Assembly: GCF_014268595.2 (NCBI RefSeq)
Contig: NZ_CP077091.1
Location: forward strand, 642,501 to 706,500
Source: Pseudomonas hamedanensis
GTDB lineage: Bacteria; Pseudomonadota; Gammaproteobacteria; Pseudomonadales; Pseudomonadaceae
Direction: 5' to 3'
DNA length: 64,000 nt
This document shows, piece by piece, positions 1 through 64,000 of this stretch (position 1 is its first letter; every line of letters starts with the position of its first letter). A program made the translations under genes and the position numbers. The notes beneath the pieces were generated by a model that was given only the letters and a program-made list of their open reading frames with translations, made no database searches and was not told where the DNA came from.

Positions 1-474
1 ACGGCGTTCCAGCCAGTTGCGTTTGTCGGCGTGGGCCTGGCCGTGGCTGGCGCCCATCGGCCGGCGGCGCCCGCTGGGTTCTTCGAAGCCCTTGAGTTCG
101 CGCATGGTCGTCAGCAGCGTCCAGCACAAACCGTCCTTCAGGCGCACGTAGCCTTTGCCGCGGGCCGCGTCGGTTTCCAGGCTCATCCAGCCTTCGAGCA
201 CACCGTCGGTGAGCGTGGCTTCACCTCCGAGTTTCCAGCGCTCGGGCCGGGTCTGCTCGAGGCGTGTTTCGAGCAGGTCGCGGATCGCGGATTTTCCTTC
301 CAGGGTGACGAGGTTCCAGCTGAACAGCAGCAAGTCACGCCAGTGACATTCCTCGGCGAACAACTCTAGCGTGCCGTCCACATCTCGTTGCGCGAGCCGC
401 TCGCCGAGGCGTTCGACCCAGGCGGCGAGTTGCGCCGTTGGCGATTGCAAAGGTGTATCGATAGCGATGTTCAT
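1..474 (-). CDS. Flavin-containing monooxygenase, N-terminal part (cut by window edge)
   Basis: The reading frame is open from an ATG at 474 leftwards to base 1, so only the first 158 codons are present. The N-terminal ~120 residues resemble a SnoaL/NTF2-like cone domain. They are followed by the stretch RRRPMGASHGQAHADKRNWL, typical of the junction before the FAD/NAD(P)-binding part of large (about 600 aa) flavin monooxygenases. The dinucleotide-binding Rossmann motif itself lies outside the window. A GGGAG Shine-Dalgarno precedes the ATG. The gene is divergent from a sigma-54 activator and has a good -24/-12 promoter, so it is probably that activator's target. The substrate cannot be read from the sequence. 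Family call is inference from the conserved linker and N-terminal fold. Confidence 0.72.
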   Translation of the reverse strand, partial: MNIAIDTPLQSPTAQLAAWVERLGERLAQRDVDGTLELFAEECHWRDLLLFSWNLVTLEGKSAIRDLLETRLEQTRPERWKLGGEATLTDGVLEGWMSLETDAARGKGYVRLKDGLCWTLLTTMRELKGFEEPSGRRRPMGASHGQAHADKRNWLERR

Positions 475-519
475 GGGGCCACTCCCGATCTTGTTTTTGT
501 GGGTAAGCCCTGACACCAG

Positions 520-535
520 AGCAAGGCTTGGGCCA
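520..535 (-). promoter_or_regulatory. Sigma-54 (-24/-12) promoter of the flavin monooxygenase gene
   Basis: On the minus strand the bases read TGGCCCAAGCCTTGCT, matching the RpoN consensus TGGCACG-N4-TTGCW with the invariant GG and GC ten bases apart. The expected transcript start is near 510, giving a leader of about 35 nt to the ATG at 474. The divergent neighbour encodes a sigma-54 activator, which supports the call. Confidence 0.7.
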
Positions 536-623
536 TCTCGCTGAAAGCCACGATGCAGACGGGCTGATGCGCTATTTGGCAAGGCCGCAAAAGGCGCCAT
601 GTCACGAATTTGGGAATGGCGCA

Positions 624-636
624 TGACACTGTGTCA
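624..636. promoter_or_regulatory. Palindromic upstream activator site
   Basis: TGACACTGTGTCA is a perfect 6+1+6 palindrome about 90 bp upstream of the sigma-54 promoter and about 85 bp before the activator start codon. Its size and position fit an enhancer site for the Fis-type helix-turn-helix of the divergently encoded activator. Binding is inferred. Confidence 0.55.
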
Positions 637-720
637 CGCGGCGCAAAGTTCCCTCCCGGCAGGCTTTTCATCTAAGCTGCGGTCACACCCGTGTCTTCAC
701 CGAAGCGGAGTACAACAATA

Positions 721-2613
721 ATGAAACCGGCCTCGATCAATGCCCATGCGCGCCAGGTGATGCAAGCCGTGCAGGGCAGCGTTGCCAGTCACAGTGCGGC
801 GGCAGACAGGGCGATCACCCGCTCATGGCGGCGTTGCCTCGATCAATATCAGCTCGATCCCGCCAGCCCCCGCGCACCGGATGTGCTGGAACAGGCGCGC
901 TTGCGCGAACACCGCGCGCCGCTGGAACACATCATTGCCGTGGCGCATTGGCAGATGAACAGCCTGCACCAGCAACTGGGGCGCGACGGCCATGTCGTGC
1001 TGCTCACCGATGCCCGGGGTGTGGCGATCGACAGTGTGTTCAACGAGTCCGAGCGCGTCGAATTCCAGCGCTCCGGGCTGTGGCTGGGCTCGGTCTGGAG
1101 CGAGGAGCATGAGGGCACCAACGGTGTCGGCACCTGCCTGGTCGAGCGCCAGCATGTGACCATCCGCCGTGATGAGCATTTTCGCGGCAAGCACGTTGGT
1201 CTGACCTGTTCGGCCAGCCCGATATTCGACGCAAGCGGTGAGTTGCTCGCGGTCCTCAACCTGTCTTCCGTACGCGAGGAAAACAGCCTTGAGCAACGCT
1301 TCAAAGCCATGGCGCTGACCAACCTGTCGGCCAAGCTGATCGAGAGCTGCTATTTCCTCGGGCACGAGCCGCAGCGCTATTTGCTGCGTTTTCATCCGGA
1401 CGCCGGGTTTGTCGGGCTGTTGGGTGAAGGCCTTATCAGTTTCGATGAAAGCGCGCGCATCTGTTCGGTCAACGAGGCGGCGCTGGATCTGTTGGGCCTG
1501 GCCCGGGAGCAAATGGTCGGGCAGTCACTGACGATGCTCCTGGAAACCCCGATGGAGCAGCTCATGAGTCAGGCCAGCTTGCAGCCGAACGTCTGCTGGC
1601 CGATGCGGCTGGTCGACGGGCGCCTGTTCTACGGCCAGTTGCGCGAGCCGATTCGCCCGGCGCCGCTGACCCTGGCGCCTGCCCCCAATCACCACGACGA
1701 GCGCGTCTGTCTCGAAGACCCGCGTCTGCAACGCGGATTCGCTCGGGCGCTGCGTGTGCTGGAGCGCGATGTGCCGGTGTTTCTGCAGGGCGAAACCGGC
1801 ACTGGCAAAGAGGCGTTCGCGGCGGCGCTGCACCGCGCCAGTTCCAGAGCTGGCCAGCCGTTTGTTGCGATCAACTGCGCGGCCATTCCCGAGACGCTGA
1901 TCGAAAGCGAGTTGTTTGGCTATCGCGGTGGCAGTTTCACCGGTGCACGCAAGGACGGCATGGTCGGCAAACTGGAGCAGGCCCACGGCGGCATTCTGTT
2001 CCTCGATGAAATCGGTGATATGCCACTGGCGTTGCAGACGCGCCTGTTGCGCGTGCTCGAGGAGCGTCAGGTGGTGCCGCTCGGCAGTGCCACTGCGCGT
2101 GCGCTCGACGTCCGTCTGATCAGTGCCAGTCACCAGGATCTGCAGGCCTGCGTGGCCGAGGGGCGCTTGCGCGAAGACCTGTTTTATCGCATCGCCGGTT
2201 TCACCGTTGAGCTGCCGCCATTGCGTGAGCGCTCCGACAAGGGCCGTCTGCTCGACCTGCTGCTGCGTGAGGAAGCGGCAGGCGCCAAGGTGCGACTGGA
2301 GGCGGGTGTCAGGGCGCGTTTGCTGGCCCAGCCTTGGCCGGGCAACGTCCGGCAGTTGCGCACGTGTTTGCGCACCCTGGTGGCGCTGGCGGTGGAGGGG
2401 CGCGTCACGCTGCGCGACCTGGAAGAGCTGTTACCGGCGTCCGCGCCCGCCGAGCCGGCCGAAGACCCGCTGGGCATCAGCGAACGGCAGACATTGTTGC
2501 GCTTGATGGAGGCGCAACACTGGCATGTCGCCCGCGTTGCCGCGCGCCTGGGCATCAGTCGCAATACGCTCTATCGCAAACTGCGACAGCACGGGATTTC
2601 GCGACCGGGATGA
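721..2613 (+). CDS. Sigma-54-dependent Fis family activator (AcoR-like)
   Basis: A 630-residue enhancer-binding protein with an N-terminal GAF-type sensory region (about 60-220), a PAS-like segment (about 230-290), an AAA+ sigma-54 interaction domain (about 335-550) and a C-terminal Fis helix-turn-helix (VARVAARLGISRNTLYRKLR). Walker A is GETGTGKE near residue 357, Walker B is ILFLDEIGDM near 422, and the sigma-54-contacting loop reads GSFTGA near 402 instead of the usual GAFTGA. The ATG at 721 is preceded by GGAG at 706-709; a GTG at 691 is an in-frame alternative. The architecture is that of AcoR-like activators. The divergent monooxygenase with its RpoN promoter is the likely target. The inducer is unknown. 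Confidence 0.9.
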   Translation: MKPASINAHARQVMQAVQGSVASHSAAADRAITRSWRRCLDQYQLDPASPRAPDVLEQARLREHRAPLEHIIAVAHWQMNSLHQQLGRDGHVVLLTDARGVAIDSVFNESERVEFQRSGLWLGSVWSEEHEGTNGVGTCLVERQHVTIRRDEHFRGKHVGLTCSASPIFDASGELLAVLNLSSVREENSLEQRFKAMALTNLSAKLIESCYFLGHEPQRYLLRFHPDAGFVGLLGEGLISFDESARICSVNEAALDLLGLAREQMVGQSLTMLLETPMEQLMSQASLQPNVCWPMRLVDGRLFYGQLREPIRPAPLTLAPAPNHHDERVCLEDPRLQRGFARALRVLERDVPVFLQGETGTGKEAFAAALHRASSRAGQPFVAINCAAIPETLIESELFGYRGGSFTGARKDGMVGKLEQAHGGILFLDEIGDMPLALQTRLLRVLEERQVVPLGSATARALDVRLISASHQDLQACVAEGRLREDLFYRIAGFTVELPPLRERSDKGRLLDLLLREEAAGAKVRLEAGVRARLLAQPWPGNVRQLRTCLRTLVALAVEGRVTLRDLEELLPASAPAEPAEDPLGISERQTLLRLMEAQHWHVARVAARLGISRNTLYRKLRQHGISRPG

Positions 2614-2660
2614 GGGGCGCTGGGTGAACGCGCATCGACCCAAGACCCGCGCCGCCCCCT

Positions 2661-3116
2661 TCAGGAAAATGCCGCTGCCACGAACGCCTCCAGCGTCTTG
2701 TGTTCAAGGATTTCGATCGAGAAGTGCCCGAAGCGCTTGGGCAACCAGATAATGCGTGTGCCAGACGGAGATTGCAGATCTGCGCGGGCCAGTGGCTTGC
2801 CGTTTTCGTCTTCTGGCTGAACACCGGCGGCGATCAGTTCGTCGTAGGCTTTCTCGATGTCCGGCGTCGAGTAGCAATGGCGATAAATCATCCCTTCGCC
2901 CGAGGCGTCCAACAAGGTCTTCAGATTGCCCGCCAGCGGCTGTACCAACATGAAACGCTCCTCACCGATCAGCGCAATGGCGTAGCGCACGTGCAGACCG
3001 CCTCGCTCCCAAACGAGGGTTTTCGAGATCCTGGCATTCAGTATCTGTGCGTAGTAAGCACAGGCTTCTTCCAAGTCATTAACCAGTACGTCCACGTGAC
3101 TGAACTTCAGATCCAT
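2661..3116 (-). CDS. VOC family protein (glyoxalase/dioxygenase superfamily)
   Basis: A 151-residue protein with the beta-alpha-beta-beta-beta pattern of the vicinal oxygen chelate fold. It starts FSHVDVLVNDLEEACAYY, a typical first VOC module with a metal-ligand-like His, and the second half carries YRHCYSTPDIEKAYDEL and SPSGTRIIWL. Such proteins are glyoxalases, extradiol dioxygenases or antibiotic-binding proteins, and the sequence does not tell which. It is a single-gene unit reading toward the sigma-54 activator gene. Confidence 0.8.
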   Translation of the reverse strand: MDLKFSHVDVLVNDLEEACAYYAQILNARISKTLVWERGGLHVRYAIALIGEERFMLVQPLAGNLKTLLDASGEGMIYRHCYSTPDIEKAYDELIAAGVQPEDENGKPLARADLQSPSGTRIIWLPKRFGHFSIEILEHKTLEAFVAAAFS

Positions 3117-3303
3117 TGCAGCTCTCCCTGTTGAGCGATCGCTTTGTTATACCCGCCACGCTCAGAAATAGGTGGGTTCGTGACGCGATAGCCCGGCTGC
3201 GGATTATTTTGAACGAATCCGTGGCGTCGGGCTTCGAATCTGCATGGCCGGTGTGTTCCCGCTGGCCACAAGAGAAGGACGCAGGACTATCAATGAGGTG
3301 GAT

Positions 3304-3567
3304 ATGAACGAGCCAGTGCTGCAAACGCAAAATCAGTCCCCTGAATCGGTCAACCGCAACGATCCGGCCATCGACCCGAACGCACCCGGGCAAAATACCC
3401 CTGCGCCCGCTGAAAAAGGCCAGGCGGACAGTGCGTCCAGCGAGGTGGATCAGAAGCAGCACCACAGCGATAACAGCAACGAATTCAGCCCCGGCTTCAA
3501 GCCTGAACCGGAGCGGCCCGCACCGGGTGAGGATACGGATGCCGATATCGATACCGACGGCGGTTGA
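3304..3567 (+). CDS. Small disordered hypothetical protein
   Basis: An 87-residue acidic, Pro/Asp/Gln/Asn-rich protein without hydrophobic core, cysteines or recognisable motif, ending in an Asp-rich tail (GEDTDADIDTDGG). The ATG at 3304 follows a GAGGTGG Shine-Dalgarno, and a strong terminator follows 15 nt after the stop, so it looks like a real single-gene unit. I do not recognise a family. The composition suggests an intrinsically disordered, perhaps stress-related, cytoplasmic protein, but that is a guess. Confidence 0.6.
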   Translation: MNEPVLQTQNQSPESVNRNDPAIDPNAPGQNTPAPAEKGQADSASSEVDQKQHHSDNSNEFSPGFKPEPERPAPGEDTDADIDTDGG

Positions 3568-3581
3568 TCGACACGCAACGC

Positions 3582-3614
3582 AAAAAGGCCGCATCGAAGG
3601 ATGCGGCCTTTTTA
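3582..3614. terminator. Bidirectional intrinsic terminator
   Basis: A 9-bp GC-rich stem (GGCCGCATC / GATGCGGCC) with a GAAG tetraloop is flanked by AAAAA and TTTTT. It sits between convergent genes ending at 3567 and 3626 and can serve both. Confidence 0.9.
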
Positions 3615-3625
3615 GTGCCCGGCGG

Positions 3626-4147
3626 TTACTTGCTCGGGTGTTTAGCTTGCAGTTCTTTGGCGTGACTGAGGTGTTTTTCCAGCGCCGGCAGCATTTTCTG
3701 CGCAAATGCTTTCAGTTCCGTAGCGCCTTTGGCCTTGTCATCGGTCACGGTATTGGCTTGTTCCTTGAACAGCTTGATGGTTTCTTCGTGGGCCATGACC
3801 TGGTTGTTGGCGTAGGCCGCATCGAACGATTCGTCGCGCATGTCGAGAATCTTGGCCTTGGCCTGCTTGGTCAACGTGGTGGTGTCCGGCACTTCGATGT
3901 CGTTGGCCTTGGCAATCGCCGCCAGCTCATCGTTGGCCTTGCCGTGATCGGTGATCATCTGGTTGGCGAATGCCTTGATGTCGGCCGACTGGCTTTTTTC
4001 CAGGGCCAGGCGACTGGTCTCGATTTCAGCGATGCCGCTGGCGGCAGCGTTATCGACAAAGTCGTTGGAAGTGGCAGCAAAGGCCGAGCCCATGCCAGCA
4101 CTCAGTGCAACAGCCAGAGCGAGATGACGCAAATTGAATCCGTCCAT
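3626..4147 (-). CDS. DUF4142 family exported protein
   Basis: A 173-residue protein with an N-terminal signal peptide (hydrophobic LALAVALSAGMGSAFA, likely cleaved after AFA). The mature part is helical and rich in Ala, Lys and Asp, with the ferritin-like DUF4142 pattern (NDFVDNAAASGIAEIETSRLA, AFANQMITDHGKANDEL, KLFKEQA). The family is periplasmic and of unknown function, often seen beside stress genes. It is divergent from the YdcH-like gene and shares a terminator with the gene ending at 3567. Confidence 0.88.
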   Translation of the reverse strand: MDGFNLRHLALAVALSAGMGSAFAATSNDFVDNAAASGIAEIETSRLALEKSQSADIKAFANQMITDHGKANDELAAIAKANDIEVPDTTTLTKQAKAKILDMRDESFDAAYANNQVMAHEETIKLFKEQANTVTDDKAKGATELKAFAQKMLPALEKHLSHAKELQAKHPSK

Positions 4148-4350
4148 TGGGTATCTCCACGCAGGTTTTTGTGAGCGGTATCCAATGGAGCGAGCGCAAG
4201 TGGCAAAGGTTTTATCGCATTTGCGACAGGGCGACGAACGGACACCGCTGGTCTGACAGGGAGTCGACAGATGCGTCCGACCAAGGCCATGCTGGTAAAG
4301 AACCAGCGCATCGGTCGCGTTGGTTATCGATCAACTGATGGAGGTGTTTC

Positions 4351-4599
4351 ATGCCGGTTTCACATGATCTGTATCAGGACCTGGGCTGCAAAAAGGAAGA
4401 GATCGAGCAAAAACGCTCCGAGGATCCGAAACTGGATTCGTTGCTCAACAAGTATTTTGACGCAGATAAAGAAGTGGTCGAGGCCGAGGATGCAGAGTCG
4501 CTCGGCGATGACGCGTTGAAAAAACTCAAAGAGAAGCGCGTGATCGTCAAGGAGCAGATTGTCGCCCGGTTGGCCGGCCAGCCTCTGAACGGCCAGTAA
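4351..4599 (+). CDS. YdcH/DUF465 family protein
   Basis: An 82-residue soluble helical protein. The start MPVSHDLYQDLG, the charged middle and the C-terminal LKKLKEKRVIVKEQIVARL match the DUF465 (YdcH) family, which forms a short antiparallel coiled coil and has no established function. A GGAGG Shine-Dalgarno lies 7-8 nt before the ATG. Likely monocistronic. Confidence 0.85.
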   Translation: MPVSHDLYQDLGCKKEEIEQKRSEDPKLDSLLNKYFDADKEVVEAEDAESLGDDALKKLKEKRVIVKEQIVARLAGQPLNGQ

Positions 4600-4697
4600 A
4601 CGCCCGCCCCGTGGCGGCCATCTGAGGGAACGGCGACAGCAAACGGCACCTCCAATGTGCAGAGTCTGTACATCATGGACTCGTTGCGAGGTGCCTC

Positions 4698-4862
4698 ATG
4701 AATGATCCCAGGTTTCCCAGCGAAGAGCAGGGCGGTTTCGACCCGATTCCCACCCGGCCCGAACCGAACAGCCCGGCGCATACCACCACCCAACCCGAAG
4801 AGCCTGTCGAGGAACTCCCACCGGACGATGATCCCGACAAGTTTGATAGGTCCAGTAACTGA
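4698..4862 (+). CDS. 54-residue Pro/Glu-rich hypothetical protein
   Basis: An ATG at 4698 preceded by GAGGTG opens 54 codons ending in TGA at 4860-4862. The product is rich in Pro, Glu and Asp (TRPEPNSPAH, EEPVEELPPDDDPDKFD) and probably unstructured. It resembles the 87-residue protein at 3304-3567 in composition but not in sequence. The Shine-Dalgarno and biased codon use are the only support. Function unknown. Confidence 0.55.
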   Translation: MNDPRFPSEEQGGFDPIPTRPEPNSPAHTTTQPEEPVEELPPDDDPDKFDRSSN

Positions 4863-4868
4863 CAGACC

Positions 4869-4940
4869 GCTATCGCGAGCAGGCTCACTCCCACAAGGAA
4901 ATGCATTCTCCCTGTGGGAGCGAGCCTGTTCGCGAAGGCG
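4869..4940. repeat. REPIN (paired REP palindromes)
   Basis: Two inverted REP copies, CTATCGCGAGCAGGCTCACT and GTGGGAGCGAGCCTGTTCGC, face each other across a short spacer, forming a long imperfect hairpin between convergent genes. This is the common extragenic P. fluorescens-type REP family. Confidence 0.85.
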
Positions 4941-4963
4941 TCAGTTCGTTCTGTACAAAGCCC

Positions 4964-6040
4964 TCACTTCAACGCCGCGTCCAGCGCCAACCGCCCCATG
5001 TGTGTCGCCTTCAGCGAACCGAAATACAACCACTGCCCATACTCGCGCACCGTGGTGATCGGCGAGTAATTTCCGCTGCTGGCGTCCTGCAGATTGGCAA
5101 TCACCTTGCCGTCCACATCCAGCCCCAGCACAAACCCGCGCTTCTCCACCGGTTTTGGCAGCACCGTGAGCGACCGGACAATCATCTTGCGCACAAACGG
5201 GTGCCCGGCGGTGCCGTCGAGCAGGGCGTTGCGTGGCGCATACAAGGCCACCCAGAACCGGTCGCTGCCATTGAACGACAGGTTATCCGGCAGTCCCGGC
5301 AGGTTCTCGATGAACAAGTCGTGCGTGCCGGCCTTGGGGCCCTTCAGCCAGTAGCGGCTGATGCGGTAAGCCCCGGTTTCATTGACCAGCACGTAGGCCT
5401 CGTCCGGGCCGAGGGTCACGCCGTTGGCGAACTCCAGTTTGTCCAGCAACAGGCTGGTTTTACCGGTCTGAAAGTCGTAGCGCAGCAGGCGTCCGTCACC
5501 GCCATGCTCGATGATCGCCTCACCGTCATGGCCATAGCCCCAGCGACTCGAGGCGTCGCTGAAGTAGGCGTAATGCCCTGACTTGTCGATCACTACATCA
5601 TCGGTAAAACCGAACGCCAAGCCATTGGCCTCGGTGGTCAAGGCAATCACCCGTCCCTGGGCGTCGAGGGACAGCAAGCCCTTGACCGCGTCGGCAATCA
5701 CCAGCAAACCGCTGGGATGGCGGGCCAGCCCCAGAGGCCTGCCGCCGGTGTCGGCCAGCACCTTGCGCTGGCTGCCATCGAGGCTGCTGCGGATCAGCCG
5801 GCCGTCATGCAGGCCAGTGATCAGATAGTCGTCCTCCAGCAACAACGCCTCGGGGCCGTCGATGTCGCTCGGCCCGATTTTCGCCACACCTTTGAGGCGC
5901 TGGTTCTCGGCGTAAAGCCCGGCTGTCAGCGAAGGCGCCGGTGGCGGTGTCCAGGCCACCGGTTCGACGCGGGTGGGCATCAACAATAAAAATCCGCCGA
6001 CCAGGACGAGCAGCAACCACAGCCCATGACGTAGTCTCAC
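4964..6040 (-). CDS. SMP-30/strictosidine synthase-like beta-propeller protein
   Basis: A 358-residue protein beginning with one membrane-anchor or signal segment (LWLLLVLVGGFLLLM), so the propeller faces the periplasm. The repeated pattern GPEALLLEDDYLITG, DGRLIR, GRPLGLARHPSGLLVIAD, GFTDDVVIDKSGHYAYFSD, FANGVTLGPDEAYVLVNET is that of the six-bladed SMP-30/gluconolactonase and strictosidine synthase group. Members are lactonases or related hydrolases. The start overlaps the stop of the upstream hydroxylase fusion gene by 4 bp (ATGA), so the two are translationally coupled and probably act in one pathway. The substrate is not deducible. Confidence 0.8.
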   Translation of the reverse strand: MRLRHGLWLLLVLVGGFLLLMPTRVEPVAWTPPPAPSLTAGLYAENQRLKGVAKIGPSDIDGPEALLLEDDYLITGLHDGRLIRSSLDGSQRKVLADTGGRPLGLARHPSGLLVIADAVKGLLSLDAQGRVIALTTEANGLAFGFTDDVVIDKSGHYAYFSDASSRWGYGHDGEAIIEHGGDGRLLRYDFQTGKTSLLLDKLEFANGVTLGPDEAYVLVNETGAYRISRYWLKGPKAGTHDLFIENLPGLPDNLSFNGSDRFWVALYAPRNALLDGTAGHPFVRKMIVRSLTVLPKPVEKRGFVLGLDVDGKVIANLQDASSGNYSPITTVREYGQWLYFGSLKATHMGRLALDAALK

Positions 6041-7191
6041 GCGCTGGCCCTCGCCGACGCGATGTCCTGCGCAGCCCTGTCGCGCAACGCCAGCAGCGAG
6101 GCGGCAGACTCACGTTCGATGCGCCGTTTGAGCAGCAGGCGATTGGCGATGCGCATGATGAGGCCGTCAAAGCGATACTCCAGCGTGCGCACAAAACGCG
6201 TGCCGTCACCTTCAGCCGAACACTCGTAAGTCAGCCGCAACGACAGCCCCTGATCGCCTTGCGCAAGCGCACACCAGCGTCGGCCCGGCAAATATTCCGT
6301 GACTTCCCAGCGCAAATGCCCGGCACGTCCGCCGGCATGGATGTCCTCTTCAAAACATGCGCCGGCATGCAGCGGACCCTGCGGGCCGGAGATCTTCAAC
6401 GACGACGGATGCCACTGCGGCCAACGGCTGGCGCTGGCGGCATAGGCGAGTACGGCAACGGGTTCGCCAGTGATATCGATCGAGTGCTGCAGGCGGGTCA
6501 TGGGCATTGTCGAAGCGCTCAAAGGGGCGGGTTCCGGCTCCCGGTAAAGGGTGCCGAACAGGGTGTCCATCAACGGCAGGACAATATTGAAATTGCGCAC
6601 CTGCATGCACTCGCGGCGGTGGTGCAGTGCGTGCAAGTGGCGCATCTGGCGGATCCACGGCAAACGCGCCAGCGGATGGCCCGCCGGCAGGTGTTCACAG
6701 GCGTGAAACACCTCGTACGTCAGATAGCCGAGCACCATGCAGCCGCCGAACAGCCCGGCAACGTTGGCGTTGATCTGTGCGAGCAACCACCACAGCGGCA
6801 GCGTGATGAGCAACGTATGCAGCACGATAAGCCACGCCGGAAACAGGATCACCCGCCAGTCACGGGCGCTGTCGTAGGCCATGTGGCCGGGGGTGAAAAA
6901 GCTGTGATGATCGCCGGCATGCCGGGCATAGAACATCCTGGCAAAGGGCTTTTTATGGTGGCCGAGATGACGATGAACCATGTACACGCCGAAATTGAAC
7001 AACAGCAACGTCAGCGGGACGGTCAGCCATTGCTGCCAACTGACCTGTTGCACGGTACTCCAGAAAGCGCCGATGGCCAGCACGCCGAACAGCAGCACAA
7101 AAGCACCGTGCAGCCACGGGTTATACAGCGGATGAATGGCGGCCCGGTAACGGCTGCGGAATGCCTCGGTGGTTTGCCTCACTGCGCTCAC
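6037..7191 (-). CDS. Fatty acid hydroxylase/sterol desaturase fused to an SRPBCC domain
   Basis: A 384-residue two-part protein. Residues ~1-220 are an integral membrane di-iron hydroxylase: several hydrophobic helices plus His clusters HRHLGHH (73-79), HAGDHH (91-96), HACEH (163-167) and HLHALHH (185-191). Residues ~230-370 form an SRPBCC/polyketide cyclase-like domain (RLQHSIDITGEPVAVLAYAA, ASRWPQWHPS, WEVTEYLPGRRW), which binds hydrophobic ligands. A GTG at 7191 is the only reasonable start because a TAA lies in frame 21 nt upstream; no strong Shine-Dalgarno is visible. It is coupled to the downstream propeller gene. The fusion suggests hydroxylation of a lipid or sterol-like molecule held by the SRPBCC part (inference). 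Confidence 0.8.
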   Translation of the reverse strand: MSAVRQTTEAFRSRYRAAIHPLYNPWLHGAFVLLFGVLAIGAFWSTVQQVSWQQWLTVPLTLLLFNFGVYMVHRHLGHHKKPFARMFYARHAGDHHSFFTPGHMAYDSARDWRVILFPAWLIVLHTLLITLPLWWLLAQINANVAGLFGGCMVLGYLTYEVFHACEHLPAGHPLARLPWIRQMRHLHALHHRRECMQVRNFNIVLPLMDTLFGTLYREPEPAPLSASTMPMTRLQHSIDITGEPVAVLAYAASASRWPQWHPSSLKISGPQGPLHAGACFEEDIHAGGRAGHLRWEVTEYLPGRRWCALAQGDQGLSLRLTYECSAEGDGTRFVRTLEYRFDGLIMRIANRLLLKRRIERESAASLLALRDRAAQDIASARASA

Positions 7192-7196
7192 CTGCG

Positions 7197-7213
7197 GGTA
7201 TTGTTGTTATACC
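7197..7213. promoter_or_regulatory. Inverted repeat just upstream of the hydroxylase fusion gene
   Basis: GGTAT-N7-ATACC lies 6-22 bp before the GTG start and, on the minus strand, contains TATAAC, which could be a -10 element. An operator overlapping the promoter is plausible, though if this is the -10 the leader would be very short. Weak evidence. Confidence 0.3.
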
Positions 7214-7294
7214 GGGCAGATTAGCCGATCCATGGCCGCGTGCCGGGCCAACCTTGAGGCCACATGCGCCATGCACTGGAGTGAAGCCGCCGTC

Positions 7295-8158
7295 TCAGCT
7301 CAACGGGTTCCAGCGCTGCGACCAGTCGTCATCGGTGCGAATCACTTCGCGCAGCAGATCGAACGCGTGTTGCAGGGTCGTCGAGTCGCGATCGCGGGAG
7401 TACACGAGATAGGTCGGATAGCCGAACTCCGGCGCCTTGGTCACGATCTCCAGCGCACCGTTTTCCAGATAAGTGCGCACCACACGGGTACGAAAGTAGC
7501 CGCTGCCGCCGTGTTCGAGGATGTATTGCAGGGCCAGCGGGCCGAGGTTGAAACTCAGCGCAGCCTTGGCTTTTTCTGGCAGGGCGGCATCGTGCTGACG
7601 GCGGAAATCAGGGCCCCAATCGATATAGACATAGGGATCGGGCCGCTCGGGCGCGCGCACCAGAATCAGTTTTTCCTCCAGCACCTGCTCGACCTGCAGG
7701 CCCGGCCAATACTCCGGCTGATAGACCAGCGCGGCGTCGAGCACGCCCAGCTCCAGTTGGCGCAGCAGGTTCTCGCCGTCGCGGATTTCCATGCGCAGGG
7801 CATGGCTGGGAATGTGCTCGCGCAGTTCGGCGGCCCAACTGAGCATCAGTGGATTGCACAAGCTGACCTCGCCGCCGATGTGCAGCACGTTGTGATAGCC
7901 CTCCGGCAGCGGCAGATCGCGGCGAGCGGCCTCCCAGGTCTGCACCAGTTGATTGGCGTAGACCACGAAGGCTTCGCCGTTGGGCGTCAGCCTGGCCCCG
8001 GCGCGGTTACGCACGAACAGCGTGCTGCCCAACTGGCTTTCGAGTTTCTGCACCCGGGCGGTGATCGCCGTTTGCGTGACGAACAGCTTCTGCGCCGCCG
8101 CGGCGAGGCTGCCGTGACGAACGATTTCCAGAAAAGTGCGGGCGAGATCGATGTCCAT
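7295..8158 (-). CDS. LysR family transcriptional regulator
   Basis: A 287-residue LTTR. The N-terminal winged helix-turn-helix is clear (DLARTFLEIVRHGSLAAAA, LFVTQTAITARVQKLE, LGSTLFVRNRAGARLT), followed by an effector domain with the expected alpha/beta pattern. The ATG at 8158 gives the standard N-terminus; upstream in-frame codons add an untypical extension. It is on the same strand and 76 bp downstream of the HypX-like gene, so the two could be cotranscribed. The usual divergent target is not present: the next gene downstream is the hydroxylase operon. The regulated genes are unknown. Confidence 0.88.
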   Translation of the reverse strand: MDIDLARTFLEIVRHGSLAAAAQKLFVTQTAITARVQKLESQLGSTLFVRNRAGARLTPNGEAFVVYANQLVQTWEAARRDLPLPEGYHNVLHIGGEVSLCNPLMLSWAAELREHIPSHALRMEIRDGENLLRQLELGVLDAALVYQPEYWPGLQVEQVLEEKLILVRAPERPDPYVYIDWGPDFRRQHDAALPEKAKAALSFNLGPLALQYILEHGGSGYFRTRVVRTYLENGALEIVTKAPEFGYPTYLVYSRDRDSTTLQHAFDLLREVIRTDDDWSQRWNPLS

Positions 8159-8234
8159 GGGCGGGCCGGTGTTGGAGAGTGGGCGCATTGTAAGTGGCCA
8201 CGGCAGCCCCGTCATCGTTCAACCGCCAGCAGGC

Positions 8235-9968
8235 TCACGCCTGCACGGGAGACTCGGTCACTTCCACTTCACCCGACTGCGCCCATGCTTCGACCAACCG
8301 CGCCGGTGTGCCGCAAGCTTTGCGCTTGTACACGAAGTGGCGGCACTTTTCGGCGAACCCGTGGCGGTTAAAGCACATGTCCTGCTGCATCTGCCGCAAC
8401 TCGGCCTCGCGGCATTGGCGGATCAGCGCGTGATCAACCTGCGACTTGCGCTCACGCACCGCCGCGTACGTCGGGTCGCTCAGCACGCTGTTGGCCCGCT
8501 GCAGCAACCACAGTGCAAATTCGTCCGGGCAGCGCGGGCCGATTTCCTGAACCATGCCCAATTGCCAGGCCTCGCTGGCGCTCACCGGCAGACAGGCCTG
8601 GGTCAGTTGTTCGGCCATCGCCGGGCCGACCGCACGGGGCAGGCTGTAGGTCCAGAATTCCGAGCCGTACAGACCCATGCTCTTGTAGTGCGGGTTAAGC
8701 ACGATCCCGGCGCGGGCAAACACGATGTCGGCGGCCAGCGCAAGCATCACGCCACCGGCGCCGGCATTGCCCGTCACGCCGCTGACCACCAGTTGCCGGG
8801 CACTGAGCAGCTCCTCGCAGACATCGTCGATGGCCTGAATGTTCGCCCAGGCTTCAGCGCCCGGATCCTGTGCGGCCTGAATCACATTCAGGTGCACGCC
8901 GTTGGAAAAACTGCCACGGCCACCCTTGATCAGCAGCACTTGGGTGTCGCGGGCCTTGGCCCAACGCAGCGCAGCGACCATGCGCTGGCACTGCTCGGTG
9001 CTCATGGCGCCGTTATAGAACTCGAACGTCAGCTCGCCGACGTGTCCGCACTCGCGATACCGCAGCGGTTGATAGGCTTCGGTGCTGAACGCCTGAGTGG
9101 CAAACGCCGCGTCCAGCACCGGGACATCCGCCAACTGCCCGGCGAGCACATGCCGCGCCGGTTGCTTGAAGGTTTCTTCGCCGGGTTGCGGTTTGCGCCG
9201 CAGCGAGCCGATCCACAGGCTCTGATCGCCGGTCGCCACCAGCACCGCATCGTCACGCAACGCGAGCAGTTCGCCCGGCACGCCGCTGCGCGCGTCAAGG
9301 TGCGCATCAAACAGGTAATACTGACCGCCCGCCAGGCTGGCCAGCACGCCGGGCTGTCCGTCCGCCGCGTCGATGCAGCGTTTGATAAAGGTCGCGCAAT
9401 CGTGCCAGCTGAAGCTGCGATCGGCCTGTTTCATGTTCGCCTGCAAACGGCCGCGGACGTTCGGATCGGCATAGTCCAGTTCAACCGGCACATAGCCTTC
9501 GACGAATTTTTCAACCACTTCGCGAACGCACACCATCGCCGCGTCGCTGACCCGGCCGTTGTACAGCTCGGATTTGCGCAGGCCCGTCGGCAGATTGAAC
9601 TCACAGGTGGCCCACACCGGGCCGGCATCCATCTCTTCCACGGCTTGCAGAGCGGTAACGCCCCAGCGCGACAACTCGTGGGTAATCGCCCAGTCCAGCG
9701 CGCTGGCGCCACGGTCGCCGACGATGCCCGGGTGAATGATCACCACCGGCCGCTGGCGGTTGCGCCACAGTGCTTGCGGCACGCGGTCCTTGAGAAACGG
9801 GCAAATCACCAGATCGGCGCCGCTGTGTTCGATCTGTTCGCACACGGCGTCTTCGTCGGTAAACACCACGACGCTGGGGGAGTGCCCGGCCTGACGCAGC
9901 TCCAGCCAGGCACGCTGGGTCAAGCCGTTGAACGCAGAGGACAGCAGAATGATATTGAGTGCTCGCAT
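8235..9968 (-). CDS. HypX/HoxX-like formyltransferase-enoyl-CoA hydratase fusion protein
   Basis: A 577-residue protein with an N-terminal formyl-THF transferase-like domain (about 1-230; IIHPGIVGDRG carries the His-Pro-Gly loop of the folate site) and a C-terminal crotonase domain (about 270-530; LLIKGGRGSFSNGVHLN, VSGVTGNAGAGGVMLALAADIVFARAG gives the oxyanion-hole region). This layout is that of HypX/HoxX, which in aerobic [NiFe]-hydrogenase producers converts formyl-THF to the CO ligand of the active site. No hydrogenase or hyp gene is in this window, so an alternative role in formyl-group metabolism is possible. Good length for the family. Confidence 0.78.
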   Translation of the reverse strand: MRALNIILLSSAFNGLTQRAWLELRQAGHSPSVVVFTDEDAVCEQIEHSGADLVICPFLKDRVPQALWRNRQRPVVIIHPGIVGDRGASALDWAITHELSRWGVTALQAVEEMDAGPVWATCEFNLPTGLRKSELYNGRVSDAAMVCVREVVEKFVEGYVPVELDYADPNVRGRLQANMKQADRSFSWHDCATFIKRCIDAADGQPGVLASLAGGQYYLFDAHLDARSGVPGELLALRDDAVLVATGDQSLWIGSLRRKPQPGEETFKQPARHVLAGQLADVPVLDAAFATQAFSTEAYQPLRYRECGHVGELTFEFYNGAMSTEQCQRMVAALRWAKARDTQVLLIKGGRGSFSNGVHLNVIQAAQDPGAEAWANIQAIDDVCEELLSARQLVVSGVTGNAGAGGVMLALAADIVFARAGIVLNPHYKSMGLYGSEFWTYSLPRAVGPAMAEQLTQACLPVSASEAWQLGMVQEIGPRCPDEFALWLLQRANSVLSDPTYAAVRERKSQVDHALIRQCREAELRQMQQDMCFNRHGFAEKCRHFVYKRKACGTPARLVEAWAQSGEVEVTESPVQA

Positions 9969-10335
9969 GAGGCTTTCTTCCTTGAACGGGATCGGCCGCA
10001 GGCTCCCGGTGAGCCGTCCTTGGCCTTAGATGAGCGGGGAGAATAATCAGTGATTGCATGGCCACAGGTGACCGGGGTCAACGTTGTGTCAGACGAAGGC
10101 TTCAGTTCAGTCGCTGAATTTCCGTTTAAGTCCTACGCAAGCGTGACCGTTTCGATCAGATGAAGGGATATTTCTGACGACTCTTTCAGGTTGGTCGTCG
10201 GACGCTGGATCTATAGCATCAGCTCCAGACATTGAAGTCAGCGAGCGTACTGATCGCTCGGAGCCCGGACAAAGGATGGAATATGCGAATCCCACTGATT
10301 GAAAGCCATACCCCTGCTTACTCCCCACGCCATTA
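9969..10335. other. Intergenic region before the Xre-RES pair
   Basis: About 370 bp between the HypX-like start and the Xre operator. I see no convincing gene: a reading frame opening at 10283 with AAGGATGG upstream runs into the Xre gene and is treated as an alternative N-terminus. The stretch is somewhat lower in GC than its surroundings. It should hold the divergent promoters. Confidence 0.4.
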
Positions 10336-10356
10336 CTGGCGCGACGATCGCGCCAG
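10336..10356. promoter_or_regulatory. Perfect inverted repeat, probable Xre autoregulatory operator
   Basis: CTGGCGCGA-CGA-TCGCGCCAG is a perfect 9-bp inverted repeat with a 3-bp spacer. It ends 9 bp before the GGAGG Shine-Dalgarno of the antitoxin gene. Toxin-antitoxin operons of this class are repressed by their Xre antitoxin, so an operator is the natural reading. Confidence 0.55.
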
Positions 10357-10378
10357 ATGCCCCTCGGAGGCCGTCGCC

Positions 10379-10855
10379 ATGCCCACCGCCAAAGCGCCCC
10401 GGCTAACGGGATTGAAGAGGCTCGAAGGCAAGCCTCTGGAGTTGTTACTGCGCGGGCAGGACACGGGCGATGACCCGATGCTCATTCTCCGCTGCACGAG
10501 CGAAGGGTTTGAGCTGCACGACGTCGTCAACATGCTCGCCACCTGCGAACTCTATCAGCAAGGCGATCTGGTCAAGCGTATCACCGGCAAGTCTGTCAGA
10601 ACGGTGCGGCGCCTGCTCAAGGAAGCCATACCGGTGCGTCTGGACACGCAGCAAAGCATCATCGCCTACCAATACGCCTCGGCTCTGGAACTGGCCAATG
10701 AAGTGTTTGGACGTCAGGCGAAGGCCGAATCCTGGCTACAACAACGCTCGACCTACTTCTATGATCACGTGCCGCTCGATCTGGTTGGACATGCATTGGG
10801 ATTCAGGATGGTGGAGGAGTATCTGAACCAGATCAAATACGGGGTTTATCAATGA
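10379..10855 (+). CDS. Xre/MbcA/ParS-type antitoxin of a RES-Xre pair
   Basis: A 158-residue protein with an N-terminal helix-turn-helix region (about 45-85: VVNMLATCELYQQGDLVKRITGKSVRTVRR) and a C-terminal DUF2384 toxin-binding domain (ALELANEVFGRQAKAESWL, PLDLVGHALGFRMVEEYLNQIKYGVY). It should neutralise the RES toxin encoded immediately downstream, whose start overlaps this stop by 4 bp (ATGA). I chose ATG 10379 because of GGAGG at 10366-10370 and a palindromic operator just upstream. An in-frame ATG at 10283 with AAGGATGG would add 32 residues, but that would place the palindrome inside the gene. Confidence 0.85.
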   Translation: MPTAKAPRLTGLKRLEGKPLELLLRGQDTGDDPMLILRCTSEGFELHDVVNMLATCELYQQGDLVKRITGKSVRTVRRLLKEAIPVRLDTQQSIIAYQYASALELANEVFGRQAKAESWLQQRSTYFYDHVPLDLVGHALGFRMVEEYLNQIKYGVYQ

Positions 10856-11346
10856 ATCCCTTGCCGTGGGATGATCGCTGGTACGCCTGGCGACTGGATC
10901 GCGAGGTGTACAGCGATACCTGGAGCAGCGGCCTGGGTTCGAAACGGGACGGCGGCCGATGGAATACACCCGGACGCAGAGTCGTTTACGCGTCAGTCGA
11001 TCCATCCACGGCCATTTTGGAGGTGGCCGCCCATGGCAGTTTCGATGCGCTCGATCAGGAACCCTATGTGTTGACCTGTTTTGAAATCATCCATGAAGCC
11101 AGCGTCAGAATTGTCCAACCGGAAGACGTGCCCAATCCGCATTGGCTCAACCCGATAAGAGCGTCACCCAACCAGCGAAAGTTTGCCGACGCGTTGTTGG
11201 CTGAGCACCCATTCATACTGGTGCCCTCGGTGGCAACCAGACACTCCTGGAATCTGCTGGTGAGTTGCGACCTGGCGGAAGGTCAGTTCCGAATGGTTTC
11301 GCAAGAACGATTTGGACTGGACACGCGGTTATTGCAAGAGGTCTGA
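10852..11346 (+). CDS. RES domain toxin (NAD+-degrading)
   Basis: A 164-residue RES protein. The family's namesake residues are visible: Arg in YAWRLDR and GGRWN, Glu in STAILEVAAH, and Ser in TRHSWNLLV. RES toxins such as MbcT and P. putida Res degrade NAD+ by glycohydrolysis or phosphorolysis, stopping growth until the antitoxin is restored. It follows the Xre antitoxin with a 4-bp overlap, the standard order. Full-length, with no visible damage to key residues, so the pair is probably functional. Confidence 0.9.
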   Translation: MNPLPWDDRWYAWRLDREVYSDTWSSGLGSKRDGGRWNTPGRRVVYASVDPSTAILEVAAHGSFDALDQEPYVLTCFEIIHEASVRIVQPEDVPNPHWLNPIRASPNQRKFADALLAEHPFILVPSVATRHSWNLLVSCDLAEGQFRMVSQERFGLDTRLLQEV

Positions 11347-11404
11347 GCGTGCTTGAGCAAGCGGAGGGTGAAGCCGACTCTTCACTTTTTCGGCTGCTTA
11401 AATG

Positions 11405-11432
11405 ACAAATCCCGCCAATTGACGGGATTTGT
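11405..11432. terminator. Intrinsic terminator between convergent genes
   Basis: ACAAATCCCG and CGGGATTTGT form a 10-bp stem around an 8-nt loop. It sits between the RES toxin gene and the convergent SCP2 gene; the T run is short. Confidence 0.7.
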
Positions 11433-11448
11433 TTGACCAAGCGGCTTC

Positions 11449-11766
11449 TTACGAAGGGAACAGCTCAGACAGTTTCATCGACAGCATCATGTCGCCTTCA
11501 ACGCGCAGTTTGCCGCCCATGAAAGCCTGCATGCCGTCGGTTTCGCCGCTGACGATGTCTTTCAAGGTCTGGCTATCCAGCACCAGCGTGCAGTTGGCGT
11601 CCGGGTTTTCGCCTTCCTGGATGTCGCAGGTGCCATCCTTGACGATCAGCGCGTACTGCTTGTCTTCGTCGGTGATGTTGAAACCGAAGACCAGATCCAG
11701 ACCGGCAGCGGCGGCTGGGTTGAACTTGGCTTGCATTGCTTTTACGGCATCAGCTACGGAGGTCAT
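11449..11766 (-). CDS. SCP2 sterol-binding domain protein
   Basis: A 105-residue stand-alone SCP2 domain: VADAVKAMQAKFNP, DLVFGFNITDEDKQYALIV, CDIQEGENPDANCTLVLDSQTLKDIVSG and GGKLRVEGDMMLSMKLSELF. SCP2 domains bind lipids or acyl-CoA in a hydrophobic tunnel. The ATG at 11766 has AAAGGATCG upstream. The gene lies 63 bp downstream of the histidine phosphatase gene on the same strand, probably one transcript. Confidence 0.88.
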   Translation of the reverse strand: MTSVADAVKAMQAKFNPAAAAGLDLVFGFNITDEDKQYALIVKDGTCDIQEGENPDANCTLVLDSQTLKDIVSGETDGMQAFMGGKLRVEGDMMLSMKLSELFPS

Positions 11767-11829
11767 GGTTCGATCCTTTCTTGGTAATAGGAGCTGGGTG
11801 AATACAGCTAGGGTCACAGTAAGCCGGAC

Positions 11830-12540
11830 TCAGCGGAAAGTGATGAGTTCCGGGGCCTTCAGCAGTTGCAGGTGTGCGTGACTGTTGAAGGAAGCCAGAG
11901 CCACCTCGCGACCACGAAATTTCAGTTGGTTGAGCGAGGTGTTGACGATCTGCCAGTTCAGTTCAAAGGCCTGTCGGGCAGGCATTTGGGTAATGAGGTG
12001 GAGCAGGGCGGTGATGGTGCCGCCAGAGGTGAATACCGCGATGGTCTGGTTTTTTTGCGCCAGATCGAGGATGCGGTGCAGGCCGGCCTGAACCCGTTCG
12101 ACGAACCCCAGCCAGCTCTCCAGGCCAGGCGTGTCGTAGGTGCCAGCCAGCCAGCGTTCGACGATCAAGGCGAAGATGCGCTGGAACTCGCCACGGTTCT
12201 GGGCGGCGTTGCGCAGGATGTCGAGGGCTTCGGGCTCATCCGGCAGCATGGCCGGGAGCAGGGCGCGAATCACCGCGTCGGCATCGAATTCGTTGAACGC
12301 GGAGTCGGTTTCCAGGACCGGCACCGGCAGGCCTTTGGCGCTGAACTGTTCCAGAGCGCTGGTGGCGGTGTGTTGCTGACGGCGCAGGTCGCCAGCGAGG
12401 CAGCGATCGAAGCGGATCCCCAGCTCGGCAAGGTGCTGGCCGAGGATTTCTGCCTGCCGTACGCCGGTCGCCGACAGGACGTCATAATCGTCTGCACCGA
12501 AGGAGGCCTGGCCATGTCGAATCAAGTAAATGCTGCCCAC
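11830..12540 (-). CDS. Histidine phosphatase (phosphoglycerate mutase-like) family protein
   Basis: A 236-residue protein starting with the catalytic signature IYLIRHGQASFG (phospho-acceptor His in RHG) and carrying LAGDLRRQQHTATSAL, IVERWLAG and the second His region FTSGGTITALL, where the family more often has SHG. I chose the GTG at 12540 (MGSIYLIRHG). An in-frame codon at 12603 would add an unlikely His/Asp-rich extension. The substrate is unknown; many members are phosphoesterases. Same-strand neighbour of the SCP2 gene and divergent from sohB. Confidence 0.82.
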   Translation of the reverse strand: MGSIYLIRHGQASFGADDYDVLSATGVRQAEILGQHLAELGIRFDRCLAGDLRRQQHTATSALEQFSAKGLPVPVLETDSAFNEFDADAVIRALLPAMLPDEPEALDILRNAAQNRGEFQRIFALIVERWLAGTYDTPGLESWLGFVERVQAGLHRILDLAQKNQTIAVFTSGGTITALLHLITQMPARQAFELNWQIVNTSLNQLKFRGREVALASFNSHAHLQLLKAPELITFR

Positions 12541-12744
12541 GTCCGCGTCATCCCGGTACGTTGAAGGTTTGGCGAGGTTATGAGGATGGCGGTGAGCTGT
12601 CAATGAAAAAACATACGCTTGTTTGAAATGCCCGTTACAGGCCTGTTGCCAGAGGTTTCACGGCTGGCCGACCGGTCAGCGCATGGGTATGCTTGGACCA
12701 TCCCGCGTGTGTTTCACTTTCACGCATTGCTTTGAGGAGTCTCT

Positions 12745-13776
12745 GTGGATTTTTTCACCGAATACGCCAGTTTCCTGGCCAAGACCGTCACCTTGGTGAT
12801 TGCCATCCTGGTGGTGCTCGCCAGTTTTGCCGCGTTGCGCAGCAAGGGCCGGCGCAAGTCGGCGGGGCAGTTGCAGGTCAGCAAGCTCAACGATTTCTAC
12901 AAAGGCTTGCGCGAGCGCCTGGAGCAGACGTTGCTCGACAAGGACCAGCTCAAGGCCTTGCGCAAGGGCGAAGCGAAAACCGAGAAAAGCGAGAAGAAGC
13001 AGAAGAACAAACCTCAAACCCGGCCACGGGTCTTTGTGCTCGACTTCGATGGCGACATCAAAGCCTCGGCCACTGAAAGCCTGCGTCACGAAATCACCGC
13101 ATTGCTGACCCTGGCGACGCCGAAAGACGAAGTGGTCCTGCGCCTGGAAAGCGGCGGCGGAATGGTGCACAGCTATGGCCTGGCCTCCTCGCAACTGGCG
13201 CGGATCCGCGAGGCCGGCGTGCCGTTGACCGTGTGCATCGACAAAGTCGCAGCCAGCGGCGGCTACATGATGGCGTGCATCGGCGAGAAGATCATCAGCG
13301 CGCCGTTCGCCATCCTCGGTTCCATCGGCGTGGTTGCTCAGTTGCCCAACGTCAACCGCCTGCTGAAGAAACACGATATTGATTTCGAAGTGCTGACCGC
13401 CGGTGAATACAAACGCACCCTGACCGTGTTTGGCGAAAACACCGAAAAAGGCCGGGAGAAGTTTCAGGAAGACCTGGACATCACCCATCAGTTGTTCAAG
13501 AACTTCGTTGCCCGTTACCGTCCGCAACTGGCGATCGACGAAGTCGCCACGGGCGAAGTCTGGCTAGGCATTGCGGCGCTCGACAAGCAATTGGTGGACG
13601 AGCTCAAGACCAGTGATGAATATCTGGCCGACCGGGCGAAGAAAGCCGAGGTTTACCATCTGCATTACGCCGAGCGCAAAAGCCTGCAAGAACGTATCGG
13701 CATGGCTGCCAGCGGTTCGGTCGACCGCGTACTGCTGAACTGGTGGAGTCGCCTGACTCAACAACGCTTCTGGTAA
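12745..13776 (+). CDS. sohB: SohB-like inner membrane serine protease (S49 family)
   Basis: A 343-residue S49 peptidase. One N-terminal membrane segment (TVTLVIAILVVLASFAAL) is followed by a Lys/Glu-rich stretch and the protease domain from about residue 90. The nucleophile Ser lies in KVAASGGYMMA and the downstream region FAILGSIGVVAQLPNV is typical. Initiation is at GTG 12745 with TGAGGAGT just upstream. SohB acts on periplasmic or membrane proteins. It is followed by a strong palindromic terminator. Confidence 0.92.
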   Translation: MDFFTEYASFLAKTVTLVIAILVVLASFAALRSKGRRKSAGQLQVSKLNDFYKGLRERLEQTLLDKDQLKALRKGEAKTEKSEKKQKNKPQTRPRVFVLDFDGDIKASATESLRHEITALLTLATPKDEVVLRLESGGGMVHSYGLASSQLARIREAGVPLTVCIDKVAASGGYMMACIGEKIISAPFAILGSIGVVAQLPNVNRLLKKHDIDFEVLTAGEYKRTLTVFGENTEKGREKFQEDLDITHQLFKNFVARYRPQLAIDEVATGEVWLGIAALDKQLVDELKTSDEYLADRAKKAEVYHLHYAERKSLQERIGMAASGSVDRVLLNWWSRLTQQRFW

Positions 13777-13782
13777 ATCTCC

Positions 13783-13826
13783 AGACATAAAAAACGCCGG
13801 TCACATGACCGGCGTTTTTATGTCTG
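13783..13826. terminator. Extended palindromic bidirectional terminator
   Basis: AACGCCGGTCA / TGACCGGCGTT with a 2-nt loop is flanked by A and T runs, and the symmetry extends to AGACAT / ATGTCT. It separates convergent sohB and the DUF934 gene. Confidence 0.9.
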
Positions 13827-13843
13827 CAGCTTTAGCCGAAGGC

Positions 13844-14338
13844 CTAGCGGCGGCGGAACAGCGGCAATGGCTCGTCAGTGGCGGCCTGATAAGTCACCGA
13901 AAAGTCCTTGAGGCCTTCGAGGGCTTCGTAAGGGTCTTTGTCGGGACGCACGGCAAACGCATCGAAACCGCAGCGGCGCATGTAGAACAACTGATCACGC
14001 AGCACATCGCCGATTGCCCGCAGCTCGCCCTTGAACCCGTAACGATCACGCAGCAGACGCGCGTTGGAGTAGTTGCGACCGTCGGTGAACGCCGGGAAGT
14101 TCAGAGCGATGACTTGAAAGCAATTGACGTCTTCACCGATTTCCTCGGCTTCCTCGTCCGCATCCAACCACACGCCCAGACCGCCGTCACGGGCTTTCAG
14201 GGCATGGCCATGATCGCGCCACAGCGACAGCGGCACGATCAGGTCGTCGCAGTTGGAGATGCCGTCGAAGCTCGCGTCCTTTGGCAGCAGGTGCCAGGTT
14301 TCGTCGACGACTTCGTTGTTCTTAATGATTCGCTGCAT
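13844..14338 (-). CDS. DUF934 protein, partner of sulfite reductase
   Basis: A 164-residue DUF934 protein (DLIVPLSLWRDHGHAL, LGVWLDADEEAEEIG, VIALNFPAFTDGRNYSNARLLRDRYGF, VLRDQLFYMRRCGFDAFAV). The family is almost always found directly behind the cysI-type sulfite reductase gene, and here the start overlaps the upstream cysI stop by 17 bp. It is probably an accessory or electron-delivery factor of the reductase; the biochemical role is not established. The ATG at 14338 gives the conserved N-terminus MQRIIKNNEVV. Confidence 0.9.
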   Translation of the reverse strand: MQRIIKNNEVVDETWHLLPKDASFDGISNCDDLIVPLSLWRDHGHALKARDGGLGVWLDADEEAEEIGEDVNCFQVIALNFPAFTDGRNYSNARLLRDRYGFKGELRAIGDVLRDQLFYMRRCGFDAFAVRPDKDPYEALEGLKDFSVTYQAATDEPLPLFRRR

Positions 14339-15980
14339 AGACGCGTTCCTTGAAGAGGTCGATGCCAATACGCTGATAGGTGTCAATGAAGCGCTCGTCT
14401 TCGGTACGTTGTTCGACGTAGACGTCAATCAGCTTCGAAATGACATCCGGCATGGCTTCCTGAGCGAAGGACGGACCGAGGATCTTGCCCAGGCTGGCAT
14501 CGCGGCTGGCGCTGCCACCGAGGGACACCTGATAGAACTCCTCACCTTTCTTGTCCACCCCGAGGATACCGATGTGGCCGACATGGTGGTGGCCGCAGGC
14601 GTTCATGCAGCCAGAAATGTTCAGGTCCAGCTCGCCGATGTCGAACAGGTAGTCCAGATCGTCGAAGCGGCGCTGGATCGATTCGGCAATCGGGATCGAC
14701 TTGGCGTTGGCCAGCGAGCAGAAGTCACCGCCCGGGCAGCAGATGATGTCGGTCAGCAGGCCGATGTTCGGGGTCGCAAAACCTTGCTCGCGCAGCTCGC
14801 CCCACAGGGTGAACAACTGGCTCTGCTCGACGTCGGCCAGAATGATGTTCTGCTCGTGGGAGGTGCGCAGTTGCCCGAAGCTGTAGCGGTCGGCCAGATC
14901 GGCGACGGCATCAAGCTGTTTGTCGGTGATGTCGCCCGGCGCAACGCCGGTCGGTTTCAGCGACAGGGTCACGGCGACATAGCCCGGCTTCTTGTGCGCC
15001 AGGGTGTTGCGCGTACGCCAGCGGGCGAAGCCCGGGTGTTCTTTGTCGAGCTCGGCCAGTTGCGCGGTCTGGTTGTCGAGGACCTTGTAATCGGGGTCGA
15101 CGAAGTGCTTGGCGACACGCTGCAGTTCGGCTTCGGTCAGCGTGGTCTGGCCACCGCGCAGGTGCTCCATTTCCGCTTCGACTTTTTGCGCGAACACTTC
15201 CGGCGTGAGGGCTTTGACGAGGATCTTGATCCGCGCCTTGTATTTGTTGTCACGACGGCCGTAGCGGTTGTACACACGCAGAATGGCGTCGAGGTAGCTC
15301 AACAGGTCCTGCCACGGCAGAAACTCGTTGATGAACGCGCCCACGACCGGCGTACGTCCGAGGCCACCGCCGACCAGCACGCGGAAGCCCAACTCGCCAG
15401 CGGCGTTATAGACCGGTTCCAGACCGATGTCGTGGACTTCGATGGCGGCGCGGTCAGCGGTCGAACCGTTGACGGCGATCTTGAATTTACGCGGCAGGTA
15501 GGCGAATTCCGGGTGGAACGTCGTCCACTGGCGGACGATCTCGCACCATGGGCGCGGATCGATCACTTCGTCGGCGGCGACACCGGCGAACTGGTCGGTG
15601 GTGACGTTACGCAGGCAGTTGCCGCTGGTCTGGATCGCGTGCATCTGCACAGTCGCCAGCTCAGCCAGAATGTCCGGGATGTCTTCGACCGCCGGCCAGT
15701 TGAACTGCACGTTTTGCCGCGTACTGATGTGGGCGTAGCCCTTGTCGTAGTCGCGGGCAATCTTGGCCATCATGCGCACCTGACGCGAGGTCAGTTGGCC
15801 GTAAGGCACGGCCACGCGCAGCATCGGCGCAAAGCGCTGGATGTACAGGCCATTTTGCAGGCGCAGGGGGCGGAATTCTTCTTCGCTCAGTTCACCTGCC
15901 AGATAGCGTCGGGTCTGATCACGGAACTGCTTGACGCGGTCCTCGATGATCCGCTGATCGTACTCGTCGTATACGTACAT
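14322..15980 (-). CDS. cysI: Sulfite reductase, siroheme/4Fe-4S hemoprotein (nitrite/sulfite reductase family)
   Basis: A 552-residue enzyme reducing sulfite to sulfide in assimilatory sulfur metabolism. The N-terminal half has the ferredoxin-like siroheme-binding segment (YGQLTSRQVRMMAK, STRQNVQFNWP, SGNCLRNVTTDQFAGV). The [4Fe-4S]-siroheme ligands are in CCPGGDFC and CMNACGHHHVGHIG. Length and architecture match the single-subunit Pseudomonas form. It is coupled to the DUF934 gene. Assignment as sulfite rather than nitrite reductase rests on the DUF934 neighbour. Confidence 0.93.
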   Translation of the reverse strand: MYVYDEYDQRIIEDRVKQFRDQTRRYLAGELSEEEFRPLRLQNGLYIQRFAPMLRVAVPYGQLTSRQVRMMAKIARDYDKGYAHISTRQNVQFNWPAVEDIPDILAELATVQMHAIQTSGNCLRNVTTDQFAGVAADEVIDPRPWCEIVRQWTTFHPEFAYLPRKFKIAVNGSTADRAAIEVHDIGLEPVYNAAGELGFRVLVGGGLGRTPVVGAFINEFLPWQDLLSYLDAILRVYNRYGRRDNKYKARIKILVKALTPEVFAQKVEAEMEHLRGGQTTLTEAELQRVAKHFVDPDYKVLDNQTAQLAELDKEHPGFARWRTRNTLAHKKPGYVAVTLSLKPTGVAPGDITDKQLDAVADLADRYSFGQLRTSHEQNIILADVEQSQLFTLWGELREQGFATPNIGLLTDIICCPGGDFCSLANAKSIPIAESIQRRFDDLDYLFDIGELDLNISGCMNACGHHHVGHIGILGVDKKGEEFYQVSLGGSASRDASLGKILGPSFAQEAMPDVISKLIDVYVEQRTEDERFIDTYQRIGIDLFKERVYAANH

Positions 15981-16099
15981 ATAAGTCCTGTTCTCAGGCT
16001 TGGGCTACTCGGAAAACGCTGCGTTTTCGCTTGCTGGAGTCCGATTGTGCCTCTGCAATTCTGCGCGCACGGCCGCGCACTCCCTGACGGAGCCGGGGC

Positions 16100-16105
16100 A
16101 ATATA
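16100..16105 (-). promoter_or_regulatory. Possible -10 element of the cysI operon
   Basis: On the minus strand TATATT is followed about 120 nt later by the cysI start. Upstream of it is the AT-rich stretch TTTTGCGCATAACTGCAAAC but no good -35, which fits an activator-dependent (CysB-type) promoter. A second inverted repeat, TAACC-AGGAG-GGTTA, is at 16164-16178. Weak evidence. Confidence 0.35.
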
Positions 16106-16272
16106 CCCGTTTGCAGTTATGCGCAAAAGTGATGTTTGAGTATATGTAAAGAACCAAATCGCCTAACCAGGAGGGTTATTCGCTAATCCACATTTGTCGT
16201 GCGGACAATCATCGTCTTAACTGTGGACGAGTCTTTGTGCAATCACCGATAAAACCGATAAGAGGCGATGCA

Positions 16273-16386
16273 ATGAGCAACCCGACCAAAGCAAGGAAAA
16301 GTGATAGCAGCGTTGATGCATGGGCCATTTTGTTCCTGATCATTCTGGTGGTGGGAACCGCGGTGTTCTGGGTCAGCCATCAATAA
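16273..16386 (+). CDS. 37-residue single-pass membrane protein
   Basis: ATG 16273 is preceded by AGAGGCG and opens 37 codons to TAA. A short charged N-terminus (MSNPTKARKSDSSVD) is followed by one hydrophobic helix (WAILFLIILVVGTAVFWV) and ends SHQ. Too short for domain assignment, but the clear Shine-Dalgarno, membrane helix and position divergent from cysI make it a credible small protein. No function can be assigned. Confidence 0.55.
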   Translation: MSNPTKARKSDSSVDAWAILFLIILVVGTAVFWVSHQ

Positions 16387-16502
16387 ACGACCCATCCGGG
16401 TCTGCGCGCGACGATTGTCGGACAAAAACGGAATCAGGCGTCAATAGCCCTTGGTTCGATGGCTATAATGCGCGGCCATTTTTTCCGGGGCCCGGATGCT
16501 TC

Positions 16503-17576
16503 ATGTTCAAGTTTCTCCACATCTGCCTGCTGCTGTCGGGCGTGCTGCTGCACACCTGCGCGCGGGCCGAATCGGTGCTGTTTCTCAATCCGGGTTCGAC
16601 CACGGAAGCTTTCTGGCTCAGCTATTCGCAATTCATGCAGGCCGCTGCCCGGGACCTGGGGATCGATCTGCAGATTCTCTATGCCCAGCGCCAGCCCGAA
16701 CTGACCGTGGCGCAGGCGCGCATCGCCTTGCAGGGGCCGCAGCGTCCCGACTACCTGGTGTTCGTCAACGAACAATACGTCGCTCCGCAGATTCTGCGCC
16801 TGGCGCATGGCAGCGGCGTCAAGCTGTTCATGGTCAATGCCGCGCTCACGGCGGATCAGCAAGCCCTGTCGGGCTCGCACCCGGACCGGATCGGCAGCCT
16901 GGTGCCGAACGACGAGGAGGGCGGTTATCTGATGATGAAGGAATTGATCCGCCGACATCCGCCCGTGGCCCGCGGCGAACAGATCGAGCTGCTGGCGTTC
17001 TCCGGCCTGAAAATCACTCCATCGGCGCAACTGCGTGAAAGTGGCATGCAGCGAGCGTTGGCCGAACACCCGCAGGTGCGCCTGCGGCAATTGGTCAACA
17101 GCGGCTGGAATCGCCAGCGCGCTTATGAACAGGCAAAACTGTTGCTGGGCCGTTATCCGAACGTTTCGCTGGTCTGGTCGGCCAATGACGAAATGGCCTT
17201 CGGCGCCATGCAGGCTTTTGCCGAACAGGGCAAAGTCGCCGGCAAAGATGTGTTGTTCAGTGCGGTAAACACCTCACCGGCGGCGTTGCAGGCGCTGATC
17301 GACGGGCGCCTCAGCGCGCTGGTCGGCGGCCATTTCACCTTGGGCGGCTGGGCACTGGTTGCGATACACGACCATGATCAAGGCGTCGACCTCAACCAGT
17401 ACGGCGGGCGCGATCGACAGGTTCCTCTGTTGCAACTGATCGACAAGGCGCACGCAGAGCGGATGCTGGCACAGGGCGCAACGCCCGATTATGGCGTGCG
17501 TTTCCGCACACTGTCGGCCAAGGGGCGCCCGCCGGCGTACCGCTATCCGTTTTCGCTGCAAACGCTGATGCGCTGA
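16503..17576 (+). CDS. Periplasmic substrate-binding protein (sugar-binding/LacI-like fold), orphan
   Basis: A 357-residue exported protein: signal peptide FLHICLLLSGVLLHTCARA, then a type I periplasmic binding fold (ESVLFLNPGSTTEAFWLSYSQFMQAAARDLG, DYLVFVNEQYVAPQILRLA, SLVWSANDEMAFGAMQAF, LFSAVNTSPAALQALIDGRLSALVGGHF). The ligand could be a sugar, autoinducer or similar. No permease, ATPase or sensor kinase gene is next to it, so it may feed a distant transporter or receptor. It ends 7 bp from the convergent DUF2970 gene. Confidence 0.82.
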   Translation: MFKFLHICLLLSGVLLHTCARAESVLFLNPGSTTEAFWLSYSQFMQAAARDLGIDLQILYAQRQPELTVAQARIALQGPQRPDYLVFVNEQYVAPQILRLAHGSGVKLFMVNAALTADQQALSGSHPDRIGSLVPNDEEGGYLMMKELIRRHPPVARGEQIELLAFSGLKITPSAQLRESGMQRALAEHPQVRLRQLVNSGWNRQRAYEQAKLLLGRYPNVSLVWSANDEMAFGAMQAFAEQGKVAGKDVLFSAVNTSPAALQALIDGRLSALVGGHFTLGGWALVAIHDHDQGVDLNQYGGRDRQVPLLQLIDKAHAERMLAQGATPDYGVRFRTLSAKGRPPAYRYPFSLQTLMR

Positions 17577-17582
17577 ACCCGG

Positions 17583-17801
17583 TCAGACTCCGGCGAAATG
17601 CAGCACCAGCTTGACCACCGCAAACAGCACCAGCGCAAACACCGCGGTGAACAGAATACCCAGCAGCACAAAATGGCTGGGTTTGCCGTGGGTAAAGTCC
17701 CGCGCCCGATTCTTGCCGCTTTGCACCCCGAATGCCGCTGCCATGACGCTGTGCAGCATCTGCCAGAAGGTCGGCGGTTTGTTATCGACTGGATCGTCCA
17801 T
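17583..17801 (-). CDS. DUF2970 membrane protein
   Basis: A 72-residue protein with the family signature PTFWQMLHSVMAAAFGVQSGKNRARDF followed by one membrane helix (VLLGILFTAVFALVLFAVVKLVL). The family is common in Pseudomonas and of unknown function. The ATG at 17801 follows a GAGGGATAT motif. Confidence 0.85.
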   Translation of the reverse strand: MDDPVDNKPPTFWQMLHSVMAAAFGVQSGKNRARDFTHGKPSHFVLLGILFTAVFALVLFAVVKLVLHFAGV

Positions 17802-17970
17802 ATATCCCTCTTCGAAAGTCGTGCAAGACAAGCATAGTCAAGCCGCCAGCGAATGCCTGCCCCGGCTGACAAGGGCATATCGTTACAACTTCCCCTCGGG
17901 CCTATAACTATGTATCGCTGCGCAGGACCAGCGCGATGGTGTGCTGTAGCTCCATTTACAGGAGCGATGT

Positions 17971-20900
17971 ATGTCCCTCAATTCCGTCATCCCGACCGAC
18001 CCACCGCTCACGGCCATCCCCCACGCCACAGACAGTCTTCACGCGCCATACCTTGAGGCGGCGGTGCCAGAATGGCTCATCGACGCTTCTGCGCAGCGAA
18101 AGCAGGCGCTCCGGCAGGCCGGGACAAGCCCGCCAGAGTGGTACACGCGAGCCTCACCGCAACACCGCAAGGCAGTGGATGCTGCTTTCAAGGACAGCAT
18201 GGCGGCGCAGGTGCGACTGGACAAAACCCTGTCCGGGTTAAAGGACATCGACGCGTTCGCCCGGCCAATACTGACCAGAGCGCTGAGGAAGCATCACAAC
18301 GTTCACGCTGATGTCGACACCACGCTGCTATGCCTCGTGCGTCCGTTAACTTTGGGCATTTTCAATATCGAGATTGATTCGTTCGAGGTCCTGAAACTGC
18401 CGCTGCTGCAGGCGGCGCTGCACAATTTCGAGGCCCGTGAATGCGTGCCCGGCGCCTATCACAGGTCTTCCGGGTTTATCCACGAAACAGCCACGCCCGG
18501 TGCTTACAAGCCGGTGAAAAAGAACCTGAAAGCTCACGATTTTATGCGGCTATGTCGCAAACTGAATATCGGCGGCAAGTACCAGACCTATCTCAACAGA
18601 TTTTTCTACCCCACGGATCCCGCAGCGCAAACGACCCTGCGCGAGCATTTCATCGCCGCGCAAAAGACCGCGCTACGGGCAGCGGCCGAACGAGCGTTGC
18701 TGGAGAACGATATCGGGCCGCAGGATCACGCGATGATTCTTTCGGTCGTCAACGGCGAAGTAAACCCTCGGGTGGGCGGTAAACAGGTCTGGTTTCACGA
18801 CTTGGGCCTGATGCGCGAAAGGCTGGTGGGCTGTGTGCTTTTCACGATCTGCGAAAAAAACCAGCCGATCGACGCCTCGATTCTTTATGTGCCCAATGAC
18901 CCCGAACATCCGCTGAAACGCTACACCGGCACGCAAATGAGCGACACGCTCAAGCGCCTGCTGAGCGCGCGTGACCCACGTCAGCCGCAGAGCGCCGATC
19001 CGACGCCGTATCAGCGCTTTTTCAGCCAGTTCATGCCTTATGAAAAACAGCCTTACTATTTCAGCCAGTTCGTTCGGCCGCGTGACGACGCTCCGTCCGG
19101 GTTGCTGACTACGCCATGGCTGAAGCTCGTCGAAATCACCAATCCTTTCGGTCCTTTGTTCAAGATTAATGAACGGCCACCTGAGCGTACGGAATACGAG
19201 CCCGAGCCGGAACCTTACGCCGCTGTCTCGCTCCTGCCACGTGAAGACAAGAGCCTATGGGATGAAAACACCGACCTGTGGGCTTATCTCTATGATCAGC
19301 ATCGGAACAAGGCACTGGCCGATGCCCGCAGTCATGCGGTTCCCACCCGCGATGTCGATATAAAGGCACGCGATGCCAAGCTCTCGGCGCTATGGGAACT
19401 CGGCATGCTGGGAGTGAATGTCCTGGCTGCCTTTGTCCCGGGGCTGGGGGAAGTCATGATGGGGATCATGGTCGCGCAACTGCTGTCCGAAACCGTTGAG
19501 GGCGTGATGGAGTGGAGCGACGGTGACAAGCACGCCGCCAAGGCGCATCTGGTGGATGTCGCCGAGAACCTCGCGCTGATAGCACTGATGGCCGGCGCAG
19601 GTGCCGGATTTAAAAAAATCACCGCTGTCGCGCCCGAACCGGTGATCGAAGGGCTAAGTCCGGTGACCTTGCCCAACGGCGAAACACGTTTGTGGAAACC
19701 CGACCTGAGTGGCTATGAGTCCGATGTCTCGTTCGGCGATGAGGTCAGGCCAAATGAGCAGGGACAATACAAGATTGGTGACAAAACTTACCTGCGCCAG
19801 GGCGGCCATTTTTACCAGCAGATCGTTGATGAATCGACGGGGCAGTGGCGGATCAGGCACCCCAGCGAACCCAACGCTTACCGGCCTGTGATCGAGCATA
19901 ATGGCCGCGGCGCCTGGCGCCAGAGCCTGGAGCACCCGATGACCTGGGACCGCCTGACACTGCTGCGGCGCATGGGGCATGTCACTGATGGTGTTCCCGC
20001 AAGCAAGCTGTTGATGCTGGCCGACATCAGCGGGGTCAGCGAAAGCACCCTGCGCAAGATGCACCTGGACCACGCGCCGCCGCCTCCCGAGTTGCTTGAT
20101 GCTTTGCGTCTGTTCAAGGCGGAGGCCGGGGCCCGCCAAATGATCGAGCAATTACGTGGCGCCGCACCGATTGACCATCATTATCAGTATGGCTTGCCGT
20201 TGGTCACCGAGATGCCGCGCTGGCCGACCGGGCGGGCGCTGGAGGTTTTTAAAAGCGCGCAGTCGTCCGCACCGTCCATCCGGTACGGCGAGCACAAGCA
20301 ACTGCCCCCACACCTCGCCAAGCCTGCAATCCGGCTCAGTCGGGCGCAAGTGCTAAACGGTGAAATGCCCGCGCGAATTCTCGAGTCGTTGGAGGAAAGC
20401 GAAATTCGCCAACTGCTCGGCGATGAGGTTTCACCGAGGGGCACCGCCAGGGCAGAGGCCTTCCGCCAGCAACTCGCTGATTTTGCCTACTCGCGACAAT
20501 CAGCTGTTTTCGACAGCCTTTACAAGGGCACCGAAGCGGTGAGTGCGCGCCCCCGTGTGGTTCAGCGTGAGTGCCCGGGCCTCAGTGACACGGCAGCGCA
20601 GGAGGTACTTGATCACGCCTCAGCGGCAGAATTGGCTCGCCTGGATGCGACGGGGCGAACGCCCTTGAACATACTTGAAGAGGCTCGCTGGCACGCGCGT
20701 CAGGGGCGCCAGATGCGCGCATTTGCCGGACTGCGCAGCGAGCAACTGGCCTCGGCGGACAGCCGGCGCCTGGCCCTGCATGCATTGGAGCGCTTGCCGG
20801 GCTGGCCACCGACGTTGCGTCTGGAGGTGCGCGAGGGCAGTCCGAATGGCGCGTTGCTTGACCATATCGGGCAACCAAACGCGCCGATCAAACGCTATCT

Positions 20901-23900
20901 GGTGAAAAACGGGCCTGTCTTTCAGGTCTTCGATGACGGCGGGCAAGCACTCGGCAGCGTCCCCGGCGAGGGCGACAATTTCTACAGCGCGATCATGCAC
21001 GCGCTGCCCGATGATGCGCGTACCGCCCTCGGCGTGCCAGAGGTCAGTGCCAGCCATGTACTGCAACGGAACATCATCGACGCTGCGCAGATTTATCGGC
21101 GTGACGCCGCGTCACTGCTGGCACCGCAGGCCAAATGGTTCAAGCCGCCGATGCGGCTGAACGCGAAACTCACCGGCTACTACGCGAGTGGCCGTGGTCC
21201 GGGGCTGAATCCTCATCTGGCCAGGCGCGTACTGGCACTTTATCCGGGACCTGGACAAGCACAGGCGTTCCTTATCGAACAAGCTGGTCTCAGCGAAAGG
21301 GACGTTCTCGGTGTGCTGACTGAACGCCGCAGTGAGTGGCATGCGCTTAATAACACGCTTGAACACTGGCAGGCTGAGCCGATGGGGCAGCGGGCGGAAC
21401 AGCAGCGCGTGCAGTTTTCCCGGCAAATCAGGGCTGCCTGGCGCAATGCTCCGTTGGCCGCACAAAGTGCACAAGCCGCCGAAGCGACACGCCTGTCGCT
21501 GGTGTGTGATACGCCGCTGCCGCGGCTGACCCAGTCCTTTGCCCATGTGCGTGAACTCTCGGTGCGCGGCTCCGGCATGACAGACGCCAATGCAGATGGG
21601 TTTCTAACGCAGTTTCCCGGCGTCACGGATCTATCGATTGGCGATCTTGAGCACGGCGCAGGCCAGCCGATCGTCAACCACACGCCGCTCACCACCTTGC
21701 CCGAAGCAGTCACCCGCTTATCCGGGCTCACCCGTCTGCGCTTCACCAGCCACGCGCCCTCACTGTCTGCGGATTTTGCACCCAGACTGCGCGCACTCAC
21801 GACGCTGGAAGAGCTGCACATCGACTATTCAGGCTTGGATTCAACCCGCTTGCAGTCACTGGACCTGACGCCACTGACCGGGTTGCGACGGTTGCGAATC
21901 GACGCCCCCAATGCCTTATGGCAATGGCCAGGTTACGTTGAGCAGCTCGAACAACTTGAACGGCTGGACCTCTCGCGCACCGCAATCAGTTCAATACCGG
22001 AGTCGATGTACAGTGGGCATGAGCGGCTTTGGGCCGGGCTGTCGCTGGACTGGTCACACATCTCCCCGGCAGCATTCATGCGCGCGTACGAGTATGTGAG
22101 CAGCTACTCCGGTCCCTTGGGGCATCTGGTCGATGTGGACCAGATGGTCAGCCAGTATTGCCTTGCAGAACTGGACGCCATGGCCCTTGAGCCGGAGTCG
22201 GTGGCGGCATTGCCCGAAGCACTCAATGCCGCTTGGCCATCTGCGCAAGCGCGACTCGCGGCGATCAGACAGCTCAGAACGGAGCATGAGGGTATTTTTG
22301 CCCCGTTTTACCCACCCGTCCAGGCAGATGGCTGGCGCACCACAACGCCGCGGGTGCTAGCGGTCAGAGGCGGCAACGCCGAAATGTTACGTGCCCTTAA
22401 CAACAGCTGGCTGGGCGCGGTTCGTCAACGTTATGGCCTGGCCGCCGATGTTGCTACGTTTGAGTGGCCTGAGAGGGGAATCAATCTCACATCGGGCGCA
22501 GGTGTCGAACCCATCAGGGCGCTGGCGTCGCTGCCAGCCGGCAGTTTTCCCCACGTGCGCACGTTGCGCCTTGGGGGGCTGGACGTTCCTGCGGCCCAGG
22601 CGCGCCGTTTTATCCGTGCGTTCAGCGCTACTGAAACCCTTGAAATCAGCGGCAACGGCTTCACTGAGCTGCCGTTTGCCGGCGATGACCTGCCTGCGTT
22701 GACGCGGCTGGATGCCTCGCGCAATCGCCTCGGCCCGGAAGTGCAAGCGCAAATCGACCGATTGCAACACATCAGATACCTGAATCTGAGCAATAACCGT
22801 CTGCACACGCTTGACGTGAGTGGCTTGCCCGAACTGCAAGCGCTGAGCCTGAGGGCAACGTCGTTGCATACCTGGCCCACAGGCGCCGAGAACCTGCCGC
22901 GGCTGGCCTGGCTCGACCTGCGCGACAACCAGATTGCCGAGTTACCGCAGCACGTACTGAGTGACCCGGATCTTCTGCTCAGGAGCCATTTCAGCGGTAA
23001 CCCTTTCAACGCAGCGGGTCAGGCAGCCTTCGCAGCGGCGATGCAGCGCATCGAGCAGGCACAGGGGCTGCGCCGTGGCACGTTGGCGCGTTTCGCGGCA
23101 GAACCGTTGCCGGCGCAATTTCCGCCGGGGGAAACAGGCGCCTCCCTGGCTGAACGGCTGTTGCCGCTTCCCGAACCAGGCCCCATCGCTGTGGGCGAGG
23201 CTGGATTTGTCACGCGCTTGAAGCGTCTGGACCCGCTCGTGACGCAAGCGCTGGCTGAGCGCAATGTGCGAGAGTGGCGAGCGGCGGGGATGAGCATTGA
23301 ACAAATCGATGCGCACATCAGCGAGTGGCAGCACAATTTCGAGGCGCTGACACGCCAGTTGAACGACTGGCTGTATACCCGTGAGAGGGGCATCGGCACA
23401 CGCCGCGTCACGGCGCAAGGTCGGCAGATTGCAGCGCAGCGCATCAGGGAAGCCTGGCTCACCGGGCTGACGATCCCTCCCGGCAGATCCTATGTGGAGT
23501 TGCAGCTGGAAAATTTGCCAATCGGCGATCTGCCCGTGCTGGTAACGCCGCTACCCAGAGTCGTGACGTTGAATCTGAGGGGCGTGGGGATGACCGGGCA
23601 GGGCGCCAACGGGTTTCTCGCTGCATTCGCCAACCTTGAAGTGCTGAACCTCAGCGACAATGAGCTGGCGCTGATACCTGATGCGGTGCTGCAGATGGAT
23701 CAGTTGGTCGCACTGCACATGCAGCGCTGCAACCTTGCCAGCGCGACGCGTCTTTATCCTCTGCTGAGCAACCGCCTGCACAGACTTTATCTGGGCAATA
23801 ACCAGTTAACCGCGTTTACCGCGCCTGACTTGGGCGTCCTTGATACCCTCGATTTAAGCGATAACCGCTTGAGCGAATGGCCCACGGGGGCCTTGCAAGC

Positions 23901-25161
23901 ACCGCGCTTGCACACGTTGATTCTGAGTGGCAATCGCATCGCGGAAATTCCCCCAAATCTCTTTCGTGGCCAATACCCGAACCTGGTTGTCGGTACTGAC
24001 CTGTCCGGGAACCCCAACTTGTCACTGACCGCACTGCAGCGCCTTCGGCACCACACCCGAATGAATCAGGTGAACTATGCGCTGGGCGTTTCTCGCACCG
24101 AAATTGACGCGATGGTCGATGAGCGCATCTATGGCAGCGGCGAGAGTTCTCCAGAACCCGACAACGTTGACATTGGCGCAATCGTCTTGCCTGCCGAAGA
24201 CGTTTTGTCACCCGTCTACGATGTCTCGCCCAGGGCACTTGAGCCATGGCTGGCTGACACACCTGCCCACTTGATTGCGACGCGCCGCGCGATTTGGACG
24301 CAGTTGGCGCAAGAGCCGGGCCATGAGCGTTTTTTTCAGTTGATCCGGTTCCTGCGGTTAACCGAGGAGTTCCGGCAGATACCGGCCGACCTCACACATC
24401 GACTATGGGATGTCATGCAAGCGGCGACTGAAAACACCGAGCTGCGAGAGCTGCTGTTCCAGGGTGCCGAGACCCATGGCACCTGCATCGACGGGCGGAT
24501 ACTCGCGTTCAGTGAAATGGAAGTGCGGGTGTCTGTCTATCGCGTCTTGCTCGACATTCCGCTGAACCAACCCGTGCGCCGAGGGCAGGCGCTGTTAAGG
24601 ACCTCGCGGCAGTTGTTTCGCCTGGAAAGGGTTGAGGCACTGGCCGAGGCGCAAGCCGCGAAGCCGGGCAGTGATCCTGCGGAAGTGCGCCTGAGTTATC
24701 GCATCGGGATGACCCGTGGCTGGGAGGATGGCATCGAGTTGCCGGGACAACCCTCGCATATGGCTTACGACCGTCCGATCAGTGGCGAGCTTCAGGCGAC
24801 AACCCGGGCTTCGATCATGGCAGCGGAGCAAACCGATGCACTGTTGGAGAGCATGCTGTCGCGCGATTACTGGCTCACCTATCTGCAAGAAAACTATCAG
24901 CCGGAAATGGACGCAATCGATGCCGCCGTCGCTGAGCAGCGCCATCAGCTCTCAAGCGAGATAAACGATCGGCTGGAAAGAGGGGAGATCGATAATGATC
25001 TATATGACCGGCAGATGGTTGAGGCGGGCTTTACCACTGAGTCCCTGCGGGTACAGAGCCTTATAGAATTGACCCGTCGAGTGGTCAACGATCTGCAGGG
25101 TCTCGTCGCGGAGCATCCGGGTCGTGATTCACCGCAGCCGGGCCCTTCATGGCGGCCGTAA
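17971..25161 (+). CDS. Giant LRR protein with DUF6543-like N-terminus and NEL E3 ubiquitin ligase domain (copy 1)
   Basis: 2396 residues. The first ~450 residues match the DUF6543/dermonecrotic-toxin N-terminal type. A hydrophobic helical hairpin follows (about 477-515: LGMLGVNVLAAFVPGLGEVM). Three leucine-rich blocks lie at about 1188-1343, 1526-1673 and 1862-2006, with repeats such as LEVLNLSDNELALIPDAVLQ and LDTLDLSDNRLSEWP. The C-terminal ~300 residues resemble the NEL ubiquitin ligase domain of IpaH/SspH/SlrP, with the catalytic Cys-x-Asp at C2172 (HGTCIDGR). In known NEL proteins this Cys ubiquitinates eukaryotic targets chosen by the LRR. AGGAG precedes ATG 17971. No signal peptide or secretion gene is nearby. 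Paralogous to the next gene. Confidence 0.85.
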   Translation: MSLNSVIPTDPPLTAIPHATDSLHAPYLEAAVPEWLIDASAQRKQALRQAGTSPPEWYTRASPQHRKAVDAAFKDSMAAQVRLDKTLSGLKDIDAFARPILTRALRKHHNVHADVDTTLLCLVRPLTLGIFNIEIDSFEVLKLPLLQAALHNFEARECVPGAYHRSSGFIHETATPGAYKPVKKNLKAHDFMRLCRKLNIGGKYQTYLNRFFYPTDPAAQTTLREHFIAAQKTALRAAAERALLENDIGPQDHAMILSVVNGEVNPRVGGKQVWFHDLGLMRERLVGCVLFTICEKNQPIDASILYVPNDPEHPLKRYTGTQMSDTLKRLLSARDPRQPQSADPTPYQRFFSQFMPYEKQPYYFSQFVRPRDDAPSGLLTTPWLKLVEITNPFGPLFKINERPPERTEYEPEPEPYAAVSLLPREDKSLWDENTDLWAYLYDQHRNKALADARSHAVPTRDVDIKARDAKLSALWELGMLGVNVLAAFVPGLGEVMMGIMVAQLLSETVEGVMEWSDGDKHAAKAHLVDVAENLALIALMAGAGAGFKKITAVAPEPVIEGLSPVTLPNGETRLWKPDLSGYESDVSFGDEVRPNEQGQYKIGDKTYLRQGGHFYQQIVDESTGQWRIRHPSEPNAYRPVIEHNGRGAWRQSLEHPMTWDRLTLLRRMGHVTDGVPASKLLMLADISGVSESTLRKMHLDHAPPPPELLDALRLFKAEAGARQMIEQLRGAAPIDHHYQYGLPLVTEMPRWPTGRALEVFKSAQSSAPSIRYGEHKQLPPHLAKPAIRLSRAQVLNGEMPARILESLEESEIRQLLGDEVSPRGTARAEAFRQQLADFAYSRQSAVFDSLYKGTEAVSARPRVVQRECPGLSDTAAQEVLDHASAAELARLDATGRTPLNILEEARWHARQGRQMRAFAGLRSEQLASADSRRLALHALERLPGWPPTLRLEVREGSPNGALLDHIGQPNAPIKRYLVKNGPVFQVFDDGGQALGSVPGEGDNFYSAIMHALPDDARTALGVPEVSASHVLQRNIIDAAQIYRRDAASLLAPQAKWFKPPMRLNAKLTGYYASGRGPGLNPHLARRVLALYPGPGQAQAFLIEQAGLSERDVLGVLTERRSEWHALNNTLEHWQAEPMGQRAEQQRVQFSRQIRAAWRNAPLAAQSAQAAEATRLSLVCDTPLPRLTQSFAHVRELSVRGSGMTDANADGFLTQFPGVTDLSIGDLEHGAGQPIVNHTPLTTLPEAVTRLSGLTRLRFTSHAPSLSADFAPRLRALTTLEELHIDYSGLDSTRLQSLDLTPLTGLRRLRIDAPNALWQWPGYVEQLEQLERLDLSRTAISSIPESMYSGHERLWAGLSLDWSHISPAAFMRAYEYVSSYSGPLGHLVDVDQMVSQYCLAELDAMALEPESVAALPEALNAAWPSAQARLAAIRQLRTEHEGIFAPFYPPVQADGWRTTTPRVLAVRGGNAEMLRALNNSWLGAVRQRYGLAADVATFEWPERGINLTSGAGVEPIRALASLPAGSFPHVRTLRLGGLDVPAAQARRFIRAFSATETLEISGNGFTELPFAGDDLPALTRLDASRNRLGPEVQAQIDRLQHIRYLNLSNNRLHTLDVSGLPELQALSLRATSLHTWPTGAENLPRLAWLDLRDNQIAELPQHVLSDPDLLLRSHFSGNPFNAAGQAAFAAAMQRIEQAQGLRRGTLARFAAEPLPAQFPPGETGASLAERLLPLPEPGPIAVGEAGFVTRLKRLDPLVTQALAERNVREWRAAGMSIEQIDAHISEWQHNFEALTRQLNDWLYTRERGIGTRRVTAQGRQIAAQRIREAWLTGLTIPPGRSYVELQLENLPIGDLPVLVTPLPRVVTLNLRGVGMTGQGANGFLAAFANLEVLNLSDNELALIPDAVLQMDQLVALHMQRCNLASATRLYPLLSNRLHRLYLGNNQLTAFTAPDLGVLDTLDLSDNRLSEWPTGALQAPRLHTLILSGNRIAEIPPNLFRGQYPNLVVGTDLSGNPNLSLTALQRLRHHTRMNQVNYALGVSRTEIDAMVDERIYGSGESSPEPDNVDIGAIVLPAEDVLSPVYDVSPRALEPWLADTPAHLIATRRAIWTQLAQEPGHERFFQLIRFLRLTEEFRQIPADLTHRLWDVMQAATENTELRELLFQGAETHGTCIDGRILAFSEMEVRVSVYRVLLDIPLNQPVRRGQALLRTSRQLFRLERVEALAEAQAAKPGSDPAEVRLSYRIGMTRGWEDGIELPGQPSHMAYDRPISGELQATTRASIMAAEQTDALLESMLSRDYWLTYLQENYQPEMDAIDAAVAEQRHQLSSEINDRLERGEIDNDLYDRQMVEAGFTTESLRVQSLIELTRRVVNDLQGLVAEHPGRDSPQPGPSWRP

Positions 25162-25183
25162 AGCTCTGACACGAGGGGAATCT

Positions 25184-25211
25184 GCGGCGAGGCGGCTTTC
25201 CTCCTCGCCGC
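25184..25211. terminator. GC-rich hairpin between the two giant genes
   Basis: GCGGCGAGG and CCTCGCCGC form a perfect 9-bp stem with a 10-nt loop shortly after copy 1. There is no T run, so it may only attenuate read-through or stabilise the mRNA end. Confidence 0.45.
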
Positions 25212-25320
25212 GGTGCGGGCACACACCGCGTTACGTACTCCCGATCATGCGATAGCCGGATACCGCAGTCGCCGTGTCCTGAAATGGTCTGCTGGTCGCT
25301 CCATTGAAAAAGGAGTGATC

Positions 25321-28300
25321 ATGGACGCTATCCCACCCAACCCGCCATTGACGCCGCCTGCGTCGCCCGCTCAGCCCGCCAGCCCGGTAAAGCCGATTGC
25401 AACGAAAAGCCTGCACGGCGCATTCCTCGAAAAAGCCATTCCTGAATGGCTGACCCAAGCGTCGACCTCGCGGCGTCAGGTCCTGAAAGATACCCACACG
25501 GAACTGCCAGCCTGGTATCGCAGCGCATCGACCGCCCAGCGCCAGGCCTTGCACGACAGTACGCGGGCGAGCATGGTCGCGCAGAACCGGCTGGATAAAA
25601 CCATGGCCTCGTTTCAGGACATCGAAACATTTGCCCGGCCCTTGCTGCTCGAGGCGCTGAACGACCAGTTTCAACTGAAAGTCGACGTCGACAAAACCTT
25701 GCTGTGTCTAAAGCGCCCGCTGGAAGCGGGCATTCTTGCCATTGAGTTGTCTTCCTTCGAGGTCCTCAAGCTCTCGATGCTGGACGCGGCGCTGCATAAC
25801 TTTGAAGCCTACGAATGCGAGGCCGGGGCCTACCATACGACCTCCGGTTTCGTCGCCACCGGCACTGCGCCGCACGAATACGAGGCGGTGACGCTTGCGC
25901 TGACGGTCAGCCAGTTCCTGACGCTGTGTCGCAGTCTCGACATCGGCAAGCAGTACCAGACTTACCTGCAGAAATTCTTTCACCCGACCGACGCCGTGGC
26001 CGAGACGGCGTTGCGCGAACAGTTCATCGGCTGTCAGAAAGCCGCGATGCGTGCCGCTGCCGAGCTGGCCTTGCTGAAAAAAGACATTGGGCCTGCGCAC
26101 TACACCATGATCCTGTCGGTCATCAACGGCGAGTTGAACCCGCGGGTCGGCAACAAACCGGTCTGGTTCAGGGACTTGTCGGTGATGAATAAACGCATGA
26201 CCGGCTGCGTGGTGTTCGCCGTCAGCGACAAGTACCGCTACGCCGATGAATGGATCATTTATATCCCCCATGACCCCGAGCATCCCTTCAAGTGCTACCG
26301 CGGCTCGGAGGATCAGCAGGAGTTCAAACGGCTGCTCACCGCACGCACTGGCGAGCAGGCCAAGAGCGCCGAGCCGACCGCATATGAGCGTTTCCTCAGC
26401 CAGTTTCTGGCTTACGACCAGCGCCCCTATTTCTTCAGCCAATTCACCCGCAAGGCCGCCGACTCGCCGAGCGATCACTGGCGAACGCCCTGGCGGACCA
26501 TCATCGATCTGGTGAGCCCCGGCGCGGTCTTTACCCGGATCAGGGAATTACCACCGCCGCCAGCGGCGAAACTGGAACCGGAGCCTGACCCTTACATTGC
26601 GCCGAACGCTTTTCTGCACCGGGGCCGAGGCCTCTGGGCGAGCAATCAGGACCTCTGGGAGTACCTCTACAAGGAGAGCCGCGCCAAGGTGCTGGCCGAC
26701 GCTCGCAGCCATGCGGTACCCAGCGCTGATGTCGATGTGAAGGCGCGCGAAGCCAAGCTTGCGCATTTGCTTCAGATCGGCCTGCTGGGGCTGAACATGG
26801 TGTCGATGTTCGTGCCCGTGCTGGGTGAAGTGATGATGGTGGTGATGGCCGGTCAGTTGTTGTACGAGACCCTTGAAGGCGCGATCGAGTGGGGCGAGGG
26901 CGACCGTCGGGCGGCCAAGGATCATCTGCTCGATGTCGCCGAGAATCTGGCACAGATTGCGCTGATGGCGGGCGTCGGTCTCGCGGTGCGCAAGTTCAGC
27001 GCCGCCCGGCCTGAACCGGTGCTTGAAAAGCTCGAGCCGGTGACGCTGCCCAATGGCCAGACGCGCTTGTGGCGGCCCGACTTGAGCGCTTATGAATCCT
27101 CGGTTTCATTGGCCAACAGCGCCGGTCCAAACCAGATGGGACAGCATCTGATCGATGGCAAAACCTATATTCGCCAGGGCAGCAAAGTCTACGAACAAGT
27201 GTTCGATGAGTCGCTGGGCAAATGGCGAATCAAGCACCCGAGCGATTCCGGCGCCTGGCAGCCGGTACTCGACAGCAACGGCCGCGGCGCCTGGCGGCAT
27301 AACCTGGAGCGCCCGCTGCAATGGGATCGGTTGACGTTGTTGCGGCGCGTGGGCCACGCCACGGAGGCGTTTTCTGACAGCGAGCTGATCCGGCTTGGCG
27401 AGGTCAGCGGCGTCAGTGACGACGCCTTGCGCAAAATGCACGTCGATCACGCGCCGCCACCGCCAGAACTGTCTGAGGCCATGCGGCTGTTCAAGGCCGA
27501 TAGGGAGACGGCGAGCGTTATCGAACAATTGCGCGGGACGACGCCCGTTGACGCGCTGTCGTTGTATGCGTTGCCGCTGGTCACCGAAATGCCGCGCTGG
27601 CCGGCCAAACGGGCGCTAGAGGTGTTTGACGGGCCGCAGTTGTCTGGCAAGTCCATCCGCTATGGCGCCGAGCGCCGCGTGCGCGGCGTGGGCGTGAAGT
27701 CGCCGATCCAGGTATCGCGCGCTGACATCCTCCACGGCGAGCTGCCGGCGCGCATTCTGGCTGGACTCGACGAACCAGAAATCACCCGCCTGCTCGGTGC
27801 AGAAGGCGCGCGCGTACGCGCCGCCCGAGCCGACGAGTTCGGCAAGCAGATTGCCGATTTCGCCCAGGTCCGCCAGCCGGCGATTTTTGCCAGCCTCTAC
27901 AAGGGCACCGAAGTCATGGCTCCTGAGGTCAAGCGTTTACAGAGCGCCTGTCCAGGACTCAGCGAATCGGCGGCAGATGAGGTGCTGGCGCAGGCCCATC
28001 CTGATGATCTGGCACAGTTCAGTTCAACCCGGCGCGTCCCGCTGCGCATGCTCGAGAAGGCGCGCTGGTATACCGACCAAGGCCGACAAGTGCGGGCTTA
28101 CGCCGGTCTGCGCAGCGAAAATATCGCCTCGGCGGACAGCCGCCGTCTGGCGTTGCAAACGCTGCAAAACCTGCCGGGCTGGCCGAATAACCTGCGCCTG
28201 GAAGTTCGCGAGGGCAGTCGCCACGGGGCGCTGCTCGATAGCGTCGGCAGCGAGACGGCGGTGGAGAAAAAATACCTGATCAAACAAGGCCCGCAATTTC

Positions 28301-31300
28301 AGGCGTTCGATGAGCGTGGCGAAACGCTCAACAGCCTGCCGACAGCGGGCGACAACTTTTATGCCTCAGTCATGCACGCGTTGCCCGATGGCGCACGGCG
28401 CAGCCTGGGCGTACCAGAGGTGAATCAATCGGCTGAGCTGCAACGCCGGATCATCGCTTACGCCGGTCAGCATCGTGGCGACGCGCAGGCGCTTCTGAAA
28501 CCGCAGGCGAAATGGCTCAAGCCGCCTGCCCGGGTTAATAAATCCTTGATCGGCTATCCCGCCAGCGGGCGAGGCCCGAGCCTGGACCCGATCCTCAACG
28601 CACGGGTGCGCGATCTCTATCCGGACATGAGCGAACAACAAGCCAACGGCTTCATTCTGGAGCAGTGGCAGGCGGGCAAGGACAGCAGAGCAATTGCCGA
28701 ACTGTTGCAGGTCCGCCGGCAGGAATGGGTGCAACTCAACGCCGCACTGGACACCTGGGCGGGGCCGGCTGTAGCACCTTGGGAACGATCCGGCACTGAT
28801 CACAAGCTGCGCACCGCACAAGCCCTCAAGGATTGCTGGCGCAATGCGCCGATCGCCACGCAGACGGCCGGCGCCGATCGGCTTTCCATTATCAGTTACG
28901 ACCCTTTGCCAGCGCTGGACGCGGATTTTTCACACGTACGTGACTTGACTGTTGGCGGGGGCGGGATGACCGATGCCAATGCCGATGCTTTTCTGAGCCG
29001 TTTCCCCAATCTGGAAAGACTGGTGCTGGGTGAGCGCGGGAGTCTGCTTGTTTCCCATATGATGTACGAACAGGCACTGACGAACCTGCCGTCGACAGTG
29101 ACCCGCATGACCGCGCTGAGAAGCCTCAAGTTCAGGACCTCTGCCCCCGCGATAGCCAATGAATTTTCCCGTCGGCTAGGCGCGCTGACTGCGCTTGAAA
29201 CGCTTCATTTCAATTACGCGGGAACCGGTCCGCTTACTTCGGCGAACCTCGATCTTGCGCCATTGACGCACCTGCGAAAACTCACGATCGACGCGCCAGG
29301 CCTGGCGCAGTGGCCGGACTCGTTGCAAGCGCTTCCCGAGCTACAACGACTTGACCTTTCGCAGACCTCGATTGCCTCGATTCCGGATGCGCTCTATATC
29401 GGTCGAGAAAGACTCTGGGCGGGCCTGTCGCTGGACTGGTCGAGGTTTTCCTATGAGACGTTCCGGCCGGCCTATGAGTATGTCACCCGATATATGGGCT
29501 CATGGGGGCACCTGGTGGATGTCGACTTGATGGTTCGCCAATATTGCGCCGGCGAGCTTGAGTTTCTGACGGGCGAGTCCGGACATATCAACCCGTTGCC
29601 GCAAAGCATCATGAGTGCATGGGACACACCCGCGACCCGGCTCAAGGCGGTTATCGCCTTGCGTGCGGAACATACCGGGATTTTCCGCCAGTTTTATCAA
29701 CCCACAACCTCCGGCGGCTTGCGTACGGCGTTACCGATACCGCGCTGGCAGGCGCAACCTAACGCCAGGGTGGTGCGTGCACTGGAGCGAAGCTGGCGCG
29801 CGGCCGTACGCAAACGCTACAGCCTGGAACCGGCTGCCCAGCCCGCCAATTCGATGGAGTGGAATGCTGCCATCAACCGTGATGATCCCACCGTATTCGA
29901 ACTTCGCGACACCGCGTGGGTGCAGGGCGAGCCGTCCATCAGTGAGCTGCCACGATTGCCGGCGGGCACCTTTTCCAAGGTACAGACCGTGCGCCTGGAC
30001 CGCCTGACAGTACCCGTCGAGCAGATTCGCGATTTCCTTCAGGCATTCAGCGGCACGCAGCACTTGGAGATCACCGCCAGCGGGCTGACGGAAGTTCCGA
30101 TCCGTGCGGGTGACCTGGCGCAACTGACGCGCCTGGATCTGTCGTTCAACCGGATCATCGCCACGCCTGCGGTTCAGGCCCAGTTCAATGGCTTGAAGGG
30201 CCTTGAATATCTCAATGCGCGCCTGAATCAACTGACGGCCCTCGACGTCACGGCGATGCCCCGCCTCAAGGCTCTGAATCTAAGCTCCAACGGCCTCATG
30301 GCCTGGCCGGCGGGCGCCGAAGGCCTGGCGCAATTGCAGTCGCTTGACCTGCGTTACAACAGCATCGCGGCGCTGCCGGAATCGGTGCTCGCCGACGATG
30401 AGCTGCTGCTCAAGACCAGCCTGAGCGGCAACGTCTTCAACCCTGATGGCGAGGCGGCTCTGACGGCGGCACGGCAGCGTATCGAAACCACCAAAGGTTT
30501 GCCCGAGGGGGCCTTGAAACGCTTTGAATTGGAATCCGTATCGCTGCAGATGCCTGCCAACGACCCGCCATCGGACACTGCGCTGTCTCTCCTCAGGCAT
30601 TTATTACCATTGCCTCGCCAGACTGGTGCGGCGCTCGGAGCCGAGAGTTTCGTCGATCGACTGCTGGATCTGCATCCGGTAATTGCCAGGGATCAGGCAC
30701 TGCAATGGCTGGCGCAGCTACGCAACGAGGGGCTGACGGATGTGCAGATCGACGCCCGCTTAACGCAATGGGCACAGTCCGCTGAGTCACTGACGCGGCG
30801 GTTGAACGGCTGGATTTTTACCCGGATTCCGGTGACGGGCGCGACCGTCGTGTCGGCGCAGAGTCGTCAGCTCGCCGCGCTGAAAATTCGCGAGTGCTGG
30901 CAGGAAGGGCTGATCGGCGACAGCCAAGAGGCGGGGCGCACGCTGGATCTCACGGGGCTGTACACCGGGGATTTGCCGTCGTTGTCGAGCGCTTTTGCCC
31001 GCGTGCGCACTTTGAATCTCACCGGCTGCGGATTCTCCGTAGAGAGTTTCAACGCGTTCTGCAGTGATTTTCCTGAGGTGACCCGCCTGGTTCTCAACGG
31101 TAACGTCCTGCGCGTGCTGCCGGACGCCATCCATAACCTGGCCGGGCTCGAGCGCCTGGAGCTGAGCGGCAACAGTTTTGCGGACGCGCGAAGCGTTTAC
31201 GCCAGTCCAGGTGCCGAGCGCCTGCGCTGGCTGGATCTGAGCCACAATCAATTGGATGAGTTCGAAGCAGGCGGGTTGCGCAGGCTCGAAACCTTGAAGC

Positions 31301-32622
31301 TTGACCACAATGGTCTGAATGACTGGCCAGACGGCGTACTCGAGCTTCAGCATCTGCGCGCCCTGGACCTGACGGGCAACGACATCCGACAGTTCCCGGA
31401 CCGCTTGTTGGGCGGCAGCCATGAAGGGCTGGTTGCAGGCACGGACTTGTCGGAAAACCCGCTGACGCTCAACAGCCTGGAGCAGCTCAGGGATTACAGC
31501 GCGGCGAACGCAGATCGTGACGTAATGGGCTACTCGAGAACGCAGCTGGACCGTGAAATAGAGCGATCGCAAGAAACGGACAGCACCTCCGATTCCGATT
31601 CTGACTCGGACTTCGACAGCGATAGCGATGGCGACCAAGCGGGCGGCGCCAGGCGCGCTGACCCGCATGCCGGCGTCGAGGCGGGCGAGATCATCGAAAA
31701 CCCGCAGCAAGAGGTTGGCACTGCGGCGATGGACATCTGGCTCACCCACGCCCCTGACGATGTGCGAATGGTGCGGCAAACGCTGTGGCGTCAACTGGCC
31801 CGGGAGGCCAACCATGAAGCATTTTTTCATTTGCTCTCGAGATTGCCGGATACGCTCGAGTTCAAGCGGGCGGGCGCCGATCTGACTCAACGGGTGTGGC
31901 AGGTCATGCAGGCCGCTGCGGAAAATACCGAGTTGCGCGAGCTGTTGTTTATCGACGCCCAGACCCATCACACCTGCAGCGATGGACGAATCCTCTTGTT
32001 CAGTGAGTTGGAAACACGGGCTTACGAGTACACCGCGCTGCGCGATATTCCGCGCAATCGCCCGGAACAGCGAGGCCGGGCCCTGGTCGATCTGACGCGA
32101 CGTCTGTTTCGCCTGGACAGGGTCGACAAGCTGGCGGAAGCCGCCGCGAAAAACAAAGACCGCGCGGAAGTTCGCCTGCAATACCGAATCGCATTGGCTC
32201 GCGGCTGGCCGGACGGCCTGGAATTGCCAGCGCAACCGGAGCATATGCTGTATGGCACACCGATTCACGGACCGAGACTGGACACGGCCCGCGCCGCTGT
32301 TCTGGCAGACGAGGCGTCGGGTCTGTTTCTGGAGGACCTGATCTCCCGTGACTACTGGATTCGCTATCTGGAGGAGCGCTACGGCGAAACGTTCGATGAG
32401 CTTGAACGCGATGCCACCCGGCGTCAGGGAGAAATTGAAGATGCGCATCTGGACTGGAACGACAACGAGGAGGCGAATAGCCGTTACCTGGAAGCGCTGA
32501 CGCGGTTGCAGATCGAACGAGCAGAAGCGCGTACGCAGGCGCTCATGACGTTGTCCCGCGCAGAGTTGCAAGCACCGGCAACCCCGGCGTCACCGCAACC
32601 CGGCCCGTCATGGCGCCCGTGA
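25321..32622 (+). CDS. Giant LRR protein with DUF6543-like N-terminus and NEL E3 ubiquitin ligase domain (copy 2)
   Basis: 2433 residues, collinear with copy 1 along its length and ending in the same PQPGPSWRP tail. N-terminal DUF6543-like region, hydrophobic hairpin at about 483-520, and leucine-rich blocks at about 1202-1360, 1550-1693 and 1892-2033. Unlike copy 1 it has an acidic Ser-Asp linker (about 2087-2105, DSDSDSDFDSDSD) before the NEL domain. The catalytic Cys-x-Asp is at C2219 (HHTCSDGR). ATG 25321 is chosen for the AAAAGGAG Shine-Dalgarno; an earlier in-frame codon at 25213 lies in the intergenic hairpin region. Tandem duplication with divergence of the LRR blocks suggests two effectors with different targets (inference). 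Confidence 0.85.
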   Translation: MDAIPPNPPLTPPASPAQPASPVKPIATKSLHGAFLEKAIPEWLTQASTSRRQVLKDTHTELPAWYRSASTAQRQALHDSTRASMVAQNRLDKTMASFQDIETFARPLLLEALNDQFQLKVDVDKTLLCLKRPLEAGILAIELSSFEVLKLSMLDAALHNFEAYECEAGAYHTTSGFVATGTAPHEYEAVTLALTVSQFLTLCRSLDIGKQYQTYLQKFFHPTDAVAETALREQFIGCQKAAMRAAAELALLKKDIGPAHYTMILSVINGELNPRVGNKPVWFRDLSVMNKRMTGCVVFAVSDKYRYADEWIIYIPHDPEHPFKCYRGSEDQQEFKRLLTARTGEQAKSAEPTAYERFLSQFLAYDQRPYFFSQFTRKAADSPSDHWRTPWRTIIDLVSPGAVFTRIRELPPPPAAKLEPEPDPYIAPNAFLHRGRGLWASNQDLWEYLYKESRAKVLADARSHAVPSADVDVKAREAKLAHLLQIGLLGLNMVSMFVPVLGEVMMVVMAGQLLYETLEGAIEWGEGDRRAAKDHLLDVAENLAQIALMAGVGLAVRKFSAARPEPVLEKLEPVTLPNGQTRLWRPDLSAYESSVSLANSAGPNQMGQHLIDGKTYIRQGSKVYEQVFDESLGKWRIKHPSDSGAWQPVLDSNGRGAWRHNLERPLQWDRLTLLRRVGHATEAFSDSELIRLGEVSGVSDDALRKMHVDHAPPPPELSEAMRLFKADRETASVIEQLRGTTPVDALSLYALPLVTEMPRWPAKRALEVFDGPQLSGKSIRYGAERRVRGVGVKSPIQVSRADILHGELPARILAGLDEPEITRLLGAEGARVRAARADEFGKQIADFAQVRQPAIFASLYKGTEVMAPEVKRLQSACPGLSESAADEVLAQAHPDDLAQFSSTRRVPLRMLEKARWYTDQGRQVRAYAGLRSENIASADSRRLALQTLQNLPGWPNNLRLEVREGSRHGALLDSVGSETAVEKKYLIKQGPQFQAFDERGETLNSLPTAGDNFYASVMHALPDGARRSLGVPEVNQSAELQRRIIAYAGQHRGDAQALLKPQAKWLKPPARVNKSLIGYPASGRGPSLDPILNARVRDLYPDMSEQQANGFILEQWQAGKDSRAIAELLQVRRQEWVQLNAALDTWAGPAVAPWERSGTDHKLRTAQALKDCWRNAPIATQTAGADRLSIISYDPLPALDADFSHVRDLTVGGGGMTDANADAFLSRFPNLERLVLGERGSLLVSHMMYEQALTNLPSTVTRMTALRSLKFRTSAPAIANEFSRRLGALTALETLHFNYAGTGPLTSANLDLAPLTHLRKLTIDAPGLAQWPDSLQALPELQRLDLSQTSIASIPDALYIGRERLWAGLSLDWSRFSYETFRPAYEYVTRYMGSWGHLVDVDLMVRQYCAGELEFLTGESGHINPLPQSIMSAWDTPATRLKAVIALRAEHTGIFRQFYQPTTSGGLRTALPIPRWQAQPNARVVRALERSWRAAVRKRYSLEPAAQPANSMEWNAAINRDDPTVFELRDTAWVQGEPSISELPRLPAGTFSKVQTVRLDRLTVPVEQIRDFLQAFSGTQHLEITASGLTEVPIRAGDLAQLTRLDLSFNRIIATPAVQAQFNGLKGLEYLNARLNQLTALDVTAMPRLKALNLSSNGLMAWPAGAEGLAQLQSLDLRYNSIAALPESVLADDELLLKTSLSGNVFNPDGEAALTAARQRIETTKGLPEGALKRFELESVSLQMPANDPPSDTALSLLRHLLPLPRQTGAALGAESFVDRLLDLHPVIARDQALQWLAQLRNEGLTDVQIDARLTQWAQSAESLTRRLNGWIFTRIPVTGATVVSAQSRQLAALKIRECWQEGLIGDSQEAGRTLDLTGLYTGDLPSLSSAFARVRTLNLTGCGFSVESFNAFCSDFPEVTRLVLNGNVLRVLPDAIHNLAGLERLELSGNSFADARSVYASPGAERLRWLDLSHNQLDEFEAGGLRRLETLKLDHNGLNDWPDGVLELQHLRALDLTGNDIRQFPDRLLGGSHEGLVAGTDLSENPLTLNSLEQLRDYSAANADRDVMGYSRTQLDREIERSQETDSTSDSDSDSDFDSDSDGDQAGGARRADPHAGVEAGEIIENPQQEVGTAAMDIWLTHAPDDVRMVRQTLWRQLAREANHEAFFHLLSRLPDTLEFKRAGADLTQRVWQVMQAAAENTELRELLFIDAQTHHTCSDGRILLFSELETRAYEYTALRDIPRNRPEQRGRALVDLTRRLFRLDRVDKLAEAAAKNKDRAEVRLQYRIALARGWPDGLELPAQPEHMLYGTPIHGPRLDTARAAVLADEASGLFLEDLISRDYWIRYLEERYGETFDELERDATRRQGEIEDAHLDWNDNEEANSRYLEALTRLQIERAEARTQALMTLSRAELQAPATPASPQPGPSWRP

Positions 32623-32638
32623 GCGCGACGTTGAACAC

Positions 32639-32663
32639 GCCCGGGAGCACGCCGCTCCCGGGC
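32639..32663. terminator. Hairpin between copy 2 and metH
   Basis: GCCCGGGAGC and GCTCCCGGGC form a perfect 10-bp stem around ACGCC in the 51-bp gap between convergent genes. It lacks a T run but its position fits a terminator. Confidence 0.6.
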
Positions 32664-32673
32664 CTGGCACACC

Positions 32674-36384
<3,711 letters not shown>

Positions 36385-36539
36385 GTGGACTACTCGGAAA
36401 GACCATTACGAAGGAACGGGATCATAACAAACCTGTGCGCTTTTAGAGCATGTTCGGCTTTTGCATGAATATCGCTCATGTTGGTACGGTCGTCATAACG
36501 GTAGAATCGCCGCCTTTTTTCACAATCGGGATCAGCAGC

Positions 36540-38834
36540 ATGCCGTACCGCGTCATCAGTTTTCTGTTGCTGGTCCTGAGCGGGGGCGCTGCGGCGCAAG
36601 ATCCTGCGACCTCGTCCTCCATTTCCTACAGCCGTGATATCCAACCGATCTTTACCGAGAAGTGCGTCGCGTGCCACGCCTGCTACGACTCGGCCTGCCA
36701 GCTCAACCTGGGCAGTGGCGAAGGCGCCGCCCGTGGCGCGAGCAAGATGCCGGTGTATGACGGCGAACGCACCCAGGCCGCGCCGACCACGCGACTGTTC
36801 TACGACGCGTTTGGCAAACGCGCCTGGCAGCAGAAAGACTTCTATTCGGTGCTCGATGCCCAAGGCAGCCAGGCCGCACTGATGGCGCGCATGCTGGAGC
36901 TGGGTCACAAGACGCCGCTGACGCCGAATGCCAAGTTGCCGCAAGACATTGTTCTGGGGCTCAACCGCAATAATCTGTGCGCGATGCCCGGCGAGTTTGA
37001 CGCGTATGCCAGTGCGCACCCGAAGGAAGGCATGCCGCTGGCCGTCACCGGGTTGACCGATCAGCAATATCAGACTTTGCAGCGCTGGCTGGCGTCCGGT
37101 GCGCCGATTGACGAGCAAAACCTGGCGCCGAGCGCGCAAGAGGCGATGCAGATCGTGCAGTGGGAAAATCTGCTCAACGCCCCCGGCGCACGGCAAAGTC
37201 TGGTGGGCCGCTGGCTCTACGAGCACTGGTATCTGGCGCACATCTATTTCAAGGACGGCGCGCCCGGGCGGTATTTCCAGTGGGTGCGTTCGCGCACGCC
37301 GACCGGCCAGCCGATCGACCTGATCGCCACCCGTCGTCCCAACGACGACCCGGGCACTCAGGTGTATTACCGCTTGTGGCCGGTGCAAGGGGTGATCGTG
37401 CACAAGACGCACATCACTTATCCGCTGAGCGCGGCGAAAATGGCGCGGATCAAAAGCCTGTTCTACAGCGGCAACTGGCAAGTCAGCGCGCTGCCGGGTT
37501 ATGGCCCGCAGAGCCGGGCCAATCCGTTTGCCACATTCGAGGCGATCCCGGCGCAGGCGCGCTATCAGTTCATGCTCGATAACGCCGAGTACTTTGTGCG
37601 TACCTTTATTCGCGGGCCGGTGTGTCGTGGGCAGATTGCGACCGATGTGATCCGCGACAATTTCTGGGCGCTGTTCCAGGCCCCGGAACATGACTTGTAC
37701 ATCACCGACCCCAACTACCGCGGCCAGGCCACGCCGTTACTGGCCATGCCCGGGCAGAACGACGACGTTGGCAGCATCTTGAGCCTGTGGCGCAATTACC
37801 GCGACAAGCGCAACGAATACGAAGCCCTGCGCCGCGACAGCTACGCCGACCTGCCGGCGCCGAGTTGGTCGACCCTGTGGGCCGGCAACGACAATGCGCT
37901 GCTGAGCATTTTCCGCCACTTCGACAGTGCGTCGGTGACCAAAGGCCTGATCGGTGACGTGCCGCAAACGATGTGGCTGTTCGACTATCCGCTGCTGGAA
38001 CGCACCTATTATCAGTTGGCGGTCAACTTCGATGTGTTCGGAAACGTCTCCCATCAGGCGCAGACGCGGTTGTATTTCGACCTGATCCGCAACGGCGCCG
38101 AGCAGAATTTTCTGCGCCTGATGCCGGCCGATTCCCGTGAGGACTACCTCAACGACTGGTATCAGAACAGCGGGCAATTGAAGATGTGGCTCGATTACGA
38201 AGCCATCGACGACGATAAGCCGACCGGGCTGAAACTCGACGATAAAAATCCGAAACGCGATTTTGCCCGGCAGTTGCTGGCGCGCTATGGCGATCTCAAT
38301 GCCCGGCCGGACCCGATCAACCGCTGCGACGGCGCCTATTGCTCACGACCGAATATCGACCCGGCATTGCAGAACGCCGAGCAGGCCTTGAGTCGTCTGG
38401 CCTCGCGTCCGGCCGCTGGCTTGCGGGTCATCGACCAGATGCCGGAAGCAACGATGCTGCGCGTCGAAACCGCCAGCGGCAAACGCGAGGTCTACAGCCT
38501 GGTGCGCAATCGTGCCCACAGCAACGTGGCGTTCCTGCTCGGCGAATCATTGCGCTATCAGCCGGGACTGGACACGTTGACGATCTATCCCGGCGTACTC
38601 AGCAGTTACCCGAACTTCATGTTCAACGTCCCGGCCGAGCAAGTGCCGGCCTTCGTCGATGCCATGGAAAACGCCAGAGACGCCAACCGTTTCGAGAACA
38701 TCGTCGAGCGTTGGGGGATTCGTCGCAGTCATCCGCAATTCTGGTTCTACTTCCACGACTTGAGCCAGTACATCCACGAGACCGATCCCGTGGAGGAGGG
38801 CGTGCTGGATATGAATCGGTACGAGAACCTATGA
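36540..38834 (+). CDS. cti: Periplasmic fatty acid cis/trans isomerase
   Basis: 764 residues with an N-terminal signal peptide (VISFLLLVLSGGAAAQ). It carries the cytochrome c-type heme motif CVACH followed by ACYDSACQLNLGS, characteristic of Cti. Cti converts cis- to trans-unsaturated membrane fatty acids in situ as an emergency response to solvents and heat in Pseudomonas and Vibrio. Start at ATG 36540 places the signal peptide correctly. Monocistronic; followed by a REPIN. Confidence 0.95.
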   Translation: MPYRVISFLLLVLSGGAAAQDPATSSSISYSRDIQPIFTEKCVACHACYDSACQLNLGSGEGAARGASKMPVYDGERTQAAPTTRLFYDAFGKRAWQQKDFYSVLDAQGSQAALMARMLELGHKTPLTPNAKLPQDIVLGLNRNNLCAMPGEFDAYASAHPKEGMPLAVTGLTDQQYQTLQRWLASGAPIDEQNLAPSAQEAMQIVQWENLLNAPGARQSLVGRWLYEHWYLAHIYFKDGAPGRYFQWVRSRTPTGQPIDLIATRRPNDDPGTQVYYRLWPVQGVIVHKTHITYPLSAAKMARIKSLFYSGNWQVSALPGYGPQSRANPFATFEAIPAQARYQFMLDNAEYFVRTFIRGPVCRGQIATDVIRDNFWALFQAPEHDLYITDPNYRGQATPLLAMPGQNDDVGSILSLWRNYRDKRNEYEALRRDSYADLPAPSWSTLWAGNDNALLSIFRHFDSASVTKGLIGDVPQTMWLFDYPLLERTYYQLAVNFDVFGNVSHQAQTRLYFDLIRNGAEQNFLRLMPADSREDYLNDWYQNSGQLKMWLDYEAIDDDKPTGLKLDDKNPKRDFARQLLARYGDLNARPDPINRCDGAYCSRPNIDPALQNAEQALSRLASRPAAGLRVIDQMPEATMLRVETASGKREVYSLVRNRAHSNVAFLLGESLRYQPGLDTLTIYPGVLSSYPNFMFNVPAEQVPAFVDAMENARDANRFENIVERWGIRRSHPQFWFYFHDLSQYIHETDPVEEGVLDMNRYENL

Positions 38835-38874
38835 GTCATCGCTACCGCTGAATGGGATATTCGGAACAGAACCT

Positions 38875-38966
38875 GTGGGAGCGGGCTTGCTCGCGAAGGC
38901 GCGCTATCAGGCAGCATCATCCTTGTATGCGCCACCGCTTTCGCGAGCAAGCCCGCTCCCACAGGG
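38875..38966. repeat. REPIN
   Basis: Inverted REP copies GTGGGAGCGGGCTTGCTCGC and GCGAGCAAGCCCGCTCCCAC face each other across about 45 bp between cti and nfuA. Confidence 0.88.
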
Positions 38967-39006
38967 GATGCAGGGTGAACTATCGAGAATCTTTCCCGAC
39001 AAAAAT

Positions 39007-39653
<647 letters not shown>

Positions 39654-39664
39654 GTAAGGCGTTC

Positions 39665-39794
39665 CTGTGGCGAGGGAGCTTGCTCCCGCTGGATCGCGCA
39701 GCGATCCCAAACCGGACAAACCTTTCACCGTGGAAAGGTGTCGACCGGATTGTGACTGCCTTGCAGTCAGGCGGGAGCAAGCTCCCTCGCCACA
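39665..39794. repeat. Paired REPs of a second family
   Basis: TGTGGCGAGGGAGCTTGCTC at the left and its inverted copy GAGCAAGCTCCCTCGCCACA at the right enclose about 80 bp. The core (GGGAGCTTGCTCCC) differs from the GAGCGGGCTTGCTCGCGAA class elsewhere in the window. Confidence 0.85.
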
Positions 39795-39811
39795 AACGTT
39801 CTTCAATGATG

Positions 39812-39880
39812 CCTTCGCGAGCAAGCTCGCTCCCACATTTGGAATGCGGTCAAATGTGGGAGCGAGCTTGCTCGCGAAGG
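39812..39880. repeat. REPIN with perfect 29-bp arms
   Basis: Arms 39812-39840 and 39852-39880 are perfect inverted copies with an 11-bp loop. It ends 5 bp from the cobM stop codon and may act as its 3' hairpin. Confidence 0.92.
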
Positions 39881-39885
39881 GGTCC

Positions 39886-40632
39886 TCATGGGCGATAGAG
39901 GTGAGCATGCCCGGCGCGATACAGCGATGACTCGCTGAATACTTCACTGCCTAGCACTCGTCCGACCAGAATCAGCGCCGTGCGTCGAAAACCCTTGGCC
40001 TCGACTTTTCCGGCGATATCCGCCAGCGTCCCCACCACCCAATCCTGATCCGGCCACGTCGCCCGGTGAACCACCGCAATCGGGCAGTCTGCGCCGTAAT
40101 GCGGCAGCAGTTCTTCGAGGATTTTCTCCAGATGCTTGACCCCCAGATGAATCGCCATGGTCGCCCCATGCTGCGCGAGGCTGCCGAGTGCTTCGCCCTC
40201 CGGCATGGTGGTCTTGTCGGCATAGCGGGTCAGAATCACGCTTTGCGAAACGTCCGGCAGGGTCAGTTCGGCACCGAGCAAGGCCGCACACGCAGCCGTG
40301 GCGGTGACACCAGGGATAATTTCAAAGGGAATACCAAGTTCGCGCAAGCAGCGAATCTGCTCACCGATCGCGCCATAAAGGCTCGGATCACCGGAGTGCA
40401 CCCTTGCCACGTCCTGGCCTCGGTCATGGGCAGACTTGATCAGGTCGATGATTTGTTCCAGGTGCAGTTCAGCGCTGTTGACCACGGTTTCGGCGCGATG
40501 GCCTTCAAGCACCGCCGCCGGCACCAGCGAACCTGCATAAATGATCACCGGGCAGTCGCGGATCAGCCGTTGGCCTTTGACGGTGATCAGTTCCGGGTCG
40601 CCGGGGCCGGCGCCGATGAAGTAGACGGTCAT
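39886..40632 (-). CDS. cobM: Precorrin-4 C11-methyltransferase
   Basis: 248 residues of the SAM-dependent tetrapyrrole methylase family: VYFIGAGPGDPELITVKG, VIYAGSLVP, DVARVHSGDPSLYGAIGEQ and PGVTATAACAALLGAELTLP. It methylates C-11 of precorrin-4 in aerobic cobalamin synthesis. ATG 40632 gives the canonical N-terminus. Last gene of the cbtB-cbtA-cobE-cobM unit under a B12 riboswitch; 78 bp separate it from cobE. Confidence 0.95.
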   Translation of the reverse strand: MTVYFIGAGPGDPELITVKGQRLIRDCPVIIYAGSLVPAAVLEGHRAETVVNSAELHLEQIIDLIKSAHDRGQDVARVHSGDPSLYGAIGEQIRCLRELGIPFEIIPGVTATAACAALLGAELTLPDVSQSVILTRYADKTTMPEGEALGSLAQHGATMAIHLGVKHLEKILEELLPHYGADCPIAVVHRATWPDQDWVVGTLADIAGKVEAKGFRRTALILVGRVLGSEVFSESSLYRAGHAHLYRP

Positions 40633-40710
40633 GATTGATCCTGTGAAAAACGCAGTGATGAGCACGCAGATGAACAATGCTCATGATCGAAAGCGGGGAT
40701 TATCGAGGTT

Positions 40711-41124
40711 TTAGGCAGCGCCGGCCAACGCCAGGGTGGCCTGAGCGTATTTTTGCCGGGCAATCAGCAGTTTCGCCGGGCCCTGAATCAGCCGTTCGGC
40801 AAGCGCCAGTGCGGCGCTTTCCGCGACCCCGTAACAGCCGGTTCGCTCGTAGGCGATCTGAGAGTGATGGCTGAGGCGCGGCTGGTAAGCGGCCAGTTCG
40901 GCGCTGCTGAAATATTGCAGGGGCAATTCCAGTTGCCTGGCAAGTTCCAGCAGACCCGGTTCGTCGCGCTTCAAATCGATACTGGCCAGCGCCTTGACGG
41001 CTCGCAGTTCGATGCGATGCGCCTGCAATGCTTGATCAAGTAGCGCGCGCAGCGTGGCGGCCGTGCAGCCACGCTGGCAGCCCAGGCCGACCACCAGGGT
41101 CGGCGCCGTGCTGGCGTCATTCAT
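40711..41124 (-). CDS. cobE: Cobalamin biosynthesis protein CobE/CbiG C-terminal type
   Basis: 137 residues matching the CobE/CbiG_C fold (TLVVGLGCQRGCTAATLRALLDQAL, IDLKRDEPGLLELARQL, YFSSAELAAYQ, GCYGVAESAALALA). CobE belongs to the corrin pathway, though its exact step is less defined than its neighbours. It overlaps the upstream cbtA stop by 8 bp. Confidence 0.92.
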   Translation of the reverse strand: MNDASTAPTLVVGLGCQRGCTAATLRALLDQALQAHRIELRAVKALASIDLKRDEPGLLELARQLELPLQYFSSAELAAYQPRLSHHSQIAYERTGCYGVAESAALALAERLIQGPAKLLIARQKYAQATLALAGAA

Positions 41125-41797
41125 GCCGGATTTTGCGGCGGAACAACCAGGCGCTGATCAGGCCCAGGGCCAGCCAGAACGCGACGTTGGTCAACTGCGA
41201 GGCAATCTTGAACTGAGTTTCCAATGCTTGTGGGGCAAGCATCGAATGCACCTGCGGCTGCGGCGCGCCGATTACGTGGGGCACCAGCAGGATGGCGACG
41301 CCGAAGATCTTCATCAGCCAGTTGTGGCTGAACGCAAGCAAGGCCAGGCCGACAGCGGTGGAGGCGGCCGTACCGATCCACCAGAGCTGCCGTGAAGCCA
41401 GGTCCGCCGCGGCAGTGCCCGGCAATTCCGGCGGCAGGCCCAGGGTCGGTGCCAGCACGAACGTCGCGTAACCGGCCAGGCCCCAGAGCAGGCCCTGCGA
41501 GGTTTTCTTCGGCGCACGCAGCGTGTACAGGCCGGCAAGCATCAGGGCGAAACCGACGGCGACGACCAGATTGCCGCCCGTGGTCGACACCACACGTTGC
41601 CAGCCGTTTTCCGGCTCCCAGGCTTCGCTGTCATGGCTATGAGCAGCAGCCCCGGCGGCGTGTTCGTGAGCTTCGGCCACAGGCTCTGCTTGCTCGTAGG
41701 TTTCCGCCTGCAAAATCAGCGGCGACACCCAGAAGCTTTGCAGCAGGGCGGCCAGCAGGCCGCTGAAGCCTGCGGTTTGGGCAATGCGCTTGATCAT
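41117..41797 (-). CDS. cbtA: Cobalt transporter subunit CbtA
   Basis: 226 residues with about five membrane helices (FSGLLAALLQSFWV, NLVVAVGFALMLAGLYTL, GLLWGLAGYATFVLAPTLGLPPEL, AVGLALLAFSHNWL, LTNVAFWLALGLISAWLF). A His/Glu-rich loop after helix 1 (EAHEHAAGAAAHSHDSE) suits metal binding. CbtA with CbtB is a predicted B12-regulated cobalt importer. ATG 41797 gives the family start MIKRIAQTAGF. B12 riboswitch control is visible upstream of cbtB. Confidence 0.92.
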   Translation of the reverse strand: MIKRIAQTAGFSGLLAALLQSFWVSPLILQAETYEQAEPVAEAHEHAAGAAAHSHDSEAWEPENGWQRVVSTTGGNLVVAVGFALMLAGLYTLRAPKKTSQGLLWGLAGYATFVLAPTLGLPPELPGTAAADLASRQLWWIGTAASTAVGLALLAFSHNWLMKIFGVAILLVPHVIGAPQPQVHSMLAPQALETQFKIASQLTNVAFWLALGLISAWLFRRKIRHE

Positions 41798-41808
41798 CTC
41801 GGCAGGTC

Positions 41809-42006
41809 TCAGTGGCACGGGAACGCGGCGCTGTGGCGGGTATCGTGGGCGGCGTTGTGCACCGCTTCGATGTGCGAGAAACCGGCGAAATAGACGAGGC
41901 CGGCGCCGAGGATCGACGCCAGCAGCGCGGCGATCAGGCGTTGCGACAGGGTGCTGGTGCTGGAGATGGTGTCCGTGGTGTTGCCGGTGCTGCTGATAAT
42001 CGACAT
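41809..42006 (-). CDS. cbtB: Cobalt transporter subunit CbtB
   Basis: 65 residues: a Ser/Thr-rich N-terminus, one membrane helix (LIAALLASILGAGLVYFAGF) and a His-bearing tail (SHIEAVHNAAHDTRHSAAFPCH) typical of CbtB. It partners CbtA in cobalt uptake. First gene after the riboswitch; 11 bp before cbtA. Confidence 0.9.
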   Translation of the reverse strand: MSIISSTGNTTDTISSTSTLSQRLIAALLASILGAGLVYFAGFSHIEAVHNAAHDTRHSAAFPCH

Positions 42007-42139
42007 GGCGCTTCCCTCTGAAGTGTCAGCGGGTGAACAGAGCGCATGCAGACTCCCCGCGAGTCAGGCCCGCAGAGGTTCGAACAGCGCCCGCCCACCG
42101 CGGGTTTGTCTGGTGCAGTGACGCCGAGGCGCACTGTGT

Positions 42140-42333
42140 GTTGCGGGCCGGTCTCCGGGCTCACGAGGGGCTGGCATTGAAGCCGACCTGCAAGCATCAC
42201 CTTCCCATGCCGGGGCACAGTGGATCTGACGCTTCGCTCGCTTACCGTTGCGGGGGCAGCACCGGACTGACATGGCTTGAGAGTAAAGCACATGATTCAC
42301 CGGTTTCCCGTTTCACCCTGTGAAGGGCACCCG
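42140..42333 (-). ncRNA. Cobalamin riboswitch upstream of cbtB
   Basis: On the minus strand the 5' part reads GGTGCCCTTCACAGGGTGAA then GGGAAACCGGTGAATC. The 3' B12-box-like part reads GAGCCCGGAGACCGGCCC. Order and spacing fit the AdoCbl riboswitch. It should repress the cbtB-cbtA-cobE-cobM unit when B12 is plentiful. Confidence 0.9.
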
Positions 42334-42382
42334 TAACAAGTTGTGTAGGAGAGCATGGGCGGGGATCGCCGTCAATCGACGA

Positions 42383-42709
42383 CTAGCGCAGGGCGAGCAG
42401 CACGTACACCGCCAAAGCAATCAGAAACGCATAGTAAGACTTCAGTCGCGTCAGGCTCAGCAGCCAGGCCAGCGCCACCGGCACAATCCACGGCATGGCC
42501 GCCGCCTGTTGTGTCGCCAGCGGATACAGCGCCCCGGCCAGCAGGCTGACCAGCATCGCCACCGAGGTGTATTTGCCAAGCCGGTCGATGAAGGTGCGGG
42601 CACCGCCGGACAGCCGTTCGACATTGACCGCCAGCGGCAACAAGCGGCACACCGCCGACACCAGCGCGCAGATCGCAACGTACAGCCAGAAGGTACTAGG
42701 GTCGGTCAT
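42383..42709 (-). CDS. azlD: AzlD-type small subunit of an amino acid exporter
   Basis: 108 residues, four membrane helices (FWLYVAICALVSAVCRLLPL, VAMLVSLLAGALYPLA, AAAMPWIVPVALAWLL, YYAFLIALAVYVLLAL), matching AzlD. AzlC-AzlD pairs export branched-chain amino acids and analogues. It overlaps the upstream azlC by 14 bp and is last in the six-gene operon. Here it probably exports the operon's amino acid-like product (inference). Confidence 0.88.
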   Translation of the reverse strand: MTDPSTFWLYVAICALVSAVCRLLPLAVNVERLSGGARTFIDRLGKYTSVAMLVSLLAGALYPLATQQAAAMPWIVPVALAWLLSLTRLKSYYAFLIALAVYVLLALR

Positions 42710-43394
42710 AGGCGTAACTCGTCAGGACCGTGACCGCCAACACCAACAGCAGGCTGATTTCGCCCAGCCAGAGCAAACTCGCGGCAGCGGCCAGACCGGC
42801 AATCCATTGTCCATGGAAGCTGTGACGGTCGCGCGCCATTTTGCCCAGCGATGCGCTGAGAAAGATCGCAATCACTACGCTGGCATGGTCCATCAAGGCG
42901 TCGTCGGCCAGGCGGGCGAAGCAGTAACCGACCACGGTGCCGAGCAGGGCGGCGGCGTACAACAACAAGCACACGGTGTTGGCGTACGGGCGGCTGATCG
43001 GCTGCTGTTCCTTGCGGATCGACATCAGCGTGAAGGCCGCGTTAGCCATCACCGCCAAGGCCGGGACGAACGTTTTGATCGGGCCGTCGAGGCTCGATTT
43101 CAGGCTCAGCGTGAACACCAGAAAACGCAGGTTGATGCTCAGTGCCGACACCAGCACGCCGAAAGCATTGAGCAGATGCGCCGGGGTTTCCAGCAGGGTC
43201 AGTTGCAACGGCGAGGCCATCACCGTGCCGCTGAACACCACCATGGCCGGCAAGTCCAGGCCATGGCGGCGCCCGAGCATGCCGATCAGGCTGAAGGTCA
43301 GCAGCAGCGAAAAGACGAGCGGCAGCGCATCGCGAATGCCGGTCGCAATCTCGTTGTGCGCCGCCGGTTTTGCCAGTGCGGACTCAGCCGGCAT
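42696..43394 (-). CDS. azlC: AzlC family amino acid export permease
   Basis: 232 residues with several hydrophobic helices and the family start pattern GIRDALPLVFSLLLTFSLIGMLGRRHGL; also SGTVMASPLQLTLLE and ALSINLRFLVFTLSL. Large subunit of the AzlCD exporter. The start at 43394 overlaps the upstream isomerase gene by 11 bp. Neighbours are biosynthetic, so export of the made compound (self-protection) is a better guess than amino acid homeostasis. Confidence 0.85.
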   Translation of the reverse strand: MPAESALAKPAAHNEIATGIRDALPLVFSLLLTFSLIGMLGRRHGLDLPAMVVFSGTVMASPLQLTLLETPAHLLNAFGVLVSALSINLRFLVFTLSLKSSLDGPIKTFVPALAVMANAAFTLMSIRKEQQPISRPYANTVCLLLYAAALLGTVVGYCFARLADDALMDHASVVIAIFLSASLGKMARDRHSFHGQWIAGLAAAASLLWLGEISLLLVLAVTVLTSYAYDRP

Positions 43395-44301
43395 GGGTGC
43401 TGCGGCGCGCGTCGGCGAGCAGCTTCTCCACGCCGTTTTTATAGGCCAGGGCTTTTTCCAGGTAGTACTCGGTGGAAAAGCGCGGAATGAATTCTTCGAC
43501 CACCGCCACCCCGCGATAGCCATTGACTGCAAAGCGATTGAGCACATCGCTCAGGCGCAGGTTGCCTTCGCCGATCGGCAGGTGCTGGTGGTGGGTGTCG
43601 TTGAGGTCGGCGATGTGCAAATGGCGGGTCACCGGCGCGAGAGCGGCGATGGCGGCGAACAGCTCGTCGCCATACGGCAGCAGTGAGCACAGGTGCGTCA
43701 CATCGATGGTCACGAAGCAGCCGGTTTGCTGGTGGAAACGCAGGTGTTCCTCGACCGTGAAAACCGGGAATTTCGGCCGCTGACCGCCCATGTTTTCCAG
43801 GCACAGGGCGATGCCCGTCGTATTGCAACGTGCCTTGACTTGATTGATGGCGGCGATCAGGTTGTCGAGCAGCTCGCGGTTTTCCAGTTGATCCTTGTAG
43901 CCGGGGTGGAAGGTGACGCTGGTGGCGCCGGCCTGACAGGAAAAGTCCACGGCAGCAGTCAGGCAGTCCACGGCTTGTCCACGTTCGGCCAGATCAGGGG
44001 AACACAGGTTGTACTCGCGGCCCCACCAGCCGGCATGCACCGTCAACGTGATGCCGTTTTGCTCGGTGAAGCTGCGGATCTGTCGGGCGAGGTTCGCACG
44101 TTGTTCGATGCTGAGCGACCAGAACACCTTTTCGGCGTCTTCGCCGATTTCGAATTCCACGGCCTTGAAGTAGCGGGCCAGATCGGTGATCGAACCGAAA
44201 ATGTCCGCCGGATTGTCGTAGACGTTGGTGGAAAAAGAGATCAGCGGGAAATCAGCGCTGATCGGCCCATCGATGCGGTACAGCGTCTCTTGTGTGGTCA
44301 T
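43384..44301 (-). CDS. Sugar phosphate isomerase/epimerase-type TIM barrel enzyme
   Basis: 305 residues of the AP endonuclease 2/xylose isomerase-like TIM barrel. Probable metal ligands are in TSVTFHPGYKD, LCLENMGGQ, VTIDVTHLCSLL, HLHIADLND and VAVVEEF. Relatives are isomerases, epimerases or dehydratases needing a divalent metal. It overlaps the ATP-grasp gene by 4 bp. In this operon it may isomerise a small polar intermediate. The exact reaction cannot be read from sequence. Confidence 0.85.
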   Translation of the reverse strand: MTTQETLYRIDGPISADFPLISFSTNVYDNPADIFGSITDLARYFKAVEFEIGEDAEKVFWSLSIEQRANLARQIRSFTEQNGITLTVHAGWWGREYNLCSPDLAERGQAVDCLTAAVDFSCQAGATSVTFHPGYKDQLENRELLDNLIAAINQVKARCNTTGIALCLENMGGQRPKFPVFTVEEHLRFHQQTGCFVTIDVTHLCSLLPYGDELFAAIAALAPVTRHLHIADLNDTHHQHLPIGEGNLRLSDVLNRFAVNGYRGVAVVEEFIPRFSTEYYLEKALAYKNGVEKLLADARRSTHAG

Positions 44302-46718
44302 TGCGCCTGTCCTTGCGTAGTGAAAGGTGGGTGGGAAATCGCGGCGTTGAACAGCACCGGGTCGTCCGCCTCGCGACAGGCCAGCAACACGTAGCCGTGA
44401 CGGTCGGCGGAGCGGCGGATCGGGCGGCCGAACTTGTCGTGGTTGAGGCTCGCGCGCAGGGCGAAGGGTTGCTCCAGCAGACGTGCCTGTAGCGGTTGCG
44501 GGTCAGTGGCGGGGTCCGCTTCGATGTAGCGGATCGCCATTTTCACGTAGTGCTTTTCCGGCGCCGGCAGCGCGATGCCGGTCATGGCGGCGAGGGTGCT
44601 GGCGGCCAGGTGCACGCCGGTGGTTTTCCAGACCATTTCCCAGATCTGGTCGCCGCCGAAGCGGGTCTGGGTTTCGATGAACTGCAGGCGTGAACCGTCG
44701 AGCTTGACCTCGGTATGCGCCGGTCCCCAGCGGTTGCCCATGCGTTCGAGCAGCCACAGCACGGCTTCTTCGATTTGTACACGCGTGGCGTTGTCGAGCC
44801 CGGCCGGAAAGTCATGCCCGGTTTCGACGTAACCCGGCGCGCCGCTGGTGTGCTTGCGCGTGATACCAAGGATTTGATGGCGGCCGTCCAGGCTCAGCGA
44901 CTCGACGCTGTATTCATCGCCACCGGCGAACGCCTCGATCAGATTGTCGCCTTGAAGCTGTAGATGCTCGGCGTCCTCCGGTTGGTTGATGGCATAAACG
45001 CCCTGGCTGCCCGAGCCGTTGACGGGTTTGACGATGGCCGGACCATGACGCAGAACGAAGGCGCGAACCTCCTCGACACGGGTCACCGCCGCCGCCGGCA
45101 GCTCGTAGCGGCTGCCCTGAAGCAACTGGCGAAAGCGCAGCTTGTCGCGGCTGACTTCGACGCTGCGCAGGCTGTTGTGCGTGATGCCCAGCCGTTCGCC
45201 GAGCTGTGAGGCGGGCAACAGGCCCAGCTCCGAGAACGACACCACGGCAGCGAATGGCCGCTGCCGGTGCAAGCGCTCAAGCGTTTCGCTATAGGCCGAG
45301 AGGTCGGCGATGTCTGGTGTCAGCACCAGCGTTGCATGCTCGCGCTGGTACTCAGAGACCTCGCCGGGTGGTTGAACGAGGGTAAAACGCAGTTGCCGCG
45401 CAGTGTCCCAATCCAGCCCCGAATCGCGCCCGCCGATGAGCAAGACGTGCTTGCCACTCGCCGCCGTCGAGGTTTCGCCGTAGACATCGAGGTCAGCGAC
45501 GGCCAGCAAGGATTCACGCAGGCTCGCGGTGTCGGGCTGCTTGAACTCGATGTACAGATAGTTCTGAAAACCGTGGCTGACCGGGCCGATGCTGTCGCCC
45601 GGATCGACGTAGGCGTACCAGCGCTGGAAGCCCGGCAGGCGGGTGATGCGGTCGGCGTTGTGCAGGCCGTCATAGAAGCGGTCTGCACGGGCGAAGGGGG
45701 TGGCGATGCCGAACGGCGCGGGCGTCTGGCGGGGCTGGGGCAGCGTTTGCGCGCTGAGTGCCCGGTGATAACAGACGTCCAGCGACAACCCCCACGCCTG
45801 GCGAATGACATGAATCCGGCTGCCGCCCGGGCGCGCGCCAACCTCAAGAACTCGCGGCCCGTTGGCGGTGAGAATGAATTCGACGTGGGCAAACGTACCC
45901 GCCAGTTCCAGCGCTTTCACCGCGTCATGGGCCAGGCGCTGGCAGCGCGCTTGCAACGCGGTATCGGCGGCCAGCGTCGACGGGGTGTAGCGGGCGAAGT
46001 GGTGAAAATCAGCGCGACCGATATCGACACCGGCGATCACGTCGACAATCGGAAAACTGTGAATCGTGCCGTCCGCCGCGATAGCGCAATCAATGGAGTG
46101 ATTGGAGCCCTGAAGGAATTCCTCCAGCAGCAACTGATCGGTTTCACGCTGTTTGCCCGCCACGTAACGTTGCAGCGCGGGCCATTCATGGCGGGCGTAG
46201 TCGAGCAGTTCCTGTGGATTGTGGAGGCAGCGCACAAACAGGCTGCTGTAGAGGTTCGCCGGTTTCAGAATGAACGGGTAGGGCAGTTCCGTCGGGCGCG
46301 CGAGCAGCTCGTCGATGCGGACCTCGCGCGACAGCACGTGCAGATCGGGATTGCCCGACTGCTGGAAGCGTTGGCGTTGCAGCACCTTGTCCAAGGTGTT
46401 TTCCACGTTCCGATGCAAATGCGCCAGGGCCGGCAGCGCCGCGCACAGTCGGGCGGTGATGGCGACATAGCCTTCGCGGAAATTCAGCACGCTGGTGAAC
46501 CGGTGCTCGTCGAGCAGGCGCTGCGTCAGGGCGATCAGTTCCGCGCTCAGCCCTTTGGAAAAATCGTACCGGGCCACGGGCGAAATCCGGCTCGCGTCGG
46601 CGATCTTGCTGGTCTTGCGGCTGTCGGCGATCAACAGCGGCGTAATGCCTTCGGCGAGCAAGCCTTCGTATTCGCCGTCGCGGATGTTGCCGATGATCAG
46701 GCAGGCTGGCGCGCTCAT
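44298..46718 (-). CDS. Tandem ATP-grasp ligase
   Basis: 806 residues made of two ATP-grasp units. Unit 1 (about 1-400) has the ATP Lys region FILKPANLYSSLF, LLLEEFLQGSNHSID and the Mg-binding FILTANGPRVLEVGARPGG. Unit 2 (about 420-806) has AIVKPVNGSGSQGVYA, LIEAFAGGDEYSVES and TEVKLDGSRLQFIETQTRFGGD. Both keep the catalytic acidic residues, so two carboxylate-amine ligations, or one plus a regulatory site, are possible, as in peptide or amino acid ligases. Start at ATG 46718 with AGGAGA upstream, overlapping the PLP gene's stop by 4 bp (ATGA). Product unknown. Confidence 0.85.
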   Translation of the reverse strand: MSAPACLIIGNIRDGEYEGLLAEGITPLLIADSRKTSKIADASRISPVARYDFSKGLSAELIALTQRLLDEHRFTSVLNFREGYVAITARLCAALPALAHLHRNVENTLDKVLQRQRFQQSGNPDLHVLSREVRIDELLARPTELPYPFILKPANLYSSLFVRCLHNPQELLDYARHEWPALQRYVAGKQRETDQLLLEEFLQGSNHSIDCAIAADGTIHSFPIVDVIAGVDIGRADFHHFARYTPSTLAADTALQARCQRLAHDAVKALELAGTFAHVEFILTANGPRVLEVGARPGGSRIHVIRQAWGLSLDVCYHRALSAQTLPQPRQTPAPFGIATPFARADRFYDGLHNADRITRLPGFQRWYAYVDPGDSIGPVSHGFQNYLYIEFKQPDTASLRESLLAVADLDVYGETSTAASGKHVLLIGGRDSGLDWDTARQLRFTLVQPPGEVSEYQREHATLVLTPDIADLSAYSETLERLHRQRPFAAVVSFSELGLLPASQLGERLGITHNSLRSVEVSRDKLRFRQLLQGSRYELPAAAVTRVEEVRAFVLRHGPAIVKPVNGSGSQGVYAINQPEDAEHLQLQGDNLIEAFAGGDEYSVESLSLDGRHQILGITRKHTSGAPGYVETGHDFPAGLDNATRVQIEEAVLWLLERMGNRWGPAHTEVKLDGSRLQFIETQTRFGGDQIWEMVWKTTGVHLAASTLAAMTGIALPAPEKHYVKMAIRYIEADPATDPQPLQARLLEQPFALRASLNHDKFGRPIRRSADRHGYVLLACREADDPVLFNAAISHPPFTTQGQAQ

Positions 46719-47995
46719 TGGCAAGTCTCCTGGTCGAAGCTGTAGTGGATCCGGTTCAGGCGTTGACAGATGTGGTTCAGGCGGACGCGGTCCACGCCGT
46801 TCGCGCCACCGCTGAGGACGTTGCGGATGATGTGCGCCAAGGCATCCAGGTCCTCGCCGGTGATACCGAGTCGGGTAATTTCCTGCAGGCCGAAGCGCAG
46901 GCAGTCGCGGCCGTTGACCTGTTTGTTGTTGACCCGAATGCCCAGTTCGTTGAGCCGTTGCGCCGCTTGCCGGGCCTGTTCACCTTCGAGCAACAGCAGG
47001 TGCGTGTCGGTGGGGTGCAGCGTCCAGCCGGGAATGCCGACCAGTGCGTCGTGCAACTGGCGGGTGTTGGCGCACATGCGCTGGGCGTAGGCCTGGCCGT
47101 ACTGGCGGGTTTCCACAAGGGTGACGAATAATTGCAGCAGGCCGGGCAGGTTGGGCGAGGACACCAGCCCGCCGCTGAGGGTCTGCTCGATCCGCCGGGC
47201 GAGGTCGGCACGCCGCGACACGATCAGCGCCCGGTGCGGACCGGCGAGGGATTTGTGCGTGTTGCCCTGAAGAATGTCGGCCCCGTCGTCCAGCGGATTG
47301 GGGAAGGCCTGACCGGCGATCAGCCCCAGAGTGTGCGAGGCGTCGTAGATAATCAGCGTGCGCTGCAGGCCGCAGCGATCGAGCAAGGCGCGCAACGGCT
47401 GAAGGGCGATCGCCCGGGTGGTCAGGCCGTGGTCGAGCAGTACAGCAGCGGGGGGCGCCGCGAGGGTTTGAAGCTGTTGCTGGAAATCCTCGAGATCGAT
47501 TTGCCCGCCAGCGGTCAGTCTGCAAAACACGCTGTGCCTGCCGATTTTTTGCACCAGTGGGCCAGTAGCAAAATGTCCGCCGCTGGCGGGTGCCAGCGAC
47601 ACAATGGCGTCGCCCGGTTCGCTCAGGGCGGCCAGCACGCTCAGTGTGCAGTGCACGCCGGACAACACGCGATACTCGACGAAAGGGGCGTTGAACATCG
47701 CCTGCACGGCCTGGGTCGCCAATGCCTTCAATGTTTCGACTTCGGGAAAGTGCTCGATCTGCATGCCGTTGAATTCAGCGGCATAGCGTTGGCCTTCGAT
47801 GGCTTGAGCGTTGAACAAGTAACGCTCGTAATGCCGGTTCTGGCCGAGTGTGCGCGCAGTGTCGGACAAAATATTTTCATTGGCCGTCAGCGACAAGGTA
47901 CAAGTTCGTCGCGCTCCGGCCTGTTGGAACTGTTCAATAATAAAATCATGTGCGCCGGGTGTGCCGACTGAAAGTGCATGGCTTGAATGATTCAT
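46715..47995 (-). CDS. SHMT-like PLP-dependent aldolase/transferase
   Basis: 426 residues of the fold-type I serine hydroxymethyltransferase group: LSLTANENILSD, RYLFNAQAIEGQRYAAEFNG, VEYRVLSGVHC, IIYDASHTLGLIAGQAF (PLP Asp and His) and GNTHKSLAGPHRALIV with the Schiff-base Lys at 248. Compared with true GlyA, the central region is shortened and changed, and it sits in a biosynthetic operon. It is therefore likely a specialised hydroxymethyl- or aldol-type enzyme on a beta-hydroxy amino acid. The start overlaps the dioxygenase stop by one base (TAATG). Confidence 0.85.
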   Translation of the reverse strand: MNHSSHALSVGTPGAHDFIIEQFQQAGARRTCTLSLTANENILSDTARTLGQNRHYERYLFNAQAIEGQRYAAEFNGMQIEHFPEVETLKALATQAVQAMFNAPFVEYRVLSGVHCTLSVLAALSEPGDAIVSLAPASGGHFATGPLVQKIGRHSVFCRLTAGGQIDLEDFQQQLQTLAAPPAAVLLDHGLTTRAIALQPLRALLDRCGLQRTLIIYDASHTLGLIAGQAFPNPLDDGADILQGNTHKSLAGPHRALIVSRRADLARRIEQTLSGGLVSSPNLPGLLQLFVTLVETRQYGQAYAQRMCANTRQLHDALVGIPGWTLHPTDTHLLLLEGEQARQAAQRLNELGIRVNNKQVNGRDCLRFGLQEITRLGITGEDLDALAHIIRNVLSGGANGVDRVRLNHICQRLNRIHYSFDQETCQ

Positions 47996-48747
47996 TAATA
48001 GTCCGCCAGGTCGAAGTCGATAATCAACATGTCGCGGCTGCCGCGATCCGAATGCATGCCTGATGTTTGCAGCGGTGAAACTTCGTGCAGAAGTATTCGG
48101 TCATTCAAAACAACGGTTTCCATGTAGTCCGTCAAAGTTGCACTGAATACACAGTCGCCTTCTTCCGCAAATATCCGGCTTTCTCCCCCCGTGACTTGCT
48201 GGCGTTGGATCAGGTGTTGAAAGACAAAATCGTGCCCGTCGCGATGCCGGCCTTCGGGGGTGGCGTGGCCGGCATTGCGTTCATCGCAGAGGATGCGGAA
48301 TTGATGGCAGGTCACCAGCCAGTCACGCGGGCCGACGGTCAACTCCATCAGTGCCAGGTCGGCGGCGAGCAAAGTTCGCAGGACCGCAGAGTCGATGAAT
48401 GCCGCTTCGCTGCGCGTATAAGTGCGCTGTACCCCGCCCAGCAGCGGGTTGTGGGCCTGGGCCTGAAAAAAATGGCAGTCGGGCAGCGGCGTCCATTGGT
48501 GTGCCCGATGACGATATTCGAACTTGCAGATGCGCCGCTCGCGGACACCGTTTTGCGCGTGCAAATATCCGTCGCGAGGCAAACGCTCCCAAGTCGCATT
48601 GAATGCCCGGCAATCTCCGCGCCCCAGCCTCGCAACCTGCGCCGCCGGATACTGATCACTGTGCACGTAATGGCGATGACGCAGTTGTTCGGCAAGTTCC
48701 TTCAATACAGCATCGCCTGAATGCCGTAACGCATGGCCGGCACTCAT
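47995..48747 (-). CDS. 2-oxoglutarate/Fe(II) dioxygenase (PF10014, isoleucine-dioxygenase type)
   Basis: 250 residues. The iron triad is H168-x-D170 (EGRHRDGHDF) with H221 (ILLHEVSPL), and R238 (GSRDMLIIDF) is placed to bind 2-oxoglutarate. This pattern is that of the free L-amino acid hydroxylases related to Bacillus IDO. It probably hydroxylates a free aliphatic amino acid as the first step of the operon. ATG 48747 has no Shine-Dalgarno and overlaps the stop of a 22-codon ORF, so translation is probably coupled. The Bacillus ido cluster likewise carries an amino acid exporter gene. Confidence 0.85.
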   Translation of the reverse strand: MSAGHALRHSGDAVLKELAEQLRHRHYVHSDQYPAAQVARLGRGDCRAFNATWERLPRDGYLHAQNGVRERRICKFEYRHRAHQWTPLPDCHFFQAQAHNPLLGGVQRTYTRSEAAFIDSAVLRTLLAADLALMELTVGPRDWLVTCHQFRILCDERNAGHATPEGRHRDGHDFVFQHLIQRQQVTGGESRIFAEEGDCVFSATLTDYMETVVLNDRILLHEVSPLQTSGMHSDRGSRDMLIIDFDLADY

Positions 48748-48812
48748 GCTGTTGCTACACAAGTTTGGGGGACAGGAATAAACAGAATGGAACACTGATA
48801 GTAATCAGGCAT
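48744..48812 (-). CDS. 22-residue upstream ORF coupled to the dioxygenase gene
   Basis: ATG 48812 is preceded by AAAGGAA at 7 nt spacing. The ORF starts MPDYYQCSILFIPV, has two Cys, and ends in TGA overlapping the dioxygenase ATG (ATGA). Since the dioxygenase start lacks its own Shine-Dalgarno, this ORF is likely translated to deliver ribosomes. Whether the peptide itself matters (leader, precursor or nothing) is open. Confidence 0.5.
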   Translation of the reverse strand: MPDYYQCSILFIPVPQTCVATA

Positions 48813-49106
48813 GCAAGAATTCCTTTCTTGTGGGGGCGCAGTCCATGTGAGGCCCATGGTTCATATCCTGTATTAATTTATCAATTGTGTTTTTGTAAAG
48901 AAATGTAATTAAGGTGTTCAGGCGCTCTATTTCAAGTGTGTCCGCCGAATTGCACTTAGTTGGTGGCCGATTGATATGTCAGAGATAACTTACAGATTTT
49001 GTGTTAGTTGAGATCTGTTCTCGATACATATATGAAAGATTAATGTCCATATAGCGATAATATTGCAAAGATTGACCCGCCTGCCGCGCATGCGTAGCCT
49101 TGCGCT
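48813..49106. other. AT-rich divergent intergenic region
   Basis: About 290 bp between the biosynthetic operon and the cobW riboswitch, clearly richer in A+T than the flanking genes (for example GTAATTAAGG, ACATATATGAAAGATTAATG, GATAATATTG). No gene is visible. It should hold the promoters of both units. Confidence 0.5.
48869..48900 (-). promoter_or_regulatory. Possible sigma-70 promoter of the biosynthetic operon
   Basis: On the minus strand TTTACA is followed after 16 bp by ATTAAT in an AT-rich stretch, about 60 bp before the 22-codon ORF. The match is moderate. Confidence 0.35.
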
Positions 49107-49295
49107 TTCGAGGTTCTTCGGCGCGTGCCGAAGCTAAGAAGGGAACGCGGTCAAAGCCGCGGCTGCCCCCGCAACTGTGAACGGTGCTGTTCGCTGCCAC
49201 GCCACTGCCGGCTCCTTGCAAGGAGCCAGCGGGAAGGCGCAGCGAATACCAGGCCCAAGGCCTGAACACCGTCAGCCAGGAGACCTGCCTCGTCA
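49107..49295 (+). ncRNA. Cobalamin riboswitch upstream of cobW
   Basis: Reads CGAGGTTCTTCGG at the 5' end, then AAGAAGGGAACGCGGT, GCTGCCCCCGCAACTGTGA and near the 3' end the B12 box GTCAGCCAGGAGACCTGCC. All core elements of the AdoCbl riboswitch are present in order. It should switch off cobW-cobN-chlI-chlD when B12 is sufficient. Confidence 0.95.
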
Positions 49296-49407
49296 CAGAT
49301 TTCTGACTTTCAACCGGGCGGGGTGATCCGGTGGCGAATTCTCCAGGCGCGCGCGTGCGTTGCCGGTTCTCGTCCCGTATGCCCGCCGCTTGCCAAAGGG
49401 CATATCG

Positions 49408-50478
49408 ATGAAAACACTGGCCAAACTCCCCGTCACCATCGTCACCGGCTTCCTCGGTTCGGGCAAAACCACCTTGCTGCGGCACATGCTCGACAACGCT
49501 CAGGGCCGTCGTATCGCGGTGATCGTCAATGAGTTCGGCGAGTTGGGCATCGACGGTGAAATCCTCAAGCAATGCACCATCGGCTGCACCGAAGAAGAGG
49601 CCAGCGGCCGCGTCTACGAACTGGCCAACGGCTGCTTGTGCTGCACCGTTCAGGAAGAATTCTTCCCGGTGATGCGCGAACTGGTGGCGCGCCGTGGCGA
49701 CCTCGATCACATCCTCATCGAAACGTCCGGCCTGGCCCTGCCAAAACCCTTGGTGCAAGCGTTCCAGTGGCCGGAAATCCGCAGTGCCTGCACCGTTGAC
49801 GCGGTGATTACCGTGGTCGACAGCCCGGCCGTGGCCGCCGGCACCTTCGCCGCGTTCCCGGATCAGGTCGACGCCCAGCGCAAACTTGACCCGAACCTGG
49901 ACCACGAATCGCCGCTGCACGAATTGTTCGCCGATCAACTGGCCAGCGCCGACCTCGTCATCCTCAACAAAGCCGACCAGACCAGCCCGGCAGACCTTGC
50001 GCGTGTACGTCTGGAAGTCGCCGAAGAGTTGCCGCCTGCGGTAAAAATCGTCGAAGCGAGCAACGGACGTCTGCCACTGGACGTGCTGATCGGCCTCGGC
50101 GCCGGTTCCGAAGAACACATCGACAGCCGCCACAGCCATCACGATCACCACCACGACGGCGATGACGATCACGACGACCACGATCACGACGCCTTCGACT
50201 CGATCTCCATCGAACTGCCGCAAGCTGACGAAAGCTTGCTGCTCGACGCGCTGACCCAATTGGTGGTGCAGCACGGCATCCTGCGCGTGAAGGGCTTTGC
50301 GGCGATCCCGAACAAGCCGATGCGCCTGCTGATTCAAGGCGTCGGGACGCGTTTCGACAAGCACTTCGATCGCCAGTGGGGCGCCGAGGAAGCCCGGGCC
50401 ACGCGTCTGGTGTTGATCGGTCAGCAACTCGACGCCGTGCAACTCGAAGCGCAACTGCGCGCCGCGCTCAGCGTTTAA
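49408..50478 (+). CDS. cobW: CobW metallochaperone GTPase
   Basis: 356 residues of the G3E GTPase family: P-loop [13 protein letters not shown], the metal-binding CxCC motif in NGCLCCTVQEEF, VDSPAV and LNKADQ. A His/Asp-rich metal-buffering loop lies at about 245-265 (HSHHDHHHDGDD). The C-terminal CobW domain follows. It is thought to deliver cobalt for chelation. ATG 49408 follows AAAGGG. First gene of the rightward B12-regulated operon, 3 bp from cobN. Confidence 0.95.
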   Translation: MKTLAKLPVTIVTGFLGSGKTTLLRHMLDNAQGRRIAVIVNEFGELGIDGEILKQCTIGCTEEEASGRVYELANGCLCCTVQEEFFPVMRELVARRGDLDHILIETSGLALPKPLVQAFQWPEIRSACTVDAVITVVDSPAVAAGTFAAFPDQVDAQRKLDPNLDHESPLHELFADQLASADLVILNKADQTSPADLARVRLEVAEELPPAVKIVEASNGRLPLDVLIGLGAGSEEHIDSRHSHHDHHHDGDDDHDDHDHDAFDSISIELPQADESLLLDALTQLVVQHGILRVKGFAAIPNKPMRLLIQGVGTRFDKHFDRQWGAEEARATRLVLIGQQLDAVQLEAQLRAALSV

Positions 50479-50481
50479 TCC

Positions 50482-53400
50482 ATGCACCTGCTCAGGACCC
50501 AGCCCGGCGGTTTCGTTTCGGAAGACAACATCGCCGACCTTGGACAAACCCCCGCCGACCTGGTGATCCTGTGCAGCGGCGATTCGAGCCTGGCCCTGCT
50601 CGCCGAAGCGGCCCGGCAACTGCCCGATGACTACCCGAGCCTGCGCCTGGCCAACCCGATGCAGGTGCAGAACCATGCGTCGGTCGACCTGTACGTCGAC
50701 GAAGTGCTGCGCCACGCCAAGGTGATTGTGATTTCGCTGCACGGTGGCATCGCCTATTGGCGCTATGGTGTCGAGCGTCTGGTTGAACTGTCCGAGCGGG
50801 GCGTGCAGGTGATCCTGGTGCCGGGCGACGACCGGCCCGACCCTGAGTTCAGCGACCTGAGTACCGTCGACGCAGTGGATCGTGATCGCCTCTGGCAGTT
50901 CTTGCGTCAGGGCGGCATGGGTAATGCGCTGGATTTCTTCCGTTGTCTGGCCAGCCGTTGGCTCGCCCGCGATTACCCTTGGGCTGAACCGCAAGCGTTG
51001 CCGCGCACGGCGATTTACCACCCCGACAAAACGTCCGCCGCGCTGAGCGACTGGCAAGCCGAATGGCTGCCTGAAAAACCGGTCGCGGCGGTGCTGTTCT
51101 ACCGCTCGCACCTGCAAGCGGCCAACACGGCGTTTATCGATGTTTTCTGCCAGCGCTTGCAGGCCGCCGGGCTCAATCCGCTGCCGATCGCCGTCGCCAG
51201 TCTGAAAGAGCCGGGCTGCCTGGCAGTGGTCGAAGACTGGCTGGACGACGTCGAGGCGCGGCTGATCCTCAACACCACCGGTTTCGCCCAGTCCAGCCCG
51301 GAGGCGCCGCACCTGCGGCCGTTTCGCCGCAACATCCCGGTGATTCAGGCGATCTGCGCGCAGGACAACGAGCCGGGCTGGCGCGACAGCGAGCAGGGCC
51401 TGGGGCCGCGCGATCTGGCCATGCACATTGCCTTGCCGGAACTGGACGGGCGCATCATCAGCCGGCCGATCAGCTTCAAGGACCTGGCCTGGCGCAGCGA
51501 GCGCAGTCAGTCGGATGTGGTCTGCTATCGCGCGCAGCCGGAGCGCATGGATTTTGTTGCCGAACTGGCGCGGCGCTGGATCGATCTGGCACAAGTGCCG
51601 AACGGCGAAAAACGCGTCGCGCTGATCCTCGCCAATTACCCGACTCGCGACGGCCGCATCGGCAACGGCGTCGGCCTCGATACGCCGGCGGCGGCGCTGA
51701 ATATACTGCGTGCGTTGCGGGACGAGGGCTACCCGATCACCGCTGAATTGCCCGATAGCGGCACCGCGTTGATTCAGCAGTTGCTCGGTGGTGTCAGCAA
51801 CGACCTCGACAGCCTCGACCTGCGTCCGTGCCAGCAAAGCCTGGCGATGGACGCGTACCAGACGATGTTCAACGCACTGCCACCGGCCAATCGCGCTGCG
51901 GTGGTCGAGCGCTGGGGCGCGCCGCAAGACGATCCGATGTGTCGTGACGGACGCATGATGATTGCCGGTTTGCGCTTGGGCCTGACCTTTGTCGGCATTC
52001 AACCGGCGCGCGGTTATCAGGTCGATCCGAGCGCCGTGTATCACGACCCGGATCTGGTGCCGCCCCACGGTTATCTGGCGTTCTATTTCTGGTTACGCAG
52101 CGCCTATAACGCGCATGCGCTGATCCATGTCGGCAAGCATGGCAACCTCGAATGGCTGCCGGGCAAAGGCGTCGGCCTCTCGGAACAGTGCTGGCCGGAT
52201 GCGCTGCTGGGGCCGTTGCCCAACATCTATCCGTTTATCGTCAATGACCCGGGCGAGGGCGCCCAGGCCAAGCGGCGTACGCAGGCGGTGATCATCGACC
52301 ACCTGATGCCGCCGCTGACTCGCGCCGAAACCTATGGGCCGTTGCGCAATCTGGAATTGCTCGCCGACGAATATTATGAAGCGCAGTTGCTTGATCCGCG
52401 CCGCGCCCGAGAGCTGCAACGCGACATTCTGCAACTGGTGCGTGACACGCAAATCGACCGTGAGCTGCAACTGGATGCAGCACTGGACAGCGACGCTGAC
52501 GCGGCGATCTGGTTGCCCCGTCTGGACACCTATTTGTGCGACTTGAAGGAATCGCAGATCCGCGATGGTCTGCACATTTTCGGCGAATCGCCGAGCGGAC
52601 GGTTGCGCATCGACACCTTGCTCGCGCTGCTGCGCATACCACGTGGCGACGGCAAGGGCGCGCAGTCGAGTTTGTTGCGGGCACTGGCCAAGGCGTTTGC
52701 ACTGGGTTTTGATCCGCTCGACTGCGCATTGGCCGATCCGTGGACCGGTCCGCGCCCCATTGAGTTGCAAACCCTCAGCGATGAAGTCTGGCGTAGCGCC
52801 GGCGACACTCGCGAACGGCTTGAATTGTTCGCCACCCAGCTTATCGCCCAGGCACTGCACGACCCGTGTGGGAGCGGGCTTGCTCGCGAAAGCGGTGTAT
52901 CAGTTGACTCAATATTGGCTGACACTCCGCTATCGCGAGCAGGCTCACTCCTACAGGGACCGGGTTGGGCTGAGGTTAATGCAATCCTCGACCACCTGCG
53001 TGACATCGTCGCCCCACGCCTGGACGCTTGCGGCCCCGCCGAAATGCGCGGTCTGCTTGACGCCCTGAGCGGTCGTTTCGTCCCGGCCGGCCCCAGCGGC
53101 GCCCCCAGTCGCGGTCGTCTCGACGTGCTGCCCACCGGGCGCAATTTTTATTCGGTCGACGTGCGCAACCTGCCGACCACCACCGCGTGGCGCATCGGTT
53201 TTCAGTCCGCCACGCTGATTCTTGAGCGGCACTTGCAGGACCACGGCGACCACTTGCGCCAGATCGGGCTGTCAGTCTGGGGCACCGCCACCATGCGTAC
53301 CGGCGGCGATGACATCGCCCAGGCCATGGCGTTGATGGGCGTGCGTCCGGTCTGGGCCACGGGCAGTCAGCGCGTGGATGATTTCGAGATTCTGCCGCTG

Positions 53401-54330
53401 AGCCTGCTCGATCGCCCACGGGTTGACGTCACGCTGCGCGTCTCCGGGTTTTTCCGCGATGCGTTTGCCAATTTGATCCGCCTGTTCGACGCCGCTGTGC
53501 AAGCGGTTGCCGCACTCGATGAGCCGGACGACTTGAACCCGCTGGCCGCCAGGGTGCGCGCTGAACGTGAAGCCTTATTGCAATCGGGCGTCGACGAGGA
53601 CACCGCACGGCGTCAGGCCGGCTGGCGAATTTTCGGCGCCAAACCCGGTGCCTACGGCGCGGGCGTGCAGGGCGCCATCGACGGCCGTTTGTGGCAGACC
53701 CGCGAGGACCTTGCCGAGGTCTATCTGAACTGGGGCGCTTACGCCTACGGCGGCTCCGACGAAGGCACCGCCGCCCGCGAGCAGTTCAGCCAGCGCCTGA
53801 GCCAGGTACAAGCGGTGCTGCACAATCAGGACAATCGCGAGCACGACCTGCTCGATTCCAACGACTATTACCAGTTTCAGGGTGGCATGCTCGCGGCGGT
53901 GGAAACCCTGCGCGGTGAGGCGGCGAGCAGTTATCACGGCGATCACAGTCAGCCGGATCTGCCAAAAATCCGCACCTTGAAGGAGGAACTGAACCGGGTG
54001 ATTCGCTCGCGGGCGGCGAACCCGAAATGGATCGACGGGGTCAAGCGTCACGGCTATAAAGGCGCGTTCGAACTGGCCGCGACTGTCGACAACCTGTTTG
54101 CATTTGATGCGACCACGCAACTGATCGACGATCATCAGTACGCGTTGCTGGCGGATGCGTATTTGCTCGACCCGGCCACCCGGGATTTTGTTCGTGAACA
54201 CAATCCGCATGCGCTGCGGGATATGACTGAGCGCATGCTCGAAGCACAGCAACGCGGGATGTGGCAGGCGCCGGGGGCTTACAAAGAAGCGCTGGAAAAC
54301 CTCCTGCTGGACATAGAAGAAGACACCTGA
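50482..54330 (+). CDS. cobN: Cobaltochelatase large subunit CobN
   Basis: 1282 residues, the ATP-dependent chelatase subunit that inserts Co2+ into hydrogenobyrinate a,c-diamide. Conserved stretches include ILANYPTRDGRIGNGVGLDTP, GKHGNLEWLPGKGVGLS, LMGVRPVWATGSQRVDDFEI and WGAYAYGGSDEG. About residues 793-825 (DPCGSGLARESG to LSRAGSLLQG) are the in-frame translation of a REPIN, an insertion absent from normal CobN proteins, yet the frame stays open. The AAA+ partners are ChlI and ChlD downstream rather than CobS/CobT. Confidence 0.95.
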   Translation: MHLLRTQPGGFVSEDNIADLGQTPADLVILCSGDSSLALLAEAARQLPDDYPSLRLANPMQVQNHASVDLYVDEVLRHAKVIVISLHGGIAYWRYGVERLVELSERGVQVILVPGDDRPDPEFSDLSTVDAVDRDRLWQFLRQGGMGNALDFFRCLASRWLARDYPWAEPQALPRTAIYHPDKTSAALSDWQAEWLPEKPVAAVLFYRSHLQAANTAFIDVFCQRLQAAGLNPLPIAVASLKEPGCLAVVEDWLDDVEARLILNTTGFAQSSPEAPHLRPFRRNIPVIQAICAQDNEPGWRDSEQGLGPRDLAMHIALPELDGRIISRPISFKDLAWRSERSQSDVVCYRAQPERMDFVAELARRWIDLAQVPNGEKRVALILANYPTRDGRIGNGVGLDTPAAALNILRALRDEGYPITAELPDSGTALIQQLLGGVSNDLDSLDLRPCQQSLAMDAYQTMFNALPPANRAAVVERWGAPQDDPMCRDGRMMIAGLRLGLTFVGIQPARGYQVDPSAVYHDPDLVPPHGYLAFYFWLRSAYNAHALIHVGKHGNLEWLPGKGVGLSEQCWPDALLGPLPNIYPFIVNDPGEGAQAKRRTQAVIIDHLMPPLTRAETYGPLRNLELLADEYYEAQLLDPRRARELQRDILQLVRDTQIDRELQLDAALDSDADAAIWLPRLDTYLCDLKESQIRDGLHIFGESPSGRLRIDTLLALLRIPRGDGKGAQSSLLRALAKAFALGFDPLDCALADPWTGPRPIELQTLSDEVWRSAGDTRERLELFATQLIAQALHDPCGSGLARESGVSVDSILADTPLSRAGSLLQGPGWAEVNAILDHLRDIVAPRLDACGPAEMRGLLDALSGRFVPAGPSGAPSRGRLDVLPTGRNFYSVDVRNLPTTTAWRIGFQSATLILERHLQDHGDHLRQIGLSVWGTATMRTGGDDIAQAMALMGVRPVWATGSQRVDDFEILPLSLLDRPRVDVTLRVSGFFRDAFANLIRLFDAAVQAVAALDEPDDLNPLAARVRAEREALLQSGVDEDTARRQAGWRIFGAKPGAYGAGVQGAIDGRLWQTREDLAEVYLNWGAYAYGGSDEGTAAREQFSQRLSQVQAVLHNQDNREHDLLDSNDYYQFQGGMLAAVETLRGEAASSYHGDHSQPDLPKIRTLKEELNRVIRSRAANPKWIDGVKRHGYKGAFELAATVDNLFAFDATTQLIDDHQYALLADAYLLDPATRDFVREHNPHALRDMTERMLEAQQRGMWQAPGAYKEALENLLLDIEEDT
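52866..52957. repeat. REPIN inside the cobN coding sequence
   Basis: REP copies GTGTGGGAGCGGGCTTGCTC and CGCGAGCAGGCTCACTCCTA (inverted) enclose about 40 bp, entirely inside cobN and read through in frame. Elsewhere in the window the same family is extragenic. Confidence 0.9.
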
Positions 54331-54344
54331 CCCACTGCGATCCC

Positions 54345-54436
54345 CTGTAGGAGTGAGCCTGCTCGCGATAGCGTCACATCAGCTTACAACGAGTTAACTG
54401 ACACACCGCCATCGCGAGCAGGCTCGCTCCTACAGT
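54345..54436. repeat. REPIN between cobN and chlI
   Basis: CTGTAGGAGTGAGCCTGCTC and its inverted partner GCGAGCAGGCTCGCTCCTAC are about 50 bp apart, inside the 135-bp cobN-chlI gap. Confidence 0.88.
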
Positions 54437-54465
54437 TGAAGCAATTCACCGACCATGACCGAGTA

Positions 54466-55479
54466 ATGACAATGACCGACACCCCGCATTTCCCCCTGTC
54501 CGCCGTGGTCGGTGCCGATGAGCTGAAACTCGCCCTGTGCCTGACCGCCATCGATCCAAAAATCGGCGGCGTGTTGATCGAGGGACCGCGTGGCATGGCC
54601 AAGTCGACGCTGGCCCGGGGCTTGGCCGATCTGCTGGCCAGCGGGCAGTTCGTCACCTTGCCGCTGGGCGCAACCGAAGAGCGCCTGGTCGGCACCCTCG
54701 ACCTCGACGCCGCTTTGAGCGAGGGCCGAGCGCAGTTTTCCCCCGGCGTGCTGGCGAAGGCCGACGGGGGCGTGTTGTACGTTGATGAGGTCAACCTGCT
54801 GCCCGATCACCTGGTCGACCTGCTGCTCGACGTCGCCGCCAGCGGCACCAACCTGATCGAGCGTGACGGCATCTCCCATCGGCATTCGGCGAAGTTCATG
54901 CTGATCGGCACGATGAACCCGGAAGAGGGTGAATTGCGCCCGCAACTGCTGGACCGTTTCGGCTTGAACGTTGCGCTCAGTGGCCACACGGCGCCCACCG
55001 AGCGTGGCCAGATCATCCGCCGCCGGCTGGATTTCGATCACGATCCGCAAGCGTTCTGCGCGCAGTGGGAAAGCCAGCAACAAGCCTTGCGCACGCGCTG
55101 CGAAACCGCTCGCAAGCGGTTGACAGAAATACCTCTGGACGATGCGGCATTGGCGCTGATTACCGAGCGCTGTTTCGCCGCTGGCGTCGATGGCTTGCGC
55201 GCCGATCTGGTGTGGTTGCGCGCTGCTCGCGCGCACGCAGCATGGCGCGGGGCTGACGGCATAGGCGCGGACGATATCGACGCCGTCGCCGAGTTCGCCC
55301 TGCGCCATCGGCGTCGCGAGCAAGCGGCGTCGAGTCCTCAGCCACCGGCACCGTCACCGGCCGAAACGCCCGCCGCGCCGAGCGAAGGGCAGGGGCTATG
55401 GGGCGACATGCCGGCGCCCGCGCTGGCCACCGGAGCGCGCCGCGAAGTGCCGAGCTGGCCACCGGCAAAAAAGCCCTAG
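54466..55479 (+). CDS. chlI: Magnesium/cobalt chelatase AAA+ subunit (ChlI-type)
   Basis: 337 residues: AAA+ domain with Walker A region GPRGMAKSTLAR, GATEERLVGTLDLDAAL, Walker B VLYVDEVNLLPDHLVDLLL, sensor GTMNPEEGELRPQLLDRFGL, then the helical lid. With ChlD it powers CobN. The last ~50 residues are a Pro/Ala-rich tail that overlaps the next gene by 82 bp. ATG 54466 is chosen; ATG 54472 is equally possible and no strong Shine-Dalgarno is seen, perhaps because the REPIN lies just upstream. Confidence 0.9.
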   Translation: MTMTDTPHFPLSAVVGADELKLALCLTAIDPKIGGVLIEGPRGMAKSTLARGLADLLASGQFVTLPLGATEERLVGTLDLDAALSEGRAQFSPGVLAKADGGVLYVDEVNLLPDHLVDLLLDVAASGTNLIERDGISHRHSAKFMLIGTMNPEEGELRPQLLDRFGLNVALSGHTAPTERGQIIRRRLDFDHDPQAFCAQWESQQQALRTRCETARKRLTEIPLDDAALALITERCFAAGVDGLRADLVWLRAARAHAAWRGADGIGADDIDAVAEFALRHRRREQAASSPQPPAPSPAETPAAPSEGQGLWGDMPAPALATGARREVPSWPPAKKP

Positions 55480-56144
55480 GCATTCGCCCCCGATCCGACG
55501 CGGGGGCGGATGCCAGACCCCGCGCCGGTCGGCTGAGCAACGGCCGCCAGGGTAAACGTCACGCTGCTGTGAGCGGCCGGGTCAACTGGCCGGGCACACT
55601 GCTCAACGGGCGACCGCAGACGCGCGACGATCTGCTGCTGCACATGCGGACCCGTTCGGCGCAGGAGCTGTGGCTGGTGATTGTCGACGCCTCGGCTTCG
55701 ACCCGTCGCCATCAGGCCTTGAGCGACGCCAAAGGCGTGCTCACGCAATTGTTCGACGATGCCTATCGGCAGCGGGCGCGGCTGGCCTTGTTGACGGCCA
55801 GTGGTGCGACACCGAAATGGCAAGTGCAAGGCCTGAAAGCCTCCAGTGGCCTGCGCGTCTGGCTCGACGGCCTGGGCGCCGGCGGCGGCACGCCGTTGCT
55901 CGCGGCGTTGGGGCAGGCGCAGCAATGGCTGGCGATGCGGCGCAAGCGCTTTCCCGCCGAACTGCAGCGTTGCCTGATCGTGACCGATGGCCGCTTGAAA
56001 GCGCTGTCGGGATTGCCTGTACTGGCGTGCCCGGGATTGCTGATCGACATCGAACGTGGGCCGATTCGCCTGGGCCGGGCGCAGGATCTCGCGACCGCGC
56101 TGCAAGCGCAATATCAGCATATCGATCAGCTGGGTTTACGCTGA
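55398..56144 (+). CDS. chlD: VWA-domain chelatase subunit (ChlD C-terminal type)
   Basis: 248 residues: an Arg/Gly-rich N-terminal linker followed by a von Willebrand A domain with the MIDAS motif in VIVDASASTR, GGGTPLLAALG and IVTDGR. It corresponds to the C-terminal half of BchD/ChlD; the AAA-like half is missing, as usual for the Pseudomonas cobalt chelatase set. The start within chlI (82-bp overlap in another frame) is uncertain; a start further in would still leave the VWA domain whole. Confidence 0.83.
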   Translation: MGRHAGARAGHRSAPRSAELATGKKALGIRPRSDAGADARPRAGRLSNGRQGKRHAAVSGRVNWPGTLLNGRPQTRDDLLLHMRTRSAQELWLVIVDASASTRRHQALSDAKGVLTQLFDDAYRQRARLALLTASGATPKWQVQGLKASSGLRVWLDGLGAGGGTPLLAALGQAQQWLAMRRKRFPAELQRCLIVTDGRLKALSGLPVLACPGLLIDIERGPIRLGRAQDLATALQAQYQHIDQLGLR

Positions 56145-56479
56145 TAACCCGCGCCGCTTAAACCCCGTGGGAGCGAGCCTGCTCACTGAACATTCTCGAC
56201 TTCCACTGCTTATACAGATTTTGAAATGATTTGCCGCTGGGGAAACTGTGCCTTGAGCTTGTACGCTCCAAGGCCATTTTTCATTCAGGATTTGCATGAA
56301 CACCCTCTCGGAGCCTCCCAGTCAGCACTCTCCAGCGCGCCTTCGCGCGGTCTTGATCCATTCGCAGCACCCCGTTTTCCGACTCCCGACTATGGTTGAT
56401 AACGCGGCTCTTGAGCCTTCGCGTTGCGCTTTGCCGTGTCTGGCATTCTGAATTCACTGAAGAGAGATCGAGACGTTTT
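56145..56479. other. Intergenic region before the TerC/CBS gene
   Basis: About 335 bp. It holds a single REP-like half (GTGGGAGCGAGCCTGCTCAC at 56169-56188) and a 51-codon frame at 56296-56451 with CAGGA upstream but poor codon use, which I do not accept as a gene. No riboswitch core is recognisable. Confidence 0.4.
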
Positions 56480-58039
56480 ATGGAATGGTTAGCGGATCCC
56501 ACGGCCTGGCTGGGCTTGTTGACTCTGATCGTGCTGGAACTGGTGCTGGGTATCGACAACCTGGTGTTTATCGCGATTCTGGCAGACAAACTGCCGCCGC
56601 ATCAGCGTGACCGCGCGCGCATTATCGGCCTGTCACTGGCGCTGATCATGCGCCTGGGCCTGCTGGCGAGCATTTCCTGGCTGGTCACGCTCACGCAGCC
56701 GTTGTTCGAGGTGTTCGACAAGAGCTTCTCCGGCCGCGACCTGATCATGCTGTTCGGCGGTGTGTTTCTGTTGTTCAAGGCCACCATGGAATTGCACGAA
56801 CGCCTTGAAGGTCATGTCGGCGAGCGTTCGAGCAACACCGCTTATGCGCTGTTCTGGCCGATCGTGGCGCAGATCGTGGTGCTCGACGCCGTGTTCTCGC
56901 TCGACGCGGTGATCACCGCGGTGGGCATGGTCGACGAGCTGGCGGTGATGATGATCGCAGTGATCGTCTCCATTGGCCTGATGATCGTGGCCAGCAAGCC
57001 GCTGACCCGTTTCGTCAATGCGCACCCGACGGTGATCATGCTGTGCCTGGGCTTTTTGATGATGATCGGTTTTGCCCTGACGGCCGAAGGCCTGGGCTTC
57101 CACATCCCGAAAGGCTATCTGTACGCGGCCATCGGATTTTCGATTCTGATCGAAGTGTTCAACCAGATCGCCCGGGCGCGCCGCAAGCGTTCGATGCAGG
57201 GCATGCGTCCGCTGCGTGAGCGTACCGCCCACGCGGTGATGCGCTTGCTCGGTGGCCGCAAGCTGGCGGTGGAGGAGGTCGGCGAGGAAATCTCCGACCT
57301 GCTCGACAACGGTGAGGCGCCGGTGGCCGAGCTGTTCGACCGCCGCGAACGGGTGATGATCAGCGGCGTGTTGCAACTGGCCGAACGGCCGATTCGCAAC
57401 CTGATGACCGTGCGCGCCGACGTCGATGCGATTGATCTGGCTGCTGATGCCGAGGCGATTCGCACGAAACTGATGCATTCGTCCTACTCGCGGCTGCCGT
57501 TGATTCGTGACGGCGCCGTGGACGAGCCGTTGGGTTTTGTGCACAAGAAGGAACTGCTCAAGGAATACCTGGCCGGTAACGAGCCGAACCTTGAGCACTT
57601 GGCGCGCAAGACCATCAACCTGCTTGACAGCTACTCGATTCTCAACGCTCTGGAGCAGATGCGCGCGGCCTCGACGCACATCGCTTTCGTGGTCAACGAG
57701 TTCGGTGATTTTGTCGGCGTGCTGACCATGACCGATATCCTCGAATCGATTGCCGGCGAATTACCCGATGCCAGCGAAATCGAAGGCCCGGACGTGGTCG
57801 AAGAGCGCGGCGGGTTCCTCGTCAGCGGCGCGCTGCCCTTGGCCCGCGTGCGCCAACGCACCGGCTTCGGCGCCGAGCCGACCGAGGACTATCAAACCAT
57901 GGCCGGGTTGGTGATGAGTCTGCTGGATCGTTTGCCCATGACCGGCGACAGACTCGAGTACGAAGGCTGGCAACTGACCGTCAAAGCGGTTGAAGAACGG
58001 CGGGTGACGCGAGTATTGCTGGAGCGTGACGCTGCTTGA
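56480..58039 (+). CDS. TerC/CBS/CorC_HlyC multi-domain membrane protein (YegH/YoaE-like)
   Basis: 519 residues. Residues ~1-240 form a TerC-family membrane domain ([21 protein letters not shown], acidic residues in helices; [22 protein letters not shown]). Two CBS domains follow (about 305-425: [38 protein letters not shown]), then a CorC_HlyC transporter-associated domain (about 440-515). Such proteins are linked to divalent metal export or metalation of secreted proteins. ATG 56480 places the first helix correctly. Confidence 0.9.
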
Positions 58040-58064
58040 GGACTGAGTGGGTTTGTCCCATGAC

Positions 58065-58720
58065 CCAGCGCTTCGCGAGCAGGCTCGCTCCCACAATGGG
58101 TTTTGTGGGTTGCCTTGAGTCCTGGTCATGCCGCGAAACCCTGTGGGAGTGGGCTTGCTCACGAAGGCGGCGGGTCAGGCTGTTCATTTATATCTGACAG
58201 AACGCTTTCGCGAGCAGGCTCGCTCCTACATTGGGTTTTGTGGGTTGTCGCGAATCTGAGTGCCACCCGGAATCCTGTGGGAGTGAGCCTGCTCACGAAG
58301 GCGTCAGGTCAGGTAGTTCATCGGTGACTGACCCTCCGCTTTCGCGAGCAGGCTCGCTCCTACATTGGTTTTGTGGGCTGTCGCGAATCTGAGTGCCACC
58401 CGGAATCCTGTGGGAGTGAGCTTGCTCACGAAGGCGTCAGATCAGGCAGTTCATCGGTGACTGACACTCCGCTTTCGCGAGCAAGCTCGCTCCCACAATG
58501 GGTTTTGTGGGCTGTCGCGAATCTGAGTGCCACCCGGAATCCTGTGGGAGTGAGCTTGCTCACGAAGGCGTCAGGTCAGGCAGTTCATTTGTATCTTACA
58601 GAACGCTTTCGCGAGCAGGCTCACTCCTACATTGGGTTTTGTGGGTTGTCGCGAATCTGAGTGCCACCCGGAATCCTGTGGGAGTGAGCTTGCTCACGAA
58701 GGCGTCAGGTCAGGCGGTGA
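58065..58720. repeat. Tandem array of REPINs, unit about 134 bp
   Basis: The segment TCGCGAATCTGAGTGCCACC recurs at 58248, 58381, 58515 and 58649 (spacing 133, 134, 134). Each unit contains an inverted REP pair (GTGGGAGTGAGC...GCTCACGAAGGCG and CTTTCGCGAGCAGGCTCGCTCC) and a near-identical spacer. A more diverged unit begins near 58070. It fills the gap between convergent genes and encodes nothing. Confidence 0.92.
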
Positions 58721-58742
58721 ATCCGTTCGAACACTGCGTTTG

Positions 58743-59816
58743 CTACTGGAATGTAAACCGATCCTTCCCCGTATGCTTTGACTCATACAGCGCTGCATCC
58801 GCCTTGACCAAGGCCTGATTCAACGAGTCACCATCGTTCACCCGGGCAATGCCGATGCTGATCGTAACGGGATGCCGGGCGGGCTGTTCGCGCACCAGTC
58901 GGCACAGTTCGGTGGCAAGCCTTTCCACATCCTCGCGCCGTACGCCGGCCAGATAAATCGCAAACTCTTCGCCGCCCAGGCGCGCATAGACGAACGTCAC
59001 CATCACAGCCTTGATATCGGCAGCGACACGAATGAGTACCTCGTCACCGATGTCATGCCCGTAGGTGTCGTTCACTTTCTTGAAATTGTCGATGTCGATC
59101 ATCATCAGGTAGTGGTCCTGCTCACGCGGACTCGCTTGCAAACGCTGGTGCGCGTGGGTCATGAACGAGCGGCGGTTGGGAATCTGCGTCAGCGGGTCGT
59201 TGTAGGCCTGATCGAGCAATAGCCTGGACATTAGGTAGTTGTTGAGCTTGGCCTCGCGAAATTTGACAAACGTATACACGGTCAGCGCACAGAGAAACAC
59301 GCTGTAGCAGGCGGTCAGAACGCCGCGCAGTTCGGTGATTTGAGTGGTGGTGTCGAGGAACGGGTTAAGGATCACCCAGATGACAACTTGCACCGCAAAG
59401 AACGCCCAGCGCCTGAGCGGCAGTACCGACACGCTGTACAGCATGCTGGCCGCCGCAAGCACCAGCCATAAACTGTGCGATGCAGGCGCAAGACCGTCGA
59501 CGACCATTCGCACGCCGACTGTCAGGCCAAGGACCAGCAGCAGGGTCAGGACATCGAAATGGCTGACCTTGCGCGTAAACGCGAGAATCACCGTCAGCAG
59601 CGCAAAACTGGCGAGAAACACCACCGAGCGCCACGTGAAGCCCTGGCCGCCAAGAAAGCTCACGATCAGGTCGAACAGCAGCCACATGAAAATGCTGACC
59701 GCGTAAATCAACAGGCTGAACGGTTTGAGTCGCTCGAACTCACGTTGAAGAAACTCCGCTCTCAACTCGGTCGAGGCGGTTTGCTTCAACGCTTGCGCTT
59801 CAATGGTCTCGAACAT
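58743..59816 (-). CDS. Membrane-bound diguanylate cyclase (GGDEF)
   Basis: 357 residues. N-terminal ~190 residues hold about six membrane helices (FSLLIYAVSIFMWLLFDLIV, SVVFLASFALLTVILAF, LTLLLVLGLTVGVRMVV and others). The C-terminal GGDEF domain (about 195-355) has DPLTQIPNRRSF, MMIDIDNFKKVNDTYGHDIGDE and the active-site GGEEF in YARLGGEEFAIYLAG. No RxxD inhibitory site precedes GGEEF. It should make c-di-GMP in response to a membrane signal. ATG 59816 (MFETIEAQA) is chosen over an upstream in-frame codon. Confidence 0.92.
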   Translation of the reverse strand: MFETIEAQALKQTASTELRAEFLQREFERLKPFSLLIYAVSIFMWLLFDLIVSFLGGQGFTWRSVVFLASFALLTVILAFTRKVSHFDVLTLLLVLGLTVGVRMVVDGLAPASHSLWLVLAAASMLYSVSVLPLRRWAFFAVQVVIWVILNPFLDTTTQITELRGVLTACYSVFLCALTVYTFVKFREAKLNNYLMSRLLLDQAYNDPLTQIPNRRSFMTHAHQRLQASPREQDHYLMMIDIDNFKKVNDTYGHDIGDEVLIRVAADIKAVMVTFVYARLGGEEFAIYLAGVRREDVERLATELCRLVREQPARHPVTISIGIARVNDGDSLNQALVKADAALYESKHTGKDRFTFQ

Positions 59817-59950
59817 GCTCTTCCTGCTGTCTGCGCCAATCCTGGCAACCACCCGAACGTGAGGGCGGGAGCACAACGTATTCGCTCAACAGCAAAGCAG
59901 TCAGATAACGGGTTGTCCAATCCCGCTCCGGTGGAGTTGCGGCGTGGAGG

Positions 59951-60382
59951 TCAGCGCAAAACCCGGTGGCGCGAGCGCGAGACGGTGCGCAAGGCACGAA
60001 GCGTCTGACGCAACCAAACCAGGTCATGCCTGCGTTTGCGTGGCGCCGCCGGGGCCCTGGTCTTGCCGACGTGCCGGGCGAAATCCTTGGCGAGGGTTTC
60101 CTCGCTGCCGATGCCTTTTAGCTTTTTTACCAACCTGCCGTTTCGGTAGAACAGCACCGTGGGAGTGCCTGTCACGCGCGGGTGCCTGGGTGACTGGCTG
60201 GTGTTGAGCATGTAGATATTGGCGCGCAGTCGGTAAGGCTCGGCAATCTGCCGAAAGATCGGCCCGGCCCATTCGCAGGCGGGGCAGTGTTCGTTGGCGA
60301 AATAGAAGATGACCGGGCGCCAGGTTTTCAGGGCTTTGCGATAAATCGGTGCCAGGCTGGGATCAGCGGGGGAAATGCTCAT
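59951..60382 (-). CDS. Thioredoxin-like protein with basic C-terminal tail
   Basis: 143 residues: a thioredoxin fold with redox motif CPAC (FYFANEHCPACEWAGPIF) and the cis-Pro region VTGTPTVLFYRNGRLVKKLKG. The last ~35 residues are an Arg/Lys-rich extension (APAAPRKRRHDLVWLRQTLR) not part of thioredoxin. No signal peptide, so cytoplasmic. The tail could bind nucleic acid or membrane, unknown. ATG 60382 follows an AAAAGGAG-type motif. Confidence 0.78.
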   Translation of the reverse strand: MSISPADPSLAPIYRKALKTWRPVIFYFANEHCPACEWAGPIFRQIAEPYRLRANIYMLNTSQSPRHPRVTGTPTVLFYRNGRLVKKLKGIGSEETLAKDFARHVGKTRAPAAPRKRRHDLVWLRQTLRALRTVSRSRHRVLR

Positions 60383-60736
60383 TGAAGACTCCTTTTCAAT
60401 GCCCGGAAGGTTTGATGACATTAAGGGCGTAAGCGTGCTGCGGTCTACTGTCAGAAATTACAGGTAGGCTGCACAAATCTCCGATTCGCGGCCCAAAGCG
60501 CGAGATTGCGCTGACAGTTGTCGCCCCCAAACGCTGAAGGCTCTATTTGATTCACCGTCAGGCTGAATGCACCGAAACCGCACAGCCCGACCCTCGTTGG
60601 GAACCTGCTACCCGCGTCAGTAGCGATAGGTAGCGCGTCATCCGTTCAGCGCAGGGAGTGATCGCCCATCTCGACTGACCGTATCTCTTTGATTCCTCGA
60701 ACATTTGATATCGCTGCGGATTTCCCGCGAATCCTA
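60383..60736. other. Intergenic region without recognised gene
   Basis: About 355 bp between the thioredoxin-like gene and the sigma-54 promoter. I see no convincing coding frame. The promoters of the leftward gene, and possibly an activator site for the rightward operon, should lie here. Confidence 0.4.
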
Positions 60737-60752
60737 TGGCACACTTTCTGCT
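60737..60752 (+). promoter_or_regulatory. Sigma-54 promoter of the amino acid ABC operon
   Basis: TGGCACACTTTCTGCT matches the RpoN consensus with GG and GC ten bases apart. Expected start of transcription near 60763, leaving a leader of about 55 nt to the ATG at 60818. Confidence 0.7.
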
Positions 60753-60817
60753 GTCTATTCCGTAGTAACAAACCGTGTTCCGGTATAGCGGAATAAACAC
60801 CACCTGGAGTGCTCGCC

Positions 60818-61666
60818 ATGCATCATCGTCCTTCGTTGTTCAAAGCGTGTGTTTTCGTACTTGCTGCTGCTTCCTCGGTCACGGGCCTGGCCCAGGCCGC
60901 CGACAGCAAGCTCGACAGTGTTCTGGCCCGTGGCAAATTGATTGTCGGCACTGGCAGCACCAATGCGCCGTGGCACTTTCAGGGCACGGACGGCAAGTTG
61001 CAGGGTTTTGATATCGACATCGCCAGGATGGTGGCAAAAGGGTTGTTCAACGACCCGAGCAAAGTCGAGTTCGTGGTGCAGTCGTCCGATGCACGCATTC
61101 CCAATCTGCTGACCGACAAGGTCGACATGAGTTGCCAGTTCATCACCGTCACTGCCAGCCGCGCACAGCAAGTCGCCTTCACGCTGCCGTACTACCGCGA
61201 AGGTGTTGGTCTGCTGTTGCCGAACAACAGCAAGTACAAGGAAATCGAAGACCTGCAAGCGGCGGGCGATGACGTTACCGTTGCGGTGCTGCAGAACGTA
61301 TACGCCGAAGAACTGGTGCACCAGGCACTGCCCAAAGCCAAGGTCGATCAGTACGACAGCGTCGATCTGATGTACCAGGCCGTGAACTCTGGGCGCGCCG
61401 ATGCCGCCGCCACCGATCAGTCGTCGGTCAAATACCTGATGGTGCAGAACCCTGGCCGCTACCGTAGCCCGACTTACGCGTGGAGTCCGCAGACCTACGC
61501 CTGCGCCGTCAAACGAGGCGATCAGGATTGGCTGAACTTCGTCAACACCGCGCTGCATGAGGCCATGACCGGCGTTGAGTTCCCGGCTTACGCGGCGTCC
61601 TTCAAGCAATGGTTTGGCGTCGATCTGCCGTCGCCTGCCATCGGTTTCCCTGTCGAATTCAAATGA
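60818..61666 (+). CDS. Amino acid ABC transporter substrate-binding protein
   Basis: 282 residues with a signal peptide (FKACVFVLAAASSVTGLAQA) and a family 3 solute-binding fold: LIVGTGSTNAPWHF, GFDIDIARMVAKGLF, RIPNLLTDKVDMSCQFITVTASRAQQVAFTLPYY, GRADAAATDQSSV. It should bind a polar amino acid or derivative in the periplasm for the two permeases downstream. ATG 60818 is chosen (GGAG at 60803-60806); a GTG at 60809 is too close to the Shine-Dalgarno. Confidence 0.9.
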   Translation: MHHRPSLFKACVFVLAAASSVTGLAQAADSKLDSVLARGKLIVGTGSTNAPWHFQGTDGKLQGFDIDIARMVAKGLFNDPSKVEFVVQSSDARIPNLLTDKVDMSCQFITVTASRAQQVAFTLPYYREGVGLLLPNNSKYKEIEDLQAAGDDVTVAVLQNVYAEELVHQALPKAKVDQYDSVDLMYQAVNSGRADAAATDQSSVKYLMVQNPGRYRSPTYAWSPQTYACAVKRGDQDWLNFVNTALHEAMTGVEFPAYAASFKQWFGVDLPSPAIGFPVEFK

Positions 61667-61717
61667 TCCCGTGAGAGTGGGGCGAGTCACATCGCCCTGC
61701 TCAAGGTACTGCTGACC

Positions 61718-62380
61718 ATGAATTATCAGTTGAACTTTGCCGCCGTGTGGCGCGATTTCGACACCTTGCTGGCGGGGCTCGGTCTGGGCCTGCAACTGGC
61801 ACTGTTGTCGATCGCCATCGGTTGCGTGATCGGCCTGCTGATGGCGTTTGCCTTGCTGTCGAAGCATCGCGCCTTGCGGGTGCTGGCCTCGGTGTACGTC
61901 ACGGTGATTCGTAACACACCGATTCTGGTGTTGATTCTGTTGATCTACTTCGCCTTGCCAGGTCTGGGCATCCGGCTGGACAAGATTCCTTCGTTCATCA
62001 TCACGCTGTCGTTATACGCCGGGGCGTACCTGACCGAAGTGTTCCGTGGCGGCTTGCTGAGCATTCCCAAGGGACAGCGCGAAGCGGGGCTGGCCATCGG
62101 ACTCGGTGAATGGCAGGTCAAGGCCTACATCACCGTGCCGGTGATGTTGCGCAATGTTCTGCCGGCGCTGTCGAACAACTTCATCTCGCTGTTCAAGGAC
62201 ACCTCGCTGGCCGCCGCGATTGCGGTGCCGGAGCTGACCTATTACGCGCGCAAGATCAACGTCGAGAGCTACCGGGTGATCGAAACCTGGCTGGTGACCA
62301 CGGCGTTGTATGTCGCGGCCTGTTACCTCATTGCCATGGCGCTGCGTTTTCTCGAGCAGCGTCTGGCGATCCGCCGATAG
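61718..62380 (+). CDS. Amino acid ABC transporter permease 1
   Basis: 220 residues, HisM-type inner membrane permease with about five helices (GLQLALLSIAIGCVIGLLMAF, TVIRNTPILVLILLIYFALPGLG) and the EAA loop (GQREAGLAIGLGEWQVKAYITVPVML) that contacts the ATPase. Nine bp before the second permease. Confidence 0.93.
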   Translation: MNYQLNFAAVWRDFDTLLAGLGLGLQLALLSIAIGCVIGLLMAFALLSKHRALRVLASVYVTVIRNTPILVLILLIYFALPGLGIRLDKIPSFIITLSLYAGAYLTEVFRGGLLSIPKGQREAGLAIGLGEWQVKAYITVPVMLRNVLPALSNNFISLFKDTSLAAAIAVPELTYYARKINVESYRVIETWLVTTALYVAACYLIAMALRFLEQRLAIRR

Positions 62381-62389
62381 GAGGCTGCG

Positions 62390-63052
62390 ATGTACGAATC
62401 TCCCAGTTGGTTGCATGAATTATGGGTGGCGCGCGAGCCGCTGTGGCAGGGCTTTTTGACCAGTGTGCAGGTCTCGGCGCTGGCCATCGTGCTCGGCACG
62501 ATGCTCGGTGTGGTCGCCGGCCTGGTGCTGACTTACGGCAAGTTCTGGATGCGCGCGCCGTTTCGCGTTTACGTTGATCTGATTCGCGGCACACCGGTGT
62601 TTGTGCTGGTGCTGGCTTGCTTCTATATGGCCCCGGCGCTGGGCTGGCAGATCGGCGCATTTCAGGCCGGTGCGCTGGGCTTGACGCTGTTCTGCGGTTC
62701 GCACGTCGCGGAAATTGTTCGTGGCGCGTTGCAAGCCTTGCCGCGCGGGCAGATGGAAGCGAGCCAGGCCATCGGTCTGACCTTCTACCAGTCCCTCGGC
62801 TACGTTCTGTTGCCCCAGGCATTGCGGCAAATCCTGCCGACCTGGGTCAACTCATCCACCGAAATCGTCAAGGCCTCGACCTTGCTCTCGGTGATCGGTG
62901 TCGCTGAGTTGTTGCTCAGCAGCCAACAGGTCATCGCACGGAACTTCATGACCCTGGAGTTCTACCTGTTCGCCGGATTTCTGTTCTTCGTCATCAACTA
63001 CGGCATCGAATTACTCGGCCGGCACATTGAAAAGCGGGTGGCCCTGCCATGA
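62390..63052 (+). CDS. Amino acid ABC transporter permease 2
   Basis: 220 residues, second HisQ/M-type permease ([52 protein letters not shown] loop [26 protein letters not shown]). Forms a heterodimer with permease 1. Its stop overlaps the ATPase start by 4 bp. Confidence 0.93.
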
Positions 63053-63840
63053 CTCAAGCTCAAGTTTCCCCACAGCATCAGGCGTTGCTGGATATCCGCG
63101 GCCTGCACAAACAGTACGGCGCGGTGGAAGTGCTCAAGGGCGTCGACCTGAGTATGCAGCGCGGCAACGTCGTCACGCTGATCGGCTCCAGCGGTTCGGG
63201 CAAGACCACGCTGCTGCGCTGCGTGAACATGCTCGAAGAATTCCAGGGCGGGCAGATCCTGCTCGACGGCGAGTCCATCGGCTATGACGAAATCAACGGC
63301 AAACGCGTGCGCCATGGCGAAAAAGTCATCGCTCGCCATCGTGCGATGACCGGCATGGCGTTCCAGCAATTCAACCTGTTTCCGCACCTGACCGCATTGC
63401 AGAACGTCACCCTGGGCTTGCTCAAGGTGAAGAAAATGCACAAGGACGAGGCCGTAGTGCTCGCCGAAAAATGGCTGGAGCGCGTCGGCCTGCTGGAACG
63501 GCGCAATCACTTTCCCGGTCAGTTGTCCGGCGGTCAGCAACAGCGCGTGGCGATTGCCCGGGCGATCGCGATGAACCCGAGCCTGATGCTGTTCGACGAA
63601 GTCACCTCAGCCCTCGACCCGGAACTGGTCGGCGAAGTACTCAACGTCATCAAGGGTCTGGCTGAAGACGGCATGACCATGTTGCTGGTGACCCACGAGA
63701 TGCGTTTTGCGTTCGAGGTCTCGGACAAGATCGTTTTCATGAATCAGGGGCGAATCGAAGAGCAGGGGCCTCCCAAGGAACTGTTCGAACGCCCGCAATC
63801 GCCGCGTCTGGCTGAGTTTCTCAAAAGCACGCGGTTTTGA
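63049..63840 (+). CDS. Amino acid ABC transporter ATP-binding protein
   Basis: 263 residues, HisP/GlnQ type: Walker [14 protein letters not shown]-loop [13 protein letters not shown], signature [14 protein letters not shown], Walker [15 protein letters not shown], switch His in LLVTHEM. Complete. Energises the importer. Confidence 0.96.
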
Positions 63841-63871
63841 ATCTGCACTTTTGCAATCAGGAGAAATACCC

Positions 63872-64000
63872 ATGAGCATTACGCGTTACGGCACCGGCAG
63901 CACTGCCGCCGGCGGCCAGCCTCGTCCATTTGCCCGCGCTGTTGAAGCGGATGGCTGGCTGCACGTGTCCGGTCAGGTGCCCGCAGTGGATGGCGAGATC
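63872..64000 (+). CDS. RidA family protein, N-terminal part (cut by window edge)
   Basis: The first 43 codons (MSITRYGTGSTAAGGQPRPF, then VEADGWLHVSGQVPAVDGEI) match the start of RidA/YjgF proteins, which hydrolyse reactive enamine/imine intermediates of amino acid breakdown. AGGAG precedes the ATG. Position behind an amino acid importer suggests that the operon continues with a catabolic amino acid deaminase or oxidase. Confidence 0.8.
   Translation, partial: MSITRYGTGSTAAGGQPRPFARAVEADGWLHVSGQVPAVDGEI

What the first reader, a model, noticed from the sequence alone, without database searches (positions are those of the whole stretch)
42383..48812. Uncharacterised dioxygenase/PLP/tandem ATP-grasp/AzlCD biosynthetic operon
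Six genes, each overlapping the next, encode a PF10014 2OG-Fe(II) dioxygenase, an SHMT-like PLP enzyme, a double ATP-grasp ligase, a metal TIM-barrel isomerase and an AzlC-AzlD exporter. Seen in sequence: the catalytic residues of each are intact and the gene order is compact. Known: PF10014 members hydroxylate free L-amino acids, ATP-grasp enzymes ligate amino acids, AzlCD exports branched-chain amino acids. Inference: the operon makes and exports a modified amino acid or small peptide, perhaps an antimetabolite. I do not recognise it as a described pathway.
Basis: partly seen in the sequence, partly recalled or inferred. Interest (0 to 1): 0.82.

Follow-up and report, generated by a model that had tools for sequence, protein, structure and literature searches.

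The report
Uncharacterised hydroxy-amino-acid peptide operon
A compact Pseudomonas gene set that most likely builds a small peptide from an unusual hydroxylated amino acid and pumps it out; its enzymes belong to known families, but the combination turned up in no paper that was searched, and a distant relative has the same core with another ligase arrangement and another exporter.

Summary
The six overlapping minus-strand genes are real, and their order is kept in 9 of 9 relatives fetched. In Pseudomonas the operon lies between two divergent cobalamin riboswitches; relatives without it have those riboswitches 41-959 bp apart (11 of 14 loci). Corrections: the dioxygenase starts at 48747 behind a conserved 22-codon leader ORF (48744-48812); the 'SHMT' groups with threonine transaldolases and lacks the SHMT folate region; the 'isomerase' has nine metal-ligand-like positions resembling MJ1311 and endonuclease IV. 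A distant cluster (L070, proteins about 30-35% identical) keeps the TIM barrel, transaldolase and dioxygenase beside an MFS exporter, with the first half of the double ATP-grasp protein as its own gene, followed by a different ligase. So the core is D-B-A plus the ligase N-half; second ligase and exporter look exchangeable. Best reading: a di/tripeptide or masked amino acid made from an aldol-built beta-hydroxy amino acid and exported. Substrates, product and activity are unknown. It is rare (6 of 398 Pseudomonas genomes, own included). Seven aimed literature searches, seen as listings, showed no description.

The parts
48744..48812 (-). 22-codon leader ORF with a Shine-Dalgarno-like AAGAAAGGA; its stop overlaps the dioxygenase start (ATGA)
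   Evidence: present in 7 of 7 Pseudomonas loci compared, 22 codons in 6 and 21 in L036; substitutions over 6 loci show no codon-position bias (119/90/111), so a coupling leader is likelier than a functional peptide
47995..48747 (-). A: PF10014 2-oxoglutarate/Fe(II) dioxygenase, 250 aa; H168-x-D170, H221, R238
   Evidence: start set by the leader ORF and by relatives
46715..47995 (-). B: PLP enzyme of the threonine-transaldolase / fluorothreonine-transaldolase group, 426 aa; H141, D218, K248, R367
   Evidence: TIGR04506 214 bits (cut-off 650) against SHMT subfamily 152 bits; tree and missing folate region
44298..46718 (-). C: tandem ATP-grasp ligase, 806 aa from ATG 46718 (the longest ORF starts at TTG 46724)
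   Evidence: two ATP-grasp matches; halves 25% identical over 283 columns, E 1e-4; fold search: carbamoyl-phosphate synthetase large subunit, then L-amino acid ligases; N-half is a stand-alone gene in L070
43384..44301 (-). D: PF01261 TIM barrel with nine metal-ligand-like positions H89 H132 E169 D200 H203 H229 H238 H240 E269
   Evidence: invariant in all 19 rows of the alignment; in L070 the last is Asp; alignments to known structures; AF2 model pLDDT 90.1
42696..43391 (-). E: AzlC, large subunit of the amino-acid exporter (231 aa from ATG 43391; the longest ORF starts at 43547)
   Evidence: PF03591; start supported by the relative in L038
42383..42709 (-). F: AzlD, small subunit of the exporter
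   Evidence: PF05437 at 20.3 bits, below cut-off; kept next to AzlC in 9 of 9 relatives
48862..48912 (-). AT-rich block upstream of the leader ORF, well conserved among Pseudomonas carriers; presumed promoter and 5' leader (approximate coordinates)
   Evidence: alignment of 7 loci; the consensus promoter scan found no minus-strand site there
42129..42349 (-). Cobalamin riboswitch of cbtBA, 33 nt behind azlD, with no terminator-like site between
   Evidence: Rfam RF00174 95.3 bits; spacing 22-34 nt in 7 of 7 loci; scan; CbtB and CbtA by Pfam
49094..49306 (+). Cobalamin riboswitch of cobW-cobN, divergent from the operon
   Evidence: Rfam RF00174 99.8 bits; CobW and CobN by Pfam

Best explanation
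The operon makes and exports a small, ribosome- and NRPS-independent peptide, or an amide-masked amino acid, built on a beta-hydroxy-alpha-amino acid. B moves a glycine unit, most likely from L-threonine, onto an aldehyde to give a beta-hydroxy amino acid. D, a multi-metal TIM barrel, prepares the aldehyde or works on a neighbouring intermediate. A hydroxylates the free amino acid, the precursor or the product. The two ATP-grasp halves of C each form one amide bond, the N-half belonging to the core and the C-half adding a second residue. AzlC-AzlD exports the product. Shown here: gene order, family membership, kept catalytic positions, the N-half of C as a separate gene elsewhere, exchange of the exporter. 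Inferred: all substrates, the reaction order, the product, metal binding and any biological activity.
For: Six-gene order in 9 of 9 relatives and in one further Pseudomonas genome (L071). A rearranged cluster at about 30-35% identity (L070) keeps D, B and A in overlapping order (D-B-A) with an MFS transporter, a stand-alone homologue of the N-half of C (31% over 428 columns, 186 bits) and a second, different ATP-grasp ligase. B groups apart from SHMTs (fork 100/98), lacks the region that carries the folate motif in SHMTs, and scores best against fluorothreonine transaldolase. In passages of PMC7162832 that enzyme accepts L-Thr plus several aldehydes and carries a fused metal aldolase domain; a separate metal protein D beside B would be parallel. 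PF10014 members hydroxylate free Leu, Ile and Thr (PMC3684760, part 1 of 5 and passages). C's fold neighbours are the tandem CPS and the L-amino acid ligases.
Against: No substrate or product was tested. B is only about 30% identical to the S. cattleya transaldolase region and does not reach the family cut-off. In the N-half of C the usual Mg-binding Asn is Gly or Ala and its glycine-rich loop is altered, so that half could have another role, although Gly at that place is common in related ligases (12 of 24 motif matches). The AF2 model of C is only moderate (pTM 0.57) and its superposition on CPS is poor as a whole (TM 0.33 or less, rmsd about 20 A). One listed C relative, P0020 (465 aa), covers only 42% of C. 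AzlCD is known (recalled) for single amino acids, which may favour a free amino acid over a peptide. Only one distant cluster supports the core idea.
Confidence: 0.6

Rival explanations
1. The end product is a free modified amino acid exported by AzlCD; C only masks it temporarily or adds one protecting residue, as proposed for Hil operons and known for bacilysin.
For: AzlCD-type exporters carry single branched-chain amino acids (recalled); the Hil operon paper proposes a HilABC amino acid ligated by HilD and describes bacilysin as a masked anticapsin (PMC3684760 passages).
Against: Both ligase modules are kept in the 15 C proteins that I aligned of the 21 listed plus the window's own, and L070 has two separate ligase genes, which suggests two amide bonds; P0020 is a shorter exception.
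Confidence: 0.25
2. A degradative or detoxifying operon: A hydroxylates an amino acid, B cleaves it by retro-aldol reaction, D processes the fragment.
For: SHMT-like and threonine-aldolase enzymes are reversible (recalled); D belongs to a superfamily with many sugar-metabolising enzymes.
Against: ATP-spending ligases and an exporter fit synthesis; the six genes include no importer and no dehydrogenase; L070 lies beside PKS and NRPS-type domains.
Confidence: 0.08
3. A cobamide-linked function: D resembles the cobamide phosphodiesterase CbiR and the operon sits in the B12 locus between two cobalamin riboswitches.
For: CbiR is D's best NCBIfam match (47.5 bits); both riboswitches flank the operon in 7 of 7 loci scanned.
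Against: 47.5 is far below the cut-off of 105; no cobW, cobN, cbtA or cobM match and no riboswitch lies in L037-L039; the GTCAA/TTGAC elements beside the riboswitches stay outside the operon; the other five genes have no B12 family match.
Confidence: 0.04
4. The 22-codon leader ORF encodes a precursor that C, A and D modify (a RiPP-like system).
For: Leader start, Shine-Dalgarno, length and stop overlap are kept in 7 of 7 Pseudomonas loci; ATP-grasp and metal TIM-barrel enzymes occur in RiPP pathways (recalled).
Against: No third-position bias and poor peptide conservation after the first few residues; C resembles free amino acid ligases; no equivalent was evident just upstream of A in L037-L039, where I only read the printed sequence by eye.
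Confidence: 0.03

Closest known systems
Fluorothreonine transaldolase (FTase) and ObiH-type L-threonine transaldolases
   Same: B shares the H/D/K/R catalytic positions and the LTANEN-like motif and lacks the SHMT folate region; best NCBIfam hit is TIGR04506
   Different: B has no fused class II aldolase domain and is about 30% identical; no NRPS or fluorinase is in the operon; an unrelated metal-type protein D is encoded instead
Hil operons (Pantoea, Rahnella, Pseudomonas, Xenorhabdus) and the IDO operon of Bacillus thuringiensis
   Same: a PF10014 hydroxylase, in some with a PF13535 ligase and an exporter; a dipeptide antibiotic was proposed
   Different: no HilA, HilC, HilR or HilP family in the six genes; here a transaldolase-like enzyme, a metal-type TIM barrel, a tandem ligase and AzlCD; A scores 39.5 against the HilB cut-off of 350
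L-amino acid ligases BL00235 (3vot), BacD, RizA
   Same: ATP-grasp modules of C match them in sequence (C-half) and fold
   Different: two ligase modules in one chain, like the carbamoyl-phosphate synthetase large subunit
MJ1311 / endonuclease IV / CbiR within PF01261
   Same: D's His/Asp/Glu positions face those of MJ1311 and, for seven of nine, of endonuclease IV in the printed alignments
   Different: one Asp of both is His in D (H238); below CbiR and Nfo cut-offs; no cob genes beside it in L037-L039
AzlC-AzlD branched-chain amino acid exporters
   Same: AzlC family above cut-off with a small AzlD-like partner
   Different: diverged: 21.9 bits against the equivalog cut-off of 332 for azlC

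Membership tests
L-threonine transaldolase / FTase group (B) | PLP lysine and H, D, R positions as in ObiH (PMC10495429 passages) | tested here: met
   H141, D218, K248, R367 in B; the same letters stand in all 39 rows, SHMTs included, so this does not separate the two
L-threonine transaldolase / FTase group (B) | groups with transaldolases, apart from SHMT | tested here: met
   SHMT fork 100/98 of 4 rows, FTase fusions 100/99, B's group 100/100; ObiH is on a long branch (3.54) and the forks between the transaldolase-side groups are open
Fluorothreonine transaldolase (equivalog TIGR04506) | score above 650 bits and fused aldolase domain | tested here: not met
   214 bits; no PF00596 in B
L-threonine transaldolase (B) | transfers the glycyl unit of L-Thr to an aldehyde without folate | not testable with these tools
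   needs an enzyme assay
Serine hydroxymethyltransferase (B) | YAEG-PGKRYYGG region (its folate role is recalled) | tested here: not met
   present in 3 of 3 GlyA rows and, slightly changed, in MjSHMT; absent from B and its relatives in the alignment; a fourth GlyA locus (L062) was lost by the ORF picker
PF10014 dioxygenase (A) | HxD...H iron triad and Arg, Pfam score | tested here: met
   175 bits against 23.1; residues invariant in the 10 sequences aligned
HilB equivalog (A) | score above 350 bits | tested here: not met
   39.5 bits
ATP-grasp L-amino acid ligase (C) | ATP-grasp modules with L-amino acid ligase neighbours | tested here: met
ATP-grasp L-amino acid ligase (C) | ATP-dependent ligation of L-amino acids | not testable with these tools
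   needs an enzyme assay
CbiR cobamide phosphodiesterase (D) | NCBIfam cut-off 105 bits | tested here: not met
   47.5 bits
PF01261 multi-metal barrel, endonuclease IV type (D) | nine His/Asp/Glu ligand positions (endonuclease IV list recalled) | tested here: inconclusive
   nine positions invariant in 19 rows, the last Asp in L070; in the printed alignments all nine face His/Asp/Glu of MJ1311, but with 2x7v seven of nine do, H89 is out of register and E269 lies beyond the aligned part; metal binding not tested
Sugar isomerase/epimerase (D) | epimerase-type site without the extra His ligands | tested here: inconclusive
AzlC-AzlD exporter (E, F) | AzlC and AzlD above Pfam cut-offs | tested here: inconclusive
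   AzlC 52.5 against 32.1, met; AzlD 20.3 against 23.7, not met

The most novel reading that the evidence does not exclude
D, B, A and the N-half ligase form a previously undescribed core for a family of peptide natural products. A stand-alone fluorothreonine-transaldolase-like enzyme works with a new multi-metal TIM-barrel partner (in place of the fused aldolase domain) to supply and capture an unstable aldehyde; the resulting hydroxylated amino acid is then capped by exchangeable ligases and exporters, giving different members in Pseudomonas, Enterobacterales and a small-genome gammaproteobacterium.
Probability: 0.35. Interest if true: 0.75.

Novelty: new variant of a known kind. Interest (0 to 1): 0.55.

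Why it matters
Small amino-acid antimetabolites and ligase-made peptides tend to escape NRPS/PKS-based genome mining. This cassette gives a sequence signature (D, B and A genes side by side) for finding more, would add a stand-alone transaldolase with a possible metal partner to the few known routes to beta-hydroxy amino acids, and is small enough to test in a laboratory strain in one construct.

Tried and rejected
Cobalamin link: attractive from the location and from D's CbiR-like score, but rejected as the main reading (rival 3). Precursor-peptide reading of the leader ORF: weak (rival 4). Anti-phage system: no PADLOC match to any of the six proteins at E 0.001. PHROGs: no match for C and D at E 0.001. 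Plasmid carriage: no plasmid record encodes a relative of D at E 1e-10, and the only plasmid matches for the L070 transaldolase at E 1e-30 are the two S. cattleya records at 34.5%. Remnants of the operon in empty sites: tblastn on the 4 of 11 gaps longer than 100 bp gave only weak hits (best E 0.007). Fold comparison cannot separate epimerase from endonuclease IV for D. Papers naming 9DQP, 9DQ0, 8JMS, 8W8H or 'BsmA domain': none, so the substrates of these PF10014 structures could not be used. Passages of PMC13336071 and PMC8948231 on PF10014 were looked at and add nothing on substrates here. Xylophilus ampelinus has relatives of B (P0044) and D (P0157) listed with the same longest-contig length, but no C relative was listed for it and its locus was not fetched. 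L037 is titled Chryseobacterium, but its GC (49-54%) and an oligogalacturonate lyase next door look enterobacterial to me, so I do not count it as spread across phyla. I first thought an ORF of L037 (3801-4178) resembled HilA; Pfam gave it no family.

Rows dropped or doubled: the tree used 33 proteins chosen by hand from the 120 printed of 318 found, and lost one GlyA locus. The C alignment took 14 of the 21 proteins plus the window's own; left out were P0001, P0004, P0005, P0009, P0013, P0020 (465 aa, 42% covered) and P0021. Substitution counts of the leader ORF used 6 of 7 loci (L036 has one codon less). The S. cattleya row starts upstream of the probable gene start and was cut at 440 residues, so its identities are rough.
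Full report
What is there. The window lies in a genome of 6.05 Mb, Pseudomonas to judge by the titles of its close relatives. Between cbtBA and cobW-cobN (Pfam CbtB, CbtA, CobW, CobN) lie six genes on the minus strand: A (PF10014 dioxygenase), B (PLP enzyme), C (tandem ATP-grasp), D (PF01261 TIM barrel), E (AzlC) and F (AzlD, below its Pfam cut-off). All five junctions overlap, by 1 to 14 bp. The arrangement is kept in 7 of 7 Pseudomonas loci compared (22 codons in 6, 21 in 1), but substitutions fall about equally on the three codon positions (119/90/111 over 6 loci), so it looks like a translational-coupling leader rather than a functional peptide.

Conservation. The dioxygenase alone, used as query, brought in 9 loci. 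All 9 carry relatives of all six genes in the same order: six Pseudomonas, Prodigiosinella, Serratia rubidaea (B there reads in two frames) and a contig titled Chryseobacterium whose GC and neighbours look enterobacterial. One further Pseudomonas genome (L071) shows the same order. The operon is rare: D at E up to 1e-60 in 6 of 398 Pseudomonas genomes, own included; full-length C in 3 of 199, own included (87 of 199 have some weaker ATP-grasp match); B at E up to 1e-45 in 2 of 369 genomes of the class and 1 of 299 of the phylum, own included. The L070 form of B found only the window's own genome among 398 of the phylum, and only itself among 7 genomes of its family.

The site. In the window and in 6 of 6 Pseudomonas loci scanned, two Rfam cobalamin riboswitches flank the operon, pointing away from each other. 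Among 14 other Pseudomonas cobW loci, 11 show both riboswitches within the fetched 4 kb, 41-959 bp apart; in L047, L054 and L055 only one reached the threshold. A GTCAA element on the cbtB side and TTGAC on the cobW side, which I read as the -35 boxes of the two promoters, stand on both sides in 9 of the 11 gaps printed (L044 lacks the first, L048 the second) and on either side of the operon in 7 of 7 carriers. The simple consensus scan did not flag a promoter at the cbtB end, so the -35 reading is an inference. The operon therefore occupies the spacer between two B12-controlled units and left their outer parts intact. azlD stops 22-34 nt before the cbtB riboswitch in 7 of 7 loci with no terminator-like site between in the window, so read-through into the riboswitch is possible but unproven. 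L037-L039 have neither riboswitch nor matches to the four cob/cbt queries, which argues against a B12 function.

The PLP enzyme. B scores 214 bits against fluorothreonine transaldolase (cut-off 650) and 152 against an SHMT subfamily. In a tree of 39 rows the SHMTs (three of the genome's own GlyA copies and MjSHMT) form a separate group (100/98); FTase-type fusions (100/99) and B's own group (100/100) lie on the other side, with open forks between them. ObiH sits on a long branch and its exact place is unsure. The SHMT region YAEG-PGKRYYGG (folate role recalled) is replaced by an insert in B and is absent from ObiH. The H, D, K and R letters are those of ObiH but also of SHMTs. The genome has four good SHMTs (499-586 bits) besides B (79 bits). 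In passages of PMC7162832, FTase uses L-Thr, accepts several aldehydes and carries a zinc-binding aldolase domain fused to its PLP domain; relatives with or without that domain form a clade apart from classical transaldolases and SHMTs. In passages of PMC10495429, transaldolases are spread over several sequence clusters, some with no characterised member.

The ligase. C has two ATP-grasp modules, 25% identical over 283 columns. Its predicted model (pLDDT 80.6, pTM 0.57) matches the carbamoyl-phosphate synthetase large subunit best by E-value, though the overall superposition is poor (rmsd about 20 A), and then the L-amino acid ligases 3vot (TM 0.75 by target length), BacD and RizA. The C-half keeps a normal glycine-rich loop; the N-half has an altered one and Gly/Ala where Asn is usual (motif names recalled), but Gly there is frequent among related ligases (12 of 24 motif matches in L004-L030).

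The distant cluster. A class-wide search with B gave one more genome (G773). Its locus L070 (GC 39%) has D, B and A in overlapping order (D-B-A), then an MFS transporter (PF07690, 140 bits), then a stand-alone protein matching the N-half of C (31% over 428 columns), then a second ATP-grasp ligase about equally distant from both halves of C (47 and 45 bits), then a weak U32-like protein (22.2 bits, just under its cut-off), an asparagine-synthetase-like amidotransferase, an Asp/Asn-hydroxylase-family protein and another MFS protein, with PKS and NRPS-type domains on the other side. The order differs from the Pseudomonas operon and the exporter is of another family, yet D, B, A and the N-half ligase stay together. 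This is the strongest evidence that these four act in one pathway, that the halves of C can be separate ligases, and that exporter and second ligase are exchangeable. It rests on one genome.

Interpretation. The most economical mechanism is: B builds a beta-hydroxy-alpha-amino acid by aldol transfer, with D supplying or handling the aldehyde or a neighbouring intermediate; A hydroxylates; the ligase halves add one or two amino acids; AzlCD exports. PF10014 enzymes hydroxylate free Leu, Ile and Thr, and Hil operons, some of which pair such an enzyme with an ATP-grasp ligase and an exporter, were proposed to make a dipeptide antibiotic (PMC3684760, part 1 of 5 and passages). Everything about substrates, order of steps and activity is inference.

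Known or new. The families are known; the combination was not seen in ten full-text searches of one open-access library. Those aimed at it were; some searches concerned single families. I judged the hits by their listings (searches showed 25 of 116 and 20 of 459 papers) and opened passages of a few. Subscription papers, preprints and MIBiG were out of reach, so 'undescribed' is limited to that. I rate it a new variant of a known kind (ligase-made amino-acid or peptide operons), with a bolder case given separately.

Noticed in passing
window 17971-25161 and 25213-32622: Two giant tandem plus-strand ORFs (2396 and 2469 aa), each with ToxA_N, leucine-rich repeats and a NEL E3-ligase domain; they look like NEL-type effector or toxin proteins. 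Described only.
   Followed up: no
window 42350-42383: azlD ends 33 nt before the cbtB cobalamin riboswitch with no terminator-like site between: the operon may read through a riboswitch as an internal element.
   Followed up: partly
window 48744-48812: Conserved 22-codon leader ORF overlapping the first gene.
   Followed up: yes
L037 875-4178: Next to the six-gene cluster, on the other strand, lie an MFS transporter and an ATP-grasp ORF that seems split, perhaps a degraded ligase operon; the contig's Chryseobacterium title looks doubtful (GC 49-54%, oligogalacturonate lyase).
   Followed up: partly
L070 1724-17956: Genome of 2.1 Mb with an asparagine-synthetase-like protein, an Asp/Asn-hydroxylase-family protein and PKS and NRPS-type domains around the D-B-A core.
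   Followed up: partly
window genome G000: Four SHMT genes (499-586 bits) besides B; the number was not compared with other genomes.
   Followed up: no
window 32674-36384: B12-dependent methionine synthase MetH lies about 3.5 kb from the tetrapyrrole methylase gene at 39886.
   Followed up: no
P0020 (Pseudomonas sp. IAC-BECa141): A C relative of only 465 aa, 81% identical over 42% of the query: one carrier may have a shortened or differently split ligase.
   Followed up: no
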